A DNA stretch of 64,000 nucleotides from assembly GCF_014195545.1 (NCBI RefSeq), contig NZ_JACIBX010000014.1:1-64000 (forward strand), read 5' to 3'. A program made the translations under genes and the position numbers. This DNA is from Limimaricola variabilis. Lineage in GTDB: Bacteria > Pseudomonadota > Alphaproteobacteria > Rhodobacterales > Rhodobacteraceae. The notes under the pieces were generated by a model. That model was not told the origin of the DNA. It worked only from the letters and a program-made list of their open reading frames with translations, and did not search any database. Positions 1 to 64,000 of the stretch are shown piece by piece (the stretch's first letter is position 1; every line of letters starts with the position of its first letter).

Positions 1-72
1 CGCTACGACAGATGCCCGAAGGTCTTCCTTTCTGCCATCGCCCTGGCCGCGACCGTCATGTTCTGGCTTTGA
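1..72 (+). CDS. IS5-family transposase, C-terminal fragment
   Basis: The frame is open from the window edge to TGA at 70-72. Its 23 residues begin RYDRC and end VMFWL, the usual C-terminus of IS5-family DDE transposases (IS427/IS1031-like groups) in Rhodobacterales. These enzymes cut and rejoin the ends of their own element. Only the tail is inside the window, so whether the full gene is intact cannot be seen. The assignment rests on the familiar tail and on the element end just downstream. Confidence 0.7.
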   Translation, partial: RYDRCPKVFLSAIALAATVMFWL

Positions 73-92
73 GGGTTAACGAGTCCTGACCC
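1..92 (+). mobile_element. Right end of an IS5-like insertion sequence
   Basis: After the transposase stop comes GAGTCCTGACCC (81-92), typical of the terminal inverted repeat of IS5-family elements, followed by TA at 93-94, a common target dinucleotide for this group. The left end lies outside the window, so the boundary is inferred. Confidence 0.55.
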
Positions 93-268
93 TAGCCGAA
101 TCTCGGATATAAGGCGGAGTTCCGGCACCTGCGACAAAGCCAAGATCTCGCTTGACCGCCTGCGACGCTCGTACTGCGCGACGAACAGGAGAATGAAGAA
201 ATGAGAGCTGGTTTCCCGACGGCTCTAAGCTAAGGCCCGTCCGCTGAGCGCGGGCAGGCCTTTTCGCG

Positions 269-1261
269 TCACCAGCGGTCATGCACATGGGGCTTGATGC
301 GCGTCTCGTAGATCTCGCGCACCCCGGCCATCAGGTCCTCGGGCAGCACCGGCAACCCGCTGGCGGCGGCGTTGGAACTGGCTTGTTCGGGCGTCTTGGC
401 GCCGGGGATCACCACAGTCACAGCCTCCTGCATCAGGATCCAGCGCAGCGCCACCTGCGCCATCACCGCCTCGGCGGGCAACATCAGCCGCAGCGCCTCG
501 ACGGCCTCCAGCGCCACATCATAGGGCACACCCGCGAAGGTCTCGCCCTTGTCGAAGGCTGCGCCGTCGCGGTTAAAGGCGCGGTGGTCGTCGGGTGCGA
601 AATCTGTGTCGGGCAGCATCTTTCCGGTGAGCAGCCCGGAGGCCAAGGGTACCCGCACGATCACCGCCTTATGGCGCCGTCGGGCCTCGGGGAGGAACAG
701 CTCCGCCGGGCGCTGGCGGAACATGTTGTAGGTGATCTGCACCGAATCGATATTGTCGTATTCGATCGCCTTCAGCCCCTCCTCGACCTTCTCGACCGAA
801 ACGCCGTAGCGGCGGATCTTTCCGCGCGACACTAGGTCGTCGAGCGCACCGAACACCTCCGGCCGATAATAGACCTCCGTCGGCGGACAATGCAGTTGCA
901 CCAGGTCGAGCGTGTCGGTGCCAAGGTTCTTCAGGCTGCGGTCGATGAAACCCTCCATCGCCTGAGCCGTGTAGCCATCGGCCACATGAGGATCGAGCCT
1001 GCGACCGAGCTTGGTCGCAACGAAGGGCCGCTCGCCGCTCCGCTCGGCGATCACTTCGCCGATGATCCGCTCGGACCGACCATCGCCATAGACATCCGCT
1101 GTGTCGATGAAATCGACGCCCGCATCGAATGCCGCGTGCAGCGCCGCCTTGGCCCCGGCCTCGCTCACCTCGCCCCATGTGCCGCCGATCGCCCAAGCGC
1201 CGAAGCCGATCTCGCTCACCGGAATGCCGGTGCGCCCGAAGGTTCTGCTCGCCATGCTCAT
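269..1261 (-). CDS. Aldo/keto reductase family oxidoreductase
   Basis: Likely a cytosolic NADPH-dependent reductase of carbonyl compounds, 330 residues, the usual size for the family. The AKR tetrad is visible: D53 and Y58 in DTADVYG, K84 in VATKLG and H124 in VQLHC. The C-terminal part (VVIPGAKTPEQ) matches the cofactor-binding loop. I start at the ATG at 1261 because AAGGAG lies 8 bases upstream; a longer frame to 1312 has no such site. It resembles the YajO/IolS-type stress reductases. The substrate cannot be told from sequence. It appears to be transcribed alone. Confidence 0.9.
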   Translation of the reverse strand: MSMASRTFGRTGIPVSEIGFGAWAIGGTWGEVSEAGAKAALHAAFDAGVDFIDTADVYGDGRSERIIGEVIAERSGERPFVATKLGRRLDPHVADGYTAQAMEGFIDRSLKNLGTDTLDLVQLHCPPTEVYYRPEVFGALDDLVSRGKIRRYGVSVEKVEEGLKAIEYDNIDSVQITYNMFRQRPAELFLPEARRRHKAVIVRVPLASGLLTGKMLPDTDFAPDDHRAFNRDGAAFDKGETFAGVPYDVALEAVEALRLMLPAEAVMAQVALRWILMQEAVTVVIPGAKTPEQASSNAAASGLPVLPEDLMAGVREIYETRIKPHVHDRW

Positions 1262-1434
1262 CGTGTCGTCTCCTTTTACATCGGTCGGGCTTCGGGACCG
1301 TCTGCCCCTCATTTGCCCTCTCGAGTGCAGTCGCTGGCTGTACTATGTCACCCCCTGTCGACGCAGCGCTCAACGATGTCGCACGCCTTGCGCGACAGGG
1401 TAGGGCCTCTCTGCCTTGCAGCGAAGGGCGTGGG

Positions 1435-1608
1435 TCGGCTGGACCCGGAACGCGGCCGTCAAGTTGCATGAGGAGCAGCATGGCGGCAAGCAGGATCAGC
1501 GGCGCTTGGGCAAACGCCAGTATGACGAGCCCGGCGGTGGTCAGGGCCCACGGCAGAACGACAGCTATCGTGGTAGTCGGCGCTAGGACTTACAGCTGGC
1601 CACTCGAG
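1435..1608 (-). pseudogene. Decayed copy of the 57-residue membrane protein at 6581-6754
   Basis: Read on the minus strand, this stretch gives AVVLPWALTTAGLVILAFAQ and then APLILLAAMLLLM, closely matching the intact small membrane protein at 6581-6754. Three faults are visible: no start codon, an in-frame TAA where the N-terminus should be, and TGA changed to CGA at the stop so the frame runs on. DNA similarity continues past the gene, so a larger segment was probably duplicated. Confidence 0.55.
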
Positions 1609-1917
1609 AGATGGGATCGGCATCGAGGCGGTCCGTTTCGAACGCAAGGTTGCTGCGCGGATGCTTCTGGGTCGCGATCACCCCGGGTTTGGGACGGTGA
1701 GTGGGCCAGGGGTTATGTCGGGTGGATCGGCTTTCGGGAAGGCATCCCAACTCAGCACTTCCTGCTTTCACGGGAAGGGATAAAATACTGATATTAAATG
1801 GAATAGTGCGGTCCTTGGTAGTTGCAGGAACGGCCAATGGCTCCCAATTACTTGAGTTGCATCGATCTGGCCGCGACGCACCTATAGGATGTGTTGCGTT
1901 TTCAGGGAACCAAATCA

Positions 1918-1989
1918 ATGAGCGGCGCCGCAACCGATCCCCTTTCCGAGCCGATCCAAGTCCATTTTCAGGTCGCCAACAACGAATGA
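1918..1989 (+). CDS. Possible 23-residue peptide
   Basis: An ATG preceded by AGGGA at about ten bases opens a 23-codon frame ending ANNE at TGA 1987. It lies 51 bases before a second short frame at 2041. The function is unknown, and chance is a real possibility at this length. No other gene is seen between 1609 and 2040. Confidence 0.2.
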   Translation: MSGAATDPLSEPIQVHFQVANNE

Positions 1990-2040
1990 CCGCCGGGTGC
2001 GCTGCCGCTCGCGCCAATGGTTCTCCCGAGGAGAACGCTC

Positions 2041-2166
2041 GTGCCTGCAGTCGGCAGTACGGTGTCAGAATACCGGCCCCAAGGCCATTCCATCGCCTAT
2101 CGGGTGATCGGCCAAGTGTTTGCCCCGGATGGGGAGCGGGTCCTCCTCGAGTTGGAAGCTGTGTAA
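2041..2166 (+). CDS. Small hypothetical protein (41 residues)
   Basis: A GTG with GAGGAG seven bases upstream opens a 41-codon frame with protein-like composition: a basic YRPQGHSIAYRV stretch, then FAPDGERVLLELEAV at the end. No family is recognised. An A-tract and an 9-bp hairpin follow eight bases after the stop. The same stop, A-tract and hairpin arrangement follows the gene at 5234-5548. Confidence 0.4.
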   Translation: MPAVGSTVSEYRPQGHSIAYRVIGQVFAPDGERVLLELEAV

Positions 2167-2173
2167 GAGATGG

Positions 2174-2201
2174 AAAAAGCCCGCCATACGTGATGGCGGG
2201 C
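2174..2201 (-). terminator. Hairpin with T-tract on the minus strand
   Basis: GCCCGCCAT (2179-2187) pairs with ATGGCGGGC (2193-2201) around a five-base loop. On the minus strand five T residues follow the stem, so it would work as an intrinsic terminator for leftward transcription. No leftward gene that it would serve was identified. Confidence 0.5.
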
Positions 2202-2410
2202 CGAACTCGAAACCTACCAGAATCATACAAGGGCGATGCGCGAGGGATTGTGCGCAAACTCACGCTCCGCGATAGCTTCCCATGGGTCAATCGCGGTCGC
2301 TGCGCCGTTTCTATCTCTTTGGTATAGGCCTGGGAGTTGCCCGAGTAAGGGACTGACAGCGCTGGTAAATTTCTGTAGGCAGTCGCCAACGCGTGAGAGC
2401 AGGAGAGAAA

Positions 2411-2734
2411 GTGGTTCGATCTGAGCTGGTTCAAAGGATCTCTGACGATAATCCTCATCTGCTGCGACGCGATATCGAGGGGGTCTTGAATACGATTTTT
2501 GCAGAGATCACTGAAACGCTGGCTCAGGGCGGGCGCGTGGAACTTCGCGGTTTCGGTGTCTTCTCCGTAACTCGACGCGACCCTCGACCGGGGCACAATC
2601 CGAAGACCGGAGCGCCCCTTCAAATCGATGAGACCCATGTGCCGAAATTCAGGGCGAGCAAGAAGCTGCTCGAGCGGTTGAATGGCGTCACCCTCGCTAG
2701 CTCCACGCCCCACATCCCAGAAAGCCCGACTTGA
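2411..2734 (+). CDS. ihfB: Integration host factor beta-type DNA-binding protein
   Basis: A 107-residue HU/IHF-fold protein that sharply bends DNA and acts as an architectural factor in recombination, replication and transcription. It starts with the IHF-beta signature MVRSELVQRI and DDNPHLL, then VELRGFGVFSV and the arm GHNPKTG (61-67), whose proline intercalates into DNA. I chose the GTG at 2411, which follows AGGAG, over the GTG at 2393. After NG (91-92) a 15-residue tail (VTLASSTPHIPESPT) is longer than usual, and VPKFRASKKLLERL differs from the more common PFFKTGK form. It is therefore probably an accessory paralogue, not the housekeeping subunit. No IHF-alpha gene is nearby. Confidence 0.9.
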   Translation: MVRSELVQRISDDNPHLLRRDIEGVLNTIFAEITETLAQGGRVELRGFGVFSVTRRDPRPGHNPKTGAPLQIDETHVPKFRASKKLLERLNGVTLASSTPHIPESPT

Positions 2735-3959
2735 TCGCAAATCACTTGGTGTCGCGTTTATGCGCGCGGGTTCTGAAGCACAATCGTCGGCAGAGCACGG
2801 TAGGGAACACGTCAAGTTCAGACGCAGCAGGAGCTCGTCGTCGCTGTCCAGATCAACGACATCGCCCTGCCGTGTGACTACGCATGCGCGGCGTCTGCCG
2901 GCGGCGGGCTTGAGACAGTTGAGACGTCAGAGCAAGGGATCCGCCCGGCGCCATGCCCCGCTTGGCATTTGGAGCGCTCCGCTTTGTCTCTCGAAAGAGA
3001 ACTACGGCGGCGTCCGGGAGGAGGAAGACGCCGCCGCTAGTTCTTCGGGTCTGGGAGGAGAGACCCTCGGTCTTCCGGCTCGAACCGACCCAAGAGGAGG
3101 AGTGGGGGTTCGCGCTTGACCATATGCCCCTCAGAAGTGGGAGGACTTCGGGGACAGAACCGAAATAACCATCTGCAACGCCTCCACAATCCACACTCAC
3201 GGCAACCCTGGTATGCATATGGCACATGGCTGGCGCAGATCGTCTTCGAGCGGGTTTATGCGGCGATACCGCCATCACCGGGAAGTCGTGTCACGCCTCT
3301 CCTTCTCTTCCGTCTGGAGGGTAGGCGCGGAAAACGATCTGGTATTCGACGCGCGCTCTAGAGGGGATAGATCCTAAGTTCGCTGTTCAGGGACAAGGTC
3401 GGCCGAGCCACGCTACCGAAAGTGAGAATGGTCACACCTGCCATCCCGCATCGTTCACGACGAGGATGGCCAAATGCGGCGGGACCCTGGCAGTCTCGCC
3501 CGCCGAAAAAAAGCTGCCACTGGATGTGCCAGGGCAGCAGGTGTCCGGAAAAGCAACGGGGAACGTTGCTGATCCGCCAAAAGGATACTGGCCCTAACGA
3601 GCTGGCATCCCGCATGACAGACCTTAGGATATGTTCTGGTCAACCTGTAGCCGAGGAAGCTTGCCGGTCGATCTCGCCGGCAGCATCGTAAGGAAGCCTT
3701 GGCCTCGCGCATTCGTTTGCGCGTAAGGATCTTCGCGTGTGCCGAACACGAGCTTGGAGGCACAATGGGCACAATCAGCCGTTCCACGCATTTGGATGAC
3801 ACCGCACACTCGTTCCGGTGATACTGGGGGTTGAAGGCACGGTGTTCCTATCTCCTTTCAGGTCCCGACTGTCGGTTTCAATTCTGCTCAGGAATCAGGC
3901 AAACACCGACGAGATCGCGCAAGCATGCAGCTTCGCGTGCTGCTCTCGGAGATGCCCGA
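2735..3959 (+). other. Gene-poor stretch of about 1.2 kb
   Basis: Several short frames exist on both strands but none has family similarity, consistent GC bias at third positions or a good ribosome site. A minus-strand frame at 3624-3809 contains a CAHC pair but is otherwise unconvincing. I see no RNA gene or repeat. It may be decayed mobile DNA. Confidence 0.5.
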
Positions 3960-5060
3960 ATGCGAGTCTGGCACCATCTCTATCCCGCGCTCCCGGCATC
4001 TCAGGGCACCGAACAGCTGCGAGCCGGCTTTGGAGCTTTGATCGGCATCAGCCTCTGCGCTGCGCTGGTCAGCCTCGGAAGCGGCTGGACTGGTTCACAC
4101 CTCTTTCTCGTGGCACCGCTTGGCGCAACGGCCGTGTTGGTCTTCTGCGTGCCGAACTCGCCGCTCGCTCAGCCCTGGTCCGCGGTCGTGGGCAACGTCA
4201 CCTCGGCCATTGTGGCGCTGCTCGTGCTCCGGTTCGTCCCCGCACCTTGGGCGACCGGCGGGGCGGTTGGAGCCGCGGTTGTCGCGATGATGCTCATGCG
4301 CGCCCTGCATCCCCCTGGAGGGGCCGTTGCCTTGCTGATGGCGCTTGATCCGTCGCCGGCGCTGGAGGCGGGGCCGCTCTTCGCGCTGATGCCGGTCGGG
4401 GTGACGACGACCATGCTGGTCCTCGTGGCAGTCATCTACAACCGGATGACGGGCAGGGCTTACCCGTTCCGCCAGCCGGATACCTATGGTGCTCAGGACC
4501 CGGCTTTGCGATTGGGGCTCTCGACCGAACAGCTCGGTGCGCTGCTGGAGCGCTTCAATCAATCGACGAATGTCGGCATCGCGGACCTCGGACGCCTGCT
4601 TGCGGCCGCGGAGGCAGAGGCGGCGCAGCATCGCTTTGCGGGCACGACCTGCGCCGACATCATGACCCGGAACCTCGTCACCGTGCGACCTGACACGACA
4701 TGGACCGAAGCGGTGCGGCTCTTTCGCTATCATGCCATCAAGAGCCTCCCCGTCGTGGACGAGGACATGAAGCTGTGCGGGCTGGTGCTCCAGTCCGATC
4801 TGCTTGCCCCGATGGTCTACGGGAGCGGCCTTGGAGCGCCACAGCAGAACCCTGCGCCCTCCATAGTTGCCGATGTCATGCGCGCAGCCGATTGCGCCGT
4901 GCCTCACGATCTGGCGGTCGGGGTCCTGTTGACCCGGCTGGCCGCTCAAGGAAGCGAAGTCGTACCGGTCGAGAGGAACGGCAAGCTCGTCGGCATCCTG
5001 ACCCGATCCGACGTGATGGGGCTCTTGCTGAGCGGTGCCGAGGAACGCTCCGCAGCTTAG
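3960..5060 (+). CDS. HPP-family membrane protein with paired CBS domains
   Basis: The 366-residue protein has an N-terminal HPP domain (about 15-165) with four or five membrane spans and the naming motif LHPPG at 116-120. Two CBS domains follow (about 229-285, beginning TCADIMTRN, and 301-358, ending ILTRSDVMGLL). HPP proteins are integral membrane proteins; some plastid and cyanobacterial members transport nitrite. CBS pairs bind adenine nucleotides and often gate channels, so a nucleotide-regulated transporter is a fair inference. I start at the ATG at 3960, which follows CGGAG by eight bases; the frame runs 43 codons further upstream without one. Confidence 0.85.
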   Translation: MRVWHHLYPALPASQGTEQLRAGFGALIGISLCAALVSLGSGWTGSHLFLVAPLGATAVLVFCVPNSPLAQPWSAVVGNVTSAIVALLVLRFVPAPWATGGAVGAAVVAMMLMRALHPPGGAVALLMALDPSPALEAGPLFALMPVGVTTTMLVLVAVIYNRMTGRAYPFRQPDTYGAQDPALRLGLSTEQLGALLERFNQSTNVGIADLGRLLAAAEAEAAQHRFAGTTCADIMTRNLVTVRPDTTWTEAVRLFRYHAIKSLPVVDEDMKLCGLVLQSDLLAPMVYGSGLGAPQQNPAPSIVADVMRAADCAVPHDLAVGVLLTRLAAQGSEVVPVERNGKLVGILTRSDVMGLLLSGAEERSAA

Positions 5061-5233
5061 CAGTTTTGCCGTGATCGGTGGCAGGTTGAAGTCGCCTCCG
5101 CGTCTCAACACGGGCCGGCGATGCTCTTCATCGTTCGATGTTTCGCCACGCTCTGAAACGTGTAGCCTGGCTCCCTGTGGGGGGTGATGCGCAGACATTG
5201 TGCAGGTGCAGCATCGCACTTAGTTTGCCCTGC

Positions 5234-5548
5234 ATGAACTACACGATCGCCGTTTTCGACCGCCTCATCCTCGCCTGCGCTCCCGATGACGCGCCAGCAG
5301 AGCTTGCCCGCCGTCTGGAAATGGTCCTGCCCGGCGACGTGGGTATGCGGGCGCACATAGAAAGTCAGCTGATCACAGTGACGGGCGTCAGCTTGTTCCC
5401 GGAAGACGTCGCCGCATTCCAAGCTGGTGCCATCGATCTCTGGCACGCGCGACCCGGTGCCTTGAACGGCTTTGCCGATGCGGATGGAAGGCGGGTGACC
5501 GTCGCGGCGCGGTTAGGTGGTCGGAAGCCTTGGGACGGCCGCCTGTAA
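5234..5548 (+). CDS. Hypothetical protein (104 residues)
   Basis: A plausible soluble protein starting MNYTIAVFDRLIL, with an acidic helix-forming middle (APAELARRLEMVL) and a basic end (GGRKPWDGRL). No family is recognised. Codon use is GC-rich at third positions, which supports coding. No strong ribosome site precedes the ATG at 5234, and the frame is open for 32 codons further upstream, so the start is uncertain. A hairpin follows the stop directly. Confidence 0.5.
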   Translation: MNYTIAVFDRLILACAPDDAPAELARRLEMVLPGDVGMRAHIESQLITVTGVSLFPEDVAAFQAGAIDLWHARPGALNGFADADGRRVTVAARLGGRKPWDGRL

Positions 5549-5577
5549 AAAAATGCCCGCCATCGGTGATGGCGAGC
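5547..5577 (-). terminator. Hairpin with T-tract on the minus strand, like that at 2174-2201
   Basis: GCCCGCCATC (5555-5564) pairs with GATGGCGAGC (5568-5577) with one mismatch and a three-base loop. Seven A residues before it become a T-tract on the minus strand. The core is the same as the hairpin at 2179-2201. Confidence 0.45.
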
Positions 5578-6580
5578 AAGAAGAGAAGGTTGCCAAGACA
5601 GGCATCCATGATGCGCGAGGACCACTCGCCGGTTCACGCTTTACGAGCGAAAGCCCGGCGTCAATGCAGTTCTGAATTGCACATATCTCGGGATCATCCG
5701 CACATTACAGGATTGCCCCCACCCAAATTGGAATGCTGAAGGCAATGCAGCTTTGACAGACGCGACGGGAGGCGGGGCCGAATGGCACCGGGGAGCCTAC
5801 GTGAGTGCGAAGATCGCTCATGGGCCTGCATGGAGTACCTGAGGCTGCGCTGACAGATCAGATCGAAGGCTAGATTGCTCCCCACGAACTGGGGCCGTTC
5901 CGGCAGTGGTACTCCGGAAAAGCCGAGTTTGACCCCGCACGCGGGACAGCCTGTCACAGCCCTTCCCGGCAGGCGCCAGATGCGGGATCGTGCGAAGACG
6001 AACCGCGCCATACAGGAACTCTTGCAGCCATGCGCCGTTGGGATTGGCTCCCTGATCAACGCACAGCGGGAGCAGAGGACAGATCAAACTGTCGCTCTCT
6101 CGGTGGGTTCTTTGCCTTCCTGACCTGTGCGTTGAGCCAGCGAGCATGGCGATGATGGCCTGAACTTCGCTCCCAGAGCCATCATCGCTGCCTGCCGATC
6201 ACCGGTACAATGAGGGGAGCGAGCATTGCGCCGATCTGCGGCAGCCGATGCTGGCGGAAGAGGCAGAGCGCACCGTCGGATATCCCCGACCCGGAGATCG
6301 GCTCGCCGTGACATGCGTTCACATCGAGAGGCCCTGATCCTCCACCCCATCTGCTCGTCTTCATGGCGGAGGCGCTCCGGCCAGCCCATGCTCGAATGGG
6401 TAGCGGAGCATAGGCGATGGCCTCTCCGGAGTTTCCGCTAATCCTTCGTAAAAACGCGCATTCGACACCGAGCGCGGTCGCTGTCCGAACGCCGCTCATC
6501 GTGGACACTGCACTTGACTACGGCGCACCCCTTGTCTGCGGCCGGGAGGATCCTCTCTGCGATACCGCGAGCAGTGTGGG
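5578..6580 (+). other. Gene-poor stretch of about 1.0 kb
   Basis: No convincing gene. A minus-strand frame (5694-6059) has a CPAC pair but no recognisable fold or start. The right edge (from about 6520) is where similarity to the 1.38-1.6 kb region begins. Confidence 0.45.
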
Positions 6581-6754
6581 TCAGTTGGACCCGGAGCGGG
6601 GCCAGACAAGCCGCACGAGAAGCAGCATGGCGGCAATCAGGATCAGCGGTGCCTGGGCAAACACCAGCATGACGAGCCCGCCGATGGACAGGGTCCACGG
6701 AAGAACGACAAGCGCTCGCGGCGTTGCTTTCGGATCCGGGGTGTCGTGGTTCAT
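6581..6754 (-). CDS. Small membrane protein (57 residues)
   Basis: From ATG at 6754, a polar N-terminus (MNHDTPDPKATPR) leads into a long hydrophobic run (residues about 15-52, with LSIGGLVMLVFAQ and LILIAAMLLLV). This would form one or two membrane spans with a short WPRSGSN tail. The function is unknown. That it is real is supported by a second, damaged copy at 1435-1608 that conserves the protein sequence. It lies 181 bases downstream of the histidine kinase gene on the same strand and could be co-transcribed with it. Confidence 0.65.
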   Translation of the reverse strand: MNHDTPDPKATPRALVVLPWTLSIGGLVMLVFAQAPLILIAAMLLLVRLVWPRSGSN

Positions 6755-6935
6755 GATTACGAGCCTCCGCTCGGCCGGAACTCACTCAGGTGCAATGACT
6801 TTCCGTGCAGGGAAAACGGTCGTACCAAGGAAGCGTCCCTAGGCTCAGCCTCGAAGCCGTTCGGGCGATTTGCCCACGCTGGTCGAACGCGGGAGTTTGG
6901 CGTCTAGCGCAAGAGGTCTGTTCCTGTGGTCTCGG

Positions 6936-8477
6936 TCATGAGATCGGATCCACCGCCTCACCCGACATGGTGGCTCCCTCGCATATCCGTCCCAGCGGGA
7001 CCCGGAGCTCGAAGCGGAAGCCGGCAGCATCGATCTCACGTTCGAATGCCCCGCCCAGCCGGCCTTCGACCATGCTCCGCAGCAGCTGCGAGCCGAACCC
7101 GACGCGTTCGGATGGAGTGGGCGCGGACTGGCGCGGGACATGAAGCCGCTCCTGCCAAGTCAGGCACAGATCGCCCGAGTCGACGCGGACCCGGCCCGAG
7201 ATCGTCAGATCCGCCTCCGTGCCGAGACCGCCGTATTTCAGTCCATTCGTCGCCAGCTCGTTCAGGATGAGCGACAGCGGCATCACGCAATCGCTGTCGA
7301 TGAGCAGGTCGGGCACGGCGATCGGGAGGGCACACGCATCGGGCAGGAGGCCGATGGCTTCTCGGATCAGTCTCTCGAGCGCCACACCCTGATGTGCGTC
7401 TTCGAGCGACAATCGGTTCGCCTGGCCGAGGGCCTGCACCCGGTTCAGGTAGGTCTCGCTCAACTCCTCCACACTCCCCGCGGTGCGGGCGCAGCCGCGG
7501 AAGATTGAGGAGGCGACGGCCAGGCTGTTGTTCACGCGATGCACCACCTCGCGGCGCAGCATCTCGCGCTGCTCCGCGCCCTGCTTGCGACGAATGGCGA
7601 TCCCGATCTGCGTGCCCACGGTCCGCACCAGCTGCAGCAATGCTGCATCGAAGCGTGAGGCCTCGGTGCCGTAGAGTTCGAGCACCGCATGGACCTCGCC
7701 GCTCTGGCGGACCGGCAGCGCCATGCCGCGCGTCAGCCCGACCTCGCAGAAGCTCTGGCGACGCGCAAACTGCGCATCTCCTGCCAGGTCCCGCTGGACG
7801 ACGAGATCCCCACTCTGCCAGGCTCGGCCGGGCAAACCCTCGCCCATCGCAAAACGGCACTCCCGGCTGGCCTCGACCACCGGCGAGAAGCGCGCGTCGC
7901 CGATGTACCAGATCCCCGAGGGCAGCAGGACCGACTGGCCACCGGCCTCGCGAACAAAGAAGAGGTGGCCCGCGTCCAGTCCGGCGACCGAGCAGACCTC
8001 GTCGAGGCAAAATTGGGTGAACGCCTCGACCGAGATGTCCTCGAGCAGCTTCTGTGCGATCCGGAGCAGGATATCGGCCTCCCGAGCGCGCAACTCCTGT
8101 TCGCGCTGGTGCGCCTCCTCAGCCGCCAAGCTGCGGATGAAGGCGTAAAAGCAATGGGTCCCGTCGTCGGCCTGCATCGGGAAGATCGAGAGTTCGACGG
8201 GAAACTCGCGGCCCGATCGGTGCAGCGCGGTGATGCGGACCTTTGTCTCCAGAACGGGCCCGACGCCCGTGCGATTGTAATGCGCGAGCCCCTTCGCATG
8301 AGCGTCTCGATGCTGAGGCGGCACGATGACGTCGCCCATCAGCCGTCCCAGGGCTTCCGCACGGCGCCAGCCGAAGATCGCCTCGGCAGCGCCGTTCCAG
8401 GCTGTGATCCGCCCCTGATCGTCCATTCCCACCACCGCATCGAGCGCGCGGTCGAACAGGGACTCGAGGTGCTGCAT
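6936..8477 (-). CDS. PAS-GAF sensor histidine kinase (HWE/HisKA_2 type)
   Basis: A 513-residue soluble sensor kinase. The PAS domain covers about 3-118 (NGAAEAIFGWRRAEALG and the heme/flavin-type ELSIF strand), and GAF about 145-298. The HisKA_2 dimerisation region follows with the phospho-accepting H313 in EVVHRVNNSLA, then a short HATPase domain with the N-box ELATNG (407-412) and G-box GFGSQLL (460-466). Together this is the blue-light/stress sensor layout common in alphaproteobacteria. The PAS domain lacks the NCRFLQ cysteine motif of LOV photoreceptors, so light sensing is not supported. No response regulator lies next to it. Start at ATG 8477, preceded by GAGAAG; GTG 8483 is also possible. 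Confidence 0.9.
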   Translation of the reverse strand: MQHLESLFDRALDAVVGMDDQGRITAWNGAAEAIFGWRRAEALGRLMGDVIVPPQHRDAHAKGLAHYNRTGVGPVLETKVRITALHRSGREFPVELSIFPMQADDGTHCFYAFIRSLAAEEAHQREQELRAREADILLRIAQKLLEDISVEAFTQFCLDEVCSVAGLDAGHLFFVREAGGQSVLLPSGIWYIGDARFSPVVEASRECRFAMGEGLPGRAWQSGDLVVQRDLAGDAQFARRQSFCEVGLTRGMALPVRQSGEVHAVLELYGTEASRFDAALLQLVRTVGTQIGIAIRRKQGAEQREMLRREVVHRVNNSLAVASSIFRGCARTAGSVEELSETYLNRVQALGQANRLSLEDAHQGVALERLIREAIGLLPDACALPIAVPDLLIDSDCVMPLSLILNELATNGLKYGGLGTEADLTISGRVRVDSGDLCLTWQERLHVPRQSAPTPSERVGFGSQLLRSMVEGRLGGAFEREIDAAGFRFELRVPLGRICEGATMSGEAVDPIS

Positions 8478-8922
8478 CGTCACTTCTCACATAACAGGTT
8501 CACAGAACGTATCAGGACGTGCGCTTCCGTCGAAATACATGACGGATGCATGCAGAAGAGGCAATTGCGGAGCCGGTTCCGGAGCCTACTGTTTTATGCG
8601 TTCCGATGGCGCCCAGGCAGATGGCAGCGTCTGGCGTCCGAGAAAGGTAGTCCGCCGCAGTAAGACGGGGGCTGACCCGACCTCAGCTGTCCTCCGCTTT
8701 GATGGCGCCGCGCCCGCCTGCCTTTCGCGGGTTATCGGTCTGACGTGCCGGGCCGGGCCTTTCAGACTGCCCTACCCCCGGCGATCTCGGGGACTGGCAA
8801 AAAGGCAGCGAAACCCAAGGGGCGCGACTGCGAGCTGCCGAATGACCATGCGAGCCCCTAAGACGGCGCGACCATCGAGACGGGACGTCCCGCGCCGGCC
8901 ACGATCGACAGGCCCACGCGCG
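8478..8922 (+). other. Intergenic stretch, nothing identified
   Basis: About 445 bases between the kinase promoter side and a small membrane gene. Short frames lack start sites and family similarity. No clear hairpin was seen. Confidence 0.4.
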
Positions 8923-9102
8923 TTACCAAGGGCTCATGGCAATCACAACGAGGATCACCAAGGTCCCGCCGGCCAGGCGCACGGCCGTCTCGTATGGCTT
9001 GCCATTCTGGTCCCCGAAGTGGACCAGAAGCAGGCACAGCAGCGGGATCATCAACCAGACCCAGCCTCCTGTGCCCAGCAGGTCGGACAGAATGGCGCTC
9101 AT
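8923..9102 (-). CDS. Small two-span membrane protein (59 residues)
   Basis: Starting at ATG 9102 the peptide has a hydrophobic segment VWLMIPLLCLLLVHF, a polar hinge (GDQNGKPYETAVR) and a second span GGTLVILVVIAM. Codon use is strongly GC-biased at third positions. No family is recognised. There is no good ribosome site, so a start further upstream in the same frame is possible. Confidence 0.5.
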   Translation of the reverse strand: MSAILSDLLGTGGWVWLMIPLLCLLLVHFGDQNGKPYETAVRLAGGTLVILVVIAMSPW

Positions 9103-9341
9103 CGGGACGAGACTTAGTGCAGGGAACGCGTTGATGGACGGCGCAAAAGGATAGGCCCACGCTATCGTTCTCACGGGGCGCTGGAAGCGCCACAGGTGCT
9201 CGATCGTCGAGCTCGGCAAGTCCGCAATTCGGAGGCAAACCCCGGATGTGTGCCAAAGGCAGCGTAGCTTGCGGTTCTGGACCGGAGGATATCCAGAGCT
9301 TGCCTCGAAGCCTTGTGGGATCTGGATCAGACCATAGGCAG

Positions 9342-9746
9342 TCACGCCTCCGTCGTGGTTTGCGCTTGCCCCAGGTCGACTACGGGCGTGAAGCCCCCAT
9401 AAATCAGCCGCATGCCATCGAAGGGCATCGGGTTCTTCTCGGGATCCATGCGCGGATCGCCGGTCTCGGGGTTGTTCATCCACTCGGTCATCTTGGCATG
9501 GGCCGCGTCGCGCACGCCCTTGTCCGGCCACTCGATCCAGGACAGGACGATGGTCTCGTCGTCGGTGGCCTGCACCGCCCGGCGAAAATCCGTGACCTTG
9601 CCGTCGGGCACGTCGTCGCCCCAGCATTCGGTCACGCGGGACGCGCCCAGGTCCATGAAGACGCTGTCGCCCAGCCTGGCGTGATCGATGAACTTCTGCT
9701 TGTTCGCGGTGGGAACGGCCAACACGAAACCGTCGACGTAAGACAT
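9342..9746 (-). CDS. DUF1428 family protein (YbaA-like)
   Basis: A 134-residue protein of the DUF1428 family, a ferredoxin-like alpha/beta-barrel dimer of unknown activity. The start MSYVDGFVLAVP, the middle WIEWPDKGVRDAA and MPFDGMRLIYGGF near the end are characteristic. The start codon is one base past the stop of the PhnB-like gene upstream (9748-10242), so the two are almost certainly co-transcribed and probably translationally coupled. The pairing of DUF1428 with VOC-type proteins is common in proteobacteria. Confidence 0.88.
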   Translation of the reverse strand: MSYVDGFVLAVPTANKQKFIDHARLGDSVFMDLGASRVTECWGDDVPDGKVTDFRRAVQATDDETIVLSWIEWPDKGVRDAAHAKMTEWMNNPETGDPRMDPEKNPMPFDGMRLIYGGFTPVVDLGQAQTTTEA

Positions 9747-9747
9747 G

Positions 9748-10242
9748 TCATACCTCCTGTCGGGACGCGCCGACCGCCGCCTCGAGCGCGGCGACGTCGA
9801 TCTTGCCCATGGTCATCATCGCCTCGAAGGCGCGACGGGCGACGTCGCGCTCGGCGCCGGTGGTCAGGTCCAGCAGCCGCCGTGGCGTGATCTGCCACGA
9901 ATGCCCCCAGCGGTCCTTGCACCAGCCGCAGGCGCTCGGCGTTCCGCCAGTGTCGAGGATCGCGTTCCAGTAGCGGTCGGTTTCGTCCTGGGTCTCGGTC
10001 ACCACCACGAAGCTGACCGCCTCGTTCGGCACGAAGGGCGGCCCGCCGTTGAGCCCCAGAAAGGCGCGGCCGAGCACGGTGAACTCGACGGTGAGCTCGT
10101 CGCCCTCCTTGCCGCCGAGAAAATCCGCGGGGGCCGCATTCACGCGATCCAGATGGCTGCCGGGAAAGGTCCGGGCATAGAACTCGGCGGCGTTGCGCGC
10201 CTCGCCCCGATCGAACCACAGGCAGGTGACGAGCTCTGTCAT
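9748..10242 (-). CDS. PhnB/VOC-fold protein (3-demethylubiquinone methyltransferase-like)
   Basis: A 164-residue protein of the PF06983 branch of the vicinal-oxygen-chelate fold (about 3-110): [36 protein letters not shown] and [14 protein letters not shown] are typical. Despite the database name these proteins have no proven ubiquinone role. The C-terminal third (residues about 115-160, [19 protein letters not shown]) is the helical tail often seen in PhnB-like proteins. I use the ATG at 10242, which follows GCGAGG, rather than the frame to 10293. First gene of a two-gene unit with the DUF1428 gene. Confidence 0.85.
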
Positions 10243-10585
10243 TTTGACCTCGCTTCCGACCCTCCAGCACGAAGGGACGCCGCCCGATCGCACCGAAGCC
10301 GGAAATCACGTCATTCGAGTATGACAGGATTCCATCCAACTGGAACGGGAAAACGACGGGGACCGATCCAACTTGATGTGTTGAGTGCAGACGCGCATTT
10401 GGGCGCACAGTGATGACCTTTTCTGGTCCCTCGGTCGAGAACGCGAATGCCTCCGCGCTGCCGCCTGAGATGTGTCCGCGTGATCTTGGCAAGACGTCGG
10501 CGCATAATGTGCAGCAAGCGGCCTTGAAGCAAGGTCCGCAGACTACGGATCAGGAATCTAGGCCTTTGGACAGGGGAGCGCGACC
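10243..10585 (+). other. Divergent intergenic region, nothing identified
   Basis: 343 bases between the leftward PhnB-like gene and the rightward VOC gene. It must hold promoters for both, but no consensus pair or clear operator could be picked out. Confidence 0.35.
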
Positions 10586-10934
10586 ATGAACGTGACTGCC
10601 ATCTATCTCAGCATCAACGCGGCCGACTTAGATGCCCAATCCGATTGGTGGACACGGTTTGTCGGGCGTCACTGGGACCGCGAGCCGATGCCGTCATGCC
10701 ACGAGTGGGACCTCCGCGACGGCGTACTCCTTCAAGTCCTTGATCATCCGAAAGGCGCCGGGAGCACGACAGTCACACTGCACGTAGCCGACCTCGAGAC
10801 CGAAAGGGCGCGGCTGGCGAAGCTGCGGATCGAGGTGCCGCAGCCGGCCAGGATCGAAGGGTTCGAAACCCTGCGCTACGCCGAGATCTCCGAGCCCCGA
10901 GGGCAACCAGGTAGGCCTTCTCGACGGGCATTAG
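10586..10934 (+). pseudogene. VOC/glyoxalase-family protein with a one-base frameshift
   Basis: The frame from ATG 10586 encodes a glyoxalase/bleomycin-resistance fold protein (AIYLSINAADLDAQSDWW, TTVTLHVADLETERARL). At the CCCC run 10895-10898, after EISEP, the reading frame departs from the family. Removing one C restores EPEGNQVGLLDGH and a TAG stop at 10932-10934, which is exactly the normal end of the family at about 115 residues. As sequenced, the protein instead runs to 11005 with an unrelated basic tail. This is either a recent mutation in a homopolymer or a sequencing error. The enzyme's substrate is unknown. Confidence 0.8.
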
Positions 10935-11083
10935 TCCGGCCGCTGAACCGTGCAGCCGCCTTGTGCTGTTCGGGTCGTACCGCCAATAAACGCGCGTGCC
11001 CGTGACGTCCGAGTTTCTCTATTGTCAGGTAGAAGCTCTTTCGGAACGCGGCATCCTGATCGGGCGACGTAGGCCACGCCTGC

Positions 11084-12508
11084 TTACCAGATCTGGTCGG
11101 GCAGGCGTGGCACCGCGCTCATGTTGAGGCCGGCCCCGGCGCGCAGCCGTGCCTCGTAGCTGGCGGCCAGCGCTTCCGCTTCCGCCAGCACGCGCAGCAG
11201 CCGGGTCTCTACATGTTCGGTCAATAGGCGCCGCGCCAGTTCAGGCGCCCCGGCGTCGGCAAGTATTGCGGCGCTGCGCTGCACCTCCACCAGTTCCGCG
11301 GCCAAGCCGCGCTCCACGGCCCGCCAATGTGCCGAAACCTCCGTCACCCATGCATCGCCCCCTTGGAAGGCCAGATGCATCAACCGCTTGAAGACCGCGA
11401 CCGCCGAGCGGGTAGAGGCGGCGCCCTGTGGGATGTCGGAGATGGCGTCACACCCCGTCACCTCGTGCACGCGATCGATGAAGCGGGCGCTCTCGCCACG
11501 TCCGAGATAGCGATGACGGCCGTATTCGAAAGGCACGCGCTCGATGCCCAGGAACACCGGCACCAGGGGCGCGGTAACGGGGCCGACCGGTGCGTGCCAC
11601 ATCATGCGCAGCATCTCGGGCGTCTCGGCGATGAGGGGCACGATCTGCCCGTACCCTGCGCTGTCGCCGGTCAACCGCGGAGTCGACACGGCCCAGATCA
11701 TGTCCTCGAGCCCCAGCCCGCCGGGGCGGGCCGCGCGCCTTGCCATTTCGTCCTCGATCCACGCCACGCCGGGATGGCGCCCCCGTCCATCGCCGAAGAC
11801 CCGGTTCACGTCAAAGGCGTCGCCTGCCATGTGCCACCCGAGCCTCTGCGCGGTCTCAAGGAAGTGCTCAGGGAACAGCACGTCTGCGCCCGCTTCCTGC
11901 GGGATCAGGCCAATCCAGCCCGGCCGGAGGGCACGAATGCTCTTGGGCCCAAGCCGTTCGGCCACCCAAAGCCCCAAGCCTCCGGCGAATTCGATCACCA
12001 CCCAGCCTTCGCGGGCATCGGCGATCAGGTGCGAGTTGCCGCCATAGCTGCTGTGACCATGCGCGGCGATCAGCGCGCCGATGATCTCGACGCCCTCCCG
12101 CGCGGTCCGGGCGCGCTCCAGCACGATCTTCGCGAGATCCGAGTAGTTTGGCCCCCTCTGATCCGGCGGGGTCATCGCCACGAGCTCGGGCCGGGAGGGA
12201 GACCAGACATCGCGCACCGCGACGCCGTGCTGGTTCACGCCGCCATTGATGAGCGGTGGCGGCGCACCGAGATAGTGGCTGTAATTCACACCCATGTAGC
12301 GCGCCGTCCGGGGCACCTGTGGGATCGTGCTCAGCTGGCCGGGCAGGGCGGCCTCGGCCGTGACGCCGACCGTGATCGTGCTGTCCCCGGAATGGCTGCG
12401 GCAGGGCATCACCTCCAGCCAGTGGCCGGATGGTTCATCGCCGTAACCAGCAAGCCAGCCATGACCCAAGGCGCAGAGGTCGGACCCGATATAGAGGGCG
12501 TAACTCAT
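11084..12508 (-). CDS. Peptidase C69-like Ntn hydrolase
   Basis: A 474-residue protein of the dipeptidase C69/acyltransferase branch of N-terminal nucleophile hydrolases. Conserved blocks include LAGYGDEPSGHWLEVMP near the N-terminus, GGVNQHGVAV, and the strand pair HSSYGGNSHLIADA then GWVVIEFAGG. Members cleave amide bonds of small peptides or acylated amines after removal of the initiator Met exposes the nucleophile. Here residue 2 is Ser (MSYALYIG) where many C69 members carry Cys. The downstream Cys12 is not at the expected place. No signal peptide is visible, so it is likely cytosolic. The gene seems to stand alone. Confidence 0.75.
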   Translation of the reverse strand: MSYALYIGSDLCALGHGWLAGYGDEPSGHWLEVMPCRSHSGDSTITVGVTAEAALPGQLSTIPQVPRTARYMGVNYSHYLGAPPPLINGGVNQHGVAVRDVWSPSRPELVAMTPPDQRGPNYSDLAKIVLERARTAREGVEIIGALIAAHGHSSYGGNSHLIADAREGWVVIEFAGGLGLWVAERLGPKSIRALRPGWIGLIPQEAGADVLFPEHFLETAQRLGWHMAGDAFDVNRVFGDGRGRHPGVAWIEDEMARRAARPGGLGLEDMIWAVSTPRLTGDSAGYGQIVPLIAETPEMLRMMWHAPVGPVTAPLVPVFLGIERVPFEYGRHRYLGRGESARFIDRVHEVTGCDAISDIPQGAASTRSAVAVFKRLMHLAFQGGDAWVTEVSAHWRAVERGLAAELVEVQRSAAILADAGAPELARRLLTEHVETRLLRVLAEAEALAASYEARLRAGAGLNMSAVPRLPDQIW

Positions 12509-12556
12509 AGGGCGAGATGGCCGCTAGCTGTAGAGATATGCATCTAAACCTCACGT

Positions 12557-13267
12557 TTACCGAGCGCAGGTGTCTGCTCCCAGGAGCCGGTCGTACTCGG
12601 CTTCCGAGGCGCCGTAATACCCCTCGGTCGAGGCTGCCAAGCCTACTCCATCACGTACTTCAAGAAGGCAGCGGGTCGAGCGAATGAAGCCGCGGCTTTC
12701 AAGTTCGTGCAGGGCCAACGTTACGCCGGCCCTACGGACTCCTAGCATCAACGCAATGGCCTCGTGGGTAACATTGAACGCTTGCCCTGAGAGACGATCC
12801 CGGCACATCAGAATCCAGCGGGCCAGACGGATCTCGAGCTTGGCATGGCTGAAGGCCAAGGTGGTGGAGTAGGTCTGTGCTATCTGCGCTTGCAGGAACC
12901 GCAGCTGCCGCTGGCGAAAAGCCGGTATCGTCATTGCGCTACGGAAGGCGCCGGCCGTCATGCGCCATCCATGGCCAGCGAACTGCATGACAACGTCGTG
13001 CAAGCCAAGATCGTCTTTCAGGATCAGCGAGGTGCCGGTCATTCCCTCGCGCCCGGCCATGCCCGCCTCCGCCTCGGGAAGGCCGTCCCCGCTCACCATC
13101 ACGGACGCAATGCCGGTGGCCGGGAAGTAGACATGGGTGATCCTTTGCCTGCGACATTCGAGCATCGACCTGAGGGGCAGTTCCACCGCCTCAAGCGATG
13201 GCGTGATTTTCTTGAGAACGCTCGGGGGAAGCCCATCGAGAAGCCGATTTCCAGTAAGATCTCCCAA
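12557..13267 (-). CDS. Crp/Fnr-family transcription regulator
   Basis: A 236-residue regulator with an N-terminal cyclic-nucleotide-binding-type barrel (about 10-125, YFPATGIASVMVSGDG) and a C-terminal winged helix (about 145-215, with recognition helix region LGVRRAGVTLALHEL). No FNR-type cysteine cluster is present, so it does not look like an oxygen sensor. The closest look is the group annotated as cAMP-receptor-like regulators with unknown ligand. The start is a TTG at 13267: GGAGG lies nine bases before it, and no ATG or GTG fits without losing the first strand. Confidence 0.85.
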   Translation of the reverse strand: MGDLTGNRLLDGLPPSVLKKITPSLEAVELPLRSMLECRRQRITHVYFPATGIASVMVSGDGLPEAEAGMAGREGMTGTSLILKDDLGLHDVVMQFAGHGWRMTAGAFRSAMTIPAFRQRQLRFLQAQIAQTYSTTLAFSHAKLEIRLARWILMCRDRLSGQAFNVTHEAIALMLGVRRAGVTLALHELESRGFIRSTRCLLEVRDGVGLAASTEGYYGASEAEYDRLLGADTCAR

Positions 13268-13616
13268 AGTTGCCTGCCTCCAACTTCCGAAGGGTATACC
13301 CCTTGCGTGTTGGCACGCTCAGCGAGCGAACAACCAATGGACGCAGACTAGCAGCAAAAGCGAAGGCGACAAAGTCGTCCCGCCAAAAGGGGGTGGGCCT
13401 GGGCGTCAGGCATGCAGCTTCGACCACGTCCGCCGCTCCTCGATCCCGATTCAGAGCTTCACCGCACCGAACAAAGCCGAGCGTCGGTTCATCGCAATCC
13501 GACCAGCACGGCCATAAATATCCTGCGGCGCGCAACGTAAGGCCCGCCCCGGCGCAGCGTTGCGGGTCCCGGTGGAACCGCGTCGAGTCAGCACACGTTG
13601 CGCGAGGGGAGGCCTT
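13268..13616 (+). other. Divergent intergenic region
   Basis: 349 bases between the leftward Crp/Fnr gene and the rightward fusion gene. Frames here show no GC bias at third positions. It should hold both promoters; the Crp/Fnr protein may act on it, but no convincing palindrome was found. Confidence 0.35.
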
Positions 13617-16070
13617 ATGACCAAGAAGCCCCGCGTTCTCATCACCGGAGCAGCCGGCAGCATCGGATCGGCGCTGCGCGAGCGTCTCGTGAATTACGAG
13701 GTGATCGGGCTCGACCGCGAGGATGGCCCGGGGGTCTTCGCCTTCGACATCACCGACAGCGCCTCGATCGAGCGGGCCCTGGACCGGATCGCCGACCGGC
13801 ACGGGCGGCGCTTCGCGGCCGTGATCCATCTCGCGGCCTATTTCGATTTCTCCGGCGAGGACAACCCGCTCTACGAGGAGGTCAATGTCGAGGGGACGGC
13901 AAAGCTGCTCGACGCGTTACAGGACTACGAAGTAGAGCGGTTCATCTACTCCGGGACGATGCTGGTGCACCGTCCCGGCGCCCCGGGCCTGCCGATCAAC
14001 GAGGCGACCGCCATCGATCCGAAATGGGCCTATCCGGTCTCCAAGGCCCGGGCCGAAGAGGTGATCCGGGAGCGGCATGGCGAAATGCCCTACCTGCTGC
14101 TGCACCTCGCCGGGCTATACGACGAGAAGACGGCGGTTCCGACACTGGCCGAACAGATCCGCCGTATCTACGAGCGGGATCCGAAATCGCACGCCTATTC
14201 GGGCGATCTGCACACCGGGCAGTCGTTCCTGCACCGCGAAGACATGCTCGACGCCTTCGCTAGCGCCGTGGATCGGCGCGGTGAGCTGCCCGACGATGCG
14301 GTGATCCTCGTCGGCGAGCCCGAGGCGGTGCCCTATGACGAGTTGCAGCACATCCTCGCCCGGTTGATCCATGGCGAAGAGGACTGGACCACGCTCTCGG
14401 TGCCCAAGCCGCTCGCCGCGGCGGGCGCCTGGCTCGAAACCAAGGCCGAGCCGGTCATCCCAGACGACATCGACCAGGGCGAGGCGCCCTTCATCAAGCC
14501 GTTCATGGTGCGGATGGCCGATGACCATTACGAGCTCGATATCTCGCGCGCCAAGGCGCTCCTGGACTGGAAACCGCGCCACGCCCTGCGCGAAACGCTG
14601 CCCAGGATGGTCGAACACCTCAAGTCCGACCCGGCCCGCTGGTACGAGGCGAACGGGCTGACACCGCCGCACTGGCTCCAGGCCGTGGCCCAGGAGGGGC
14701 ACGACGCCGAGGAGTTGCGAGCGCGCCACGAGGCGCGGTTCCGCGCCGCGCACGCCCGCAGCCTCTGGGCCCACTTCCTCAATGCGGGCATGGGCGCGTG
14801 GCTCGCGGCCTCGCCGCTGGTGGTCGGCTATGGCGGGCTTGGCATGACGATCAGCGACATCGTTTCGGGGCTTCTCGTGATGGCGGGCAGCCTTCTCGTT
14901 CTGTCCTGGCGCCTTGCGCTGATCCGCTGGGCGGTGGCGGCGGTGGGTCTGTGGGTGATGACCGCGCCGCTCCTGTTCTGGACCGAAAGCCCGGCCGCCT
15001 ATCTCAACGGATCGCTCTCGGGCATGATCGTCTTCGCCCTTGCGGTCTGCGTGCGCCCCCCGCCCGGCGTCGGGCGGATCGCCGCGAGCCGCGGGCCGGC
15101 GGTGCCCAAGGGCTGGGATTACTCGCCGTCGGACTGGACCCAGAGGATCCCGATCATCGCGCTCGCCATCTTCGGCTACCTGGTGTCGCGCTATCTCGCG
15201 GCCTATCAGCTGGGCCATGTCGACGGTGTTTGGGAGCCGTTCTTCACCGGCGCGCCCGAGGATCCGAAGAACGGCACCGAGGAGATCATCACCTCGGATG
15301 TCTCGCGGGCCTGGCCGGTGCCGGATGCGGGCCTCGGCGCGCTGACCTACCAGCTCGAGATCCTGATCGGGCTGATCGGATCGGCCAGCCGCTGGCGCAC
15401 CATGCCTTGGCTGGTGCTGGTCTTCGGCATCATGATCGTGCCGCTCGGCGTGGTGTCGATCACCTTCATCATCATCCAGCCGATCCTGCTCGGCACCTGG
15501 TGCAGTCTGTGCCTGATCACCGCGGCCGCGATGCTGATCCAGATCCCCTATTCGGTCGATGAGCTGATCGCGACCTGCCAGTTCCTGGTCCGGCGCAAGC
15601 GCGCCGGCAGGCCGATGCTGCGGGTGTTCCTGACCGGCGACACGGATGAGGGCGCGGATGACGGGCAGCGGGTCGAAAGCTTCGAGCGCCCACCGGGCGC
15701 GGTGATCGGTGAGATGCTGGGCGGCGGGATCGGCGTGACCCCGGGCCTTGCCGTGAGCGCGGCGGTGGGGCTGTGGCTGATGTTCACGCGGCTGACGCTC
15801 GGCACCGAGGGGGGCCTTGCCGATACCGATCACCTGATCGGCGCGCTTGCCCTGACCGTGGCGGTGACCGCGATGGCCGAAAGCGCGCGGCCGGTCCGGT
15901 TTCTCAATATCTGCCTTGGCGCAGCGCTGGTAATCGCGGCGCTGGTCATGGACGGCAACTGGCTGCAGAAGGGCGCCGACATCCTGGCCGGGCTGGTGCT
16001 GATCGCCGCAAGCATTCCGCGCGGTCCGATCCGGCATTCCTACGGCAGCTGGTCGCGCCTGCTCGTCTAG
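13617..16070 (+). CDS. Fusion: NAD-dependent epimerase + SPW-type membrane region + VKOR domain
   Basis: An 817-residue protein. Residues 1-about 330 are an extended SDR (NAD-dependent epimerase) with GAAGSIG (11-17) and Y139xxxK143. Residues about 385-480 form four membrane spans with SPW-like repeats (GAWLAASPLVVGYGG and LWVMTAPLLFW). From about 515 to the end there are further spans and a vitamin K epoxide reductase-like domain with the redox pair C629-S-L-C632 in GTWCSLCLITAA. Bacterial VKOR proteins reoxidise DsbA through quinone; I see the inner CxxC but not an obvious loop-cysteine pair. The ATG at 13617 follows GAGG. Such fusions occur in alphaproteobacteria; the joint function is not known. 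Confidence 0.8.
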   Translation: MTKKPRVLITGAAGSIGSALRERLVNYEVIGLDREDGPGVFAFDITDSASIERALDRIADRHGRRFAAVIHLAAYFDFSGEDNPLYEEVNVEGTAKLLDALQDYEVERFIYSGTMLVHRPGAPGLPINEATAIDPKWAYPVSKARAEEVIRERHGEMPYLLLHLAGLYDEKTAVPTLAEQIRRIYERDPKSHAYSGDLHTGQSFLHREDMLDAFASAVDRRGELPDDAVILVGEPEAVPYDELQHILARLIHGEEDWTTLSVPKPLAAAGAWLETKAEPVIPDDIDQGEAPFIKPFMVRMADDHYELDISRAKALLDWKPRHALRETLPRMVEHLKSDPARWYEANGLTPPHWLQAVAQEGHDAEELRARHEARFRAAHARSLWAHFLNAGMGAWLAASPLVVGYGGLGMTISDIVSGLLVMAGSLLVLSWRLALIRWAVAAVGLWVMTAPLLFWTESPAAYLNGSLSGMIVFALAVCVRPPPGVGRIAASRGPAVPKGWDYSPSDWTQRIPIIALAIFGYLVSRYLAAYQLGHVDGVWEPFFTGAPEDPKNGTEEIITSDVSRAWPVPDAGLGALTYQLEILIGLIGSASRWRTMPWLVLVFGIMIVPLGVVSITFIIIQPILLGTWCSLCLITAAAMLIQIPYSVDELIATCQFLVRRKRAGRPMLRVFLTGDTDEGADDGQRVESFERPPGAVIGEMLGGGIGVTPGLAVSAAVGLWLMFTRLTLGTEGGLADTDHLIGALALTVAVTAMAESARPVRFLNICLGAALVIAALVMDGNWLQKGADILAGLVLIAASIPRGPIRHSYGSWSRLLV

Positions 16071-16118
16071 GCGAAGGGGCAAGAGACACGTTGGTGATCA
16101 GTTCGTGGGGTATCGGGG

Positions 16119-16325
16119 GCCGGCAACTCGTAGGGCACGACGCTGAGCAATCGTAGTACCAGCGCGCTTTAGCCGAAGGCCCGCATGGAAAGCCGATCAT
16201 GATTGGCGAGCGATTCAATGAACGTGCGGAACCACCCGCCGCCCTCGGCTGGCTGCAGGCCATAATGAAGGCTTCTGAGACCTTGGCGCGTATAGAGCGC
16301 GTCGAGCGCCTCTGCCCCGCCGGAA
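16119..16325 (-). pseudogene. Fossil fragment of a TRAP substrate-binding protein gene
   Basis: Translated on the minus strand, this gives AEALDALYTRQGLRSLHYGL, then PAEGGGWFR, RLSMRAFG, a TAA stop, and SVVPYELPA. It matches, without indels over about 66 codons, the middle of the intact binding protein at 21624-22664 (AEALDAIYARHGLRSLY, PAEGGGWFR, MRAFGYGAL, VVPYELPA). The stop replaces a tyrosine codon. The flanks are unrelated, so only this piece remains of a second copy. Confidence 0.75.
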
Positions 16326-16517
16326 CTGGTTTCGGCGGTCGTGCGGGCGGGGATCTGCTGCAGTGGAGAATGCTATCTTACGGTTCAGCCTGGAAAGGTT
16401 TTGGCCGCCGGCGCTGAAGTCATCGTCCGTCACGTCATCGCGCAGGGGCGCGCTGGCGAGTGCGAGTGGGCCGTTGCGAAACTGGACACGATTGAATGGA
16501 TGGGCGAGCGTCGCGCC

Positions 16518-18296
16518 ATGACCGAGATCATCGCGGGATACGAGCCCTACCTCTCGTTCGTTTTATTGCTGCTCCTTTTTGCAGGATTTGTGACCGAACG
16601 CTATCCGCCAGAGGTGACTGCAGCCGGTGGGGCAGCGCTGTTCATCGGCTTGGGTCTGGTGCCGTCGGATGACGTGCTGGCCGCTTTCGCCAATCCCGCG
16701 CCGATCACGATTGCAGCCATGTTCGTAGTTAGCGGCGCCTTGGTCCGGACCGGCCTGCTGGATGCAGTCGCCAATCGGGTCGTGGCAGGGGCGACCAACC
16801 GACCGTCGCTGGGGATTGCCGCCTTCCTGCTGGCAACGCTCCTCGCTTCGGGCCTGATGAACAACACCCCTGTCGTGCTGATCCTGATACCGGTGGTAGT
16901 GCGCTTGGCGCAGAGCCTGGACATCGCTGCGACGCGTTTGCTGATCCCGCTGTCCTACACGGCTGTTCTGGGCGGAACTTGGACTCTTGTCGGCACCTCG
17001 ACCAACCTGCTGGTCGCTGGGGTGACCAGCGATCTTGGCATGGAGCCGTTTTCGATGTTCGAGATAATGCCCGTCGGCTTGGTCGCCACCGTCGGGGGTG
17101 GCTTGACGTTGTTGGTGCTGGGCCCGCTTTTGTTGCCGCGCCGCAGGGAGGCAGGCGATATCGGCTCAGGAGGCGAGGCGCATTTCCTGACCGAATTGCG
17201 CCCGTGCGAGGGTTATGCAGGCTTGGGCCAGCCGATAAATGAGGTTCCCGACCTCGACCGTCCCGACATTCACGTGCACGCGATACGGGCACAATCGGAG
17301 ATCAAACGTTCGAACCTCGAGGAGCACCGGCTCGAGGTCGGCGATCGGATCGTCGCCAGTGCGACGACATCTGAGCTTCTGACGCTGCGCGATCTGGAGG
17401 GCATGGAGGTCGGCCTTCGGCATGGGCCAAGGGACGGCGAGGAGGTTGCCGTAGCTGAGGCCGTCGTGACCTTGTCGGGGCGCGGCAGCAACATCCGGCT
17501 CGCGCGGCTGGCCCTCGGTCACCGCTATGGAATGCGAGTGCTCGGTGTCCATCGACATGGCCAGGACCTGGGGCCCGATCTTCCGACAGTCCTGTTGCGC
17601 CCAGCCGACAAGCTGCTGGTGGAGGGGACCGCGGAAGGTCTTGCCCGCCTTACGCAGGCGGGTGACCTGGCCGCGATCACTCAGGCAAGCGCACGTGCTT
17701 ATCGACGGCAGAAGGCGCCGCTGGCGCTTTTAGCCTTGATTGCGGTGATGAGCCTGGCGGCGCTCGGGGTGGCCGAAATCAGTCTTCTGGTGCTGATGGC
17801 CGTCGCGGCCATTCTGCTCCTGCGTTGCATCGACAGCGAGGAGGCATGGAGCTCCATCGACGGGGGTATCCTGGTCCTCATATTTTCGATGCTGATCATC
17901 AGCGCGGGTTTGCAGCATACCGGGGCAATGGCTCTCATGGTCGCGGCCCTTGTCCCGCTGATCCAAGACCTGCCGCCGGTGGTGATCCTGGGAGCGATCT
18001 ACCTGCTCACGTCCCTGCTCACGGAAACCGTCACAAACAACGCCGTGGCGGTGATTATCACGCCCATAGCCATAGGGCTTGCCTCGCATCTGGGCCTTGA
18101 TCCGCGGCCATTCGCCGTGGCTGTGATGTTCGGCGCGAGCGCCAGTTTCGCAACTCCGATCGGGTATCAAACGAACACGCTGGTCTACGGCGCCGGGAAT
18201 TACCGCTTCACGGATTTCCTGAAGATCGGGGTGCCCATGAACCTGATCGTCGGAGCGGTCTCCGTGGCTGTCATCCCCATCTTCTTTCCGTTTTGA
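16518..18296 (+). CDS. SLC13-family permease with TrkA-C domains
   Basis: A large integral membrane protein (592 residues) of the SLC13/ArsB-like anion symporter group. An N-terminal membrane half contains GLMNNTPVV and GGTWTLVGTSTNLL, the paired re-entrant loop motifs. A cytoplasmic middle (about 215-400) carries two TrkA-C type ligand-binding domains (RSNLEEHRLEVGDRIV and LLRPADKLLVEGT). The second membrane half repeats TETVTNNAVAVI and SFATPIGYQTN. Such proteins move sulfate, dicarboxylate or other anions with sodium. The family's usual length favours a start at ATG 16518; ATG 16500 is in frame. Neither has a strong ribosome site. Confidence 0.85.
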   Translation: MTEIIAGYEPYLSFVLLLLLFAGFVTERYPPEVTAAGGAALFIGLGLVPSDDVLAAFANPAPITIAAMFVVSGALVRTGLLDAVANRVVAGATNRPSLGIAAFLLATLLASGLMNNTPVVLILIPVVVRLAQSLDIAATRLLIPLSYTAVLGGTWTLVGTSTNLLVAGVTSDLGMEPFSMFEIMPVGLVATVGGGLTLLVLGPLLLPRRREAGDIGSGGEAHFLTELRPCEGYAGLGQPINEVPDLDRPDIHVHAIRAQSEIKRSNLEEHRLEVGDRIVASATTSELLTLRDLEGMEVGLRHGPRDGEEVAVAEAVVTLSGRGSNIRLARLALGHRYGMRVLGVHRHGQDLGPDLPTVLLRPADKLLVEGTAEGLARLTQAGDLAAITQASARAYRRQKAPLALLALIAVMSLAALGVAEISLLVLMAVAAILLLRCIDSEEAWSSIDGGILVLIFSMLIISAGLQHTGAMALMVAALVPLIQDLPPVVILGAIYLLTSLLTETVTNNAVAVIITPIAIGLASHLGLDPRPFAVAVMFGASASFATPIGYQTNTLVYGAGNYRFTDFLKIGVPMNLIVGAVSVAVIPIFFPF

Positions 18297-18851
18297 ATGC
18301 CGGAGCTGCAGAGGCTGCGCAGAGAGGGCCAAGGGGGCCGTAAGGGGACCTTGAAACATCAATACATTCTGGGTCTGGGTCCGGAATCCGCAGCCGCGCC
18401 ACTGCCATTTCCGTGCGCGCGATTTGGGCGCCATGCTGACCATCTTGTGGATTGGGGGATGGTGATCAGCTTTGGCAGAGTTGGGCTTCTGGGTCGGGTA
18501 TATGACGCCCTGACTTGGCCGTTTGACCTGCAAGGGCACTTGAAAGCATCATCATGCACAGGAGCCATCCTAGGCTGGTGAGGCTCACCCTGCCGCTACC
18601 GTGGCCGACTTTCTCACTCATCACGGATGCAGAGAGCCACGACAACTTGCGGGGTGATGTCGTCACGGTAGTGCACGATGTAACGATCCCTCGACGCGCA
18701 GGAGAGAACGTCGGGTCACTGCGCTAACCAAGCCGGTTCTGTTCGGTCACCTCCGATACTACCTTAGTTGTGACATGAGTGGCGGCGCGGGCTCCAGGGC
18801 TGGGTAGCATCGCAGCGCCTTCATGCCCATGAACAGACCAAAACGGACGAT
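18297..18851 (+). other. Intergenic stretch, nothing identified
   Basis: About 555 bases. Short frames on both strands lack family similarity and starts. The last 100 bases should contain the promoter of the XRE gene. Confidence 0.4.
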
Positions 18852-19208
18852 ATGACCCACCCCATCGACAAGCACGTCGGCACCCGCATCCGCCAAGGCC
18901 GCTGGATGAGAAGAAAGACGCAGCAGGACCTGGGGGACGCGGTCGGGTGCAAGTTCCAGCAGATCCAGAAGTATGAAACCGGGGCGAACCGGGTTTCAGC
19001 GTCGCGCTTATGGGACATCGCCGAAGCGCTCGGCGTGCCCATCACTTACTTCTTCGAAGGCAAGGAGCAGGCAGACCCACTGCTATCGATGTTCCCGGAT
19101 CGCGGCTCGGCCGAACTGCTTCGGATCTGGATGTCCCTGCCGGACAAGCAAAAGCAAGCCCTTCTGGGCCTCGCGAAAAGCATGGCCGATAGGGAGGGGC
19201 AGGCCTAG
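18852..19208 (+). CDS. XRE-family transcription regulator
   Basis: A 118-residue DNA-binding protein. The Cro/C1-type helix-turn-helix covers about 8-68: TRIRQGRWMRRKTQQDLGDA, VGCKFQQIQKYETGANRVSA and IAEALGVPITYFFEG. This is the classic form found next to many chromosomal and plasmid loci in Rhodobacterales. The C-terminal 45 residues (SMFPDRGSAELLRIWMSLPD) are probably a dimerisation helix pair. No partner gene adjoins on the same strand, so its targets are unknown. Confidence 0.9.
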   Translation: MTHPIDKHVGTRIRQGRWMRRKTQQDLGDAVGCKFQQIQKYETGANRVSASRLWDIAEALGVPITYFFEGKEQADPLLSMFPDRGSAELLRIWMSLPDKQKQALLGLAKSMADREGQA

Positions 19209-19261
19209 ATAGCTCTGGCCGTTCCTCCAGTCCTGCAAAACACGAGCTTGGCGCCTGCGCC

Positions 19262-19699
19262 CTACTCGACCTTGGCGATGTCGCAGACCAGCGCGGTGGC
19301 CGGGGCCTCGGTGCGGTTGTAGACCCAATGCACCGTCTCCTCGGTTTCGGGGAACGTGCCAAGTGAGGCAGCATCGAAGCTGCGCTCGCCCGAGGGCTGG
19401 CCCTCGACCCAGCTACCGTCAATCACCGTAACGATGCCCGGGCGGTCGGCATGGTCATGTTCGGCGATCTGGCCGCCGGGAGCGATCTCGACGGCGCGCA
19501 TGCGCAGGCTGTAGCCTGCAAGCCCAATGGTGGCTTCCATGGTCTGGGGAGACAGCTCGGCCAGCAGGTCGACCGTCAGGCCGGCATGCTCGGTCGGGCC
19601 CGACATCTGCGCTAAACTGAAACCGCCAAAAGCGGCTGCGAGACCGGCGCAGAGGCCGAGAGCGAATGTGGTCCGAGAGTGGCGTTGAAGTCGTGACAT
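19262..19699 (-). CDS. Exported cupin-domain protein
   Basis: A 145-residue protein with a signal peptide (SRLQRHSRTTFALGLCAGLA then AAFGGFSLAQ) and a single cupin barrel (about 55-140). The metal-binding half-motif is AEHDHADRPGIVTVIDGSW, and the second motif is around VHWVYNRTE. It is probably periplasmic. Such small cupins bind a metal and a small molecule; catalytic activity is unproven. It is followed 56 bases upstream by the DUF6647 gene on the same strand, which could share the transcript. Confidence 0.8.
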   Translation of the reverse strand: MSRLQRHSRTTFALGLCAGLAAAFGGFSLAQMSGPTEHAGLTVDLLAELSPQTMEATIGLAGYSLRMRAVEIAPGGQIAEHDHADRPGIVTVIDGSWVEGQPSGERSFDAASLGTFPETEETVHWVYNRTEAPATALVCDIAKVE

Positions 19700-19755
19700 G
19701 GTGGTTTCCTTTCAACGTTGCGGGTTAAGTTTCGCTTCCGGCGGAGCCGGAGCCG

Positions 19756-20277
19756 TCAGTGGGTGCAGACCGTGCCCACCAGCAGCATCGCCGGATCGAG
19801 GTCGAAGGCCGTCTCCAGATCCTCGCCGAACATGGCGAGCCAGGCGTCCTGTGCATCGTAAGCCAGTCGCTCGCGCGCGGCCGGGCAGGCGAAGCGGTGT
19901 CCGGCCATGGCCTGCATGTGGTGGACCAATTCGTGGACAAGGATCGACAGCTCCGCCGGGCTGCGGCCCGTCCAGCCATCGGAGAGGTAGATGGTGTTCG
20001 TGGCTTCGTCATAGAGCGCAACCACCCGGTCGGGGGCGACGTCGACCCCTTCACCATAGCGCATCGCGATCAGTTCGGGGCCGGGCAGTGTGGCGAGATG
20101 CGGATCGCGGATCGCGCGCGGCAGGTCGAAATTGGCTTCGAGCCACAGCGCGAGGGTGTCGAGAAGCGGCGGTGCGTCGCGTATTCGCCCCTCCTGCGCG
20201 AAGGCGGGCGACGGCGCCGCGGTCATGGTCGAGAGGCACAAGGCAAGCGTTGTGAAGTAAGGAACAGAGCAGAGCAT
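19756..20277 (-). CDS. DUF6647 family exported protein with HExxHH motif
   Basis: A 173-residue protein beginning with a signal peptide (about 1-27, ending SPAFAQ). The mature part contains HELVHHMQ, a zincin-like motif, at the position where DUF6647 proteins carry it, and two cysteines (HRFACPAAR and VGTVCTH) that could pair in the periplasm. The family is common in Rhodobacterales and uncharacterised. A role as a small metallopeptidase is an inference from the motif only. It is divergent from the CadC-like regulator at 20406 with 128 bases between starts. Confidence 0.75.
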   Translation of the reverse strand: MLCSVPYFTTLALCLSTMTAAPSPAFAQEGRIRDAPPLLDTLALWLEANFDLPRAIRDPHLATLPGPELIAMRYGEGVDVAPDRVVALYDEATNTIYLSDGWTGRSPAELSILVHELVHHMQAMAGHRFACPAARERLAYDAQDAWLAMFGEDLETAFDLDPAMLLVGTVCTH

Positions 20278-20405
20278 GATGACCCTCCCGAGGCCGTGAC
20301 GATGTCCCCGAAGCTTCAGTCGGGGCCGGGCCGAAGTCCTGAAAACGGCCTGAAGAAAGCCTGAAATCGTGCTAAAATCGGCAGGTCCAGCACCGGGTCA
20401 TCGTC

Positions 20406-21617
20406 GTGGACACATGCGAAACCATTCGGATCGGCGACGTCGTGCTGAACCCCCGGCGCGGTCGGCTCGAGGATGGGAGCGGCGCCGAGCGCGATCTGCG
20501 CGCCAAATCCTTTCGCGTGCTCGAGCTTCTGATCGCGCGGCGCGGGGAACTGGTGACTAAGGACGATCTTCTGCGCGACGCATGGCCGGACGTGATCGTG
20601 TCGGACGACTCCCTGGCCCAATGCATCAGCGACATCCGGCGTGCGCTGGGGCCACACGGTGCCGCGCTGCTGCGCACGGTGCCCCGGCGCGGCTACGTGC
20701 TCGAGGATGAGGAGCTCCCTGCCAAAGCCCTGCCACGCCGCACGGTCCGGCAGGGCATGGTGGTCGCTATGGCGATCGTCATGGCGGGGCTGGGGTGGCT
20801 GTGGCTGCCCGTCGAACCGGTCGCTACGCCTGAGACGCCTGAGCAGGCCATGGCCGCCAGCGCGCTGCTCGCCGGACGGGATTGGCAAAGACGGGAGGCC
20901 AACGAGCAGGCGCGCATGCTGCTCGAGGCCGCGGTCGAGGACGACCCCGGCGATGCTGTGGCTTGGGCCGATCTCGGCCTGACCTACTGGCTCGAGGTCC
21001 AACATCTCGCCTGGGGCGGGGGACGGCGCGAGATGGCGCAGGCGATCGAGATGGTCGAGCGCGCCGTGGCCCTTAGAGGCACGGCCAGCGCGCACCGGCT
21101 CCTGGCCGAGATGCGGCTGCTGTCGCCTTTTCCCGAAATGCGCTCGCCGGTCGACGCGCTGGCCAATGCGCAGGCCGCGGTCACGCTCGCGCCCGACGAG
21201 GCCGACAATCTTGCTGTGCTTGCCCATGTGCTGGCACTGACCGGTCGTGGCGGCGAGGCGGTGCGCCATATCGAGCGCGCCATGCGCTTCGATCCAACCC
21301 CACCCGACTGGTATCGGCAGGTGGCCGGGCTGAGCTATCTCGTCGCGCAGGAGCCGGCCCGCGCAGCGGAAGCTTTCGGTCCGCTGCATGGCGCGGGCAC
21401 CTTCACCGGCACGCGCTGGTGGCCCGGCTGGCTGTTGGCGTCGAGCCTCGCGCAATCGGGCCGCACCGGCGAGGCGGCCGCGATCATTCAGGCTGCCGCG
21501 GGCCGCCGCCCGGAGCGCAGCATCGCCGCCGTGGCGCAATCGCTCGACGGCTGGTCCGATCGCGACAGCCGGGAGCGGTTCCTCGACGGGCTGCGGCGGG
21601 CCGGGCTGCCTGACTGA
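20406..21617 (+). CDS. CadC-like winged-helix regulator with membrane span and TPR-like region
   Basis: A 403-residue protein. An OmpR/PhoB-type winged helix fills about 8-103 (LRAKSFRVLELLIARRGELV, SLAQCISDIRRALG, VPRRGYVL). One membrane span follows at about 117-134 (MVVAMAIVMAGLGWLWL), then a helical repeat region (about 148-395) resembling tetratricopeptides. This is the one-component layout of CadC/ToxR-like sensors that bind DNA directly from the membrane. The start GTG at 20406 has no clear ribosome site. It is divergent from the DUF6647 gene and ends six bases from the TRAP binding-protein gene, so those two genes are candidate targets. Confidence 0.82.
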   Translation: MDTCETIRIGDVVLNPRRGRLEDGSGAERDLRAKSFRVLELLIARRGELVTKDDLLRDAWPDVIVSDDSLAQCISDIRRALGPHGAALLRTVPRRGYVLEDEELPAKALPRRTVRQGMVVAMAIVMAGLGWLWLPVEPVATPETPEQAMAASALLAGRDWQRREANEQARMLLEAAVEDDPGDAVAWADLGLTYWLEVQHLAWGGGRREMAQAIEMVERAVALRGTASAHRLLAEMRLLSPFPEMRSPVDALANAQAAVTLAPDEADNLAVLAHVLALTGRGGEAVRHIERAMRFDPTPPDWYRQVAGLSYLVAQEPARAAEAFGPLHGAGTFTGTRWWPGWLLASSLAQSGRTGEAAAIIQAAAGRRPERSIAAVAQSLDGWSDRDSRERFLDGLRRAGLPD

Positions 21618-21623
21618 TCAGTC

Positions 21624-22664
21624 CTAATCTATATAGCCTTGCGCAGTGGTAGAGCCCCGGCTTTCGACATGGGCCAGATAGCTCTCCCAGGCCGCGGCAA
21701 GCAGCGGATCGCGCGCGGTCTCCTCGGCGATCACCTCAGCCCACGCCTGCCGTAGTGCTGCGAGGATCTCCTCGGGCCAGTCATGGATCTCGATCCCCTC
21801 GGCGCGGAACCGATTCAAGGCTATGACCTGCCGTTCCCGTGCCATCTCGAGCGACCAGGACAGCGTTGCCTCGCAGGCCACCTCGATCGCGGACCGGTGG
21901 TCATCCGAAAGCGCCGCCCAGCTGCGCTCGGGCAACAGCAACTCGAGCGAGGTGGCCGGCTGCTGCCAACCGGGCAAATAGAGATGCCCCGCCGCCTCGT
22001 GCAGGCCGAGATCGGCGTCGATCGAGGGCAGCGAGAACTCGGCCGCCGCGATCAGCCCGGTTTCCAGCGCCGGGCGGATGTCGGCGGCTGGCAACTCGTA
22101 GGGCACGACGCCGAGCGCCCTGAGCGTCAGCGCGCCGTAGCCGAAGGCGCGCATGGGCAGCCCGTCGAGATCGGCGATAGTCTCAATGGGCGCGCGGAAC
22201 CAGCCGCCACCCTCGGCCGGCAGGACTCCGCAATAGAGGCTCCTGAGGCCATGGCGCGCATAGATCGCGTCGAGTGCCTCGGCCCCGCCGCCCTCGCGCA
22301 TCCAAGCGGTGAAGCTCTCGGGGTCCGGCCCGAAGGGAAAGCCACTGAAGATCGCGAGTGCCGGGTCCTCGCGGTGATGGTGGCCGGCAGAGCCCCAGAC
22401 CGCGTCGATCAGCCCGGCCTCGAGCGCGCCGAAACTGTCCTGATCGAGAACCATCCGGTCCCGCACCTCGATGACGAAGCTTCTCCCTGTCCGGCGTTCC
22501 ACTTCGGCCGCGAAGTAAGACCCGGCTTCGCCGAATAACTCCGGGTAGAGGAGGCTGTTCATGCGCCAGCGCAGGGCATCGGCGTTGGCCGAAGCCGGGG
22601 ACAAGGACGTGCAAATGGCAAGAGCGGCCAAGCCCAATATGAACGACGCAGGCGATTGCGGCAT
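21624..22664 (-). CDS. TRAP transporter substrate-binding protein (DctP family)
   Basis: A 346-residue periplasmic solute-binding protein. A signal peptide (about 1-27, FILGLAALAICTSLSPASA) precedes the DctP fold, with LDQDSFGALEAGLIDAVWGS, DLDGLPMRAFGYGALTLRAL and PALETGLIAAAEFSLPSIDA as family blocks. Such proteins deliver organic acids to a DctQ-DctM sodium symporter. No dctQ is present, and the only dctM nearby (24295) is truncated and on the other strand, so the binding protein has lost its transporter here or works with one elsewhere. ATG 22664 gives a proper signal peptide; a longer frame does not. Confidence 0.85.
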   Translation of the reverse strand: MPQSPASFILGLAALAICTSLSPASANADALRWRMNSLLYPELFGEAGSYFAAEVERRTGRSFVIEVRDRMVLDQDSFGALEAGLIDAVWGSAGHHHREDPALAIFSGFPFGPDPESFTAWMREGGGAEALDAIYARHGLRSLYCGVLPAEGGGWFRAPIETIADLDGLPMRAFGYGALTLRALGVVPYELPAADIRPALETGLIAAAEFSLPSIDADLGLHEAAGHLYLPGWQQPATSLELLLPERSWAALSDDHRSAIEVACEATLSWSLEMARERQVIALNRFRAEGIEIHDWPEEILAALRQAWAEVIAEETARDPLLAAAWESYLAHVESRGSTTAQGYID

Positions 22665-23028
22665 GTCCCGAATACCTTCAGGCAGGAAGCCATGGCTTCG
22701 ACCATCATGCGCGCAGCGCGGACACCGATCAAACCCGGTAAAGCATTGGGGGCCAGTCGGCCGCGCGCGGATGTCCGTAGATACTCGTTGTTTGGGGGGA
22801 AGGTAACTTTGCAGGAGACCGATCGCGTGTTCCGCCATCAATCCGGAACGAGGCCAGGCGAAAGGCGTTACCGCCTCGAAGGACGTATTTGGCACCATAC
22901 CTACCGCACTGCTGAAACAGCAGGACGCGGCAGAGGATCTTTTTGCGGGGCTAGCGCGATCCTCTGCCGCCTGCAGCTCCAGAACTGCACGGCTGACTCG
23001 GGAAGCGAAATTTCCGGTCAGCCATGGG
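22665..23028 (+). other. Intergenic stretch before the IS3 element
   Basis: 364 bases with no convincing gene. It shows no similarity to the 5' part of dctM that is missing on the other side of the IS. Confidence 0.4.
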
Positions 23029-23062
23029 TGGCCTGCCCCTATCGGGTGGTCCGGTTTCAGTC

Positions 23063-23957
23063 TTAGTGTATGACCGGCCTTGAAGCCACTCTTGGTGCGT
23101 TGGGCGGGGGTGATCCACCTTCGTTTGAAGGCCATTGAACGGCCTCTGGCGCGGGTGGGCGATAGCCCAGAGACGAGTGTGGCCGCGCGGTATTGTAATG
23201 GACCCGCCATGCCTCGATCACGACACGTGCCTCGGCGAGCGAGTAGAATATCTCGCCGTCCAGTAGCTCGTCGCGCAGCTTCGAATTGAAGCTCTCGCAG
23301 TAACCGTTCTCCCATGGGCTGCCGGGCTCGATGAAAGCCGTTTTCGCACCGACGGCATCGATCCAGTCCCGGACGGCTTTGGCGATAAATTCCAGGCCAT
23401 TATCTGACCGAACATGGCTTGGCACCCCCGCAGAATGAAGAGATCGGTCAGGACGTCGACCACGGCGGTCGAGTTAAGCTTCCGGTCGATCCGGATCGCC
23501 AGGCACTCCCGGGTGAACTCGTCGACGACGTTGAGCATGCGAAACTTCCTCCCATCATGGGTCCGGCTCTCGACAAAGTCGTAGGACCAGACTTGGTTTG
23601 GCCGCTCTGGTCGCAGACGGATGCACGACCCGTCGCCCAGCCAAAGCCGACCTTTCTCGGTTACTTCCGCGGAACCTTCAGCCCCTCCCGCCGCCAGATC
23701 CGCTCGACGCGCTTCACGTTCACTGCCCATCCGGTCTCCCGGAGGAGCGCGGTGATGCGACGGTAGCCATAGCGGCCAAACCGACCGGCGAGCGCGATGA
23801 TGTCCGCAGTCAGCGCATCTTCATCGGCCCGTCCGCGCGGCGTCTTCCGCTGGGTCGAGCGGTGCTGCCCAAGCACGCGACAGACAAACCGCTCCGAGAC
23901 ACGGAGCTTTTGCCGGACGTGGTCGATACAGGCACGGCGGCGGGCGGGGCTCAGAAG
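23063..23957 (-). pseudogene. IS3-family transposase orfB, frameshifted
   Basis: The integrase-like DDE domain can be read in three pieces. The first runs from LSPARRRACIDHVRQ to GLKVPRK and ends in TAA at 23663-23661. There the expected frame has also lost one base. The second covers RLWLGDGSCIRL, VWSYDFVESRTHDGRKFRML and DVLTDLFILRG, and is broken by loss of one G at the run 23425-23429. The third covers SHVRSDNGLEF to SSLGYRPPAPE, with the catalytic D and E. At least one stop and two frameshifts make the transposase non-functional. Confidence 0.9.
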
Positions 23958-24229
23958 TTTCCCGAGGCCGCCTCCTTCAGGATCAGCTTCTCGAGCGTCA
24001 GGTCGGAGACGGCCTTGCGCAGCCGCTCGTTCTCCTTCTCGAGCTCCTTCAAGCGCTTCACCTGGTGGGTCTTCAGGCCGCCGAACTCCTTGCGCCACCG
24101 GTAATACGTGAACTGCGTCACGCCGATGGTGCGCACGGCTTCAGACACCGTCCGGCCTTGAGATACCAAGACGTCGACCTGCCGGAGCTTCCCGACGATC
24201 TCTTCCGGCTTCTGCTTCTTCTGGGGCAT
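23951..24229 (-). CDS. IS3-family transposase orfA
   Basis: A 92-residue DNA-binding partner of the orfB transposase. It has the helix-turn-helix IVGKLRQVDVLVSQGRTVSE, VTQFTYYRWRKEFGG, and a leucine-rich coiled coil (LKELEKENERLRKAVSDLTL) used for dimerisation. The start at 24229 follows AGGA. The frame is intact, though the element is dead because orfB is broken. Confidence 0.88.
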   Translation of the reverse strand: MPQKKQKPEEIVGKLRQVDVLVSQGRTVSEAVRTIGVTQFTYYRWRKEFGGLKTHQVKRLKELEKENERLRKAVSDLTLEKLILKEAASGNF

Positions 24230-24294
24230 TCCTGCATCCTCCAACTGGCTCGAAAGCCTACTTCAGGGAGGACCACTTTTCAGGGGGCAGGCCA

Positions 24295-25273
24295 GGTGGC
24301 CGTCATCCTCGCCGCGATGTCGGGCATCATCGGCGGCGAGGTGGTGCTTCTGGGGCTGATCGCGCTGCCGCAGATGCTGCGGCTGGGCTACGACAAGAAC
24401 CTCGCCATCGGCGTGGTCTGCGCCGGCGGCGCGCTCGGCACCATGGTGCCGCCCTCGATCGTGCTGATCATCTACGGGCTGACCGCCAACGTCTCGATCG
24501 GCGACCTGTTCACCGCCGCCTTCATCCCCGGGCTGATGCTGGCGGGCTTCTACGTGGCCTATGTGCTGATCCGCGCCTATCTCAACCCGGCGATGGCGCC
24601 GGTGGTCGAGGGGCCGCGCGCCTCCACCGCCGAGAAGCTGCGGCTGGCCAAGGGGCTGTTCCTGCCGATCCTCGTGGTGATCGGCGTGCTGGGCTCGATC
24701 TATGGCGGCATCGCCAGCGTCACCGAGGCCTCGGCCGTCGGCGTGCTCGGGGTGACGCTCTCGACGATGATCCGCGGCGAGTTCACGATCGGGCTGATGA
24801 AGGCCGCGGCGCTGCAGACCCTGCAGACCGTCGGCATGATCGTCTGGATCGGCATCGGCGCCACGGCGCTGGTGGGGGTGTTCAACCTGATGGGCGGCAT
24901 CAAGTTCGTCTCGGCGCTGATCACCGGCATCTCGGACGAGCCGGTGATCGTGCTGCTGTTCATGATGGCGCTGTTGTTCGTGCTGGGCATGTTCCTCGAC
25001 TGGGTCGGGATCGCGCTTCTGACGATGCCGATCTTTGTGCCGATCATCACCTCGATGGGCTACGACCCGGTCTGGTTCGGCGTGGTGTTCTGCATGAACA
25101 TGCAGATGAGCTTTCTCAGCCCGCCCTTCGGGCCGGCGGCGTTCTACCTCAAATCGGTGGCGCCGCCGGATATCAGCCTCGGTGACATCTTCCGTTCGCT
25201 GCTGCCCTTCATCGGCCTGCAGGCGCTGGCGGTCGCGGTGCTGATCCTGTTCCCGGCAATCGCCATCTACTGA
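24295..25273 (+). pseudogene. TRAP transporter large permease (DctM), 5'-truncated
   Basis: The frame enters from the IS end and continues VAVILAAMSGIIGGEVVLLG, NLAIGVVCAGGALGTMVPPS and FLSPPFGPAAFYLKSV to IYILFPA-type spans and a stop at 25273. DctM is the sodium/organic-acid symporter subunit of TRAP systems, about 430-450 residues. Some 325 are left, with roughly the first 110 missing, so the first membrane spans and the start are gone. Its third-position GC bias is high and even, which points to a recent loss. Confidence 0.85.
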
Positions 25274-25295
25274 GACGTGCCCGTCAGGCATGACC

Positions 25296-25325
25296 GGCCC
25301 GCCCCCTGCAGGGGCGGGCCTTTTT
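25296..25325 (+). terminator. Intrinsic terminator after the dctM remnant
   Basis: GGCCCGCCCC (25296-25305) and GGGGCGGGCC (25311-25320) form a perfect 10-bp stem with a CTGCA loop, followed by five T. Confidence 0.9.
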
Positions 25326-25613
25326 CGTGGGGCAGGGGGCTGTGCTAAGCGAACAATCGTCGATGGTATTTTGCGGCTGCTATTTCGAGGGCAACACCGC
25401 TGTCAGCCCATCGCCACCTCAGAAAACGCCTTCAAACGCCACTTATTGGAGGTGGGCCACCATGGCTGAGACGATGGTCGGTGTTTGTCAAAGTTTTGTC
25501 GCCGGCCCTTATTCAGGCCGCTTGCTCGGCGGGACCGGCCATGGAACTGCCGCCGCCAGCTTCTTCGTGGAGTGCGTCGGGGGGGCACAGGAACCCCTTG
25601 GCAGGCTCCAAGC
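25326..25613 (+). other. Intergenic stretch, nothing identified
   Basis: Between the dctM terminator and the 3' end of sodC no gene or repeat is evident. Confidence 0.4.
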
Positions 25614-26114
25614 TCAGTTCTCTCCGATGATCCCACAGGCCACCCGGTCACCAGCGCCAGCCTCTGCCTCGTAGGTATCGGCCTGGGCATGAATGATGAT
25701 CGCGGAGCCGTCATCGTCGAAGAGCGTGCCCTCGACTCCTTCTTCAAGCGAGACGTCATGGAGGAAGGCGTCTGCTTTCGCGCCGCCCTCGGCGTTTGCA
25801 TAGATGTTTGGCATGTCGCCCGCATGTGCTCCTGCCTCGTTCTTCATGCCGTGCTCGGCCCCCGTCGGATTGTAGTGACCGCCAGCGGCTTCGAAGTCGG
25901 GCGAGCAGGCCCCGGTTTCGTGGACATGGAAGCCATGCTCACCTTCGTCGAGACCTTGAGCGTCAAGCGAGACGATCACGCCATTCGGCGTCTGGGTCAG
26001 CGTCACGCGGCCCATATCTGAGCCGTCCGGCCCCATCAGGTTGGCCGTCGCGTCTTGAGCAAACGCCGAGGCAGGCAGCAGAGCGAGTGTCGCACACAGA
26101 GATAGCGTCTTCAT
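25614..26114 (-). CDS. sodC: Periplasmic Cu/Zn superoxide dismutase
   Basis: Converts superoxide to oxygen and hydrogen peroxide in the periplasm. The 166-residue precursor has a signal peptide (1-20, ending ASAFAQ). Copper and zinc ligands are visible: H63 and H65 in HGFHVHETGAC, H80 in GGHYNPTG, H88, D100 and H142 in IIIHAQADTY. C70 and C160 would form the conserved disulfide. GGAGG stands five bases before the ATG at 26114. The protein is of the short bacterial type without a metal-binding His-rich extension. It stands alone as a gene. Confidence 0.95.
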   Translation of the reverse strand: MKTLSLCATLALLPASAFAQDATANLMGPDGSDMGRVTLTQTPNGVIVSLDAQGLDEGEHGFHVHETGACSPDFEAAGGHYNPTGAEHGMKNEAGAHAGDMPNIYANAEGGAKADAFLHDVSLEEGVEGTLFDDDGSAIIIHAQADTYEAEAGAGDRVACGIIGEN

Positions 26115-26262
26115 GGAATCCTCCATCTAATGGCTGTGCTCACTGAACGGAGGGAGCCGGGAGCTGTTCCCTCGGCCCGTTTGTCATGTAGCCCGGGTCA
26201 TCTCCTTGATCCGAGTGGTCATCCTGTCATTTCGACGGCAGACACGCCCTCTCGTGTGACCC

Positions 26263-27456
26263 TTACTTCTCGGGGAAAAGGTTCGGCATCCATGCCGCTG
26301 CGAGTGTCGCCGGGAAATGCAGCCGCAGTGGGGAGCGTGGACCCTCGGATGCCAGAGCTTCCAGCTCGAGAAGCCGGGCCGTTACCTTCCGTGCCTGTCT
26401 GTCGCTGACCCCCAGCATGTCGGGAACCGCTCCCCGTTCGACCTCACCCTCCATCAGAATGGCCCGCAGGATCCGATCGCTGCCCTTGAGCACGACACCA
26501 CGCGCTTCCTGCTGCCGCGCCCAATCCACGATGCGCCCCCTCAGCTCGGTCGGTCGCATCAGGCCGGACATGAAGGAGACCTGGTCGATACAGCATTGTA
26601 GGAAGAACTGCGCAAATTCAGCGAGCCGGGCTTCCGAGAGCGCGCCGCGCCCATCTGCGCTGCCGGGACGTGTCGCATCGGCCGCCTCGAGGCGGGTCTT
26701 ATAGTCTCCCACGTTGCGAGCGAGGCCCCGGGACGCTGACCAGAGGCCTTCCGATCTCACCGTGTCGCGCAACATGGCATGGGCGACCATTCGGGCGACC
26801 CGTCCGTTCATGTCGGTGAACGGGTGGACCCAGACCAGCCGATGATGCGCGCAGGCGATCGCCAAGACGCTGCCCAGCCGGCCTTGCATGCGGTACATCC
26901 GGTGCATGTGAGCCAGCAACCGCGGCACCGCGCCGGGGCTGGGCGGCACGGGTCGGCCGACTCTTACGTAGCCTTCCCGGAACTGGCCAAGGACGACCGG
27001 CAGGAGCTTTCCTTCAGGATCCTTTTGCAGAAGCAGGTCTTCCGGCAGCCCTGTGCAGAAGCGCCGATGAAGCTCGCGCAGGCTTTCCGGATGCAGGGGA
27101 TGCTCCGTCAGCCCACCTTCATCGATCCACTTCTGGACCGCGATATGCGCGACGGCCTCGAGTTGCAGGTTCCGCTTTTCCCGGTCGGCGCTGAAGTCCT
27201 GCCGCAACGCCCGCTCGATATCGATCGGATGCGTGTCGTGCCCCTCGATCAGGTTCGAGTAGTAGCAGTTCATCGAGCGGACCAGCCCGCTCAACGGCGC
27301 ACGGATCGCCGGGGGCAGGGCAGCGCTCAGCTCCGCGGAAACCGTCGCCAACTCGAGCGCGAGATCATTGAGAGCGGGCCGGTGTTTCGAAGCCTCCTCC
27401 GGGAGAAGCGGCTCCACCGCATAGATGGTTTCCTGATCGTCGCGCAGCTGTGTCAT
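26263..27456 (-). CDS. Fic-domain protein (class II, self-inhibited)
   Basis: A 397-residue protein. Fic enzymes transfer AMP or another phosphate-containing group to a hydroxyl of a target protein. The catalytic loop is HPFTDMNGRVAR (211-222), agreeing with HPFx[D/E]xNGRxxR including the essential H211. An N-terminal inhibitory helix motif SNLIEG (67-72) fits [S/T]xxxE[G/N], so this is a class II member whose E71 blocks ATP gamma-phosphate placement. The C-terminus (ILMEGEVERGAVPDMLGVSD then RQARKVTARLLEL) is a winged helix, which suggests DNA binding or autoregulation. I use ATG 27456; a TTG at 27477 is in frame but poorly spaced. Confidence 0.9.
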   Translation of the reverse strand: MTQLRDDQETIYAVEPLLPEEASKHRPALNDLALELATVSAELSAALPPAIRAPLSGLVRSMNCYYSNLIEGHDTHPIDIERALRQDFSADREKRNLQLEAVAHIAVQKWIDEGGLTEHPLHPESLRELHRRFCTGLPEDLLLQKDPEGKLLPVVLGQFREGYVRVGRPVPPSPGAVPRLLAHMHRMYRMQGRLGSVLAIACAHHRLVWVHPFTDMNGRVARMVAHAMLRDTVRSEGLWSASRGLARNVGDYKTRLEAADATRPGSADGRGALSEARLAEFAQFFLQCCIDQVSFMSGLMRPTELRGRIVDWARQQEARGVVLKGSDRILRAILMEGEVERGAVPDMLGVSDRQARKVTARLLELEALASEGPRSPLRLHFPATLAAAWMPNLFPEK

Positions 27457-27584
27457 GATCAGGACATGAAGCCTCAAGGCCCCCCTTGGAGTTCCGCTTT
27501 CTCGCCCGCTAACACAGGAGTATAAAGGAAAGAATATCTATGTCTCGCAGTATATTACAAGACGTTCTACCGCGACACCATCAT

Positions 27585-27782
27585 TTAATGTTCCGCTTCT
27601 TGTTCCGGTTGGACGGCCGGAAAGGGCGTCATGGTTTGTAGACTGTCACCGGTGCGCGGCAGCCCACCCTTCTCCTTTGACGAAGCAGACTGCACTGCCG
27701 CTTCGCGTAACCTCGTCACCCCCATCTGTTTGCTGGTGAGCTTCAACGGATCGATGGTGAACTTGGGTAGGCGAGATGTCAT
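27585..27782 (-). CDS. Small hypothetical protein (65 residues)
   Basis: The frame begins MTSRLPKFTIDPLKLTSKQM and is rich in Lys, Glu and Gln, unlike the Arg-heavy chance frames around it. No family is recognised and no ribosome site precedes the ATG at 27782. Confidence 0.4.
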   Translation of the reverse strand: MTSRLPKFTIDPLKLTSKQMGVTRLREAAVQSASSKEKGGLPRTGDSLQTMTPFPAVQPEQEAEH

Positions 27783-28485
27783 GGCGGCGACGGCGGGCGC
27801 GCCCCGCGTATCCGATCGGCCAATAGCCCTGCCGAGAGAAAGCGGGCGGGGCTTGCCGGAGCGAGGGTCACATGCAGCCGAGTGCGATAGACGGTCGTCG
27901 ATCAGCGCCTTGATCTGTCAGGCACCCAAAGTTGGCACGCTCGCGCATAGAGCCACTGCCCACTTCTTCGTAGCCAAGTCGATCAGCACCCATCTGCCCA
28001 AGGTTCTCGTCGCCTTCGTCACCGGCTCCAGTTCTTGCAATTCGGCCCCTCTCGAAGATCGGTGGTGATTGCCAGTGTCGGACCTGATTGCATGCGGTGC
28101 GATCCCCGAAGGTCTGTGCAGGCCTGCGACACAGCACGATAGAGGCTACTGACCGGGATCTTCTCCACCCTTCCACGAACACTCGTGCCTCCTCTGAGTC
28201 AACGCCACGAAGACCGCGAACCTTGGCTTACGCGACGTCATGAACGCATTTCTTGCGCTACACAACCAAGGAGCAAACCCTAGCATACGCTGGTGTGGTT
28301 AAAAGGAAGTTTAGATTAAGCCCCTGACAAACAAGGATTATTCCGAAATTTTCCTGCTTTCTTGCCTGCAAAGTCTGTTAGAAGGTCAGGGCGGAAGGTG
28401 ATGCGGGGCCGCGCAGGCAGCTGAAGGCTCGCGAGGTTCTGTCTTCACCAACACCGCCCTAGAAAAACGATACCTGAGGCAGATC
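27783..28485 (+). other. Intergenic stretch with an A+T-rich right half
   Basis: No gene found from 27783 to about 28200. From about 28250 to 28380 the sequence becomes A+T-rich (for example around 28310-28370), as expected for the promoter of the gene at 28486. Confidence 0.4.
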
Positions 28486-28962
28486 ATGGCTAAACTGAAA
28501 ATCACCAGCATGAGCGACCCGCGCCCCGAGGAAGAACTTCTGGAGATGGCTGAAACGGTACTGCATGCAGTCAACGGACGGGCAACCACGTGGACTCTGG
28601 ATGCCAGCACGGTGCGCTGGATCGCCCTGAAAATGGAAAAGCGTCTGACAGACGGCGGCGTCACTAAGCGCAACCTGGTAGGCACAGTCATCAAGTATAC
28701 GCCTGGTGGCCCGGGCGGTGCTTATGCGCGAAAAGCCAGAAGCGTTGCCACCACATCCGTGACTTTGCAGCGTGTAACGGATGGATGGCGCCTGGCGGCT
28801 GCCGAGAAAGTCTCTCGACGCTCGGACAGCGGCGAAAAGCTGGACATCAGAATTTCGAAAGCTGCGCGGGCGGATATGCTTCGACGGACATTCGAGAACA
28901 TCGCTGTGCATGCTGTCACGCGCAGAGCCAATCAGGAGCCACAGTTTGGCGAAGCAGCCTGA
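28486..28962 (+). CDS. Uncharacterised protein, paralogue of the next gene
   Basis: A 158-residue soluble protein. No named family is recognised. The core is an acidic helix (EEELLEMAETVLHAV), then ALKMEKRLTDGGVTKRNLVG, TVIKYTPGG, and VTLQRVTDGWRLAAAEKV followed by LDIRISKAARADML. The same order recurs in the product of 29109-29519 (LQLLNRGVQPNNLEGTLVTY, FDFRRAVDGWVLSSVEQV, CEIDLTPEALAD), so the two genes are tandem, diverged duplicates. Both have a GAGGCA-type ribosome site. The spacing of 146 bases allows one transcript. A basic C-terminal tail (HAVTRRAN) is unique to this copy. Confidence 0.7.
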   Translation: MAKLKITSMSDPRPEEELLEMAETVLHAVNGRATTWTLDASTVRWIALKMEKRLTDGGVTKRNLVGTVIKYTPGGPGGAYARKARSVATTSVTLQRVTDGWRLAAAEKVSRRSDSGEKLDIRISKAARADMLRRTFENIAVHAVTRRANQEPQFGEAA

Positions 28963-29108
28963 GTTCCTGGTTCTCCCGCTGACACACTCTGCTTCAGCTG
29001 ACCTTCGGCGATCCCATCACAGGGAAGCGCAGAGCTCGTGTCGGCAAAAATTTCACAATCCGGGTGGGGCCAGATGCCCTGTCCGTCCATCAACAATCCG
29101 AGGCAAGC

Positions 29109-29519
29109 ATGACTGAAGTCACCATCTCAAGCCAAGCCGAAACCTTCTGCCCCGATTTTGCTCGCCAACAGATCGAGGACGCGATCGATGCTGCCAGCTG
29201 GCCGGATGACAGCTGCCAGCAACACGTCAGTGGAGACAGCATTGCCATGCTGGTGCGGACGATCGACTTGCAGCTTCTCAATCGGGGCGTTCAGCCAAAC
29301 AATCTGGAAGGGACCCTCGTGACCTACCGACCGGCAACGCCCGAGCGAGAAACCGACGACGAATATTTCGGACTACGGTTCGACTTCCGGCGTGCGGTAG
29401 ACGGATGGGTGTTGTCTTCCGTGGAGCAGGTGCAATGTGCCGGTGGCATGCCCATGCAGTGCGAGATCGACCTCACCCCGGAAGCCCTGGCTGACACGAC
29501 GCAAGGGCATGCCGCATAG
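29109..29519 (+). CDS. Uncharacterised protein, paralogue of the preceding gene
   Basis: A 136-residue acidic protein starting MTEVTISSQAETF. Shared features with the gene at 28486 are a GV...NL.GT...Y.P block, an R..DGW.L...E.V block and an I.....A.AD block near the end. It lacks the basic tail. ATG 29109 follows GAGGCAAGC. A link to nucleic acids or to a small-molecule pocket cannot be decided from the sequence. The DGW strand pair suggests a small beta-rich fold. Confidence 0.65.
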   Translation: MTEVTISSQAETFCPDFARQQIEDAIDAASWPDDSCQQHVSGDSIAMLVRTIDLQLLNRGVQPNNLEGTLVTYRPATPERETDDEYFGLRFDFRRAVDGWVLSSVEQVQCAGGMPMQCEIDLTPEALADTTQGHAA

Positions 29520-29859
29520 GCGTCTGGCAAAGATCGCGCGGTTCAGTGCCAGCTGCCCCAGGAGGCAAAGGCACCGCGAACACTCTGAAGGAGACCCGTG
29601 CTCTCGGACGAACTGCCTCACGACTATGCGGCGGGAATGCCGAGATAGACAGCGATAGGTTCCTTAGCCGGGACGTAGTTGTGCGGTTCATCGGGTGGGG
29701 ACTAAGCCGCCCAGGATGTATCGCACAAGCGGAGCACCAGCGACCTAATCGTGCTGCTGCGGCCTGTATGGCGCGCAGCAGCAAGCAAGGCCGGCTCGAG
29801 AGGTGGCGTGTCGCGCAGCGGCCCCGGGCGCGGCTACCCCGGACGGCGGGGATCGAGCA
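29520..29859 (+). other. Intergenic stretch, nothing identified
   Basis: 340 bases without a convincing gene or hairpin between a rightward gene and the 3' end of a leftward one. Confidence 0.4.
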
Positions 29860-30592
29860 TCAGCGCACGCGACGCAGGAAGGACTTGGTGCGCGCATCCT
29901 GCGGGTCGTCGAAAATCTGCGACGGCGGGCCTTGCTCGACGATACGTCCGCCCTCCATGAAGATCACCCGGTGGGCGATTTCGCGGGCGAACTGCATCTC
30001 GTGGGTGACGATCAGCATGGTCTGATGCTGCTCGGCCACCCGCCGCATCAGGTCGAGCACCTCGCCCACCCACTCTGGGTCGAGCGCCGAGGTAGGCTCG
30101 TCGAACAGCATCAACTGCGCGTCGAGCGCCATCGCCCGGCCGATGCCCACGCGCTGCTGCTGCCCGCCCGAGAGCGCGGCGGGGTAACTGTCGGCCTTCT
30201 CCGAAAGCCCGATCTCGCTCAGGATCGTCGCCGCCCGGGCCTCGGCTTCCGCGCGCGGCTTCTTCTGCACCGTGACCAGGGCCTCGGTGATGTTCTCGCG
30301 CGCGGTCTTGTTGGCGAACAGCGCGTAGTTCTGGAACACGAAGGCGGTGCGGCGCCTGAGCGCGAGGATCTGCGCCTTGCTGGCCCTCGCGGCATCCACC
30401 GTCAGGTCGCCCAGGCGGATCGTGCCGGCCTCGGGCCGGTCGAGGAAATTCAGGCAGCGCAGCCGCGTCGACTTGCCGGTGCCCGACGGGCCGATCACCA
30501 CGATCCGCTCGCCGGGTGCGATAGAAAGGTCGATACCGTTCAGCACCGGTCCCTGGCCGAAGCCCTTAGGTCAGTCCGGTGATCTCGATCAT
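29860..30592 (-). pseudogene. Polar amino-acid ABC transporter ATPase, frameshifted at codon 9
   Basis: The body (from about 30546) is an intact GlnQ/HisP-type ATPase: Walker A GPSGTGKST, signature LSGGQQQRVGIGRAMAL, Walker B LMLFDEPTSALDP and H-loop VTHEMQF. The natural start is ATG 30592, giving MIEITGLT. There an extra T turns the expected AAG-GGC-TTC into TAA-GGG, so the frame stops at 30568-30566 and is lost. Translation of the remainder would need an internal start within the Walker A strand. Its ATG overlaps the stop of the permease remnant (ATGA at 30589-30592), the normal coupling for these operons. Confidence 0.8.
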
Positions 30593-30704
30593 CGGGCGAA
30601 GGCCCGGTTGAGGCGGGTTTCGAGGCCGCGCTGCGCGAAAGACAGCGCCCCGAAGATGATCCAGTAGATCACCGCAACCACGAGGAACGCCTCGAAGTAG
30701 AGCG
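30589..30704 (-). pseudogene. 3' end of an amino-acid ABC permease gene
   Basis: The minus strand reads ALYFEAFLVVAVIYWIIFGA, then LSFAQRGLETRLNR, AFAR and TGA at 30591-30589. That is the last membrane span and tail of a HisM/GlnP-family permease. Similarity ends abruptly near 30704, where A+T-rich DNA leading to the replicase gene begins, so the operon was cut here by a rearrangement. Confidence 0.75.
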
Positions 30705-31243
30705 CACAAGAATCCAGCAAAGATACAGCACTGGATGCTTCTTGGGCACGAATTCCGGCCGACCCGATTTATACCTTCGAACTTACCGCAGCTCTCCCCC
30801 CATTACTCAATAGTAAAGAAACATCGAACCAAAATAAGGAAACATTTTTACAGACCACCTCAATATCTGCAAAGATATTCCTTCGCTTTGCAAACAAGTT
30901 CCCCAAGCCGATGTCAGGCCCCCTCCCAAGCGCCGACCCACCAGCCCGGACGTCCAACGCCTCACCGACCGGGTTCAGGTGATGTAACCTGAATAGCTCA
31001 CACGGGACGGGACAGGATTGCTAGCCTCTGCGGGATGATACGCCCGACGTTGCCTTGAACTGCCTGTGCTCTCTTCGCGTGACCTTCACCCAGAAGATCT
31101 TAAACGTTAGATTAAGAACGCCTCGCATACATCTGACATGACAGCGGAATCTTGCCGGCCCTTGGATGGAGCGCTCACGCGTTCGGCCTTCGGCCTGTAT
31201 ACTGCCGTCAGAACAGCCCGGACAACGGGTGACGATGTGAGCC
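30705..31243 (+). promoter_or_regulatory. A+T-rich region upstream of the replicase gene
   Basis: About 540 bases without a gene. From 30770 to 30900 it is the most A+T-rich part of the neighbourhood and includes ATATC-TGCAAA-GATAT. At 31098-31117 there is TCTTAA-N8-TTAAGA. Both could be operator or origin elements. In ColE2-like plasmids, replicase expression is controlled by an antisense RNA to the leader, so this is where one would be expected; none can be proved by eye. Confidence 0.4.
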
Positions 31244-32878
31244 ATGGACGCCCTCCTGCTCTCATCCAGAGCAGTGAGACCGACCATGGGACTGGTACGC
31301 AGATCTACTTCACCCAACCCGAATGCGTTCTACGGCGTGCAGAACCCTGCAAACTGCCGGCCGAAGCCGCGCCTGACACTGGTAAAGGCCAAGCCTCCTT
31401 GCGGCGTTGGCGGCCGTTCGTTCATCGACGAAATCTGGCTGCCAGATTACGTACGAAGCAGCGCCGAAGGCAAAGCGAACCTCAAGCTTCATCCGAAGGC
31501 AGAAGTTCGAAGCGATGATTATATCTGTATCAATCCGTCATTCCGATCTGGGCGCATGCACAACGCTTTGACGTTTGATATCGACTGCAACAACGGTGTC
31601 GCAGCTTTTCTGGAGCTCTTCGAGGATACGGGCATTCATTTCTCGATGCTCGTCGGAGAGCCGTTCACGGACGAGGATATCATGGCCGACCTTGAGCGGG
31701 GCGGGTATGGCCAGCACGGCCTGAAGAGGTTGCATGCGACGATTCTGCTCGAACGCGGGGTCCCTGAGTGCGACAGGCGCGCCTATTATCTGCTCAAGGT
31801 CATTTATCATAATATTTGTGAGCGATTGCGCCAGTATGGTGCGGCCGTCGATCCAGGCCAGAAAGTCAGCACCAAGAATCCGGAGAGTCCACGATGGGCC
31901 GTAATCTCCGGAACCCGGAAGAAAACCTCGCTCTATGAGTTGGCTGCGCTGCTCGAACTCGATGTCGAAGAGTATAAGAAGATGCCGCGGCAGTATCGCC
32001 AGGATCTTTCTTGGGCGAGACGGAGTGCTCAGGAAGATGCGGATGCGACCGGCCGCAATTGCGGTGCTTGGGAGGCCTGCCGCTGGATTGCATATCAGAG
32101 CTGGTCGAGCTTCCGCTCAGAGGAGCGCTTTATCGAGCACATGATCCTGGAGGTCAACGAGCACAATCAGCTCCACAATGCCCACAACCCGATGTCGGTC
32201 AGCGAATGCCAGTCGATCGCACGCTCGATCGCACGCTGGACTTGGAAGCATCAGCCAGACCCTGCCACTTACAAGAACCGAGGCGCTGCGCGCGAATATA
32301 TGCACGCAGGCAACTCGCGAAAGCGGCGTCAGGCTATCGGTGCTCTCTATGCCAATTCAAAGCAGGTCGAGGCCAATGCGAAGAAGATCTCGGCTGCACG
32401 GGAGTTCATGAAGTCCCAAGGCGAGGTGCCGACGAAGAAAGGGGTGGCTCGCCTTACCGAACTGAGTGTGAATACCGTGCGCGCTCACTGGGATGGACAT
32501 GCTTCCACCTCACGCGAGCGTCTCGACAGCCTCCGTCAAGGGGTGTGCGTTCGGCTGCCGTCCGACTCTCAGAGCGCTGCACAGAGGGCGAGGATGGGGG
32601 TCAAAATGGTGCACTCAGAGATTGGCCCTATCAAAAAATCCACCGAACACACCGGCGCCACCTATAAGAAGGGAGAGCAGCCGCACGGCGAGGAGCATAA
32701 GGAAACCCTCCCTGAAGGTACAGGTAACCTTATAAGGCTGGGCAACCGCATGCCCCATGCTGTGCGGGCGTCTCAAAGAAACGGGGGGCAGGTGATCCCC
32801 TTGAGCACGGGCATCTCCCCACCCAGGGACGCGGAGGGTAACGTCATCCGTCGGGATCATACGGATCCTCCTTTCTAG
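31244..32878 (+). CDS. Plasmid replication initiator (ColE2-type replicase/primase)
   Basis: A 544-residue protein of the replicase (PF03090)-PriCT family. ColE2-type Rep proteins bind the origin and make a short RNA primer for DNA polymerase I. Visible blocks are HNALTFDIDCNNG (about 106-118), LFEDTGIHFSML, RRAYYLLKVIYHN, the PriCT-type core ARRSAQEDADATGRNCGAWE near 258-277, SECQSIARSIARWTWKH, and a helix-turn-helix KKGVARLTELSVNTVRAHW near 402-420. The C-terminal 100 residues are low-complexity and unlike the core. ATG 31244 and ATG 31286 (with AGTGAG) are both possible. No partition genes adjoin. This gene is the main evidence that the window is plasmid-derived. Confidence 0.75.
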   Translation: MDALLLSSRAVRPTMGLVRRSTSPNPNAFYGVQNPANCRPKPRLTLVKAKPPCGVGGRSFIDEIWLPDYVRSSAEGKANLKLHPKAEVRSDDYICINPSFRSGRMHNALTFDIDCNNGVAAFLELFEDTGIHFSMLVGEPFTDEDIMADLERGGYGQHGLKRLHATILLERGVPECDRRAYYLLKVIYHNICERLRQYGAAVDPGQKVSTKNPESPRWAVISGTRKKTSLYELAALLELDVEEYKKMPRQYRQDLSWARRSAQEDADATGRNCGAWEACRWIAYQSWSSFRSEERFIEHMILEVNEHNQLHNAHNPMSVSECQSIARSIARWTWKHQPDPATYKNRGAAREYMHAGNSRKRRQAIGALYANSKQVEANAKKISAAREFMKSQGEVPTKKGVARLTELSVNTVRAHWDGHASTSRERLDSLRQGVCVRLPSDSQSAAQRARMGVKMVHSEIGPIKKSTEHTGATYKKGEQPHGEEHKETLPEGTGNLIRLGNRMPHAVRASQRNGGQVIPLSTGISPPRDAEGNVIRRDHTDPPF

Positions 32879-32965
32879 GGGTGTCTTGCTGATGAACTCC
32901 GCCATCGTGTTCGAAACCTAGGCTAAAATTCTCGCGGCAGCCGGCGGTGCAAAGCCTCCCTATGC

Positions 32966-33776
<811 letters not shown>

Positions 33777-33784
<8 letters not shown>

Positions 33785-34784
33785 GGGGATCACCTCGGCG
33801 ATTGAGAAGCCACAGAAAGAAGGGTGCGCCAAGTGCGGCGGTCACGGCGCCCACCGGCACTTCGAGCGGCTGGAAGGCCAGCCGCACCAGCAAATCCGCG
33901 CCGGTCGTCATGGCCGCCCCCAGCAGGGCCGCCCCGATGAGTTGCGGCGCGGCCCGCGACCCGAACAGCAGGCGTGCGGCATGGGGGGCCAGCAGCCCGA
34001 CGAAACCGATCCCGCCGGCCACGCTGACCGCGCCCGCGGCGAGCGCGACGGCCAGGGCCAGGGCAGCCCCGCGCACGGCCGCCACGGGCAGGCCGGTGGC
34101 AAAGGCGCTGTCCGGATCGAGCCGCAGCTGGTCGAGCGGCCGCGCGAGAAGAATGAGCACCGGCAGCGAGAGGCCAAGCACGCTGCCGAGCAGCACCACA
34201 TCGCGTCCCTGCGCGGCCTGCACCGAACCTGCCAGCCAGATCAGCGCCTGCGAGGCGCGGTAGACGGGTCCGACGATCAGCAGGAGCACGACGAGTGCCT
34301 TGGCCAGCGCGGCAAGCGCCACGCCGTAAAGCAGAAGGCGCAGCGGATCTGCGCGATGCCTGCCACCCAACAGCAGCACGAGAAGCGCGAAACCCGTGGC
34401 ACCCAGCCCGGCGAAGGCGGGCTGCCAGGCCACCGGCACCGTCAGGTGGTTCGCGGCATCGGAGGAGATGGTCAGGAACAACAGCACCCCGACGGCGGCG
34501 CCATCGGTGATGCCCAGCACCGAGGGCGCGGCGAGCGGATTGCGGGTGGCGCGCTGCAACAGCGCGCCCGACAGCGCCAGCGCGGCCCCTGCGAGCGCCG
34601 CGAGTGCCACTCGGGGCAGGCGCAGCGTCCAGACGATGACCATGTCCATGCGCTCGCCCGTGCCCCAGAGCGCAGCGATGACCCGATCCGGACCGAGGAA
34701 ACTGCTGCCGGTGCCGATCCCGGTCAGCAGAAGGGCCGACAGAAGCATGCCCAGTAAGCCGAGGCGTGCCGCGGTGACGTTCAT
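33777..34784 (-). CDS. Iron-siderophore ABC transporter permease (FecCD family), second
   Basis: A 335-residue inner-membrane permease with about nine or ten hydrophobic spans. The FecCD signatures are RLPRVALAALAGAALALSGA, QRATRNPLAAPSVLGIT, and the cytoplasmic coupling segment GFVGLLAPHAARLLFG. It pairs with the permease upstream to form the pore. Its start overlaps the stop of that gene by four bases (ATGA at 34781-34784). Confidence 0.92.
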
Positions 34785-35755
34785 GCCGGGGCCCGCCGAT
34801 GGAGCAGTGCCAGCAGTAGGGGCACACCGGCCAGTGCGGTGACCGCCGAGAGCGGTGCCTCGCCCGGCCAGATCAGGTAACGCGCGAGAATATCGGCAGT
34901 GAGCGCCAGGGCGGCTCCCCAGAGTGCCGCGAGCGGCAGAAGCCGGGCATGTCCCGTGACCCGCATGGCGCGCGCCAGATGCGGCGCGCCGAGCCCGATG
35001 AACGCCACCGGGCCCGCGACCGCGACAGCGGTCCCCGCAAGCAGGGCGGCCAGCCCCAGAATCGCGATCCGGGCCGTGACCACCGGCAGGCCGAGCGCCT
35101 GCGCCGTCTCGTCATCGGCGGCCAGAACGTCCAGCACGGAGGCATGGAACCACGCGATGCCGGCGGCGCCGATCATCACCGGAAGGGCGGGGTCGAGCGC
35201 TGCGATGGGGCGATCGGCAAAGCCGCCGGAAAGCCAGAACAGCAGATCTTCCATCGCCTTCTCGTCGAGTATGATGGCGACCTGCGTTCCGGCCGACAGC
35301 AGGGCCGCTACCGTGACGCCGGACAGCAGGAGGCGCAGAGGCCCCGCACTGCTTCGGCCACCGCCCGCAATTCCAAACAGTAGCGCCGTCGCGGTCAGAG
35401 CCCCGAACGCCGCGCAGAGGGTGAGAAGGCCGAGGTTGCCGACTTGCCAGACCGAGAGAGCGAGCACCACGGCAAAGCCCGCCCCGGCATTGACGCCGAT
35501 CAGCCCCGGCTCGGCCACGGGATTGCGGAGCGCTGCCTGTGTCAGCAGGCCCGCGACGCCGAGCGCGGCACCGACGCCAAGCGCCAGCGCCATGCGGGGC
35601 ACGCGAAGCCCCCTAACGATCAACTCGGCTGCGTCTTGTCCTTCGCCCCAGAGGGCCTGCCAGACCGTCGCAGGCCCAGTCGGCCTCAGCCCGAGATGCA
35701 AGGACAAAACGGCTAAAGCCACGACGAGAAAAGACAGGGGCAGGACATGGCGCAT
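34781..35755 (-). CDS. Iron-siderophore ABC transporter permease (FecCD family), first
   Basis: A 324-residue permease, first gene of the leftward operon. Family blocks: RVPRMALALGVGAALGVAGL, TQAALRNPVAEPGLIGVNAG and AFIGLGAPHLARAMRV. I start at the ATG at 35755, which follows AGGCGTC; the frame extends only to a TTG at 35770. Transcription probably begins at the TATAAT box on the minus strand at 35794-35789, which lies inside the inverted repeat at 35783-35804. Confidence 0.92.
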   Translation of the reverse strand: MRHVLPLSFLVVALAVLSLHLGLRPTGPATVWQALWGEGQDAAELIVRGLRVPRMALALGVGAALGVAGLLTQAALRNPVAEPGLIGVNAGAGFAVVLALSVWQVGNLGLLTLCAAFGALTATALLFGIAGGGRSSAGPLRLLLSGVTVAALLSAGTQVAIILDEKAMEDLLFWLSGGFADRPIAALDPALPVMIGAAGIAWFHASVLDVLAADDETAQALGLPVVTARIAILGLAALLAGTAVAVAGPVAFIGLGAPHLARAMRVTGHARLLPLAALWGAALALTADILARYLIWPGEAPLSAVTALAGVPLLLALLHRRAPA

Positions 35756-35782
35756 GACGCCTGCTCGCAAATCCGACAGGAA

Positions 35783-35804
35783 CAGTCAATTATAGACTTG
35801 ACTG
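35783..35804. promoter_or_regulatory. Operator-like inverted repeat in the divergent siderophore promoter
   Basis: CAGTCAA (35783-35789) and TTGACTG (35798-35804) are perfect inverse complements separated by eight bases. The spacer edge contains a consensus -10 box TATAAT on the minus strand (35794-35789), so a bound protein would block leftward transcription. The arms do not match the Fur, Irr or RirA consensus as I know them. Confidence 0.6.
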
Positions 35805-35854
35805 AAATAGTAGGAATTGCGAGCCGAGGGAGAAATAGAACTCCGGAGACGATC

Positions 35855-36754
35855 ATGACCCGCCTTGCCGCCACCGCTCTTGCCGCCCTTCTGGCCGCCT
35901 CTCCCGCTCTGGCCCGGGAGATCACCCATACCATGGGCACCACCGATGTGCCGGACGCGCCTGAGCGGGTCGTGGTGCTGACCAATGAAGGCACGGAGGC
36001 CGCGCTCGCGCTCGGCGTCACGCCCATCGGTGCGGTCCAGTCCTGGACCGGTGACCCTTGGTATGACCACATCGCCGACGAGATGGAGGACGTCACCGTC
36101 GTCGGCACCGAGAGCGGCGTGAACCTCGAACTGGTGGCCGCGCTCGAGCCGGATCTGATCCTCGGCAACCGGATGCGGCAGGAGGAAATCTACGAACAGC
36201 TCTCCGCGATCGCGCCCACCGTGCTGTCCTCCGAGCTGCGGGGCGACTGGCAAGTGAACTTCGATCTCTATGCCGAGGCCCTCGGAAAAGGGGAGGCGGG
36301 CGACGCCGTCATGCAGGATTACGACGCGCGCGTGGCGTCGCTGTCCGAGGCGCTCGGCGAGGCGACGCAGGAGGAGGTCTCCGTCATCCGCTTCCTGCCT
36401 GGCCAGATCCGCATCTACCAGCTCGACAGCTTCTCGGGCGTGGTGCTGGACCAGCTCGGTTTTGCCCGGCCCGAGAACCAGGACGTGAACGAGTTCGCGA
36501 TGCGCGTCGGCAAGGAGAGCATCCCCGAGATGGACGGGGACCGGATCTTCCATTTCACCTACGACAAGGGTGACGGGGAAGGCGAGGCCGTAGCCACCGA
36601 AGCGCTCGCCGATCCGCTTTGGCAGTCCCTTTCGGCGGTGAAGGAAGGCAAGGTTCATGCAGTGGACGACGCAGTCTGGAACACCGCCGGCGGCGTGATC
36701 GCGGCCGAGCTTATGCTGGATGACATCGCCGGGATCTACGGCGTCCAGGAATGA
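35855..36754 (+). CDS. Siderophore-binding periplasmic protein (FecB/FhuD family)
   Basis: A 299-residue solute-binding protein of the class III (long helix) type. The signal peptide is about 1-21 (TRLAATALAALLAASPALA). The mature fold shows VPDAPERVVVLTNEGTEAAL, ALEPDLILGNRMRQEEIYEQ, and FARPENQDVNEF. It would hand the ferric chelate to the FecCD permeases encoded divergently. GGAGACGATC precedes the ATG at 35855. The stop overlaps the next start (ATGA at 36751-36754). Confidence 0.92.
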   Translation: MTRLAATALAALLAASPALAREITHTMGTTDVPDAPERVVVLTNEGTEAALALGVTPIGAVQSWTGDPWYDHIADEMEDVTVVGTESGVNLELVAALEPDLILGNRMRQEEIYEQLSAIAPTVLSSELRGDWQVNFDLYAEALGKGEAGDAVMQDYDARVASLSEALGEATQEEVSVIRFLPGQIRIYQLDSFSGVVLDQLGFARPENQDVNEFAMRVGKESIPEMDGDRIFHFTYDKGDGEGEAVATEALADPLWQSLSAVKEGKVHAVDDAVWNTAGGVIAAELMLDDIAGIYGVQE

Positions 36755-37518
36755 ACGCCCCCGCTCGCCGGTTCTGTCGCGTGGAAAGCCTGGAGGTCGG
36801 CGAAGGCCTTGCAGGCACCGGCGGGCACCCGGCCCGAATGCTGCTCATCCGCTGGCCCAAGCGGCGGTGGAGCCGCGACTTCGACGCCGCCGTAGACATG
36901 ACGGCGGCGGAGCGCGCGGCTGTGGCAAGGCTGTGCGAAGGGGGGCGGCGCGTGCAGTTGGTCGACCGCAAGGGCGAGGCTGACGGCGCGCACCGGCTTT
37001 GGCTCTATCCCGAAAACCATACACGCAGCGTAGCGCGCTTTGACCTGGCGCCCGCGCTCGAAGCGCTCGCCGCAGGAGGTCTGAACGGATGGAAGCCTGC
37101 CGAACGCCAACTACTGCTGGTCTGCACCCACGGTCAGAAAGATCGCTGCTGCGCACGTTGGGGGTTCGCGGCATACAAGGCCCTCGCCGCGAAGGCGCCA
37201 GAAGAGGTGGAGGTGTTTGAAAGCACGCATCTCGGAGGCTGTCGGCTTGCGGCTTCGACGCTCGGCCTGCCCGCCATGACCAAACATGGAAGGGTTATGC
37301 CAGCCGATGCGGGGGAGTTGCTCGACGCCGAGGGCAAGGGCGTGCCTCTACCACGCCAGTGGCGCGGCCCGTGCCATCTGTCGCCCGAAGCACAGGCCCG
37401 AGAAGTTTCCGAAAGGCTCGGTCGATCCTTGCTGCCCGGACCCCGGCGGGTCGAGCGACCGGCGACCTGCGCCGAACTCGATGCAGGGGTCACAACCGGT
37501 GGACTTAGTTGGGATTAA
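36751..37518 (+). CDS. Sucrase/ferredoxin-like protein (thioredoxin-fold [2Fe-2S] type)
   Basis: A 255-residue protein of the PF06999 sucrase/ferredoxin-like family. The C-terminal half is a thioredoxin-like ferredoxin domain with C125 in VCTHGQKDRCC (also C133, C134) and STHLGGCRL with H160 and C164, which fit the cysteine/histidine ligands of the cluster in this family. The name sucrase is historical. The start overlaps the stop of the siderophore-binding protein by four bases, so it is translated with it. A cytosolic electron carrier that reduces the imported ferric chelate is a reasonable inference; there is no siderophore-interacting flavoprotein gene in the operon. Confidence 0.85.
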   Translation: MNAPARRFCRVESLEVGEGLAGTGGHPARMLLIRWPKRRWSRDFDAAVDMTAAERAAVARLCEGGRRVQLVDRKGEADGAHRLWLYPENHTRSVARFDLAPALEALAAGGLNGWKPAERQLLLVCTHGQKDRCCARWGFAAYKALAAKAPEEVEVFESTHLGGCRLAASTLGLPAMTKHGRVMPADAGELLDAEGKGVPLPRQWRGPCHLSPEAQAREVSERLGRSLLPGPRRVERPATCAELDAGVTTGGLSWD

Positions 37519-37886
37519 ATCGACGAAACCATGCCTGGCAGGAAGGGCTCAGTTGACCGTGGCCGCGTCGACTGGCGAGCGATACCAGTCTAAATAAATT
37601 GCTGCCAGGTTCCAGGCATTGGGAAAGTCTGGCGGCGTGCATCGCCTGGGTGCGACAGGGCAGGGTGAAAGTGCCCCGCCATGGCTTTCTTGGGGAGAGC
37701 GGAGGGTTCCTATCTGTAAATGGAATACCGTGACCGAGGCGCGCGCCGTTCAGGACATCGGTGCATGCGCAACTAAACGCAGCAGCCGGGCCAGCCCGAT
37801 GGAGCTTGACCTTGTTGATCCGGTCGTTTGGAAGGACAGGGGTCGACCCGGGGCGCAAAGGTACTGGCGCTTCCGAGGGGCCGCGC
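37519..37886 (+). other. Intergenic stretch after the iron operon
   Basis: No gene found. Frames on both strands are chance-like. It separates the sucrase/ferredoxin-like gene from the RNA-like element at 37887. Confidence 0.4.
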
Positions 37887-38155
37887 ATTGTCAACATTAT
37901 GGTTTTCTTGTAAAAAAACGCCGCGTGGGGCCAGATAACTCTTGTCGAGCGGTTTGGCATTCGCTAGAAAGAGGACAACGGAAACGAGCGGCTCGAATGA
38001 GAGCGGCGCATCGAACCGGTAGCCGCCTGGCGGCTTAGAATACACACGGGTCAAACTGCGACAGCTCCTGATCCGGAGGACGAACTCCCTGGAGAAGTCC
38101 GACCCTTCCGCTTTGGCGGCTTAGCCCCGGAGATCGATCTCCGGGGTTGTTCCCT
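37887..38155 (+). ncRNA. Candidate structured RNA, copy A
   Basis: This intergenic element shares ordered blocks with 42651-42902: ATTGTCAACATTATG (37887-37901, identical), a 29-base block at 38028-38056 (24 of 29 identical), a tetraloop hairpin CCGC-TTTG-GCGG (38108-38119), and a perfect terminator stem CCCCGGAGAT/ATCTCCGGGG (38125-38146) followed by TTGTT. Between blocks the sequence has diverged. The first block could be a -35 region (TTGTCA) with TAAAAA 17 bases on. No frame spans the element. It could be a trans-acting small RNA or a duplicated leader. Confidence 0.5.
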
Positions 38156-38750
38156 TCAATAAGCTGGAGCGCACTAGTTGGCCATTCGGCCAGGGCCGCC
38201 AAGTGTATAGAAGGGCGTGGTGATTTCGGGCAGCCTGTCCGCTCTCTAGCAGAGTGCGAGTACAGGGGGCGCCCCACTCCCGGTCCCCAAGCATCGATTG
38301 TCAGGTCGAGCGCGACGTGAGGGCCTGGATCAGCGAAAGCGTCACAAGTGCCCTTCGGATCACGAGCGCAGGATTACCCCGTATTTCCTTCGTCAAGTCG
38401 GAGAGTCCGGAAAGGCTTGGCATAATGTGAGATCAATAGGGCGAACCGGTGTCTAATTCGGCAGGAGCTTGGAGGGGTCTCTTGGGCGTGAACTCGGGAC
38501 CCGGCTCCAAGGCCGGTGAGGGCGACGCGGGCGGACAGATGGTCATTCCAGCGATCAGGACAATGGTCAACCGCAACAATTAGTCCCGTCGGGTCATTTT
38601 CGCCTTTAATCCATCCGGACCATCTTCTACAGGATGTATCCAAAAGCAGTATTGCGCCTAGATCGCGCTTCAGGCGGCGCGCAAATCTTTGAGCCGATCC
38701 CGATGTCACCGGGCTCGAATCCTTTTGCGAAGGCATAGGAAGTATATTTT
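38156..38750 (+). other. Leader region of the response regulator gene
   Basis: About 600 bases with no gene seen. The A+T content rises near 38600-38750, where the promoter should be. A long untranslated leader or a second small gene cannot be excluded. Confidence 0.35.
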
Positions 38751-39485
38751 ATGACCAGAATCGCCGTGGTTGATGACAACCTGAATCTATTGATCTCCGT
38801 GTCGGCAGCTCTGGAGGCAGAGGGCTTTGAAGTTTCAACGTATCGTGATGGAGCTTCCATTATCAAGGAGTTTCCGAGGTTCGAGCCTGAACTGGTCGTG
38901 CTGGACGTAAAAATGCCCGGCATGGATGGCCTCGAGGTTCTCGAGCAGCTGCGACAGATAAGTCAGATCCCCGTAATTCTGTTGTCCGGCAAAGCTACCG
39001 AATTAGACGAGGCGCTGGGGCTGCGCATGGGGGCGGATGATTATGTGACCAAACCCTTCTCCCAGCGAGTCCTCACGGAGCGCATATCTTCGCAATTGCG
39101 CAGGCGCGAGGTTCGGATGGCGGAGCGGGGCACCCCTCATGTCCAGTCCCTCGGCGAAAGTGATCCCGACGAATCCGATACGCCGTGCATCGATCATTCG
39201 AAACTTGCGATGGATCCACGCAGTTTTTCCGTACTATGGCGAAATGAGAACGTACCGCTTACGAAATCTGAATTTGCCCTGGTGTACTTTCTGGCCAGCA
39301 ACCCAGACGTTATCATGTCCAGGGATCGGCTTCTGGATGCTCTAAATGCAGAAGATGAAAACGTGACGGACCGGAGCATAGATGGTCATATCAAGAGGAT
39401 CAGGGCGAAGTTCCGTCACGTGGATGAGGGGTTTTCTTCTATCGAAACGATGTATGGAATAGGCTACCGGTACACCGGGGGGTGA
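38751..39485 (+). CDS. ChvI-like OmpR-family response regulator
   Basis: A 244-residue two-component regulator. The receiver domain (1-about 118) has the acid pair D8-D9, the phosphorylation site D52 in VVLDVKMPGMDG, and K101 in VTKPFSQRVL. The DNA-binding winged helix (about 145-242) has LTKSEFALVYFLASNPDVIM, SRDRLLDAL, DRSIDGHIKRIRAKF and YGIGYRYTG. The receiver resembles ChvI/ExoR-pathway regulators of alphaproteobacteria, which control envelope and acid-stress genes. The usual ChvG kinase and Hpr kinase neighbours are absent, so this is an orphan, probably a paralogue. AGGAAG precedes the ATG. Confidence 0.9.
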   Translation: MTRIAVVDDNLNLLISVSAALEAEGFEVSTYRDGASIIKEFPRFEPELVVLDVKMPGMDGLEVLEQLRQISQIPVILLSGKATELDEALGLRMGADDYVTKPFSQRVLTERISSQLRRREVRMAERGTPHVQSLGESDPDESDTPCIDHSKLAMDPRSFSVLWRNENVPLTKSEFALVYFLASNPDVIMSRDRLLDALNAEDENVTDRSIDGHIKRIRAKFRHVDEGFSSIETMYGIGYRYTGG

Positions 39486-39779
39486 TTATCGCGGGTGGCA
39501 TAAAATTTTGCGGTATTGATAGACCTTGTTGCGCATGTCGGTGATTGATTTCGCGAAGACGGCGATCAGAAGTTTTCCCCAGTTATGCTATCGCATCTCC
39601 CGTCAGAGATCCTGCATATTGAAGCGTTAAGCTGACCGCTGCGTCCCTTTCTATTGCTGTGGGCACCAGATCGGCTGCCGTTACAAGCTAGTGCTGACAT
39701 GTCGGGCTGGGCTTTATGCCAAGAACGACACAAGCCCAAAGCAACCAAGCAGGCGGGCGCATGAGTATGGGCGCATGGG
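39486..39779 (+). other. Intergenic stretch, nothing identified
   Basis: No gene seen between the regulator and the transposase relic. Confidence 0.35.
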
Positions 39780-40194
39780 GCCACCGCAGGCAATCACTCG
39801 GCAATGGCTGCGCCCGATGCTCGGCAAGGTGAATCGCATCGGACAGGCCAGCTTTCATTATATTGATGACACCAGGCAGCCGACGATCGAGGCGGCTCTT
39901 CTGCCTCAGGTGGCTCCATGTGAGATGGCGTTCTCTGACGGGGCACTTCATTATCAAGCCATCGCGCGCGCCCAAGGCCTCTCGTATATGGTGCTGGTCG
40001 CAGGTCGCCGCACCAGTCGTACACTGCAGGCCTGTCACTCGGACACGGTGACTCGCCTGTACGCCCAGTGGAAAGGCGACGTCCGTAACCTGTGGGGCGG
40101 CCCAGCGAGCAAGTATCTTGACGGCTACGCGATATGGATGGTCGCCCTCAAAAGCACTGATCCGATGGCGATATTTCCCGCGGTGATCAGATGA
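39780..40194 (+). pseudogene. IS1595-family transposase relic
   Basis: The frame resembles the C-terminal half of ISXO2-type DDE transposases: FSDGALHYQAIARAQGLSYM, SDTVTRLYAQWKGDVRN, and LWGGPASKYLDGYAIWMVAL correspond to the family's TDG..Y, H..N..S..K.F and G.ATKYLDGYL.WF blocks. The conserved His and Asn before the last block are replaced, and the N-terminal half with its zinc ribbon is missing. No inverted repeats were recognised. It is probably long inactive. Confidence 0.6.
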
Positions 40195-40318
40195 TGCTTC
40201 GGGACGGTTAGCATGACGGAAGCTGAGCGATAAAGCCGGATCGTAGCGTTCTCAGAAAACTTACGCAGGCGGCTAACTTTTTGTTGCCCGGCACGCGGGT
40301 CGGTGATCTGTTAGTCAT

Positions 40319-40660
40319 ATGGCTAAGTATGACCTACGACTCGACCTTCATTTTGCGGCGCTTAGCGATCCGACCCGCCGCGCCATATTGTCCCGCCTAG
40401 CGAGGGGTAAGGCAAGCGTGAGTGAACTGGCCGCGCCCCACGACATGGCTCTGCCGTCCCTTATGGGGCATCTGAAGAAGCTTGAGGACGCGGGGCTGAT
40501 CATCACGGCCAAGGAAGGCCGGGTGCGCGTTTGTGAGCTCGCACCGGATACTTTTGTTCCGGTGCAGGATTGGCTCAGCGAACAGAGAGCGATCTGGGAA
40601 AGCAAGCTGGACCGCTTTGACGACTATGTTACCAACCTGATGAGAGAGCGTAGCCAATGA
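40319..40660 (+). CDS. ArsR-family transcription regulator
   Basis: A 113-residue winged-helix repressor of the SmtB/ArsR fold: LHFAALSDPTRRAILSRLAR, SVSELAAPHDMALPSLMGHL, and VRVCELAP. No metal-binding CxC pair is present, so it belongs to the group that sits next to SRPBCC genes and responds to non-metal signals. Its stop overlaps the start of the next gene (ATGA at 40657-40660). Confidence 0.92.
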   Translation: MAKYDLRLDLHFAALSDPTRRAILSRLARGKASVSELAAPHDMALPSLMGHLKKLEDAGLIITAKEGRVRVCELAPDTFVPVQDWLSEQRAIWESKLDRFDDYVTNLMRERSQ

Positions 40661-41145
40661 AACTCGATCCCTCGACCGACCTGACTTTTACCCGCGTCAT
40701 CGATGCGCCGCGCGCCCTGCTGTGGGAATGTTGGACCACACCGGAGCATGTAAAGAATTTCTTTGTCCCAAAGCCGCACGAAGTCTCCGACTGTCAAATC
40801 GACCTGCGCCCAGGTGGGCGGTTCAACACCACTTTCAAAGTCGATGGTAAAGAAATGCGCAATGACGGCGTCTGCTTGGAGGTCATCGACGGGCGTCGTT
40901 TGGTTTTTACCGATGCATATGCTGAAGGCTGGAAGCCAGCCGCCGATCCCTTCATGACTGCGATCATCGAGTTCGAGGATCATCCCGAGGGTGGCACAAC
41001 CTATACTGCAACAGCGCGGCACCGCTCCGCTGATGCCCGACAGCAGCATGAAGACATGGGATTTTACGACGGTTGGGGCACAGTCGCTACTCAATTTGAG
41101 GAGTATGCCAAGACTTTGGGCGCTAAAGCCGACGCAACTCCTTAA
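40657..41145 (+). CDS. SRPBCC (AHSA1-type) domain protein
   Basis: A 162-residue protein with one START-like/Aha1 C-terminal domain fold: FTRVIDAPRALLWECWTTPE, IDLRPGGRFNTTF, and EFEDHPEGGTTYTATARH. The helix-grip fold holds a hydrophobic ligand. Such genes are routinely translated together with an ArsR repressor as here, which suggests the repressor controls the pair. The ligand is not known. Confidence 0.92.
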   Translation: MKLDPSTDLTFTRVIDAPRALLWECWTTPEHVKNFFVPKPHEVSDCQIDLRPGGRFNTTFKVDGKEMRNDGVCLEVIDGRRLVFTDAYAEGWKPAADPFMTAIIEFEDHPEGGTTYTATARHRSADARQQHEDMGFYDGWGTVATQFEEYAKTLGAKADATP

Positions 41146-41769
41146 ACGGCAATCGTATCTCGCTAAGGAAGCGGGCCTCTAAGGAACACCCGCCTCATTC
41201 ACGACCTGCGCCAACAGGACATGCTGACATTTCCGGCATGGGAATATCGGCATCGTCCGAAGTGCGCCCCTTTGGAGCGGAAGCTGCGGCCGACATCCAG
41301 CACGTCGACGCTTCGGCGCCGCAATAGATAAGCTCGATTGATCCCGGACGACGCCTCTACCGCTCGTACGGGTGACCATCTGGCGCTCCGATCCGTGCGC
41401 TGGCAGGTGCGATCCACGGCGCCCGCAGAGCATCGCGGAACTGGCCTGCTGCTGCTAGCCTGGATGCTCGCTCCAGGCAGGTCGGCGTCTCGGGCAGCCG
41501 GGAACCGGTAGCCTTGTCCGCGTGACCCAGGGCGCATCGATCTCCCCCCACCCAAAGGGCCGCCCCTGATCATTCCAACTTCAGAGCCGTCCGGGCTCGG
41601 AAGGCTCAGGAGCTTGTTTCGACTCTATTGCGAAGCGCCATCGGGCGCGGGTGGCTGGTGTCGATGTCGCTCGGTCCTTCGAGGCGGTGCGGCCTCGTCT
41701 CATTGCCCCGCCGGCATTTGTGGCCTACGTGTCTCCCGCCGGGCCTGGCTCATCCTACTGGCACGCCAA

Positions 41770-41801
41770 GGCCTAAAGGCCAAAAGGCCAAAAGGCCAAG
41801 G
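41770..41801. repeat. Short tandem repeat, 8-bp unit GGCCAAAA
   Basis: About three imperfect copies of AAAGGCCA/GGCCAAAA in tandem. It is probably a slippage product; no function is evident. Confidence 0.5.
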
Positions 41802-41893
41802 CGATTATGCTTCGCCCTGAAGATCGGGCAAGGACATGATGCGCCGAGCATAGCAGAGCCGGGCAGGACCGAGGGTCCCCGAGCGTCGGTTCA

Positions 41894-41943
41894 GATACGA
41901 CGATCCGTATAAAGATACTTCCTATATAGCGGTGCGTCGTATC
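41894..41943. repeat. Inverted repeat GATACGACG ... CGTCGTATC
   Basis: Two perfect 9-base arms (41894-41902 and 41935-41943), extendable to 12 of 13, enclose a 32-base A+T-rich spacer with TATAAAGATAC and TATATAG. It could be a regulator site pair, or a relic of a transposon end or recombination site. Confidence 0.4.
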
Positions 41944-42184
41944 AGAAGCGCATTGCCCTTCCCGTTCGTCACCCCCAAGCCCGTGCCGCATGTGGCGGGA
42001 GGCAGCGCCGAGGGATATCGGGAGTGACGCTCACCCCGCCACCCCCATCATCAAGGCCGCGCCCATGCGTCACAGTAAGGAGCTTGGGGTCGCGAGTTAT
42101 CTACCTCCAAGCGTATTAACTCCCATCCGAGCTCGGCCCCGTGTATCGTCTTTCGACAAACTGCGCCCTGCATGCCACCCGCCC

Positions 42185-42511
42185 TCATGGTTGGCGTCTG
42201 CGCGACCGTATTCCTGCGCGAGGCGTCCGGGGGTGCAGCAGCTCCGCCAGATCGAAGCCATGTCGCCTGGCCGCAGCCTCGGCCGCTCGCAGGGCCTTGT
42301 CCCGGTCCGACAGGTCGGCGTCTCTTCCGGTTTCGTCGGGCGGCCGGCGCCTGACGCGCGGAGCCTCGGCCCTGCGTGCATGGTGGTCCTCATCGTCGAT
42401 CTCCCGGACAGCCCTCGACCAATTCTCCTCCTCCCTTCCGGAAGGCTCGCCGTCGCGCCGCCAGATCTCGTACGCGCGCTGCCGAATTCGATCCTCTCGA
42501 GATGGCGTCAT
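42185..42511 (-). CDS. DUF2934 domain protein
   Basis: A 108-residue, very basic protein. Residues about 4-40 (REDRIRQRAYEIWRRDGEPS then GREEENWSRAVREI) form the DUF2934 helical motif common in rhizobial and roseobacter plasmids. A second charged helix follows (DRDKALRAAEAAARRHGFDL). The function is unknown; the charge suggests nucleic-acid contact. The start at ATG 42511 follows GAGG by six bases and is preferred over the ATG at 42523. It runs away from the RNA-like element B, with 139 bases between. Confidence 0.7.
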   Translation of the reverse strand: MTPSREDRIRQRAYEIWRRDGEPSGREEENWSRAVREIDDEDHHARRAEAPRVRRRPPDETGRDADLSDRDKALRAAEAAARRHGFDLAELLHPRTPRAGIRSRRRQP

Positions 42512-42650
42512 TGCGAACCTCATGTCCTCACACTGCAAACTAGCCGGCCGGCAGGGCGGGACAATGCGCGCCAGGCCAGACAGCAGGACCGCCCCGGAGG
42601 AGGGTCTATGGCTGCGGCCCCTGAACGGGAAACCCGTGGGTGAAGCCAGG

Positions 42651-42902
42651 ATTGTCAACATTATGATAAATAGAAGAAAATCTGCGTCGGCCGTACGATT
42701 TCCGTTGCGTGTCCGGAGGGCGCAAGGTATACGGGATCCATCAAGGGAAGATTGATCGACCTTTGGCGCTGCATTGGCGGCTTACAATACAAAAGGATCA
42801 AACGCGAGAAATCGTGATCCTCAAGGTTACGCTTCATGGAAGCAGACCTCCGCCGCAAGGCGGCTTAGTCCCCGGAGATTATATCTCCGGGGTTCTGCTT
42901 TT
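42651..42902 (+). ncRNA. Candidate structured RNA, copy B
   Basis: The partner of 37887-38155. It has ATTGTCAACATTATG (42651-42665), the 29-base block at 42775-42803, a hairpin CCGCC-GCAA-GGCGG with a GNRA loop (42850-42863), and the terminator stem CCCCGGAGAT/ATCTCCGGGG (42870-42892) followed by TTCTGCTTTT. Compared with copy A, the small hairpin is one pair longer and the loop differs, while pairing is kept. The terminator stem is unchanged though its loop differs. Confidence 0.5.
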
Positions 42903-43173
42903 CGGGGATGAGCCTGCGCAATATCGCCGCAAGTCTTCTGCTATCGGGCCCTTACGGATACAGGGTGCCTTAATAACCGAGCAAACAATCCGGGCGCTGT
43001 ATCGATCGTGGAATACGTCGGCGAACTCTCCTGACCGGCCTGCCGTTCAAGACACCGGAAAGGCACAAGCCAGGATCGAAGCGTGTGTTATCACCGGAAC
43101 GACACGTTGCCATGTCATCGCGTATTCGCTAGACGGGCAAACCTGATTAATGCGTGGCTGAAAAGGAACAATC
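42903..43173 (+). other. Upstream region of the H-NS gene
   Basis: No gene seen. The promoter of the H-NS-like gene should be here; AAGGAAC precedes its ATG. Confidence 0.35.
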
Positions 43174-43530
43174 ATGGCTGATGTCGATCTTGACAGCATG
43201 GAACTTGGAGAACTCAAGGAACTTCAGAAATCCGTCGAGAAAGCGATTTCCAACTACCACGATCGCAAGCGCGCAGAAGCGCGTGCCGCTGCGGAAGCGG
43301 CCGTCCGGGAATTCGGCTACAGCCTCGATGAGGTGATTGCGCTGAAGGGCACCAAGGGGAAGTCCTCCAAATCCGGTGCGCCGGCGAAATACCGCAATCC
43401 AGAAGACCCCACCCAGTCCTGGTCAGGGCGTGGACGCCAGCCGCAATGGATGAAAGACGCGATCGAGAATGGTGCCAATCGCGATGATTTCCTGATCGAG
43501 CGCCTGAATGGCGGTCATGCGGCGGGCTGA
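43174..43530 (+). CDS. H-NS family nucleoid protein (HvrA-like)
   Basis: A 118-residue DNA-binding protein. The N-terminal helix (about 1-50, LGELKELQKSVEKAISNYHD, RKRAEARAAAEAAV) drives oligomerisation. The C-terminal domain has PAKYRNPEDPTQSWSGRGRQ and PQWMKDAIENG, the H-NS DNA-contact loop and end helix. Such proteins silence A+T-rich, horizontally acquired DNA; in Rhodobacter the HvrA type tunes photosynthesis and nitrogen genes. A plasmid-borne copy may mask the fitness cost of the replicon. It stands alone and ends before a hairpin shared with the convergent gene. Confidence 0.92.
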   Translation: MADVDLDSMELGELKELQKSVEKAISNYHDRKRAEARAAAEAAVREFGYSLDEVIALKGTKGKSSKSGAPAKYRNPEDPTQSWSGRGRQPQWMKDAIENGANRDDFLIERLNGGHAAG

Positions 43531-43592
43531 TTAAGCGACCACGCGCTGCCAGATGGGCAAGGGGCTCTGCTGAAGGAGTCTGAAATAGAAAC

Positions 43593-43617
43593 GGGCGGCC
43601 GGTGCATCCCGGCCACC
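43593..43617. terminator. Hairpin between convergent genes
   Basis: GGGCGGCCGG and the complementary CCGGCCACCC arm form a stem of about ten pairs (one G-U) between the ends of the H-NS gene and the leftward gene at 43648. There is no T-tract on either side, so termination would be weak or factor-assisted. Confidence 0.35.
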
Positions 43618-43647
43618 CATTATCCGCCTAGAGAGGGTTCTGGACGG

Positions 43648-44340
43648 TTATTGCGCCAGCTGCCGGTGCCGCTCCACCATCCTCGCCGTCCGTGATCGCA
43701 GTCCTGTTGCAGGTACGGCCCCGGAGGGAGGGGTCGAGGATCTGAGAGGTTGTCGCCTGGCGGGCGCCACCGGCGCTGCCTGCACAGCCAGTTTGGGCGC
43801 GGGGCGCTCGATCACGCCATAATCAAAGTCCGTACTCCAAGCGGGCAACCTGGCATGTGGCAGCTTGCCATCGAAATGCCTCCGTAAGGCCCCCGGCGAT
43901 GCCTCGAGAAAGGCCGCTCGCTCATCGGGCCGCAGGCCATCGAGGTAAGCAATAATCTGGGGGTGCCGCAGCCGTTTCGCGATCTCCATACGCTGGTGGT
44001 CCGTCGGCGCTTGCAGGTAGGCCTTCATTGCCGGGATCAGGCGGCCGGGGGAGCCTGAGACCGCTGCGGGTGGCTGGGGCACGGCCGAGGGCGCGTCGAA
44101 CTCCTGCTGACGCCGCGCCTGCTCCGCTGCAGCATCGTGCCCGCCGCCGCGGCTCCCCCCGAGGCCGAGAGCGCGCACTGTCTTGCGCGCCGCGACAAGC
44201 GGCAACCCGAGGATCTTCAGGATCAGATTCAAAAACTTGCGCGCCAGCTCGAGCATGGCCTCGAGCATTGCGGCACTCATCGGCGTGACAGGTTCCCCTC
44301 GTCGGCGCCGACTCGCGGGGTTGGTTGATGCATTCGTCAT
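43648..44340 (-). CDS. Uncharacterised protein with hydrophobic N-terminal helix
   Basis: A 230-residue protein, not recognised. Residues about 20-50 (AAMLEAMLELARKFLNLILK then ILGLPLVAARKTV) make a hydrophobic, possibly membrane-associated helix. A Gln/Ala/Pro-rich linker (about 68-98) leads to a helical domain, MKAYLQAPTDHQRMEIAKRL and LDGLRPDERAAFLEAS, and then a basic Pro-rich tail. AAGGAG lies six bases before the ATG at 44340. It precedes the Lon-like AAA+ gene on the other strand, and shares strand with the small coiled-coil gene at 44436, 95 bases upstream. Confidence 0.65.
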   Translation of the reverse strand: MTNASTNPASRRRRGEPVTPMSAAMLEAMLELARKFLNLILKILGLPLVAARKTVRALGLGGSRGGGHDAAAEQARRQQEFDAPSAVPQPPAAVSGSPGRLIPAMKAYLQAPTDHQRMEIAKRLRHPQIIAYLDGLRPDERAAFLEASPGALRRHFDGKLPHARLPAWSTDFDYGVIERPAPKLAVQAAPVAPARRQPLRSSTPPSGAVPATGLRSRTARMVERHRQLAQ

Positions 44341-44435
44341 CTGAATCTCCTTTGTTGCGAATACGCGGAGGAGATCCGGCGGCGGGATGCATACGACAAA
44401 CGACAGTACCCCCGGGCAGGGAAGGCGGATACGCC

Positions 44436-44708
44436 TCAGTCCGCGTCGGTCCGGCCGGAGGCGGAGGTGCCAACATCGCTCAGCCGCGCGACGATCTCCT
44501 CGAGATCGGCCAAGTCGGACATCAGCTCCGCATGCTCATCTTGCAGCGCATCGAGTTCCGCTTCGGCCGCCAGAGCCCGGGCCTTCCAGGCCGCGAGGTA
44601 GTTACCGGTGACTCGGGCGACGCGGTAGCCTTCGGGATCCATGATGGTCCGCGGCCTGGAATTCATGGCCTGCGAGAGGAGGATTGCGGAATTGATAATG
44701 CCGAGCAT
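44436..44708 (-). CDS. Small coiled-coil protein (90 residues)
   Basis: Begins MLGIINSAILLSQAMNS, a short amphipathic segment, and then forms an acidic coiled coil (WKARALAAEAELDALQDEHA, ELMSDLADLEEIVARL). AGGAG stands six bases before the ATG. No family is recognised. It is the first gene of a leftward pair with 43648-44340. Confidence 0.6.
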   Translation of the reverse strand: MLGIINSAILLSQAMNSRPRTIMDPEGYRVARVTGNYLAAWKARALAAEAELDALQDEHAELMSDLADLEEIVARLSDVGTSASGRTDAD

Positions 44709-45071
44709 GGAAATCTCCTATTGATGAGACACCCATAGACGATCGGGCCCGGATAATTATTGCAATACGTATTCAAGCGTTTCGTGTCGGAAAGCCTGAC
44801 CAGTGGTACTTGTACCGATAATTCCAGGCCGGCGTTACTCAATGCCGCCTCCATGAGGCGAGGCTGAAGGCCTGTAGCATTGTACAGCTGCACGATCGTT
44901 TTACCGCATTCGTTGCTGTCGCGCGCTCCGGCCGTGGTTGGGTAAGCCCTTGACCGCAGGCGACGCGCGAAATAGCCTCACCGCATGAGCAATAACGTCA
45001 CCATACCTCGCACCTGATTTTCTGGCACCGGGCCCCGAGGCCTGGATTTGTAGAAAAACAGGAGAGCGATC
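44709..45071 (+). other. Divergent intergenic region
   Basis: 363 bases between the leftward coiled-coil gene and the rightward AAA+ gene, A+T-rich at 44750-44830. It should hold both promoters. No clear operator was identified. Confidence 0.35.
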
Positions 45072-46469
45072 ATGGATGACGATAATTCGCAATGGGATGC
45101 GGAGGTCGGCGAGGCCATTGCCAACTATGTCGCCGAAGTTCTCGGCGAAACCGCATCTGCCGCGCCATTCAGCCTGCCGCAATTCGTAAAGGCGGTGCTC
45201 ACGGAACGACTGCCAGACTCCAGCTCCGAAGCTCAGGAAGCGGGCTACCGTGCCATCAAACGCTGGTGGACCCACACAAACGAGCAGGTCCGCGCAGAGG
45301 CCGCGGTACGCCATGGCTTCACGTACGTGCCTGAACCGAGGCTGTCCGGTGGGGATACCGGGAACGACAGCATCGATGTGCTGCATGCCGAACTCGAAGA
45401 TATCGGATTCCTGGGTGAGCTTGCTCAGATCGCAGACATGCAATTGCAGAACCAACTGGAATACCAGAAGCAGCGGCAGCAAATGGAATGCCGATGCCGA
45501 AAAACCGATGCGACCGGCGCGTCGCGGTCAGGTACTGGCCGCGCTAATCCCAATCCGGTGCGGTCGGAGGGACTGGGGCGGTACCTGCTCGACCCGGAAG
45601 CCCTGAAGAACCTGCCGGATGGCGGTCGCCAGGTGGAACGCAATGCAGCGCTGCATGCCGTGTGCACCGAGCCGGTGCCTTACGCCGAATGCCGGGATCG
45701 TGGCACGTTCGCCCGCATCCGCGAGGGGCTTGGCGCTCGCTTTCCCCACGCCACGGCGGTGATCGACGGGTTGCTCCGTCCGCTCGAGCGCAACTTTGAA
45801 CAGGGCCGGGCCGTCATCTCCCTGCGTCCCGCGATCCTCGTCGGACCGCCGGGAACCGGCAAAACGGCGCTTCTGCGGGCATTTGCCGCAGAGCTGGGTT
45901 TGCCGACGTCGCAGAAATCCGTCGCCGGCAGCGCGGATGGCAACCTGTTCGGGACGTCGGCGGGATGGTCGACAGCGATGCCGTCGATCGTGTCGTCGAC
46001 AATCGCACGGAGCGGTATTCTGAACCCGCTCATCATCCTCGATGAGATCGACAAGGCCCAGACGACGCATAATGGGTCGATCCAGGAGTGCCTGCTGCCG
46101 TTGCTCGAGCCCGGCGAAGCCAGGCGATACCACGAGCGCTATCTCGCGAGCGCGGTCGATGCCTCGGGCGTCAACTGGATCTTCAGCGCCAACCAGCTGG
46201 ACCGGATCAGCGGGCCACTGCTGTCGCGGTGTGACGTTTTCGAGATGCCCCGACCGGCAAGGCTGCATGTCCGCGCGCTTGCCAGATCGATCCTGCGCGA
46301 CCAGGCCGAACTGCTCGGTCTCCATCCAGCCTTCCTGCGGCTCACCGCGAGCGACCTGGCGTTCCTCGAGGAAAGCTTTGACCGCCATCGCAGCGTCCGG
46401 GTGCTTGCGGAACTGGTCCGCCAGCTGATCGATGACAATGCCCGCAAGACGGCCCGCGTCGTGATGTGA
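45072..46469 (+). CDS. Stand-alone Lon-type AAA+ ATPase
   Basis: A 465-residue ATPase. The N-terminal 230 residues are unrecognised and include a Gln-rich stretch (MQLQNQLEYQKQRQQMECRC). The AAA+ module (about 245-460) has Walker A GPPGTGKT (258-265), Walker B LIILDEIDK (320-328), sensor 1 in WIFSANQLDRIS, and an arginine-finger loop PLLSRCDVFEMP. It resembles the ATPase of Lon proteases, but there is no Ser-Lys protease domain, so it probably remodels a partner. AGGAGAGCGATC precedes the ATG. Two further unknown genes follow on the same strand. Confidence 0.8.
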   Translation: MDDDNSQWDAEVGEAIANYVAEVLGETASAAPFSLPQFVKAVLTERLPDSSSEAQEAGYRAIKRWWTHTNEQVRAEAAVRHGFTYVPEPRLSGGDTGNDSIDVLHAELEDIGFLGELAQIADMQLQNQLEYQKQRQQMECRCRKTDATGASRSGTGRANPNPVRSEGLGRYLLDPEALKNLPDGGRQVERNAALHAVCTEPVPYAECRDRGTFARIREGLGARFPHATAVIDGLLRPLERNFEQGRAVISLRPAILVGPPGTGKTALLRAFAAELGLPTSQKSVAGSADGNLFGTSAGWSTAMPSIVSSTIARSGILNPLIILDEIDKAQTTHNGSIQECLLPLLEPGEARRYHERYLASAVDASGVNWIFSANQLDRISGPLLSRCDVFEMPRPARLHVRALARSILRDQAELLGLHPAFLRLTASDLAFLEESFDRHRSVRVLAELVRQLIDDNARKTARVVM

Positions 46470-46636
46470 AGCGGGTCACGGACCGGGTCTGCTGCGTCGT
46501 GGATCTGGTCCGAGAAAGCCTCCCTGCCATTTGCAAAGCGATAATATCGGCCAGTGGGCCGAACGCCTCGGTTCTTTGGAATGGCTTTAATCTTTCGTCG
46601 CTAGCCTGATGTCATGTTGCAATAGGGAGCGACCCG

Positions 46637-47425
46637 ATGAAAACCCTTCACCTTTCGGAATTCAAGAAGCACCTGGAAACCGGGCATCTCAGAACGAGGT
46701 TCGAATATTTCGAGCCCCGGGCGATTGCCCCGAACGTGGCATGGGGCAGCATTCAGAACGAGATCATCACGAATGGATCGCGCTTTCAGAACCTTGCCCT
46801 GTTCTATCATTGGATAGGCGATCCGTCGCGGATTGAGGTCTACCCTTTTCTCAAAGGTGGCAGCCTCGGCGACGAGATAGGCTTCCATGTCTTGGACGAC
46901 GATGGAAATGATGCGGATCAGGACGACATCGATCGGGCCGTGCTGGAGGTGCGACCGAATATGTCGGAGTTCGATACCTCGATCCTGGGGTCCGAAAAGC
47001 AGGGCGTGGTCTGCATCGTCGACCGGGACCACCCAAAAACCTATTGCCTTCAGCGCGCGCGGCAGCCGGATGTCGTTTTTGATGGCGTAATCCGAAGTTG
47101 GTGGTGCGAAGATCAAACCCGGTCGGAGTGGACGAGATGGATCAACCGGATCAAGTACGCCACCACCCGGGGCACATTCGTCATCCTGCGCGAATATACG
47201 CTGTTCCACGGCCGGACACGCGTCAGAACGAAACGCTGGATCGACGAGATCCGCTGCGACGCCGAAGCAGATGATCTGTTCCATGATGACAGCACTGATA
47301 CAGCGGCGGAAGCGGTGCAGGAGGAAAGGTCACCTGTCTCGTTCACGTTCTGCCCGTTCGGAAGAACCGATCAGCCCGCCAGAAAATATGTCTACCTGAG
47401 CACCCCAATGCAAAAGCAGCCGTGA
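46637..47425 (+). CDS. Uncharacterised protein (262 residues)
   Basis: No family is recognised. The protein is acidic, soluble and beta-rich (HVLDDDGNDADQDDIDRAVL, GVVCIVDRDHPKTY, RTKRWIDEIRC). GGAGCGACCCG precedes the ATG, so translation is likely. It stands 167 bases after the AAA+ ATPase on the same strand and ten bases before the next gene. An operon with both is probable, and it may be a client or adaptor of the ATPase. Confidence 0.6.
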   Translation: MKTLHLSEFKKHLETGHLRTRFEYFEPRAIAPNVAWGSIQNEIITNGSRFQNLALFYHWIGDPSRIEVYPFLKGGSLGDEIGFHVLDDDGNDADQDDIDRAVLEVRPNMSEFDTSILGSEKQGVVCIVDRDHPKTYCLQRARQPDVVFDGVIRSWWCEDQTRSEWTRWINRIKYATTRGTFVILREYTLFHGRTRVRTKRWIDEIRCDAEADDLFHDDSTDTAAEAVQEERSPVSFTFCPFGRTDQPARKYVYLSTPMQKQP

Positions 47426-47434
47426 GGGACTGAC

Positions 47435-47962
47435 ATGATATCCATCCCTGCTGTTGGTGCGCCCGCTTCGTCAATCATCTCGAAACTTTCCTCCCGTATA
47501 TCCGGCACCAATGGTGACCGCGGTGAGGGATCAGAGGTGAAGTTTCTGAACAGACTGGGGGCGGTTCACTCGGCTTTCCTGAGCGACCTCCGCTTACATA
47601 TCGCTCGTGAAACCTGGATGCATGTTCTGGCCCCTTGGGCGATCGATGAACGCTTGCAGATGGAGGCTCTCGATCTTTGCGACAGCGCGTTCGCCGTGAA
47701 GCATGCAGGCGCGTTGGGCTGCAGCTCGCGGAAGACGGAAGCCCGCAAGGATTTGCAGTCCGCCGGGCATGCCTGTTTCGACGCGATCCGCCCCCTGATC
47801 GAAATCGATCGAGAGCGATTTCTCGCGAACTACGCCGCTTGCGAACGCCGCATCCGACGGGGCATCGAGATGGGGGTGCCCATCGATGCCGCGACGACAA
47901 GGATCGAGAGTGGGATGTGGATCCGGTTCTGCGATGGGCAGCCGATGGCGGCCGCGGCCTGA
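47435..47962 (+). CDS. Uncharacterised protein (175 residues)
   Basis: Mainly helical, with FLNRLGAVHSAFLSDLRLHI, WAIDERLQMEALDLCDSAFA and AACERRIRRGIEMGVPIDAA. No family is recognised. GAGGGACTGAC lies before the ATG. It is nine bases from the preceding gene, so it is the third member of the AAA+ unit. Confidence 0.6.
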   Translation: MISIPAVGAPASSIISKLSSRISGTNGDRGEGSEVKFLNRLGAVHSAFLSDLRLHIARETWMHVLAPWAIDERLQMEALDLCDSAFAVKHAGALGCSSRKTEARKDLQSAGHACFDAIRPLIEIDRERFLANYAACERRIRRGIEMGVPIDAATTRIESGMWIRFCDGQPMAAAA

Positions 47963-48113
47963 GGCAGTGCACCGCTATGCGGCCAAGTGGCTTGGGCACG
48001 GGCGAGGTGCTCATGCGCAAAGGCCGGAGGAAAGCCAGAACATCTCTGCAAGAGATCGGTCTGGTGCGGCTCTGCGCTGTGTCGCGGGTAGAGCACCTCC
48101 TGCGGGGAGGAGG

Positions 48114-48752
48114 TCATCTTCGGGCCCGGTACATTCGGTCCTGCAGCGCAGCCGGATCGAGTTCGAACAGGGCGTACATCTCGTCCGACAATGTCAGCAC
48201 GCGCCCGTACTCGACACGCGTTTCTCCGGGCATGCCCGTCGCCATGCATCGCTCTTCGCTCTGACATTGTGCCCAGCGGCACAGGCGCTTCAAACGCGCG
48301 CTATCGTGCGCGTAGCACCGCAGCATGCCGAGTTCTTTATCGATCGACTGGATACGGATCTGTTCGCCTTCGCGCGCCCAGGCCGACATGTGGTGCGCTA
48401 TGACCTGCGCAATCCATATCCAGCCAGTTGGAAATGCCTCAAACTGGTCCGCGCCCTTGATCCCCGATGCGGTGAGACAGTGTACGAGGCTCGCAAGAAG
48501 TTCGGCCCGCCATTCGGGGGGAGGGGCCCCAGGTGGCAGCCGCTCGACGGGACGGTACCACTTGTATCGGAAGCGCCAGGAATCGGGGAAGAGGGCCTCG
48601 AGTTGGTCTTCGAGGCTTTCGTCACGCGGCTGGTCTAGGCCCCATTCGACGTGCACGGATGCGCCGGTTTCAGGGTTGGACGTGCCCCAGGTCGCGTGAA
48701 TCCGGATATCCACCTTTGTGGGATCGAAGCTCCCTTCCAGATGATCAGGCAT
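48114..48752 (-). CDS. Uncharacterised protein, paralogue of 48745-49401
   Basis: A 212-residue protein whose second half (FPTGWIWIAQVIAHHMSAWA, KELGMLRCYAH, SEERCMATGMPG, VLTLSDEMYAL) matches the preceding gene product. In phage and plasmid relatives of this domain, as I know them, the end carries a zinc ribbon (S..TCEVCG and TLC..H). Here the positions read RCMATG and TLSDEM, so three of the four ligands are lost. The start overlaps the end of its paralogue by eight bases, so both are translated from one message. Confidence 0.65.
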   Translation of the reverse strand: MPDHLEGSFDPTKVDIRIHATWGTSNPETGASVHVEWGLDQPRDESLEDQLEALFPDSWRFRYKWYRPVERLPPGAPPPEWRAELLASLVHCLTASGIKGADQFEAFPTGWIWIAQVIAHHMSAWAREGEQIRIQSIDKELGMLRCYAHDSARLKRLCRWAQCQSEERCMATGMPGETRVEYGRVLTLSDEMYALFELDPAALQDRMYRARR

Positions 48753-49401
48753 CGGCTTTCTCGCGAGGCGGATACATCATCCGCTCGACCGTCCGGTGGT
48801 CGCGCTGATGGAGCGCGTATGCGGCGTCGGAAAGCGTCAGGACCCAGCCGGTATCCCGGGTTCGACCTTCGCGACCGGTTGCCATACAGCGCCGCGCGCT
48901 TTGCTCTTCGCACCAATCTGCAAGGTCATGCACGCGGGCAGAGCCGTAAACATGCACACGAAGGGTCCCGTACTTTTCCTTCACGTCGTCGAGCGTGCAT
49001 TCGTCTCCTTCAGCCACCCACCGACACAGGCGATCGACGAGGACCATTGCGATGTGTAGCCAGCCAGTTGGGAATGCCTGAACGCAACACGCATGACGCA
49101 CCCCCGCGGCCTCGAGACGGCGTTCGAGTTCATCGAGAATGTGGGCACGTGCCGGACTGCTGGGGGCGCCATAGGGCAGACGCACCGTAGGCTCATGCCG
49201 CCGGCAGTCCGGCTCCCAGCCCGCCCCGAGGGCCGCTTTGAGACGCTCCTCGAGCGCCTTGTCTGGATCCTCTCCCCCTCCGAGGACGAGATCCAGGCGG
49301 GCATGCTCATCGCCGTGCCGGCGCATGGACCAGCGCCATCGCATGGAATGATCGACGGTGGCGGGGTCAAAGGTGTCGTAGCGGTCGTGAATGTCGTTCA
49401 T
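48745..49401 (-). CDS. Uncharacterised protein, paralogue of 48114-48752
   Basis: A 218-residue protein, first of the pair. AAGGAG stands seven bases before its ATG. Blocks shared with the next gene are FPTGWLHIAMVLVDRLCRWV, KEKYGTLRVHVYGS, SARRCMATGREGR and WVLTLSDAAYAL. KEKYGTLR corresponds to the KEKFGGLR(F/Y) strand of a domain common in phage and plasmid hypothetical proteins. Zinc ligands of that domain are missing here as well. The biochemical role is unknown. Confidence 0.65.
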   Translation of the reverse strand: MNDIHDRYDTFDPATVDHSMRWRWSMRRHGDEHARLDLVLGGGEDPDKALEERLKAALGAGWEPDCRRHEPTVRLPYGAPSSPARAHILDELERRLEAAGVRHACCVQAFPTGWLHIAMVLVDRLCRWVAEGDECTLDDVKEKYGTLRVHVYGSARVHDLADWCEEQSARRCMATGREGRTRDTGWVLTLSDAAYALHQRDHRTVERMMYPPREKADA

Positions 49402-50149
49402 GTTCAGCTCCTTGTATCGCAGGTAGACACAAAGGCGCCGTAAGCCGGACGAGATCTCGAATTGAGGGGGAATGGATCACGTACGCCGAGCGGCGCCCCG
49501 AGAGGGGCGTTAGCGTATGACGTGCAGGGTGATCCAAGAGCTCATGTCACAAGCATGTCCGGAAAAACCCGGGTACGTCAACAGGGGCAGACTGGGCCGC
49601 CGGTGTGGCCCGGCTAGGCAGAGCAAAGGAAACCGGCTGCCACGGCCCGCGACGTATGGCGACAAGGAAGCTGGAAGACCCTGTGCGCTCTCCCTGAAAA
49701 GATTGAGCAAGGTCAAGCGGAGCGGGCTCCGGCCAAAACATTCCGCCGACACTCGCAGACTTTGTTAGACGAGGTTCGGACCGGTCATGCCTGGGCATCT
49801 CAGATGGTGATGAGTTCCGGCCATAGCGCAGCCTGGTTTTGCACGGCAGAAAATGGATCGGTCCGCAAGCCATATCCATTGGCAAAGGCCACAATGAGTT
49901 TTGGGGGGCCTCTAACCCTACAGTACCCTATCGTACGGAGACGCTGATCGGGAACGCCGGAGGTGCCGATGGAATCGGGATCGGCGATCCCTGCTCGGAG
50001 CATTGGTTCAAAAACAGGCCCCTAAGATTTAATCATATTATGTGACTTGAAAGCCTCACAAAGCCTGTCCGAAGAGTGGCACAGTTGATGCATCCGGGAC
50101 CGCTGCCGATATTCGCGTTCTATAACAGCCAATAAAACAGAGCAGAAAC
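49402..50149 (+). other. Gene-poor stretch with a hairpin
   Basis: About 750 bases. A 6-bp stem CGCCCC-GAGA-GGGGCG (49494-49509) sits 93 bases upstream of the leftward pair, flanked by GGATCAC and GTGATCC. A plus-strand frame at 49762-49947 has some coding look but no ribosome site and no family. Nothing else is evident. Confidence 0.4.
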
Positions 50150-50500
50150 ATGACTATCCAGTCTGACCAGCACCCCAAGGCCGAACAGCCGATCGCTACC
50201 AGCCTGTCGGCACCTGCGCAGCAACAGCAGATCCAGGTCGAGGGCTTCTCTCCGAACGACTTCGGCTTTTCGGAATCCGAAATGAACGCCGTAGTGGACG
50301 CGCACTGGTCCCACTGGTTCGAAACCTCTGAGCTCGACCGCCATGTCGACTGGAACGTCGAAGACAGCCTGCAAGACGGGCTGGCAGAGAAGTGGAATAT
50401 CGACGGTCCCGCGCTGGTGGCAAAGCTCAAGGCACTGACCAGCAAGCAACAGGACGCACTGGTTGCGGAGATCAAGCGGAGGCGCGCCGCGGCGGGCTAA
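50150..50500 (+). CDS. Uncharacterised acidic protein (116 residues)
   Basis: The first 35 residues are Gln/Ala-rich and probably disordered. Then comes an acidic helical part (NDFGFSESEMNAVVDAHWSH, DRHVDWNVEDSLQDGLAEKW) and a basic end (LTSKQQDALVAEIKRRRAAA). No family is recognised. Its 3' end is 85 bases from the end of the giant helicase gene, convergent with it. Confidence 0.6.
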   Translation: MTIQSDQHPKAEQPIATSLSAPAQQQQIQVEGFSPNDFGFSESEMNAVVDAHWSHWFETSELDRHVDWNVEDSLQDGLAEKWNIDGPALVAKLKALTSKQQDALVAEIKRRRAAAG

Positions 50501-50585
50501 GCCAAGTCCTGCAGTCGGGCGGTAAAGGCGCTGCTTGCAGCGCCTTCATCGTATCTCTTGGTTCGGACGACCCGAAATCTTCAGA

Positions 50586-53500
50586 TCACATCGGACCAGC
50601 GCGAAATTCCAGCTCCGGCAGGACCGTCTCCCACTCTTCGCGCTTGATCCATTGCTGGTAGAGCTCGTCGTTGTCGCTCTTCCGCCAGCGAACGACAGCA
50701 CCGACCATGCCCTTGAGAAACACCGTACCTTCTGGCGGCTGCCAGGATCTGGCCATGCGCCCGAGCGGCCGGTTGTTCCGATCATACAGCATCCAACGAT
50801 CGCCCTCAGTAACCAGGCGGAGCTCATCACCCACCTGCGCCGACGCGATGACCTCATGGGCGGCATGCGACGGGCTCAGCCGCCCCGCGTAGGACAGGTC
50901 GACGACTTCGAGGCTCGGCAGTTGATAGTGCCGCGGCGCGGGAGCCGCATCTCGCAGGTCTACGGAAACCTGACGGCGCAGGACGATGTCGTCTCGGTCC
51001 TGCAGAAATCGATGGGCACCGGCCGTTGTCGCGGCAAGCGTCTTTCGGGCGCGCGTCATGCTGACATAGAACAGGCGGCGTGGTGCCTCCGCATCCTCGC
51101 CCCGGGATCTGTGCTCCCAGCCGCCGTCGAGGAGGACCACATGGTCGAACTCGAGCCCTTTCGCGCGATGGCCGGTCAGGAGCAGAAGGCCTCTCTGCTC
51201 GCCGCGGGTGTCCCGAGACCATTCGGCCAACCATTCGATGACGTCGAGCGCCGGCATCGCGCCGGTTCCCAACTCGCGCGCCAGTGCGGCGATCCCTTCG
51301 GCGAGGAGATCGGTCCAGCGGTTCGGGATCTGCCTGTTCAGCAGAGCGATCAGGTCCCTGATCGTGATGAGCTCGCCTCGGACACTTCGGAGGCCAGAGA
51401 ACAAGGTCTGCATCTCCCGCAGGCGCCAGATGCTGGGCAGATGCTCATTGGCTAGCTCGACCGGGATGTCGCGGCTCTCGGCATAGCTGCGCACGGGCTC
51501 GAGCCGCCGCCATTCCCGGGCGATGATCGCGCACCGGTCCCACCGAAAGTCCGGGTCGAGCGCCGAGAGCCGGATCAGCTCGTCGAGTGCGGCCATGGCC
51601 TGGGCCGCGTCGCCCGCAGGGGCATCCAGCAGCTGCACGCGCCCCTGCGCCACCGGATCATGCCCGGCCATGGCGCCACCGGCGGGCTCCATCAGTCGGT
51701 CGCGATTGACGGTGATGTCGTGCCCGGCCTTCATGCGGCCATCCGCCGGCAGAATGACCGCATTCGCCGCATCGATGATGTTGCGGGTCGAGCGGTAGTT
51801 CTCGGTCAGGAATTCGGGGCGCGCGCGGTAGTCCTCCTCGAACTTGCGGATGTAGTCGATCGAGGCACCGGCGAAGGCATAGATGTTCTGGTCGTCATCG
51901 CCGACCGCGAAGAGGCTGAGCCGCAGATCCGGGTCTTCCAGTGACCGGCCCGCCACCGCCGAGATCAATGCATATTCCTCCGCTCCGATGTCCTGGTATT
52001 CGTCGACGAGGATCCATCGGTAGCCCTGGATAAGGGCATCACGCTGCGCCTCGGCCTCGACCCGGCTCAGACCTTCGCCGTTCAGCTGCCGCACGGCGTC
52101 CATGACGATGCCGTCGAAGTCCCGCCCCTCTGATTCCTGTCCCGCAAAGCTCGCGCCGACCAGCCGCATGGCGAGCGCATGGCAGGTCGAGACCGTCACG
52201 CCATTGGCGTCCTCGCCGACGAGATGACGCAGCCGCGCCCGGATCTCCGTCGCGGCATGGCGGTTGTAGCTCAGCACCAGGATGCCACGCGCGTCCTCGC
52301 GCTTCATGCGCAGCAGATAGGCAATACGGTGCACCAGCACCCGGGTCTTGCCCGAGCCGGGGCCGGCGAGCACGAGGACGTTGGTCTGCTCGCGCGTGTC
52401 GGTAACGATCGCCTGCTGGACCGGGTTGGCCAAGGCATCGACGATGGATGCCCAAGAGGCGCTCGTGGTCTGCCTTCGGATCTCCTGGCCCCGGCCCGGC
52501 ATCCAGCGACGCAGGAAGCTGTCTTTCTCGAGAACAAAGTAGTCCGCGGAAAGTCGCTGCGCCTCCTCCATGGCGTCGAGCCCGCGCTCGGCATAGGCGG
52601 CCATCACATGGGTCTGCACCGTCTGCTCGGCATAGTATTCCTCGAGTGGCAGAAAATGGGCTTGGGTGAAACGTCCCCCTGAGGGGTTCAGGTGCACGGT
52701 CATCGCCGGCCGGAAGACCGTCAGCCCCTTGCCGAGCGTCACGACGCCTTGCTCGTGCAGCCATAGCAGCGCCCGCTCCATCAGCTTGGTCATGTCCTTG
52801 ATGCCGCTGGACCTGAGCTCGATGTCATCCGTCAGCGCGGCCAGCAGATCACCGATCGTGGTCTCGACCTGGATGTCCTTGCCGCGCACCCCCTTTGCCA
52901 CCTTCTCCGTCAGCCACTCGAGCAGGATCGCGGCCGCCTTCCACCGCAGCTCGGCCGTCCGGGCGACGGCGCTCCAGGACCGCTCCAACGTGATCCCGAG
53001 CGTGTTGCGCGAGGCCTTGCGCAGACGGATGTTGCCGCGCCCGCCGTCCTGATCCCTCCCGTCGCGTGCCATGCCCCGGAGCAGTTTTTCGATGATGTCG
53101 GGACGCGCCTCCCCGTGACCCGCGTCGCGCAGGACCTGGCAGCTTTCCGACAGGTGCAGTGGCAGGGGCTCGGATGAAGCCGCGTCGGGGGCTATCTCGC
53201 GGAGCCGTGCGATCAGCGCGCCTTCCAGCTCGGACGATGTCGCCAGCCTTGATGCGGAGTGCCCCTCGACCCCGACATGCACGAAGACCGTGATCGCAAG
53301 ATCGTTCTGCGCGATCCCCAGCGCTTCGAGGTCGGCCATGGCCCTGGTGAGGTGGCCGGGCGAGAGCCCGCTTGCGCCGCAGAGCTCGTCGGTGGAGATG
53401 CCCTGATCCACGGCAGCGCTCATCAGGTGGCGAACGAGAGAGATCAGCACCTGCCGTCGCGCCTCGGTGATCTGCGCGTCCCTTAACCGGGCTTCGGCTT

Positions 53501-55721
53501 CGTCGAGCGTGCGCACCTTCAGCGAGGACGGATAGATCTGGACGCGGTTTTCCTCGCGGGACAGCAGCGTCGCTTCCTCGAGCCAGGACACCGCCGTCTT
53601 CACGCGGGTGTCGTCGGTCGCGCTGTCGCGTTCGAACTCCCGGTCCTTCTCCTCGCGAACGATCTCGCCGGAGGTGGCCACGACCTTGCCGCTCTTTCGG
53701 GTGCGGTCGTCTATCCGGCGGAGCGCCTTCAGAATGGCGCCGATCTCGTGGCGTGCCAGCCGCGAACGCGCGGACAGCTGAAACTGCCGCTCCACGTCGT
53801 CGCTGGCATAGAGCAGCACGCAGTTGGCGTCGGCCCGATCCCGGCCGGCCCGACCGGCCTCCTGAAGATAGTTCTCGAGCGAGCCGGGGATGTCGCAATG
53901 CACGACGAGGCGAATGTCGGGCTTGTCGATCCCCATGCCGAAGGCATTCGTGGCCGCGATGACCCGCAGCTCGCCCACCCGGAAGCGTTCCTGTACGTCC
54001 TTCTTGTCGTCCGGGCTGAGGCCGGCATGGAAGTGCTCGGCCGCGATCCCCTGGGCCTTCAGAAAGTCCGCCACACGGGTCGTCGAGGATCTCGTGGCAC
54101 AGTAGACGACCGCTCCGGAGCGTCCCTCGGCGGGCAGCATCTCTGAGATCACCTCGAAGACGTCGGAAAGCTTGGTTTCCTTGCGGGTCGGGCGCACCTC
54201 GAAGGCGAGGTTGGTCCGGCTGGCCCCGCCATCCAGCAGTAGCAGATCGACGCCGACGCGGGTCTCGAAATGCTCGCGGATATCGCGCACGACCTCGGGC
54301 TTCGCGGTGGCCGTCAGGCACAGGACCGGGGCAGGGGGGCTGTCACCCGAATATTCCTTGATGAAGCGCGCGACGTAGCGATAGTCCGGGCGGAAATCAT
54401 GGCCCCATTTCGAAATGCAATGCGCCTCGTCCAGGACCCATAGGCCGATCTCGCGCTGCTGCAGGATCGATCGGATCGAGGTGCTCCGCAGCTGCTCGGG
54501 CGAAATGATGAGGATCGACGCCTCGCCCATGCGGACCTTCTCGAGCGCGTCCTGGCGTTCGGGCATCGACATCATGCCGTTGATCGTGACCGCCGAAGAG
54601 ATCCCGGCCCGCTCCATACCCTGCACCTGGTCGGCCATCAGGGCCACCAGCGGCGAAATGACGACCGACAGCGCACCGGTCTTGTCGAATTTCGACAGGG
54701 CCGGGATCTGGTAGCAGACGGATTTGCCTGTGCCGGTCGGCAGGATGCCGAGCAGGCTTTGCCCGCCCATTGCCTCGCCGACGATCCGCTCCTGCAGCGA
54801 GCGCCCATCCTCGTCGACAGGCTGCGGCCTGTAGGCTTCGAAGCCGAACCAGCGCTGCAAGGCGCGGACCGGGTCGTTCTTCTCGGCGCACCAGTCGCAG
54901 CTCTTTTCCTTGCAAGACGTATCCCGCAGATGCCGCACGATCCGCGCGGCGTCCCGGAACTGCGCCCTGACCCAGGGCGGCATGACGGAGTCACCCCCTG
55001 CCACAGAGATCCACGACAACGCGTAGGCCATGGGCCATCCAAGCTCGGGCGTGGCGAGCCGGCCAAGAACCTGCTCGAGCCGCTTGGTGCAGACCTTGCC
55101 GTCGACAAGACGCCGGATGGCAGCGAATGCCTCGTCTTCGAGGGGCACCGCTGCCCCTCTTACCTCCCGGAAGACCGCATCGAACCCGGCCGCCATGTCT
55201 CGCCTTGTGCAGAGCCAGTGGTAGGCGGCAAGGGCATCGGGGGTCTCGGCGTTCAGCTCAGTAAGCGCCGCGAGTTGGTTGGTCAGCACCTTAAACACCA
55301 GTCTGGCATCGAGCTCAGGATCGTTCACGTGGCCGGCCTGCAGCTTTCCGTCCCGGTAGTGCTTGACCAGATGGTGGTAGGGGTTCCGAGGGAAGGCGAG
55401 GGGGTTCAGCCAGAGCGTGTCGATCGGCGCCTGCATCAGTCTGGAGAGACGGGGCCTCAGCGCGGTGAGATGGGGCAGGTCGTGCTGCAGGATGTTGTGC
55501 CCGATCGGGTGGGCGACGTCGTCGAGCGCGGCCTCGAGACGATCCAGCCCCGCTTGCAACTGTCCTGCCGCGCAGCGGATGGCCGGCTGGTCGTCATGGC
55601 GCACAGCCGCGACGGCGAAGACCTCCGCCGTCCTCGGATTGACCTCGAGATCGATCGACAGGCAGTGATCGAGCAGGGCAGAACGGCTCGGCAAACCCGA
55701 TGTCTGAGGCAGCTGGTTCAT
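50586..55721 (-). CDS. Giant fusion: DEDD exonuclease + RecQ helicase + UvrD-type helicase
   Basis: 1711 residues. Domain 1 (1-about 250) has exonuclease motifs: D24-L-E26, GHNILQHD near 100, and a late Asp (DARLVF). A CxxxxCxxC cluster (CKEKSCDWC) near 270 follows. Domain 2 is a RecQ superfamily-2 helicase with Walker A LPTGTGKS near 325-332, DEAHCISKWGHDFRP near 430, and GRAGRD. Then comes a winged-helix/linker region to about 1080. Domain 3 is a superfamily-1 helicase with Walker A AGPGSGKT near 1118, VDEYQD near 1239, GDDDQNIYAFAG, TENYRSTRN, HRAKGLEFDHVVLLDGG and VSMTRAR near 1553. It would degrade and unwind DNA, in repair or against foreign DNA. No ribosome site is seen at the start. 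Confidence 0.9.
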   Translation of the reverse strand: MNQLPQTSGLPSRSALLDHCLSIDLEVNPRTAEVFAVAAVRHDDQPAIRCAAGQLQAGLDRLEAALDDVAHPIGHNILQHDLPHLTALRPRLSRLMQAPIDTLWLNPLAFPRNPYHHLVKHYRDGKLQAGHVNDPELDARLVFKVLTNQLAALTELNAETPDALAAYHWLCTRRDMAAGFDAVFREVRGAAVPLEDEAFAAIRRLVDGKVCTKRLEQVLGRLATPELGWPMAYALSWISVAGGDSVMPPWVRAQFRDAARIVRHLRDTSCKEKSCDWCAEKNDPVRALQRWFGFEAYRPQPVDEDGRSLQERIVGEAMGGQSLLGILPTGTGKSVCYQIPALSKFDKTGALSVVISPLVALMADQVQGMERAGISSAVTINGMMSMPERQDALEKVRMGEASILIISPEQLRSTSIRSILQQREIGLWVLDEAHCISKWGHDFRPDYRYVARFIKEYSGDSPPAPVLCLTATAKPEVVRDIREHFETRVGVDLLLLDGGASRTNLAFEVRPTRKETKLSDVFEVISEMLPAEGRSGAVVYCATRSSTTRVADFLKAQGIAAEHFHAGLSPDDKKDVQERFRVGELRVIAATNAFGMGIDKPDIRLVVHCDIPGSLENYLQEAGRAGRDRADANCVLLYASDDVERQFQLSARSRLARHEIGAILKALRRIDDRTRKSGKVVATSGEIVREEKDREFERDSATDDTRVKTAVSWLEEATLLSREENRVQIYPSSLKVRTLDEAEARLRDAQITEARRQVLISLVRHLMSAAVDQGISTDELCGASGLSPGHLTRAMADLEALGIAQNDLAITVFVHVGVEGHSASRLATSSELEGALIARLREIAPDAASSEPLPLHLSESCQVLRDAGHGEARPDIIEKLLRGMARDGRDQDGGRGNIRLRKASRNTLGITLERSWSAVARTAELRWKAAAILLEWLTEKVAKGVRGKDIQVETTIGDLLAALTDDIELRSSGIKDMTKLMERALLWLHEQGVVTLGKGLTVFRPAMTVHLNPSGGRFTQAHFLPLEEYYAEQTVQTHVMAAYAERGLDAMEEAQRLSADYFVLEKDSFLRRWMPGRGQEIRRQTTSASWASIVDALANPVQQAIVTDTREQTNVLVLAGPGSGKTRVLVHRIAYLLRMKREDARGILVLSYNRHAATEIRARLRHLVGEDANGVTVSTCHALAMRLVGASFAGQESEGRDFDGIVMDAVRQLNGEGLSRVEAEAQRDALIQGYRWILVDEYQDIGAEEYALISAVAGRSLEDPDLRLSLFAVGDDDQNIYAFAGASIDYIRKFEEDYRARPEFLTENYRSTRNIIDAANAVILPADGRMKAGHDITVNRDRLMEPAGGAMAGHDPVAQGRVQLLDAPAGDAAQAMAALDELIRLSALDPDFRWDRCAIIAREWRRLEPVRSYAESRDIPVELANEHLPSIWRLREMQTLFSGLRSVRGELITIRDLIALLNRQIPNRWTDLLAEGIAALARELGTGAMPALDVIEWLAEWSRDTRGEQRGLLLLTGHRAKGLEFDHVVLLDGGWEHRSRGEDAEAPRRLFYVSMTRARKTLAATTAGAHRFLQDRDDIVLRRQVSVDLRDAAPAPRHYQLPSLEVVDLSYAGRLSPSHAAHEVIASAQVGDELRLVTEGDRWMLYDRNNRPLGRMARSWQPPEGTVFLKGMVGAVVRWRKSDNDELYQQWIKREEWETVLPELEFRAGPM

Positions 55722-56790
55722 TCGGGATCAGCGAATACAACTCCACGCCGACCCACAATCGGAACATTTTGAGATCCCGTGAACCTTGGATCTGGCAATT
55801 GCGGAAAGGCGATGAGGGGAACGGTCGCCTGCTGCAGCGCGCATCGGCCGAAGGGGGGCCAAGAGAGCAGGGCCTTGGGGCCTGCACTACTGGTTAGCCA
55901 AGGAAGAAACGTCGCCGGACGTGGAAATGTCAGGCCAGGAGAAAACGGCCTGGCTCCGAGGGAGTGAAGCCAGGCCAGCACTCGTTAAAAACCAGAGAGA
56001 GCATCAACGATAGACCAAAATCGTTGACGTATGGTCAGGTTGGTCGAGCCAAGAGGGGATGGGAAGCGCTGTTCGCCTCACCGAGCGACGAAATCGCTCT
56101 ATGCGTGTCCTGTGAGGGGAACCGATGATGGAACGAGCATCCTGTAAACGGGTGCCTTTGGCGTGGGCGGGAGCGGGATCCAGCCGGTGTCCTGGCCGGG
56201 TCAGCGGCGAGGAGAATGACCTTCTGTTTCGCACCCGGTTCACGACGCAGCGATCAATATGACGCGGGCAAGCGAGGATTTTGCCACAGCCGCCACGTCG
56301 GGTTTTCTCGTACGCGGTTCGGTGCTGCCGCCCTTGGAACCTGGAGCGTCACAGAGCCGGGGGGCCGGGGAGGAATACAGCCCCTCGGCTCCCAGGACGT
56401 GATCGACGTCGTACTGCAACAGGTGAGGACGGTTCTGACCTCTCAGGCCGGCATCCTAACAGCTATGAGGTGTCGTCTGCGCCGGCAAGGACTGACCACG
56501 GCGCATTGCCGGGGCGTCCGTCGGCTCCACGTTGTTTATCGGCTGGGTGGGCTTACTCGCTCCTGCCGTGTCCAGCCGGGAGGACCGGAGCGTGGCAGCG
56601 CTTCGGTTCTCGCAAAGGAGGGGGCGGGTGTTTGCCACCCATCTTGCAGCAGCCCGCTCGGAGGAGCGCCTAAGCGCTGTGAGGCCGGGGACGTTCCAAG
56701 ACATCGGCGCTGCCCGCGGGCTTTTCAGGGGGCCGGGGAGAGCGCTCTTGTCCGAGCGAGTAAGTAAGAGTGCGACGATGGCCATGCCAA
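55722..56790 (+). other. Gene-poor stretch of about 1.1 kb
   Basis: No convincing gene on either strand. It includes an inverted repeat GGCCTGGCT ... AGCCAGGCC (55947-55976, 12-base loop) upstream of the giant helicase gene. The rest looks like decayed DNA. Confidence 0.45.
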
Positions 56791-58005
56791 TCAGGCAGCG
56801 GGTCGGGTCCGGCTCACTTCGGCCTCGGACGCGACCGCCGCGTGATGCTGCCTGATCCCCTCGACAAGACCGTCCAGCATGACGGCGGCCGCGGCGGGGT
56901 CCACGCCGAAGTCCGGCGCCATATCCAGCACCTGCGTTACGCGCGCGGCCCGGTCCGATACGCAAAGTCCCGTTGCCCCATGGACACCGTGAGGACTGCA
57001 ATTCGGCAGTTTCAGACCCAACACGGGCACGAGTCCGGCGGCTTGGCCGGTCCAGAACAGGGCGTGATTAGGGGCGGGAGCGGGGTCTCGGCCTAGAAGA
57101 CTGTCGAAAGCCGCTCGGCGGAAAAGCTCGCGGCGGATCGCGTCCGGATCGCGCGACCGTTCGGCAGCGGCGTCGAGGGCATTGCCATGGCATACTTCGC
57201 AGCTCGGAGCCTTGATATGATCGAGGAGGGTCTGCCCGCTCACCATGGCCCGCCGGGCGCCGTTCTCCCCGCGATCGAAGCGCTCGACGAGCAACACCAG
57301 GCGGTCCCCGAGGCATCGCAGCTCAAAACGGGGAACGTCGATGTGGCACAGCTGTGCAAGCCGGAGCCCCATGTATTCCGCCCGAAGGGCATCATGCGGG
57401 TCACGGCTCTTGCCGAACTTCGCGATGCAAGACCGACCCCCGATGTTCACAAGCGCCTTGGGGGATGTCCCGCCAATTGCCACGGCATGGACGAGCGGTT
57501 CAGCCAGATCCCCCGGCAAGGGCAGCCCCTGTTCGATACGACGAGCAGCATCGGCAAGGGCTTCCAGTTCTGCCCCGGGCGCGATCCGTGTCTCGAAGCT
57601 GGTTGCCGACGCCTGAAAGGACAATGCGCCGATCCCGTCGGTGCCGGCAAGCAACCCGTAGGCGATGTCGCCGATTTCATCCGCGCCCGCATCAGCATCG
57701 TGCTGCCCGAGTTGCAAGGCACGCGTGACGCGCCGGCCCCAGGCGCCGGGCAGGGCATCACGCAATGACCCGGTGAGACTAGTGCCTGAAAGGGACCGCA
57801 TTCCCCGCGCCAAGGGCAGGTCAGGGCCGAGCGCGATGGCATTCGATCGCTCGAGGTAGTCCGACATATAGCCGAAATCATGCCGACCATCCGTGCCACG
57901 GTGCAGCCGTCCAGCAGGTACGGGCTGGGTCTCGCTTGGCAGCCAGACCCAGATGAAAGCCGAGGAGGCTTTGGACAACGCGTGGATGCGCGTGGTGGTC
58001 ACCAT
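56791..58005 (-). CDS. HipA-fold protein lacking catalytic residues (predicted pseudokinase)
   Basis: A 404-residue HipA-family protein. HipA toxins phosphorylate a protein such as glutamyl-tRNA synthetase. The fold is clear: FGYMSDYLER, VAIGGTSPKALVNIGGRSCI with AKFGKS, AEYMGLRLAQL and VLLVERFDR. At the catalytic loop the usual GNTDDHxRNHALF is GRDPAPAPNHALF, and the metal-binding (L/F)xPxYDL is VPVLGLKL. So both catalytic Asp residues are absent while the fold core is kept. No frameshift explains this. No HipB-type antitoxin adjoins. It is divergent from parDE with 158 bases between starts. Confidence 0.75.
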   Translation of the reverse strand: MVTTTRIHALSKASSAFIWVWLPSETQPVPAGRLHRGTDGRHDFGYMSDYLERSNAIALGPDLPLARGMRSLSGTSLTGSLRDALPGAWGRRVTRALQLGQHDADAGADEIGDIAYGLLAGTDGIGALSFQASATSFETRIAPGAELEALADAARRIEQGLPLPGDLAEPLVHAVAIGGTSPKALVNIGGRSCIAKFGKSRDPHDALRAEYMGLRLAQLCHIDVPRFELRCLGDRLVLLVERFDRGENGARRAMVSGQTLLDHIKAPSCEVCHGNALDAAAERSRDPDAIRRELFRRAAFDSLLGRDPAPAPNHALFWTGQAAGLVPVLGLKLPNCSPHGVHGATGLCVSDRAARVTQVLDMAPDFGVDPAAAAVMLDGLVEGIRQHHAAVASEAEVSRTRPAA

Positions 58006-58121
58006 CGATCTTTCGCAAACAGGCGCAGGGTGGGCGCCTTCTCAGCAATACCCCGGTTCGGGCCGAACGGCGACACCCGCGGCTAAGGCGATATGGGGGA
58101 ACCCGTTGCCGCCAATTGAAG

Positions 58122-58140
58122 GTTGGCATATTATGCCAAC
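58122..58140. promoter_or_regulatory. ParDE operator palindrome
   Basis: GTTGGCATATTATGCCAAC is a perfect 19-bp palindrome 24 bases before the parD start. ParD antitoxins bind such sites to repress their own operon. It also lies within the divergent region shared with the HipA-like gene. Confidence 0.75.
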
Positions 58141-58163
58141 ATGGCTGCCGAGGAGAGATGCGT

Positions 58164-58430
58164 ATGGCCACCCGGAATGTCGTGCTGACGCCTCAGCAGG
58201 ACGAGTATGTTCAGACCCTCGTGGCCTCTGGCCGATATCAGAACGCCAGCGAGGCCCTTCGCGCGGGACTGCGGCTGCTGGAGGCCGAGGAGCGTCAAAG
58301 TGCTGCGCTGCAGGCTCAACTCAGCGCTGGCCTCGAAGAGGCCCTTTCTGGCAAACGCGCTCCCGGGTCGGGAGAGCAGGCTGTTCGCCGCGCTTTTGCG
58401 AAGGCCCGCCAGCGGCACGCTGAAGGATGA
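58164..58430 (+). CDS. parD: ParD-family antitoxin
   Basis: An 88-residue ribbon-helix-helix antitoxin: NVVLTPQQDEYVQTLVASGR, YQNASEALRAGLRLLEAEER. The N-terminal fold binds DNA; the C-terminal part (LSAGLEEALSGKRAP) wraps the toxin. GAGGAG lies eight bases before ATG 58164; ATG 58158 is too close to it. The stop overlaps the toxin start (ATGA at 58427-58430). Confidence 0.92.
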   Translation: MATRNVVLTPQQDEYVQTLVASGRYQNASEALRAGLRLLEAEERQSAALQAQLSAGLEEALSGKRAPGSGEQAVRRAFAKARQRHAEG

Positions 58431-58753
58431 AAGCCTGGCGGCTGACGCCGCGCGCTGAACAGAGCTTGGTCGACATAGCGCTTTGGACGCTGGAGACGTT
58501 CGGGCCGCGTCAGGCAGATATCTACGAGACCGAACTGCTCGACAGATGCGCCGCTCTGGCGGCCGGGCGGGCTGCCAGCCGCGATTGCTCGAACCTTCTC
58601 AATCGCGACGACGACATCGGCTTGCGCTATGCGCGGGCGGGGGAGCATTTCCTGGTGTTCATCAACATGACCGATGAACTTGTCATCATCGACATTCTGC
58701 ATGGACGCTGTGATCTGCCGGCGCGTATCGCGGCGATCCAAGCGCGGCAGTGA
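58427..58753 (+). CDS. parE: ParE-family toxin
   Basis: A 108-residue RelE/ParE-superfamily toxin: WRLTPRAEQSLVDIALWTLE, LRYARAGEHFLVFINMTDEL, VIIDILHGRCDLPARI. ParE proteins poison DNA gyrase when free of antitoxin. The protein has full family length and the conserved basic/aromatic C-terminal strand, so it is probably active. Such pairs stabilise plasmids by killing cells that lose them. Confidence 0.92.
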   Translation: MKAWRLTPRAEQSLVDIALWTLETFGPRQADIYETELLDRCAALAAGRAASRDCSNLLNRDDDIGLRYARAGEHFLVFINMTDELVIIDILHGRCDLPARIAAIQARQ

Positions 58754-59146
58754 GCGGCGGTCGAGGCGTGTCTACACCAGGCTAAGCTAAGACACGGCGC
58801 ATTTACTGCGCGGCTTATAGGTGGCCGCACTGCACAGAAGGCGGCCTATGCAAAATCGGATGACGGCGACTGGTCGACCAGCTCCTAGCTGCGATCTGAC
58901 CACCATCGCGAACGTCTGCTCCGAGGTCCTATCAGTCGATGCTGCGCGGTAAGCGAATGTCTGCTTTTGGAGCGGCCGATACTGTGGCCCCCGTCGTGCG
59001 TCCGCAGGACGGAAAACTACCGCGCCCATCCTGGCGAGCCGGTCCTTCCACGCTGCTTGGACAGCCACTAACACAGGTCGGATGATGGCCCACCGCGCCA
59101 TCGCCTTCGGCCCGACATGGCGTCAGGCGCAGGACACGGGGCCGAC
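58754..59146 (+). other. Intergenic stretch, nothing identified
   Basis: No gene seen. A short part around 58950-58990 (GTCTGCTTTTGGAGCGGCC) resembles intergenic remnants often found in Rhodobacterales. Confidence 0.35.
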
Positions 59147-60049
59147 ATGCTCCTGATCTCGATCTGGCCGATCTTCGCGCTGATCTGCCTCGGACATGCC
59201 CTTGTCCGCAGCGGATTTCCGGGGCCGGGCTTCTGGCCCATGGCGGATCGGCTGAACTACTTCCTGCTGTTCCCGGCGCTGCTCGTCTCCAGCCTCGCCG
59301 AAGCGCCCGTGGACGATCCCGGTCTCCTTCGGCTGGGCGGGGCCGCGATTGTAACGATCCTGATCGCTGCGGGCTTCGTGGCGCTGTTACCGCGTGTCCG
59401 CCCGCTGCCCGCCGCCCGCTTCGGCCCGGTCCTGCAAGGCGTGATCCGGTTCAACACTTATCTCGGCCTTTCCACCCTCGCGGTGCTGTCCGGCGCCCCG
59501 GCGATCGAGCGCGCGGCGATCTACCTCGCCATCGCGGTGCCGCTCGTGAACCTCCTGTCGATCCTCGCCTTGGGCGAAAAGGGCGGGTCGCTGTCGCTCG
59601 TGGCGCGCACGGTGCTGCGAAACCCGCTGATCCTCGCCTGCCTCGGCGGCTTCGGGCTGGCGCTGAGCGGGATCGGCCTGCCGCTCGGGACGGGCAACTT
59701 CGTGGCGCTGATGGGGCAGGCCAGCTTGCCGCTTGGGCTGCTCTGCGTCGGCGCGGCCCTGACGCCCACTTCGCTGCGCGGGGATTGGGCTGCCTTGGCG
59801 GGCATCGGCGCGGCGCGGCTGCTCGCCATGCCGGTCCTCGCCGGGGCGGTGGGCCATGCCTTCGGACTGTCCGAGGTCGAGATCATGGTGCTCGTCGTGT
59901 TCTCAGCGGTGCCCACAGCCCCGACCGCCTATGCGCTGACGCGCCAGATGAACGGGGACGCGACCCTGATGGCCGGCATCGTGACGACCCAGACGCTGGC
60001 GGTGATCGCGACCTTGCCGCTCGTGCTCCTGGTCATCGGGACGCGGTGA
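59147..60049 (+). CDS. AEC-family transporter
   Basis: A 300-residue inner-membrane protein of the auxin efflux carrier family, with about ten spans in two inverted halves. Signs are the start MLLISIWPIFALICLGHALV, the broken helix PALLVSSLAEAPV, FNTYLGLSTLAVLSG, and the second-half crossing QASLPLGLLCVGAALTP, VFSAVPTAPTAYALTRQMNG. Bacterial members move malonate, malate or similar anions. ATG 59147 gives a family-like start; ATG 59117 is in frame. No regulator is adjacent. Confidence 0.85.
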   Translation: MLLISIWPIFALICLGHALVRSGFPGPGFWPMADRLNYFLLFPALLVSSLAEAPVDDPGLLRLGGAAIVTILIAAGFVALLPRVRPLPAARFGPVLQGVIRFNTYLGLSTLAVLSGAPAIERAAIYLAIAVPLVNLLSILALGEKGGSLSLVARTVLRNPLILACLGGFGLALSGIGLPLGTGNFVALMGQASLPLGLLCVGAALTPTSLRGDWAALAGIGAARLLAMPVLAGAVGHAFGLSEVEIMVLVVFSAVPTAPTAYALTRQMNGDATLMAGIVTTQTLAVIATLPLVLLVIGTR

Positions 60050-60350
60050 GGGGTGCGCCCCATCCTCGCCGTCATAAGCCCCCTGCGGGCCGGTCACCAT
60101 CACGCCAACAAGCGCTTATAAGACAACCTTCACCACATTCTCCGATCAAAACTTGACGATCCACAGACCTTACCCAAAGAAGATCATCGACGCTGCAAAA
60201 ACAACTTGAAGGCATCAAATGCCGTGGTTTCAGGGGGCACTGCGCCGATGCTGCTTGCGATGATCGAGGAGCGTCGGAACTACTCCAGTGATCGAAGCTG
60301 GCCCGGTGGATTGGGTGGATTGGGGCTTGCCGACATCTCTTCGGCATCTC

Positions 60351-60524
60351 ATGGTCTCGCGGGCATCGTGCGGTGCGCTCTTCGTCTGCGAAATCGACCA
60401 CAACATGATGACCTCGTTCTTCGCCATCAGCGTCAAGACACAGCGCCTCGTGCTGCTCATCAAGCACGGGGCCTACTGCTGGGATTTCCATGCTGAAAAC
60501 TCTCACGCGCCTGTTCACGCATAA
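60351..60524 (+). CDS. Possible small protein or coding remnant
   Basis: A 57-codon frame with a strong GC bias at third positions over EIDHNMMTSFFAISVKTQRL, VLLIKHGAYCWDF, which suggests it was or is coding. No family is recognised and no ribosome site is clear. It overlaps the start of the HIRAN gene by 35 bases in another frame. Confidence 0.3.
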   Translation: MVSRASCGALFVCEIDHNMMTSFFAISVKTQRLVLLIKHGAYCWDFHAENSHAPVHA

Positions 60525-60915
60525 GCTAGTGCCGAGAACCCTGATCTGCCGCCGATCTTCAAGTTTGAAGAACTATGTTGTGGGCGAAGCTTCTTGCCAA
60601 AAGGCCTTATCCCGGCTGGCAGCTCCGAAAACCGAAGATGGCCACCATTCAGAATGCCAGGTCATTTTCGAGCACGAACCCACGAACCGGCTCGACCGCA
60701 AGGCAGTGAAGGCTACCGCATCGGGACAGCCCATCGGATACCTTCCGAGGCATTTGGCTGATGACTTCCATGCCGCAATGAGGGCAAACGGCACTGTGAG
60801 AGCGGTCGCGGATGGGAAGATATGCGGTGGCAGGCTGCACCTTGGAACTGGCGAGAAACAGAATTCCCGGGTCAAGGTTTTCATGAAATGGTCCCTGGAA
60901 GGGGAAGTCCGTTGA
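60490..60915 (+). CDS. Stand-alone HIRAN-domain protein
   Basis: A 141-residue protein. HIRAN domains bind the 3' end of single-stranded DNA in eukaryotic HLTF and are found fused to helicases or nucleases in bacteria. Here it makes up the whole protein: YVVGEASCQKALSRLAAP, VIFEHEPTNRLDRKAVKATA and GQPIGYLPRHLADDFHAAMR, with the N-D-AV and GYLPR elements of the family. The first 25 residues (LFTHKLVPRTLICRRSSSL) may not be translated, since the start lacks a ribosome site. A role in sensing DNA ends or damage is inferred. Confidence 0.75.
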   Translation: MLKTLTRLFTHKLVPRTLICRRSSSLKNYVVGEASCQKALSRLAAPKTEDGHHSECQVIFEHEPTNRLDRKAVKATASGQPIGYLPRHLADDFHAAMRANGTVRAVADGKICGGRLHLGTGEKQNSRVKVFMKWSLEGEVR

Positions 60916-61014
60916 GTGCCACCGCTACGTCGACTGATCGGCGGCAGATGCAAGCGAATATGCTTCCAAACTGCATCCGAAACGGCCTCGTGCAGACAGC
61001 GAGGCGCAGAGGAA

Positions 61015-61356
61015 ATGATTGAAACGGGCAGGGTCGCATTTATTGCCGGGGCTTCCATCGCCGTAGGAGGAATAATCGTCTATCTGGGCGGTCTCGGCAT
61101 GACATGTCCGTTCGCCTTGATGGCTATCGGGCCGCTCCTGGTGACAGGCTTCCATCTATCTTTGCAACCTCTGTTTCGAGGCCATCGGACGCAGCCCTAC
61201 AGGCCACCTGTTGTCTTCGCGGGTGCGATCGTCTTTCCTGTCCTGGGGGCCGCGATCTTGCATTGGCGCCTCTGCGACCCGCTGATTGCCATGACCCTGC
61301 TGACGTTAGGGCCTGCTATCGCCTTGGGACAAAGCTGGAGCCAAGATGAAGGATGA
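61015..61356 (+). CDS. Uncharacterised membrane protein (113 residues)
   Basis: Three hydrophobic spans: VAFIAGASIAVGGIIVYLGG, FALMAIGPLLVTGFHLSL, and VVFAGAIVFPVLGAAIL plus a further segment. AGAGGAA lies just before the ATG. No family is recognised. Its stop overlaps the next start (ATGA at 61353-61356). Confidence 0.65.
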   Translation: MIETGRVAFIAGASIAVGGIIVYLGGLGMTCPFALMAIGPLLVTGFHLSLQPLFRGHRTQPYRPPVVFAGAIVFPVLGAAILHWRLCDPLIAMTLLTLGPAIALGQSWSQDEG

Positions 61357-61568
61357 CCGCTGACCGACCATTACCCGCCGATCAAACTGCGACCAGGGAA
61401 GCTGCGATTGAAGTAGCCGAATGTATCGCCGAAACCCTCGATCTGTCGCTGAGCGATCGCCTCTATGTCGCTCTGGCCTTGGAAGCGAGCGCAGGAAAAG
61501 CCAGTTCAAATCCTGAATATGCCCTCTTGGCATGCATGGTGGCTTCGCAGATGAGGGAAGAAAGCTGA
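61353..61568 (+). CDS. Uncharacterised small protein (71 residues)
   Basis: Helical, beginning MTADRPLPADQTATREAAI, with AECIAETLDLSLSDRLYVAL and a helical C-terminus. It is translationally coupled to the membrane protein before it. No family is recognised. Confidence 0.55.
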   Translation: MTADRPLPADQTATREAAIEVAECIAETLDLSLSDRLYVALALEASAGKASSNPEYALLACMVASQMREES

Positions 61569-61753
61569 CGACCGGACGGCTCTGGAGGCCATCGCGTGCT
61601 GCGCTTTCGATTGACGTCCTCGACCGCCCCCGCGCCGATCGGGTCTGGCCGATCACGGTGCTGAACTGTCCGTGGCGCTGCCTTCTGTTTTCGAGGGGCG
61701 GGAGCTGTGAAAGCGTCGAGGGCGACGATAGTTGAGGACTGACATGCCGCCCA

Positions 61754-62638
61754 TTACAGACCGTAGCGCTCCAGTATTTTTGCGATCTGCCGGTCCTGCT
61801 CGGCATCCGGCAGCAGGGCAGGCTGCCGGCTCGCGCCGACCGATGGGTCGCGCAGCCACAGGGCACGCTTCACCAGTGCCGGGGGGTAGCCAAGCCCATA
61901 GAGATCTTTGCGAAAAGCAGAAAAGCGCTCCTGCGCCGCTTCTGCCGCCGCGTCATCGCCTGCATTGAAAGCGGTCAGGATCTTCGCCAGCGTGTCCGGC
62001 ATCACGTTGCCCAGACCCGAAATGCACCCCGCCGCGCCTTCTGCGAGGGCCCAGTGAACGAGGTGGTCGGGGCCGGAATAGACCTCGAACCCCGGATGCT
62101 CGCGCGACACGGCAAGATACTCCTCCAGCGTCTGTTGCGCGCCACCGGAGTCCTTGATTCCTGCGATGTTGCCGTGCTTGGCCAGTTGCCGCGCAGTGTC
62201 AGGCTCGATGTGGTTCTGGGTGCGGGCCGGGATGTCGTAGAGATATACCGGGGTCTGCACGGCATCGGCCACGGTCGAGAAATGCCGCACCAGACCGTCC
62301 TGGGTACAGGCGATGAAGTAGGGCGTGATGACAGCGATGCCATCGACGCCGATCCGGTCGACCTCGCGCGCCAGGAGCGTGGTCTCGAAGGTGGCGGGGG
62401 TGCCGGCGTTGACGATCACCCGGGCGCGGCCGGCGACCTCGTCGACCACCTCGGCGCAGAGCCTGACTTTCTCGTCGAAAGTCAGCGCGGTGAAGTCGCC
62501 ATTGGTGCCGGCGCACATGATGTTGTTGCCGGCGGCAACCTGCCGGCGCACCTGGGCGCGCGTGGCCGCGAAATCGATTGTCTCGTCGTCGCGGAAGCAG
62601 GTGACGAGCGCGACATAGGCGTGGCGGGTCTTCGTCAT
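61754..62638 (-). CDS. Dihydrodipicolinate synthase/N-acetylneuraminate lyase-family aldolase
   Basis: A 294-residue class I aldolase barrel. The Schiff-base lysine is K162 in GIKDSGG, the proton-relay tyrosine Y134 in [10 protein letters not shown], and the TxGE site reads TNGD (45-48). Its place after pdxA2 in a four-carbon acid sugar cluster suggests a keto-acid lyase or dehydratase in that pathway, not lysine synthesis. The start overlaps the stop of pdxA2 by four bases (ATGA at 62635-62638). Confidence 0.85.
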
Positions 62639-63621
62639 GCCGCTTCCTCCGCGCGGGCGGCGCCGGTCATCCGCGCCGCGTAATCCAGCGCCGACAGCAT
62701 GTTGCCATGGTTGGCCCGTCCGGTGCCGGCGATATCGAAGGCGGTGCCATGGTCGACCGAGCAGCGGTCGATCGGAAGCCCGAGCGAAACGTTGACCGCA
62801 GTGTCGAAGGCCACGAGTTTGATCGGGATGTGGCCCTGATCGTGATACTGCGCCACGACAAGATCGAACCCGCCCTGATAGGCGCGATGGTAAACCGTGT
62901 CGGCCGAGATCGGGCCCTGCACGTCGATCCCCTCGGCCCGGGCCTGTGCCACCGCCGGTGCGATGGCGTCGTCGTCCTCGCGGCCGAACAGGCCGTTCTC
63001 GCCGCAATGCGGGTTGATGCCGGCGACCGCGATGCGCGGCGCCTCGATCCCCATGCGACGCAAATGCCGGTGCCCCGTGCGGATGGTCTCGAGCACCCGC
63101 TCGGTGGTGGCGCGGCCGATCGCGTCCTTGAGGGAGACATGGGTCGAGACATGCACCACGCTGAGCCGCTCGGAGGCCAGCAGCATCCAGGAGGATTTAG
63201 ATCCGGTGAGGTGCGCGAGCATGCCAGTATGACCGTCATAGTGATGCCCGGCCGCGTTCAGCGCCTCCTTGTTGATTGGCGCCGTGACAATGCAAGCGGC
63301 CTCGCCGGCCTCGGCCATTCGCACTGCCCGCTCGATGTAGCGAAAGGCAGCCTCGCCGCAGGCCGGGTCGAGGACGCCGAACCGTCCCGGCAGGCCTTTG
63401 ATCGGAACATGCGCAACACGAATGCCGTCCTCGGTCGAGCCAGGCTCTACAATCGGAAGGCCGAGGCCGCAGATCCCGACCGCGCGCTGAAGCGTGTCGC
63501 GGTCGCCGACGACGATGGTCGACCGACGCAGTGCTTCCGGGCGGTCGGCCAGGGCCTTGACGGTTACCTCTGCGCCAACCCCGGAAGGGTCGCCCATCGT
63601 GATTACGATCGGTCGGGTCAT
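62635..63621 (-). CDS. pdxA2: PdxA2-type 4-phosphoerythronate/4-phosphothreonate dehydrogenase
   Basis: A 328-residue NAD-dependent, metal-dependent decarboxylating dehydrogenase of the PdxA family. Metal-ligand histidines are H161 in STHVSL, H205 in INPHCGENG and H260 in [29 protein letters not shown] is the C-terminal signature. PdxA2 enzymes work with DUF1537 kinases in D-threonate and erythronate breakdown, giving dihydroxyacetone phosphate. That pairing is seen here: the kinase gene lies divergently at 63789. I use ATG 63621 because GGAGACGGCG precedes it, rather than ATG 63633. Confidence 0.85.
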
Positions 63622-63756
63622 CGCCGTCTCCATTGGCCAGATGCTGTCGAGTCAGTTCGTAGCGCGCAGATTACCAGTTTGCAACATGTCAGAAGAACAC
63701 CCTTCCATGATAATCGGTTTCTCAACAAACTACGGCCTTGAGGGGCATCGATTGGT

Positions 63757-63777
63757 ATGTAAATATGTAATGTAAAT
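63757..63777. promoter_or_regulatory. Tandem ATGTAAAT motif in the pdxA2-kinase divergent promoter
   Basis: ATGTAAAT (63757-63764), ATGTAAT (63765-63771) and ATGTAAAT (63770-63777) follow one another just before the kinase ribosome site. Their position in the 167-base divergent region suggests a regulator site; no regulator gene is in the window. Confidence 0.4.
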
Positions 63778-63788
63778 CGAGGAGCCGT

Positions 63789-64000
63789 ATGCCGCACTGC
63801 CTGATCATTGCAGACGATCTGACCGGAGCGCTCGACTCTGCGGTGGCATTCGCAGGACCCGATCGCCGTGTCCTGGTGGCGCGCCGTCTGACTGCCTTGC
63901 CGGATGTGCTGCGAGAGGCGCCGGACGTCGTGGCCATAAACACGCAAAGCCGGGAGATCCCGGTCGAGGCCGCCGCCGCGCAGATCGATGAGGTTCTACG
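63789..64000 (+). CDS. dtnK: Four-carbon acid sugar kinase (DUF1537), N-terminal part
   Basis: The frame starts at ATG 63789 (GAGGAG four bases before) and runs off the window. The N-terminus CLIIADDLTGALDSAVAFAG is the hallmark of DUF1537 kinases such as D-threonate kinase (DtnK) and 3-oxo-tetronate kinase (OtnK). The ADDLTGA loop is part of the substrate domain. Together with pdxA2 it supports a D-threonate or erythronate catabolic unit. Only about 70 residues are visible, so the exact substrate is undecided. Confidence 0.8.
   Translation, partial: MPHCLIIADDLTGALDSAVAFAGPDRRVLVARRLTALPDVLREAPDVVAINTQSREIPVEAAAAQIDEVL

Follow-up and report, generated by a model that had tools for sequence, protein, structure and literature searches.

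Two paralogous intergenic units in the window

The window analysed here, a stretch of 64,000 nucleotides from Limimaricola variabilis (contig NZ_JACIBX010000014.1), carries two paralogous copies of an intergenic unit on the plus strand: copy 1 at 37887-38155 and copy 2 at 42651-42902. According to a preliminary description, both contain the same blocks in the same order, and every one of these blocks was located. Each copy opens with an identical 15-base sequence, ATTGTCAACATTATG (37887-37901 and 42651-42665), which forms the 5' edge of the conserved unit in copy 1. A 29-base block follows (38028-38056 and 42775-42803; 25 of 29 positions identical), then a small hairpin, H3, that stays paired despite a changed length and loop (CCGC-TTTG-GCGG at 38108-38119, pair probability 0.89-0.94; CCGCC-GCAA-GGCGG at 42850-42863, 0.74-0.87). 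The last block is an identical 10-bp terminator stem, CCCCGGAGAT/ATCTCCGGGG (38125-38146 and 42870-42892), with a poor U-run in copy 1 and followed by TTCTGCTTTT in copy 2. The motif GGCGGCTTA within the 29-base block is repeated further downstream as part of the small hairpin, at a distance of 86 bases in copy 1 and 83 bases in copy 2.

In its own genome (3.65 Mb), copy 2 matches copy 1 by blastn over 38028-38148 (74%, E = 1.4e-7), and the other six matches reported have E-values of 0.86 or worse. ATTGTCAACATTATG occurs at just these two sites in the genome at ≤ 1 mismatch, and the same two sites alone are found in the window at ≤ 3 mismatches (shuffle mean 0.24).

Downstream of copy 1 lies an OmpR-type response regulator gene (38751-39485, plus strand; Pfam Response_reg and Trans_reg_C) that resembles ChvI, with 49% to a record annotated chvI. 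Copy 2 is followed by an H-NS family gene (43174-43530, plus strand; Pfam Histone_HNS), whose ortholog is annotated as H-NS.

Orthologs and plasmid context

Both copies have orthologs in Limimaricola variabilis OXR-209, where they reside on two different plasmids, copy 1 on NZ_CP139695.1 and copy 2 on NZ_CP139693.1, and overlap no annotated feature. The window is a mosaic of these two plasmid backbones, which explains why two copies lie within 5 kb. Both plasmids are typed as non-mobilizable (MOB-suite label). The par genes of NZ_CP139695.1 lie about 80 kb from copy 1 one way round the circle and 55 kb the other way, no annotated replication gene adjoins or overlaps either ortholog on the two plasmids, and in the window the PriCT_1 gene stops about 10 kb short of copy 2.

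The copy-1 unit is 98.1% identical to its ortholog, against 82.3% for its left flank (Fisher 9e-11) and 93.6% for its right flank (Fisher 0.004). For copy 2 the unit (94.0%) exceeds the right flank (85.6%, Fisher 0.0015), and the differences from the left flank (p = 0.12) and from the H-NS gene (p = 0.86) are not significant. The conservation boundaries of the unit are clear for copy 1 and weaker for copy 2. Compared with the response regulator gene, copy 1 gives p = 0.085; its divergence is 1.9%, and 21 of 245 third codon positions are changed in the neighbouring gene.

The stretch following the 15-mer indeed differs between the two copies, as had been proposed for everything outside the common blocks. 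It is not free spacer, however, because it is well conserved in the ortholog of each copy: with the 15-mer included, identity amounts to 98.6% for 37887-38027 and 95.2% for 42651-42774. Across the four sequences (two copies, two orthologs) the palindrome arms of the terminator stem and GGCGGCTTAG are unchanged, and the centre of the 22-23 bp palindrome varies in both length and sequence. For neither copy is there a frame that can be read through the whole unit in both genomes. A peptide starting from the ATG inside the 15-mer was considered and rejected, as its length is 4 codons in copy 1 and about 22 in the ortholog, and the 30 codons in copy 2 are unrelated.

Putative control region and RNA folding

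For the 5' half of the unit, the four sequences give folding z-scores of -0.60 (37905-38027, copy 1), 1.01 (42670-42774, copy 2), -0.04 and -0.20, whereas the copy-2 core without terminator reaches -3.59 (ortholog -4.44). Because of this contrast, the upstream half (37902-38027 and 42666-42774), kept in the orthologs and dissimilar between the copies, looks like conserved control DNA that is unstructured as RNA. The copy-1 core without terminator has z = -0.77 (ortholog -1.69).

The structured stretch is short, comprising a -10-like box within the 29-base block (TAGAAT at 38036-38041, TACAAT at 42783-42788) and, after it, about 109 nt that include a 5' hairpin, the small hairpin and the terminator stem. 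In both copies the box ends 5 bases before the 5' hairpin H1. No -35 is common to the two copies. On the plus strand of copy 1 a promoter scan detected nothing promoter-like; in copy 2 it gave TTGTCA-18-GAAAAT, one such site being near the shuffle level (mean 0.4). In a simple terminator scan copy 2 passes and copy 1, with its poor U-run, fails; against shuffles, 0 terminators were found versus a mean of 1.2 (copy 1) and 1 versus 0.5 (copy 2), no clear difference. Neither scan thus clearly exceeds shuffles. At the start of the unit, ATTGTCAACAT has four sites in the two L. variabilis plasmids, two at the orthologous copies and two upstream of other CDSs, both on one plasmid. From its distribution, ATTGTCAACAT is a candidate shared operator; the ATTGTCAACATTATG start of copy 1 may be an operator or a -35 site.

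Folding suggests that the structure holds for copy 2 and that the common fold is weak in copy 1. In copy 2, H1 (42794-42821) carries an AAAC bulge and an inner stem capped by GAAA, with pair probabilities of 0.75-1.0 for the outer arms and 0.67-0.98 for the inner stem; the predicted RNA at 42794-42902 folds with z = -5.30 when the terminator is included. In copy 1, H1 (38047-38075; arms 38047-38052 and 38070-38075) differs from the minimum-energy fold and its outer pairs have probabilities of 0.04-0.08. The common H1/H2 fold lies about 9 kcal/mol above the minimum (pair probabilities 0.02-0.10), and about 7 kcal/mol above it in the ortholog (H1 outer pairs 0.02-0.03). The copy-1 core differs from its ortholog at three positions, two of which form one compensatory C-G to U-A change at the outermost H1 pair, 38047:38075 (simulated chance 0.0066, post hoc), and a G-to-A difference in copy-2 H1 turns a G-U into an A-U pair. 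In the outer H2 stem of copy 2, pairing is lost at each of the three changes seen in the ortholog, which has a longer inner stem instead. The terminator stem and the GGCGG arm are both invariant and yield no covariation. An RNAalifold structure in which one GGCGGCTT repeat pairs with the other was discarded as unsupported. CM R1 scores 131.2 bits for 38028-38156 and 148.1 bits for 42775-42902, each sequence being itself in the model.

Distribution of the unit

The preliminary description would have been contradicted by a lack of other copies in related genomes; the orthologs on two L. variabilis plasmids speak against such a lack, and nothing wider was found. A blastn search of 195 related genomes with copy 2 gave, beyond the own genome, four matches, each 22-28 bases long and taken to be chance. 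This search scored at most three candidates per genome and did not list the own copy 1, and is hence blind to paralog-level relatives. The plasmid blastn is equally blind, copy 2 missing the ortholog on NZ_CP139695.1 and copy 1 that on NZ_CP139693.1; such a paralog-level match is picked up by a local comparison using shorter words. Two places on NZ_CP139695.1 are reported by the plasmid search; within the 30 kb surrounding copy 1 on it, nothing else matches except the palindrome, on the opposite strand, and 23 bases (L015:9605-9627). A hairpin-plus-terminator pattern, which as written could not match copy 1, found the own copy 2 only in the 195 genomes.

CM R1 was run on 394 family genomes with eight first-look candidates scored per genome, a setting that weak homologs could escape. 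Besides the own copies, 10 other genomes gave 11 weak matches between them, at 17-23 bits and with E of 0.025-0.54 per genome. Nine were judged chance from their alignments, and the other two (in L023 and L027) cover just model positions 96-118 and 93-118. Rfam returned no match in the window at the gathering score; at a relaxed E-value, sub-threshold scores of 12.8-19 bits compare with gathering scores of 35-100. The unit is present in one of eight genomes of the genus, the own genome, in which no further copy was found, including near three H-NS paralogs there. Exact patterns had no match in the genome_contigs and viral_contigs collections, nor did copy 2, the only copy used, in a phage search. 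Relatives of the neighbouring AAA ATPase occur at E ≤ 1e-30 in 8 of the 394 family genomes, own included; around one homolog, in Limimaricola litoreus, the 20 kb searched hold no copy.

Two sibling small-RNA genes as the best-supported reading

We consider it fairly probable that the units are two sibling plasmid-borne small-RNA genes. The preliminary proposal of a small RNA is thereby the one best supported, with a likely transcript of about 105-109 nt in place of about 250 nt. The control region would span about 125-140 bp, beginning with the regulator site ATTGTCAACAT and ending in the -10-like box TAGAAT/TACAAT; since no -35 is common to the two copies, transcription probably needs an activator. 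The predicted RNA would start near 38047 (38047-38155, copy 1) and 42794 (copy 2) and fold into the 5' hairpin, a variable middle hairpin and the small tetraloop hairpin with the invariant GGCGGCUUAG, ending at the terminator stem.

A single RNA of about 230 nt, transcribed from the upstream motif with TTGTCA as -35 and thus containing GGCGGCTTA twice, would agree with a unit conserved throughout from ATTGTCA, with whole-unit z-scores of -1.7 (copy 1) and about -3.1 (copy 2) and with the near-shuffle-level promoter-like site in copy 2. We regard it as unlikely: copy 1 lacks such a site on the plus strand, the first half has no structure of its own, and the other two ATTGTCAACAT sites show, by eye, no obvious -10 at 17 bases. 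Slightly less credence goes to a DNA element centred on the perfect 22-23 bp palindrome, such as a plasmid transfer origin, a single-strand initiation site or a palindrome bound by protein. The invariant arms and GGCGGCTTAG, the location on separate plasmids and the weak copy-1 U-run fit this, but the variable palindrome centre, the non-mobilizable typing and the distant par genes do not, and the H1 compensatory pair and the copy-2 folding point to RNA.

That each copy precedes a regulator gene holds in both genomes, and the terminator might then act as the switch of a 5' leader (attenuator). The link between unit and gene is weak, though, because the two downstream genes, a response regulator and an H-NS family protein, are unrelated by Pfam and start 595 and 271 bases past the unit ends, because conservation falls after the copy-1 terminator and rises again just before 38751, and because on NZ_CP139695.1 no copy lies immediately before the H-NS gene (the sole detected copy of that plasmid is 4.4 kb upstream, separated from it by two other genes). 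An attenuator is therefore improbable in our view. A functionless remnant of a repeat or mobile element, suggested by two copies in one contig, is very improbable: the sharp-edged constraint in copy 1 disfavours it, no further copy was found in the own genome, and the mosaic of plasmid backbones accounts for the pair.

Relation to known systems and possible action

The predicted sibling pair resembles, by description, AbcR1/AbcR2 of Brucella, trans-encoded sRNAs that form a sibling pair at least as outlined in PMC5461406: both are two paralogous short intergenic RNAs, here candidates, with a common scaffold that differ elsewhere. Unlike AbcR1/AbcR2, the Limimaricola pair is plasmid-carried, has no Rfam match and is known from sequence alone. 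Short intergenic RNA genes on plasmids are also outlined for pNDM-HK (PMC5880898) and, in a related genus, for a Paracoccus denitrificans plasmid with 18 sRNA candidates (PMC5107571). As far as these outlines go, theirs are identified sRNAs or RNA-seq candidates, whereas ours are predictions likened by description.

Plasmid replication-control antisense RNAs (ctRNAs) are short, structured, plasmid-borne RNAs with a terminator. The Limimaricola units share these traits, but their orthologs overlap no annotated replication gene and show no antisense overlap with a rep leader or gene; moreover, the par genes are 55-80 kb off and the PriCT_1 gene of the window ends well before copy 2.

If transcribed, the units would be a Limimaricola plasmid sRNA pair for which no earlier report was found in the databases and literature searched, tied by the candidate operator to two other plasmid genes. 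They would offer a tractable example of RNA regulation from plasmids in marine Rhodobacterales. In kind the regulator would be plausible and new yet ordinary, leaving the general picture unchanged. It is a rather doubtful further step to see here a new plasmid-specific sRNA family, with sibling RNAs of shared scaffold and diverged middle on coexisting plasmids, a small plasmid regulon wired by ATTGTCAACAT, and the invariant GGCGGCTTA at promoter and 3' hairpin as a common recognition site, leading to inter-plasmid RNA cross-talk.

We infer that the RNA would most likely act in trans, by base-pairing with mRNAs. In 42 duplex tests, run against 21 assumed start regions of this window, no convincing pairing emerged, the best z being -2.06. 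Complements of two conserved stretches were also counted in the window at ≤ 1 mismatch, the units' own sites included: GTTTGAYCC has 27 sites, a number reached by 12 of 100 shuffles, and CTAAGCCGCC has 10, reached by 5 of 100.

Two related intergenic units and their upstream sequences

The preliminary description proposed that two intergenic units, copy 1 (37887-38155) and copy 2 (42651-42902), share an ordered set of sequence blocks, and all of these were recovered in place in both copies. We read them as a plausible sibling pair of predicted plasmid small RNA (sRNA) genes, each preceded by control DNA; we hold this reading at somewhat better than even odds. A blastn search of the entire source genome (GCF_014195545.1) with copy 2 matched copy 1 over 38028-38148 (74%, E = 1.4e-7) and gave no other credible copy. 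The 15-mer at the 5' edge occurs at only two sites in this genome (≤ 1 mismatch), one per copy. GGCGGCTTA is present twice in each copy, overlapping a -10-like box and again within the small hairpin (H3), with a spacing of 86 bases in copy 1 and 83 bases in copy 2. Neither copy has a reading frame that is open across the unit in both this genome and that of L. variabilis OXR-209.

The -10-like boxes, TAGAAT (38036-38041) in copy 1 and TACAAT (42783-42788) in copy 2, each end 5 bases before the 5' hairpin (H1), from which transcription is predicted to start at ~38047 and ~42794, respectively. No -35 box is common to both copies. Within the source genome, TTGTCAACATTA is confined to the two units. 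Across NZ_CP139693.1 and NZ_CP139695.1, the L. variabilis plasmids that carry the orthologs (392,403 bases in total), the 11-mer ATTGTCAACAT has four sites, compared with none for the reversed-pattern control and an expectation of ~0.19 (both strands, equal base frequencies assumed). Two of these are the unit copies; of the other two, one is 175 bases ahead of the CDS T8T21_RS19590 and one 226 bases ahead of the CDS T8T21_RS19515, each annotated as hypothetical. The Limimaricola litoreus genome has a single match, compatible with chance. ATTGTCAACAT is read as a candidate regulator site. The two sites before hypothetical genes, both on NZ_CP139695.1 (L036:9841 and L036:25377), have CATACCTATA 15-20 bases upstream, which was not seen in the 90 bases preceding the sRNA copies.

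Sequence constraint and RNA folding

Copy 1 differs from its OXR-209 ortholog on NZ_CP139695.1 at 5 of 269 positions, against 50 of 283 in its left flank (Fisher p = 9e-11), 38 of 594 aligned positions in its right flank (Fisher p = 0.004) and 31 of 732, 21 of them third positions, in the response-regulator gene at 38751-39485 (Fisher p = 0.085). The comparison indicates that the conserved unit of copy 1 is the stretch from the 15-mer through the terminator. Copy 2 differs from its ortholog on NZ_CP139693.1 at 15 of 252 positions (right flank 39/271, p = 0.0015) and is not separable in divergence from its own left flank (43/455, p = 0.12) or from the H-NS family gene at 43174-43530 (p = 0.86).

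In copy 2 the 3' part is predicted to fold well (z = -5.30 with and -3.59 without the terminator; ortholog without terminator -4.44) and in copy 1 poorly (-2.30 with, -0.77 without; ortholog -1.69), and the upstream parts show no folding (z -0.60 to 1.01). All four sequences give good predictions for H3 and the terminator stem. Two of the three core differences between copy 1 and its ortholog together make one compensatory change at the outermost pair of H1, with a chance of 0.0066 by simple simulation for a structure picked after the data were seen; this H1 is not the minimum-energy fold, and its outer pairs have probabilities of 0.04-0.08 (ortholog 0.02-0.03). The sole H1 change in copy 2 leaves its pair intact (G-U to A-U). 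All three changes in the outer stem of the variable middle hairpin (H2) of copy 2 disrupt pairs, the ortholog having a longer inner stem instead, and promoter and terminator scans of the copies yield about the same as shuffles. Both results slightly weaken the sRNA reading and slightly strengthen the alternative that the unit acts as DNA, which we nevertheless consider improbable.

Distribution and plasmid origin

No convincing relatives of the unit were found in 394 family genomes, 8 genus genomes or the genome_contigs, viral_contigs and phages collections, searches of limited sensitivity, and Rfam gave nothing at gathering score. Among 72,556 plasmid records (blastn), copy 2 matched only NZ_CP139693.1 (93.7%) and copy 1 only NZ_CP139695.1 of the same strain (96.7%); with a shortened copy-1 query, two further matches of 25-30 bases came up (E = 5), both unrelated. 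Neither copy picked up its paralog on the other plasmid, so these searches leave room for relatives as diverged as the two copies. No published description was recognized among titles and abstract beginnings, and the main text of the OXR-209 genome paper (PMC12016528) contains neither 'small RNA' nor 'H-NS'. Elsewhere, 18 candidate sRNAs are listed for a Paracoccus denitrificans plasmid (PMC5107571), and Methylorubrum plasmid small RNAs are mentioned regarding plasmid-chromosome cross-talk (PMC9426580).

Window positions 30001-50000 were compared with ~20 kb and ~30 kb of NZ_CP139693.1 and NZ_CP139695.1. The former is matched by 30060-35051 and 41980-48277, the latter by 37604-39529, 41244-41364 and 41443-42044, and neither compared stretch by 35052-37603 and most of 39530-41442. 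By these matches the window combines two plasmid backbones in a mosaic, and this accounts for the presence of two paralogs within 5 kb. A junction near 41980-42044 matches both plasmids.

Neighboring genes

The response regulator at 38751-39485 shows ChvI-type likeness (49% to a record annotated chvI). A module at 43174-46469, comprising the H-NS family gene, two reverse hypothetical genes and an AAA ATPase, is retained on both L. variabilis plasmids (64-72% DNA identity); its ATPase region is Lon-like, yet far under the Lon family cut-off. In the source genome (G000 C1:3629-5834), an H-NS paralog (66%) sits ahead of a short stretch that matches the AAA ATPase end, possibly a decayed copy of this module.
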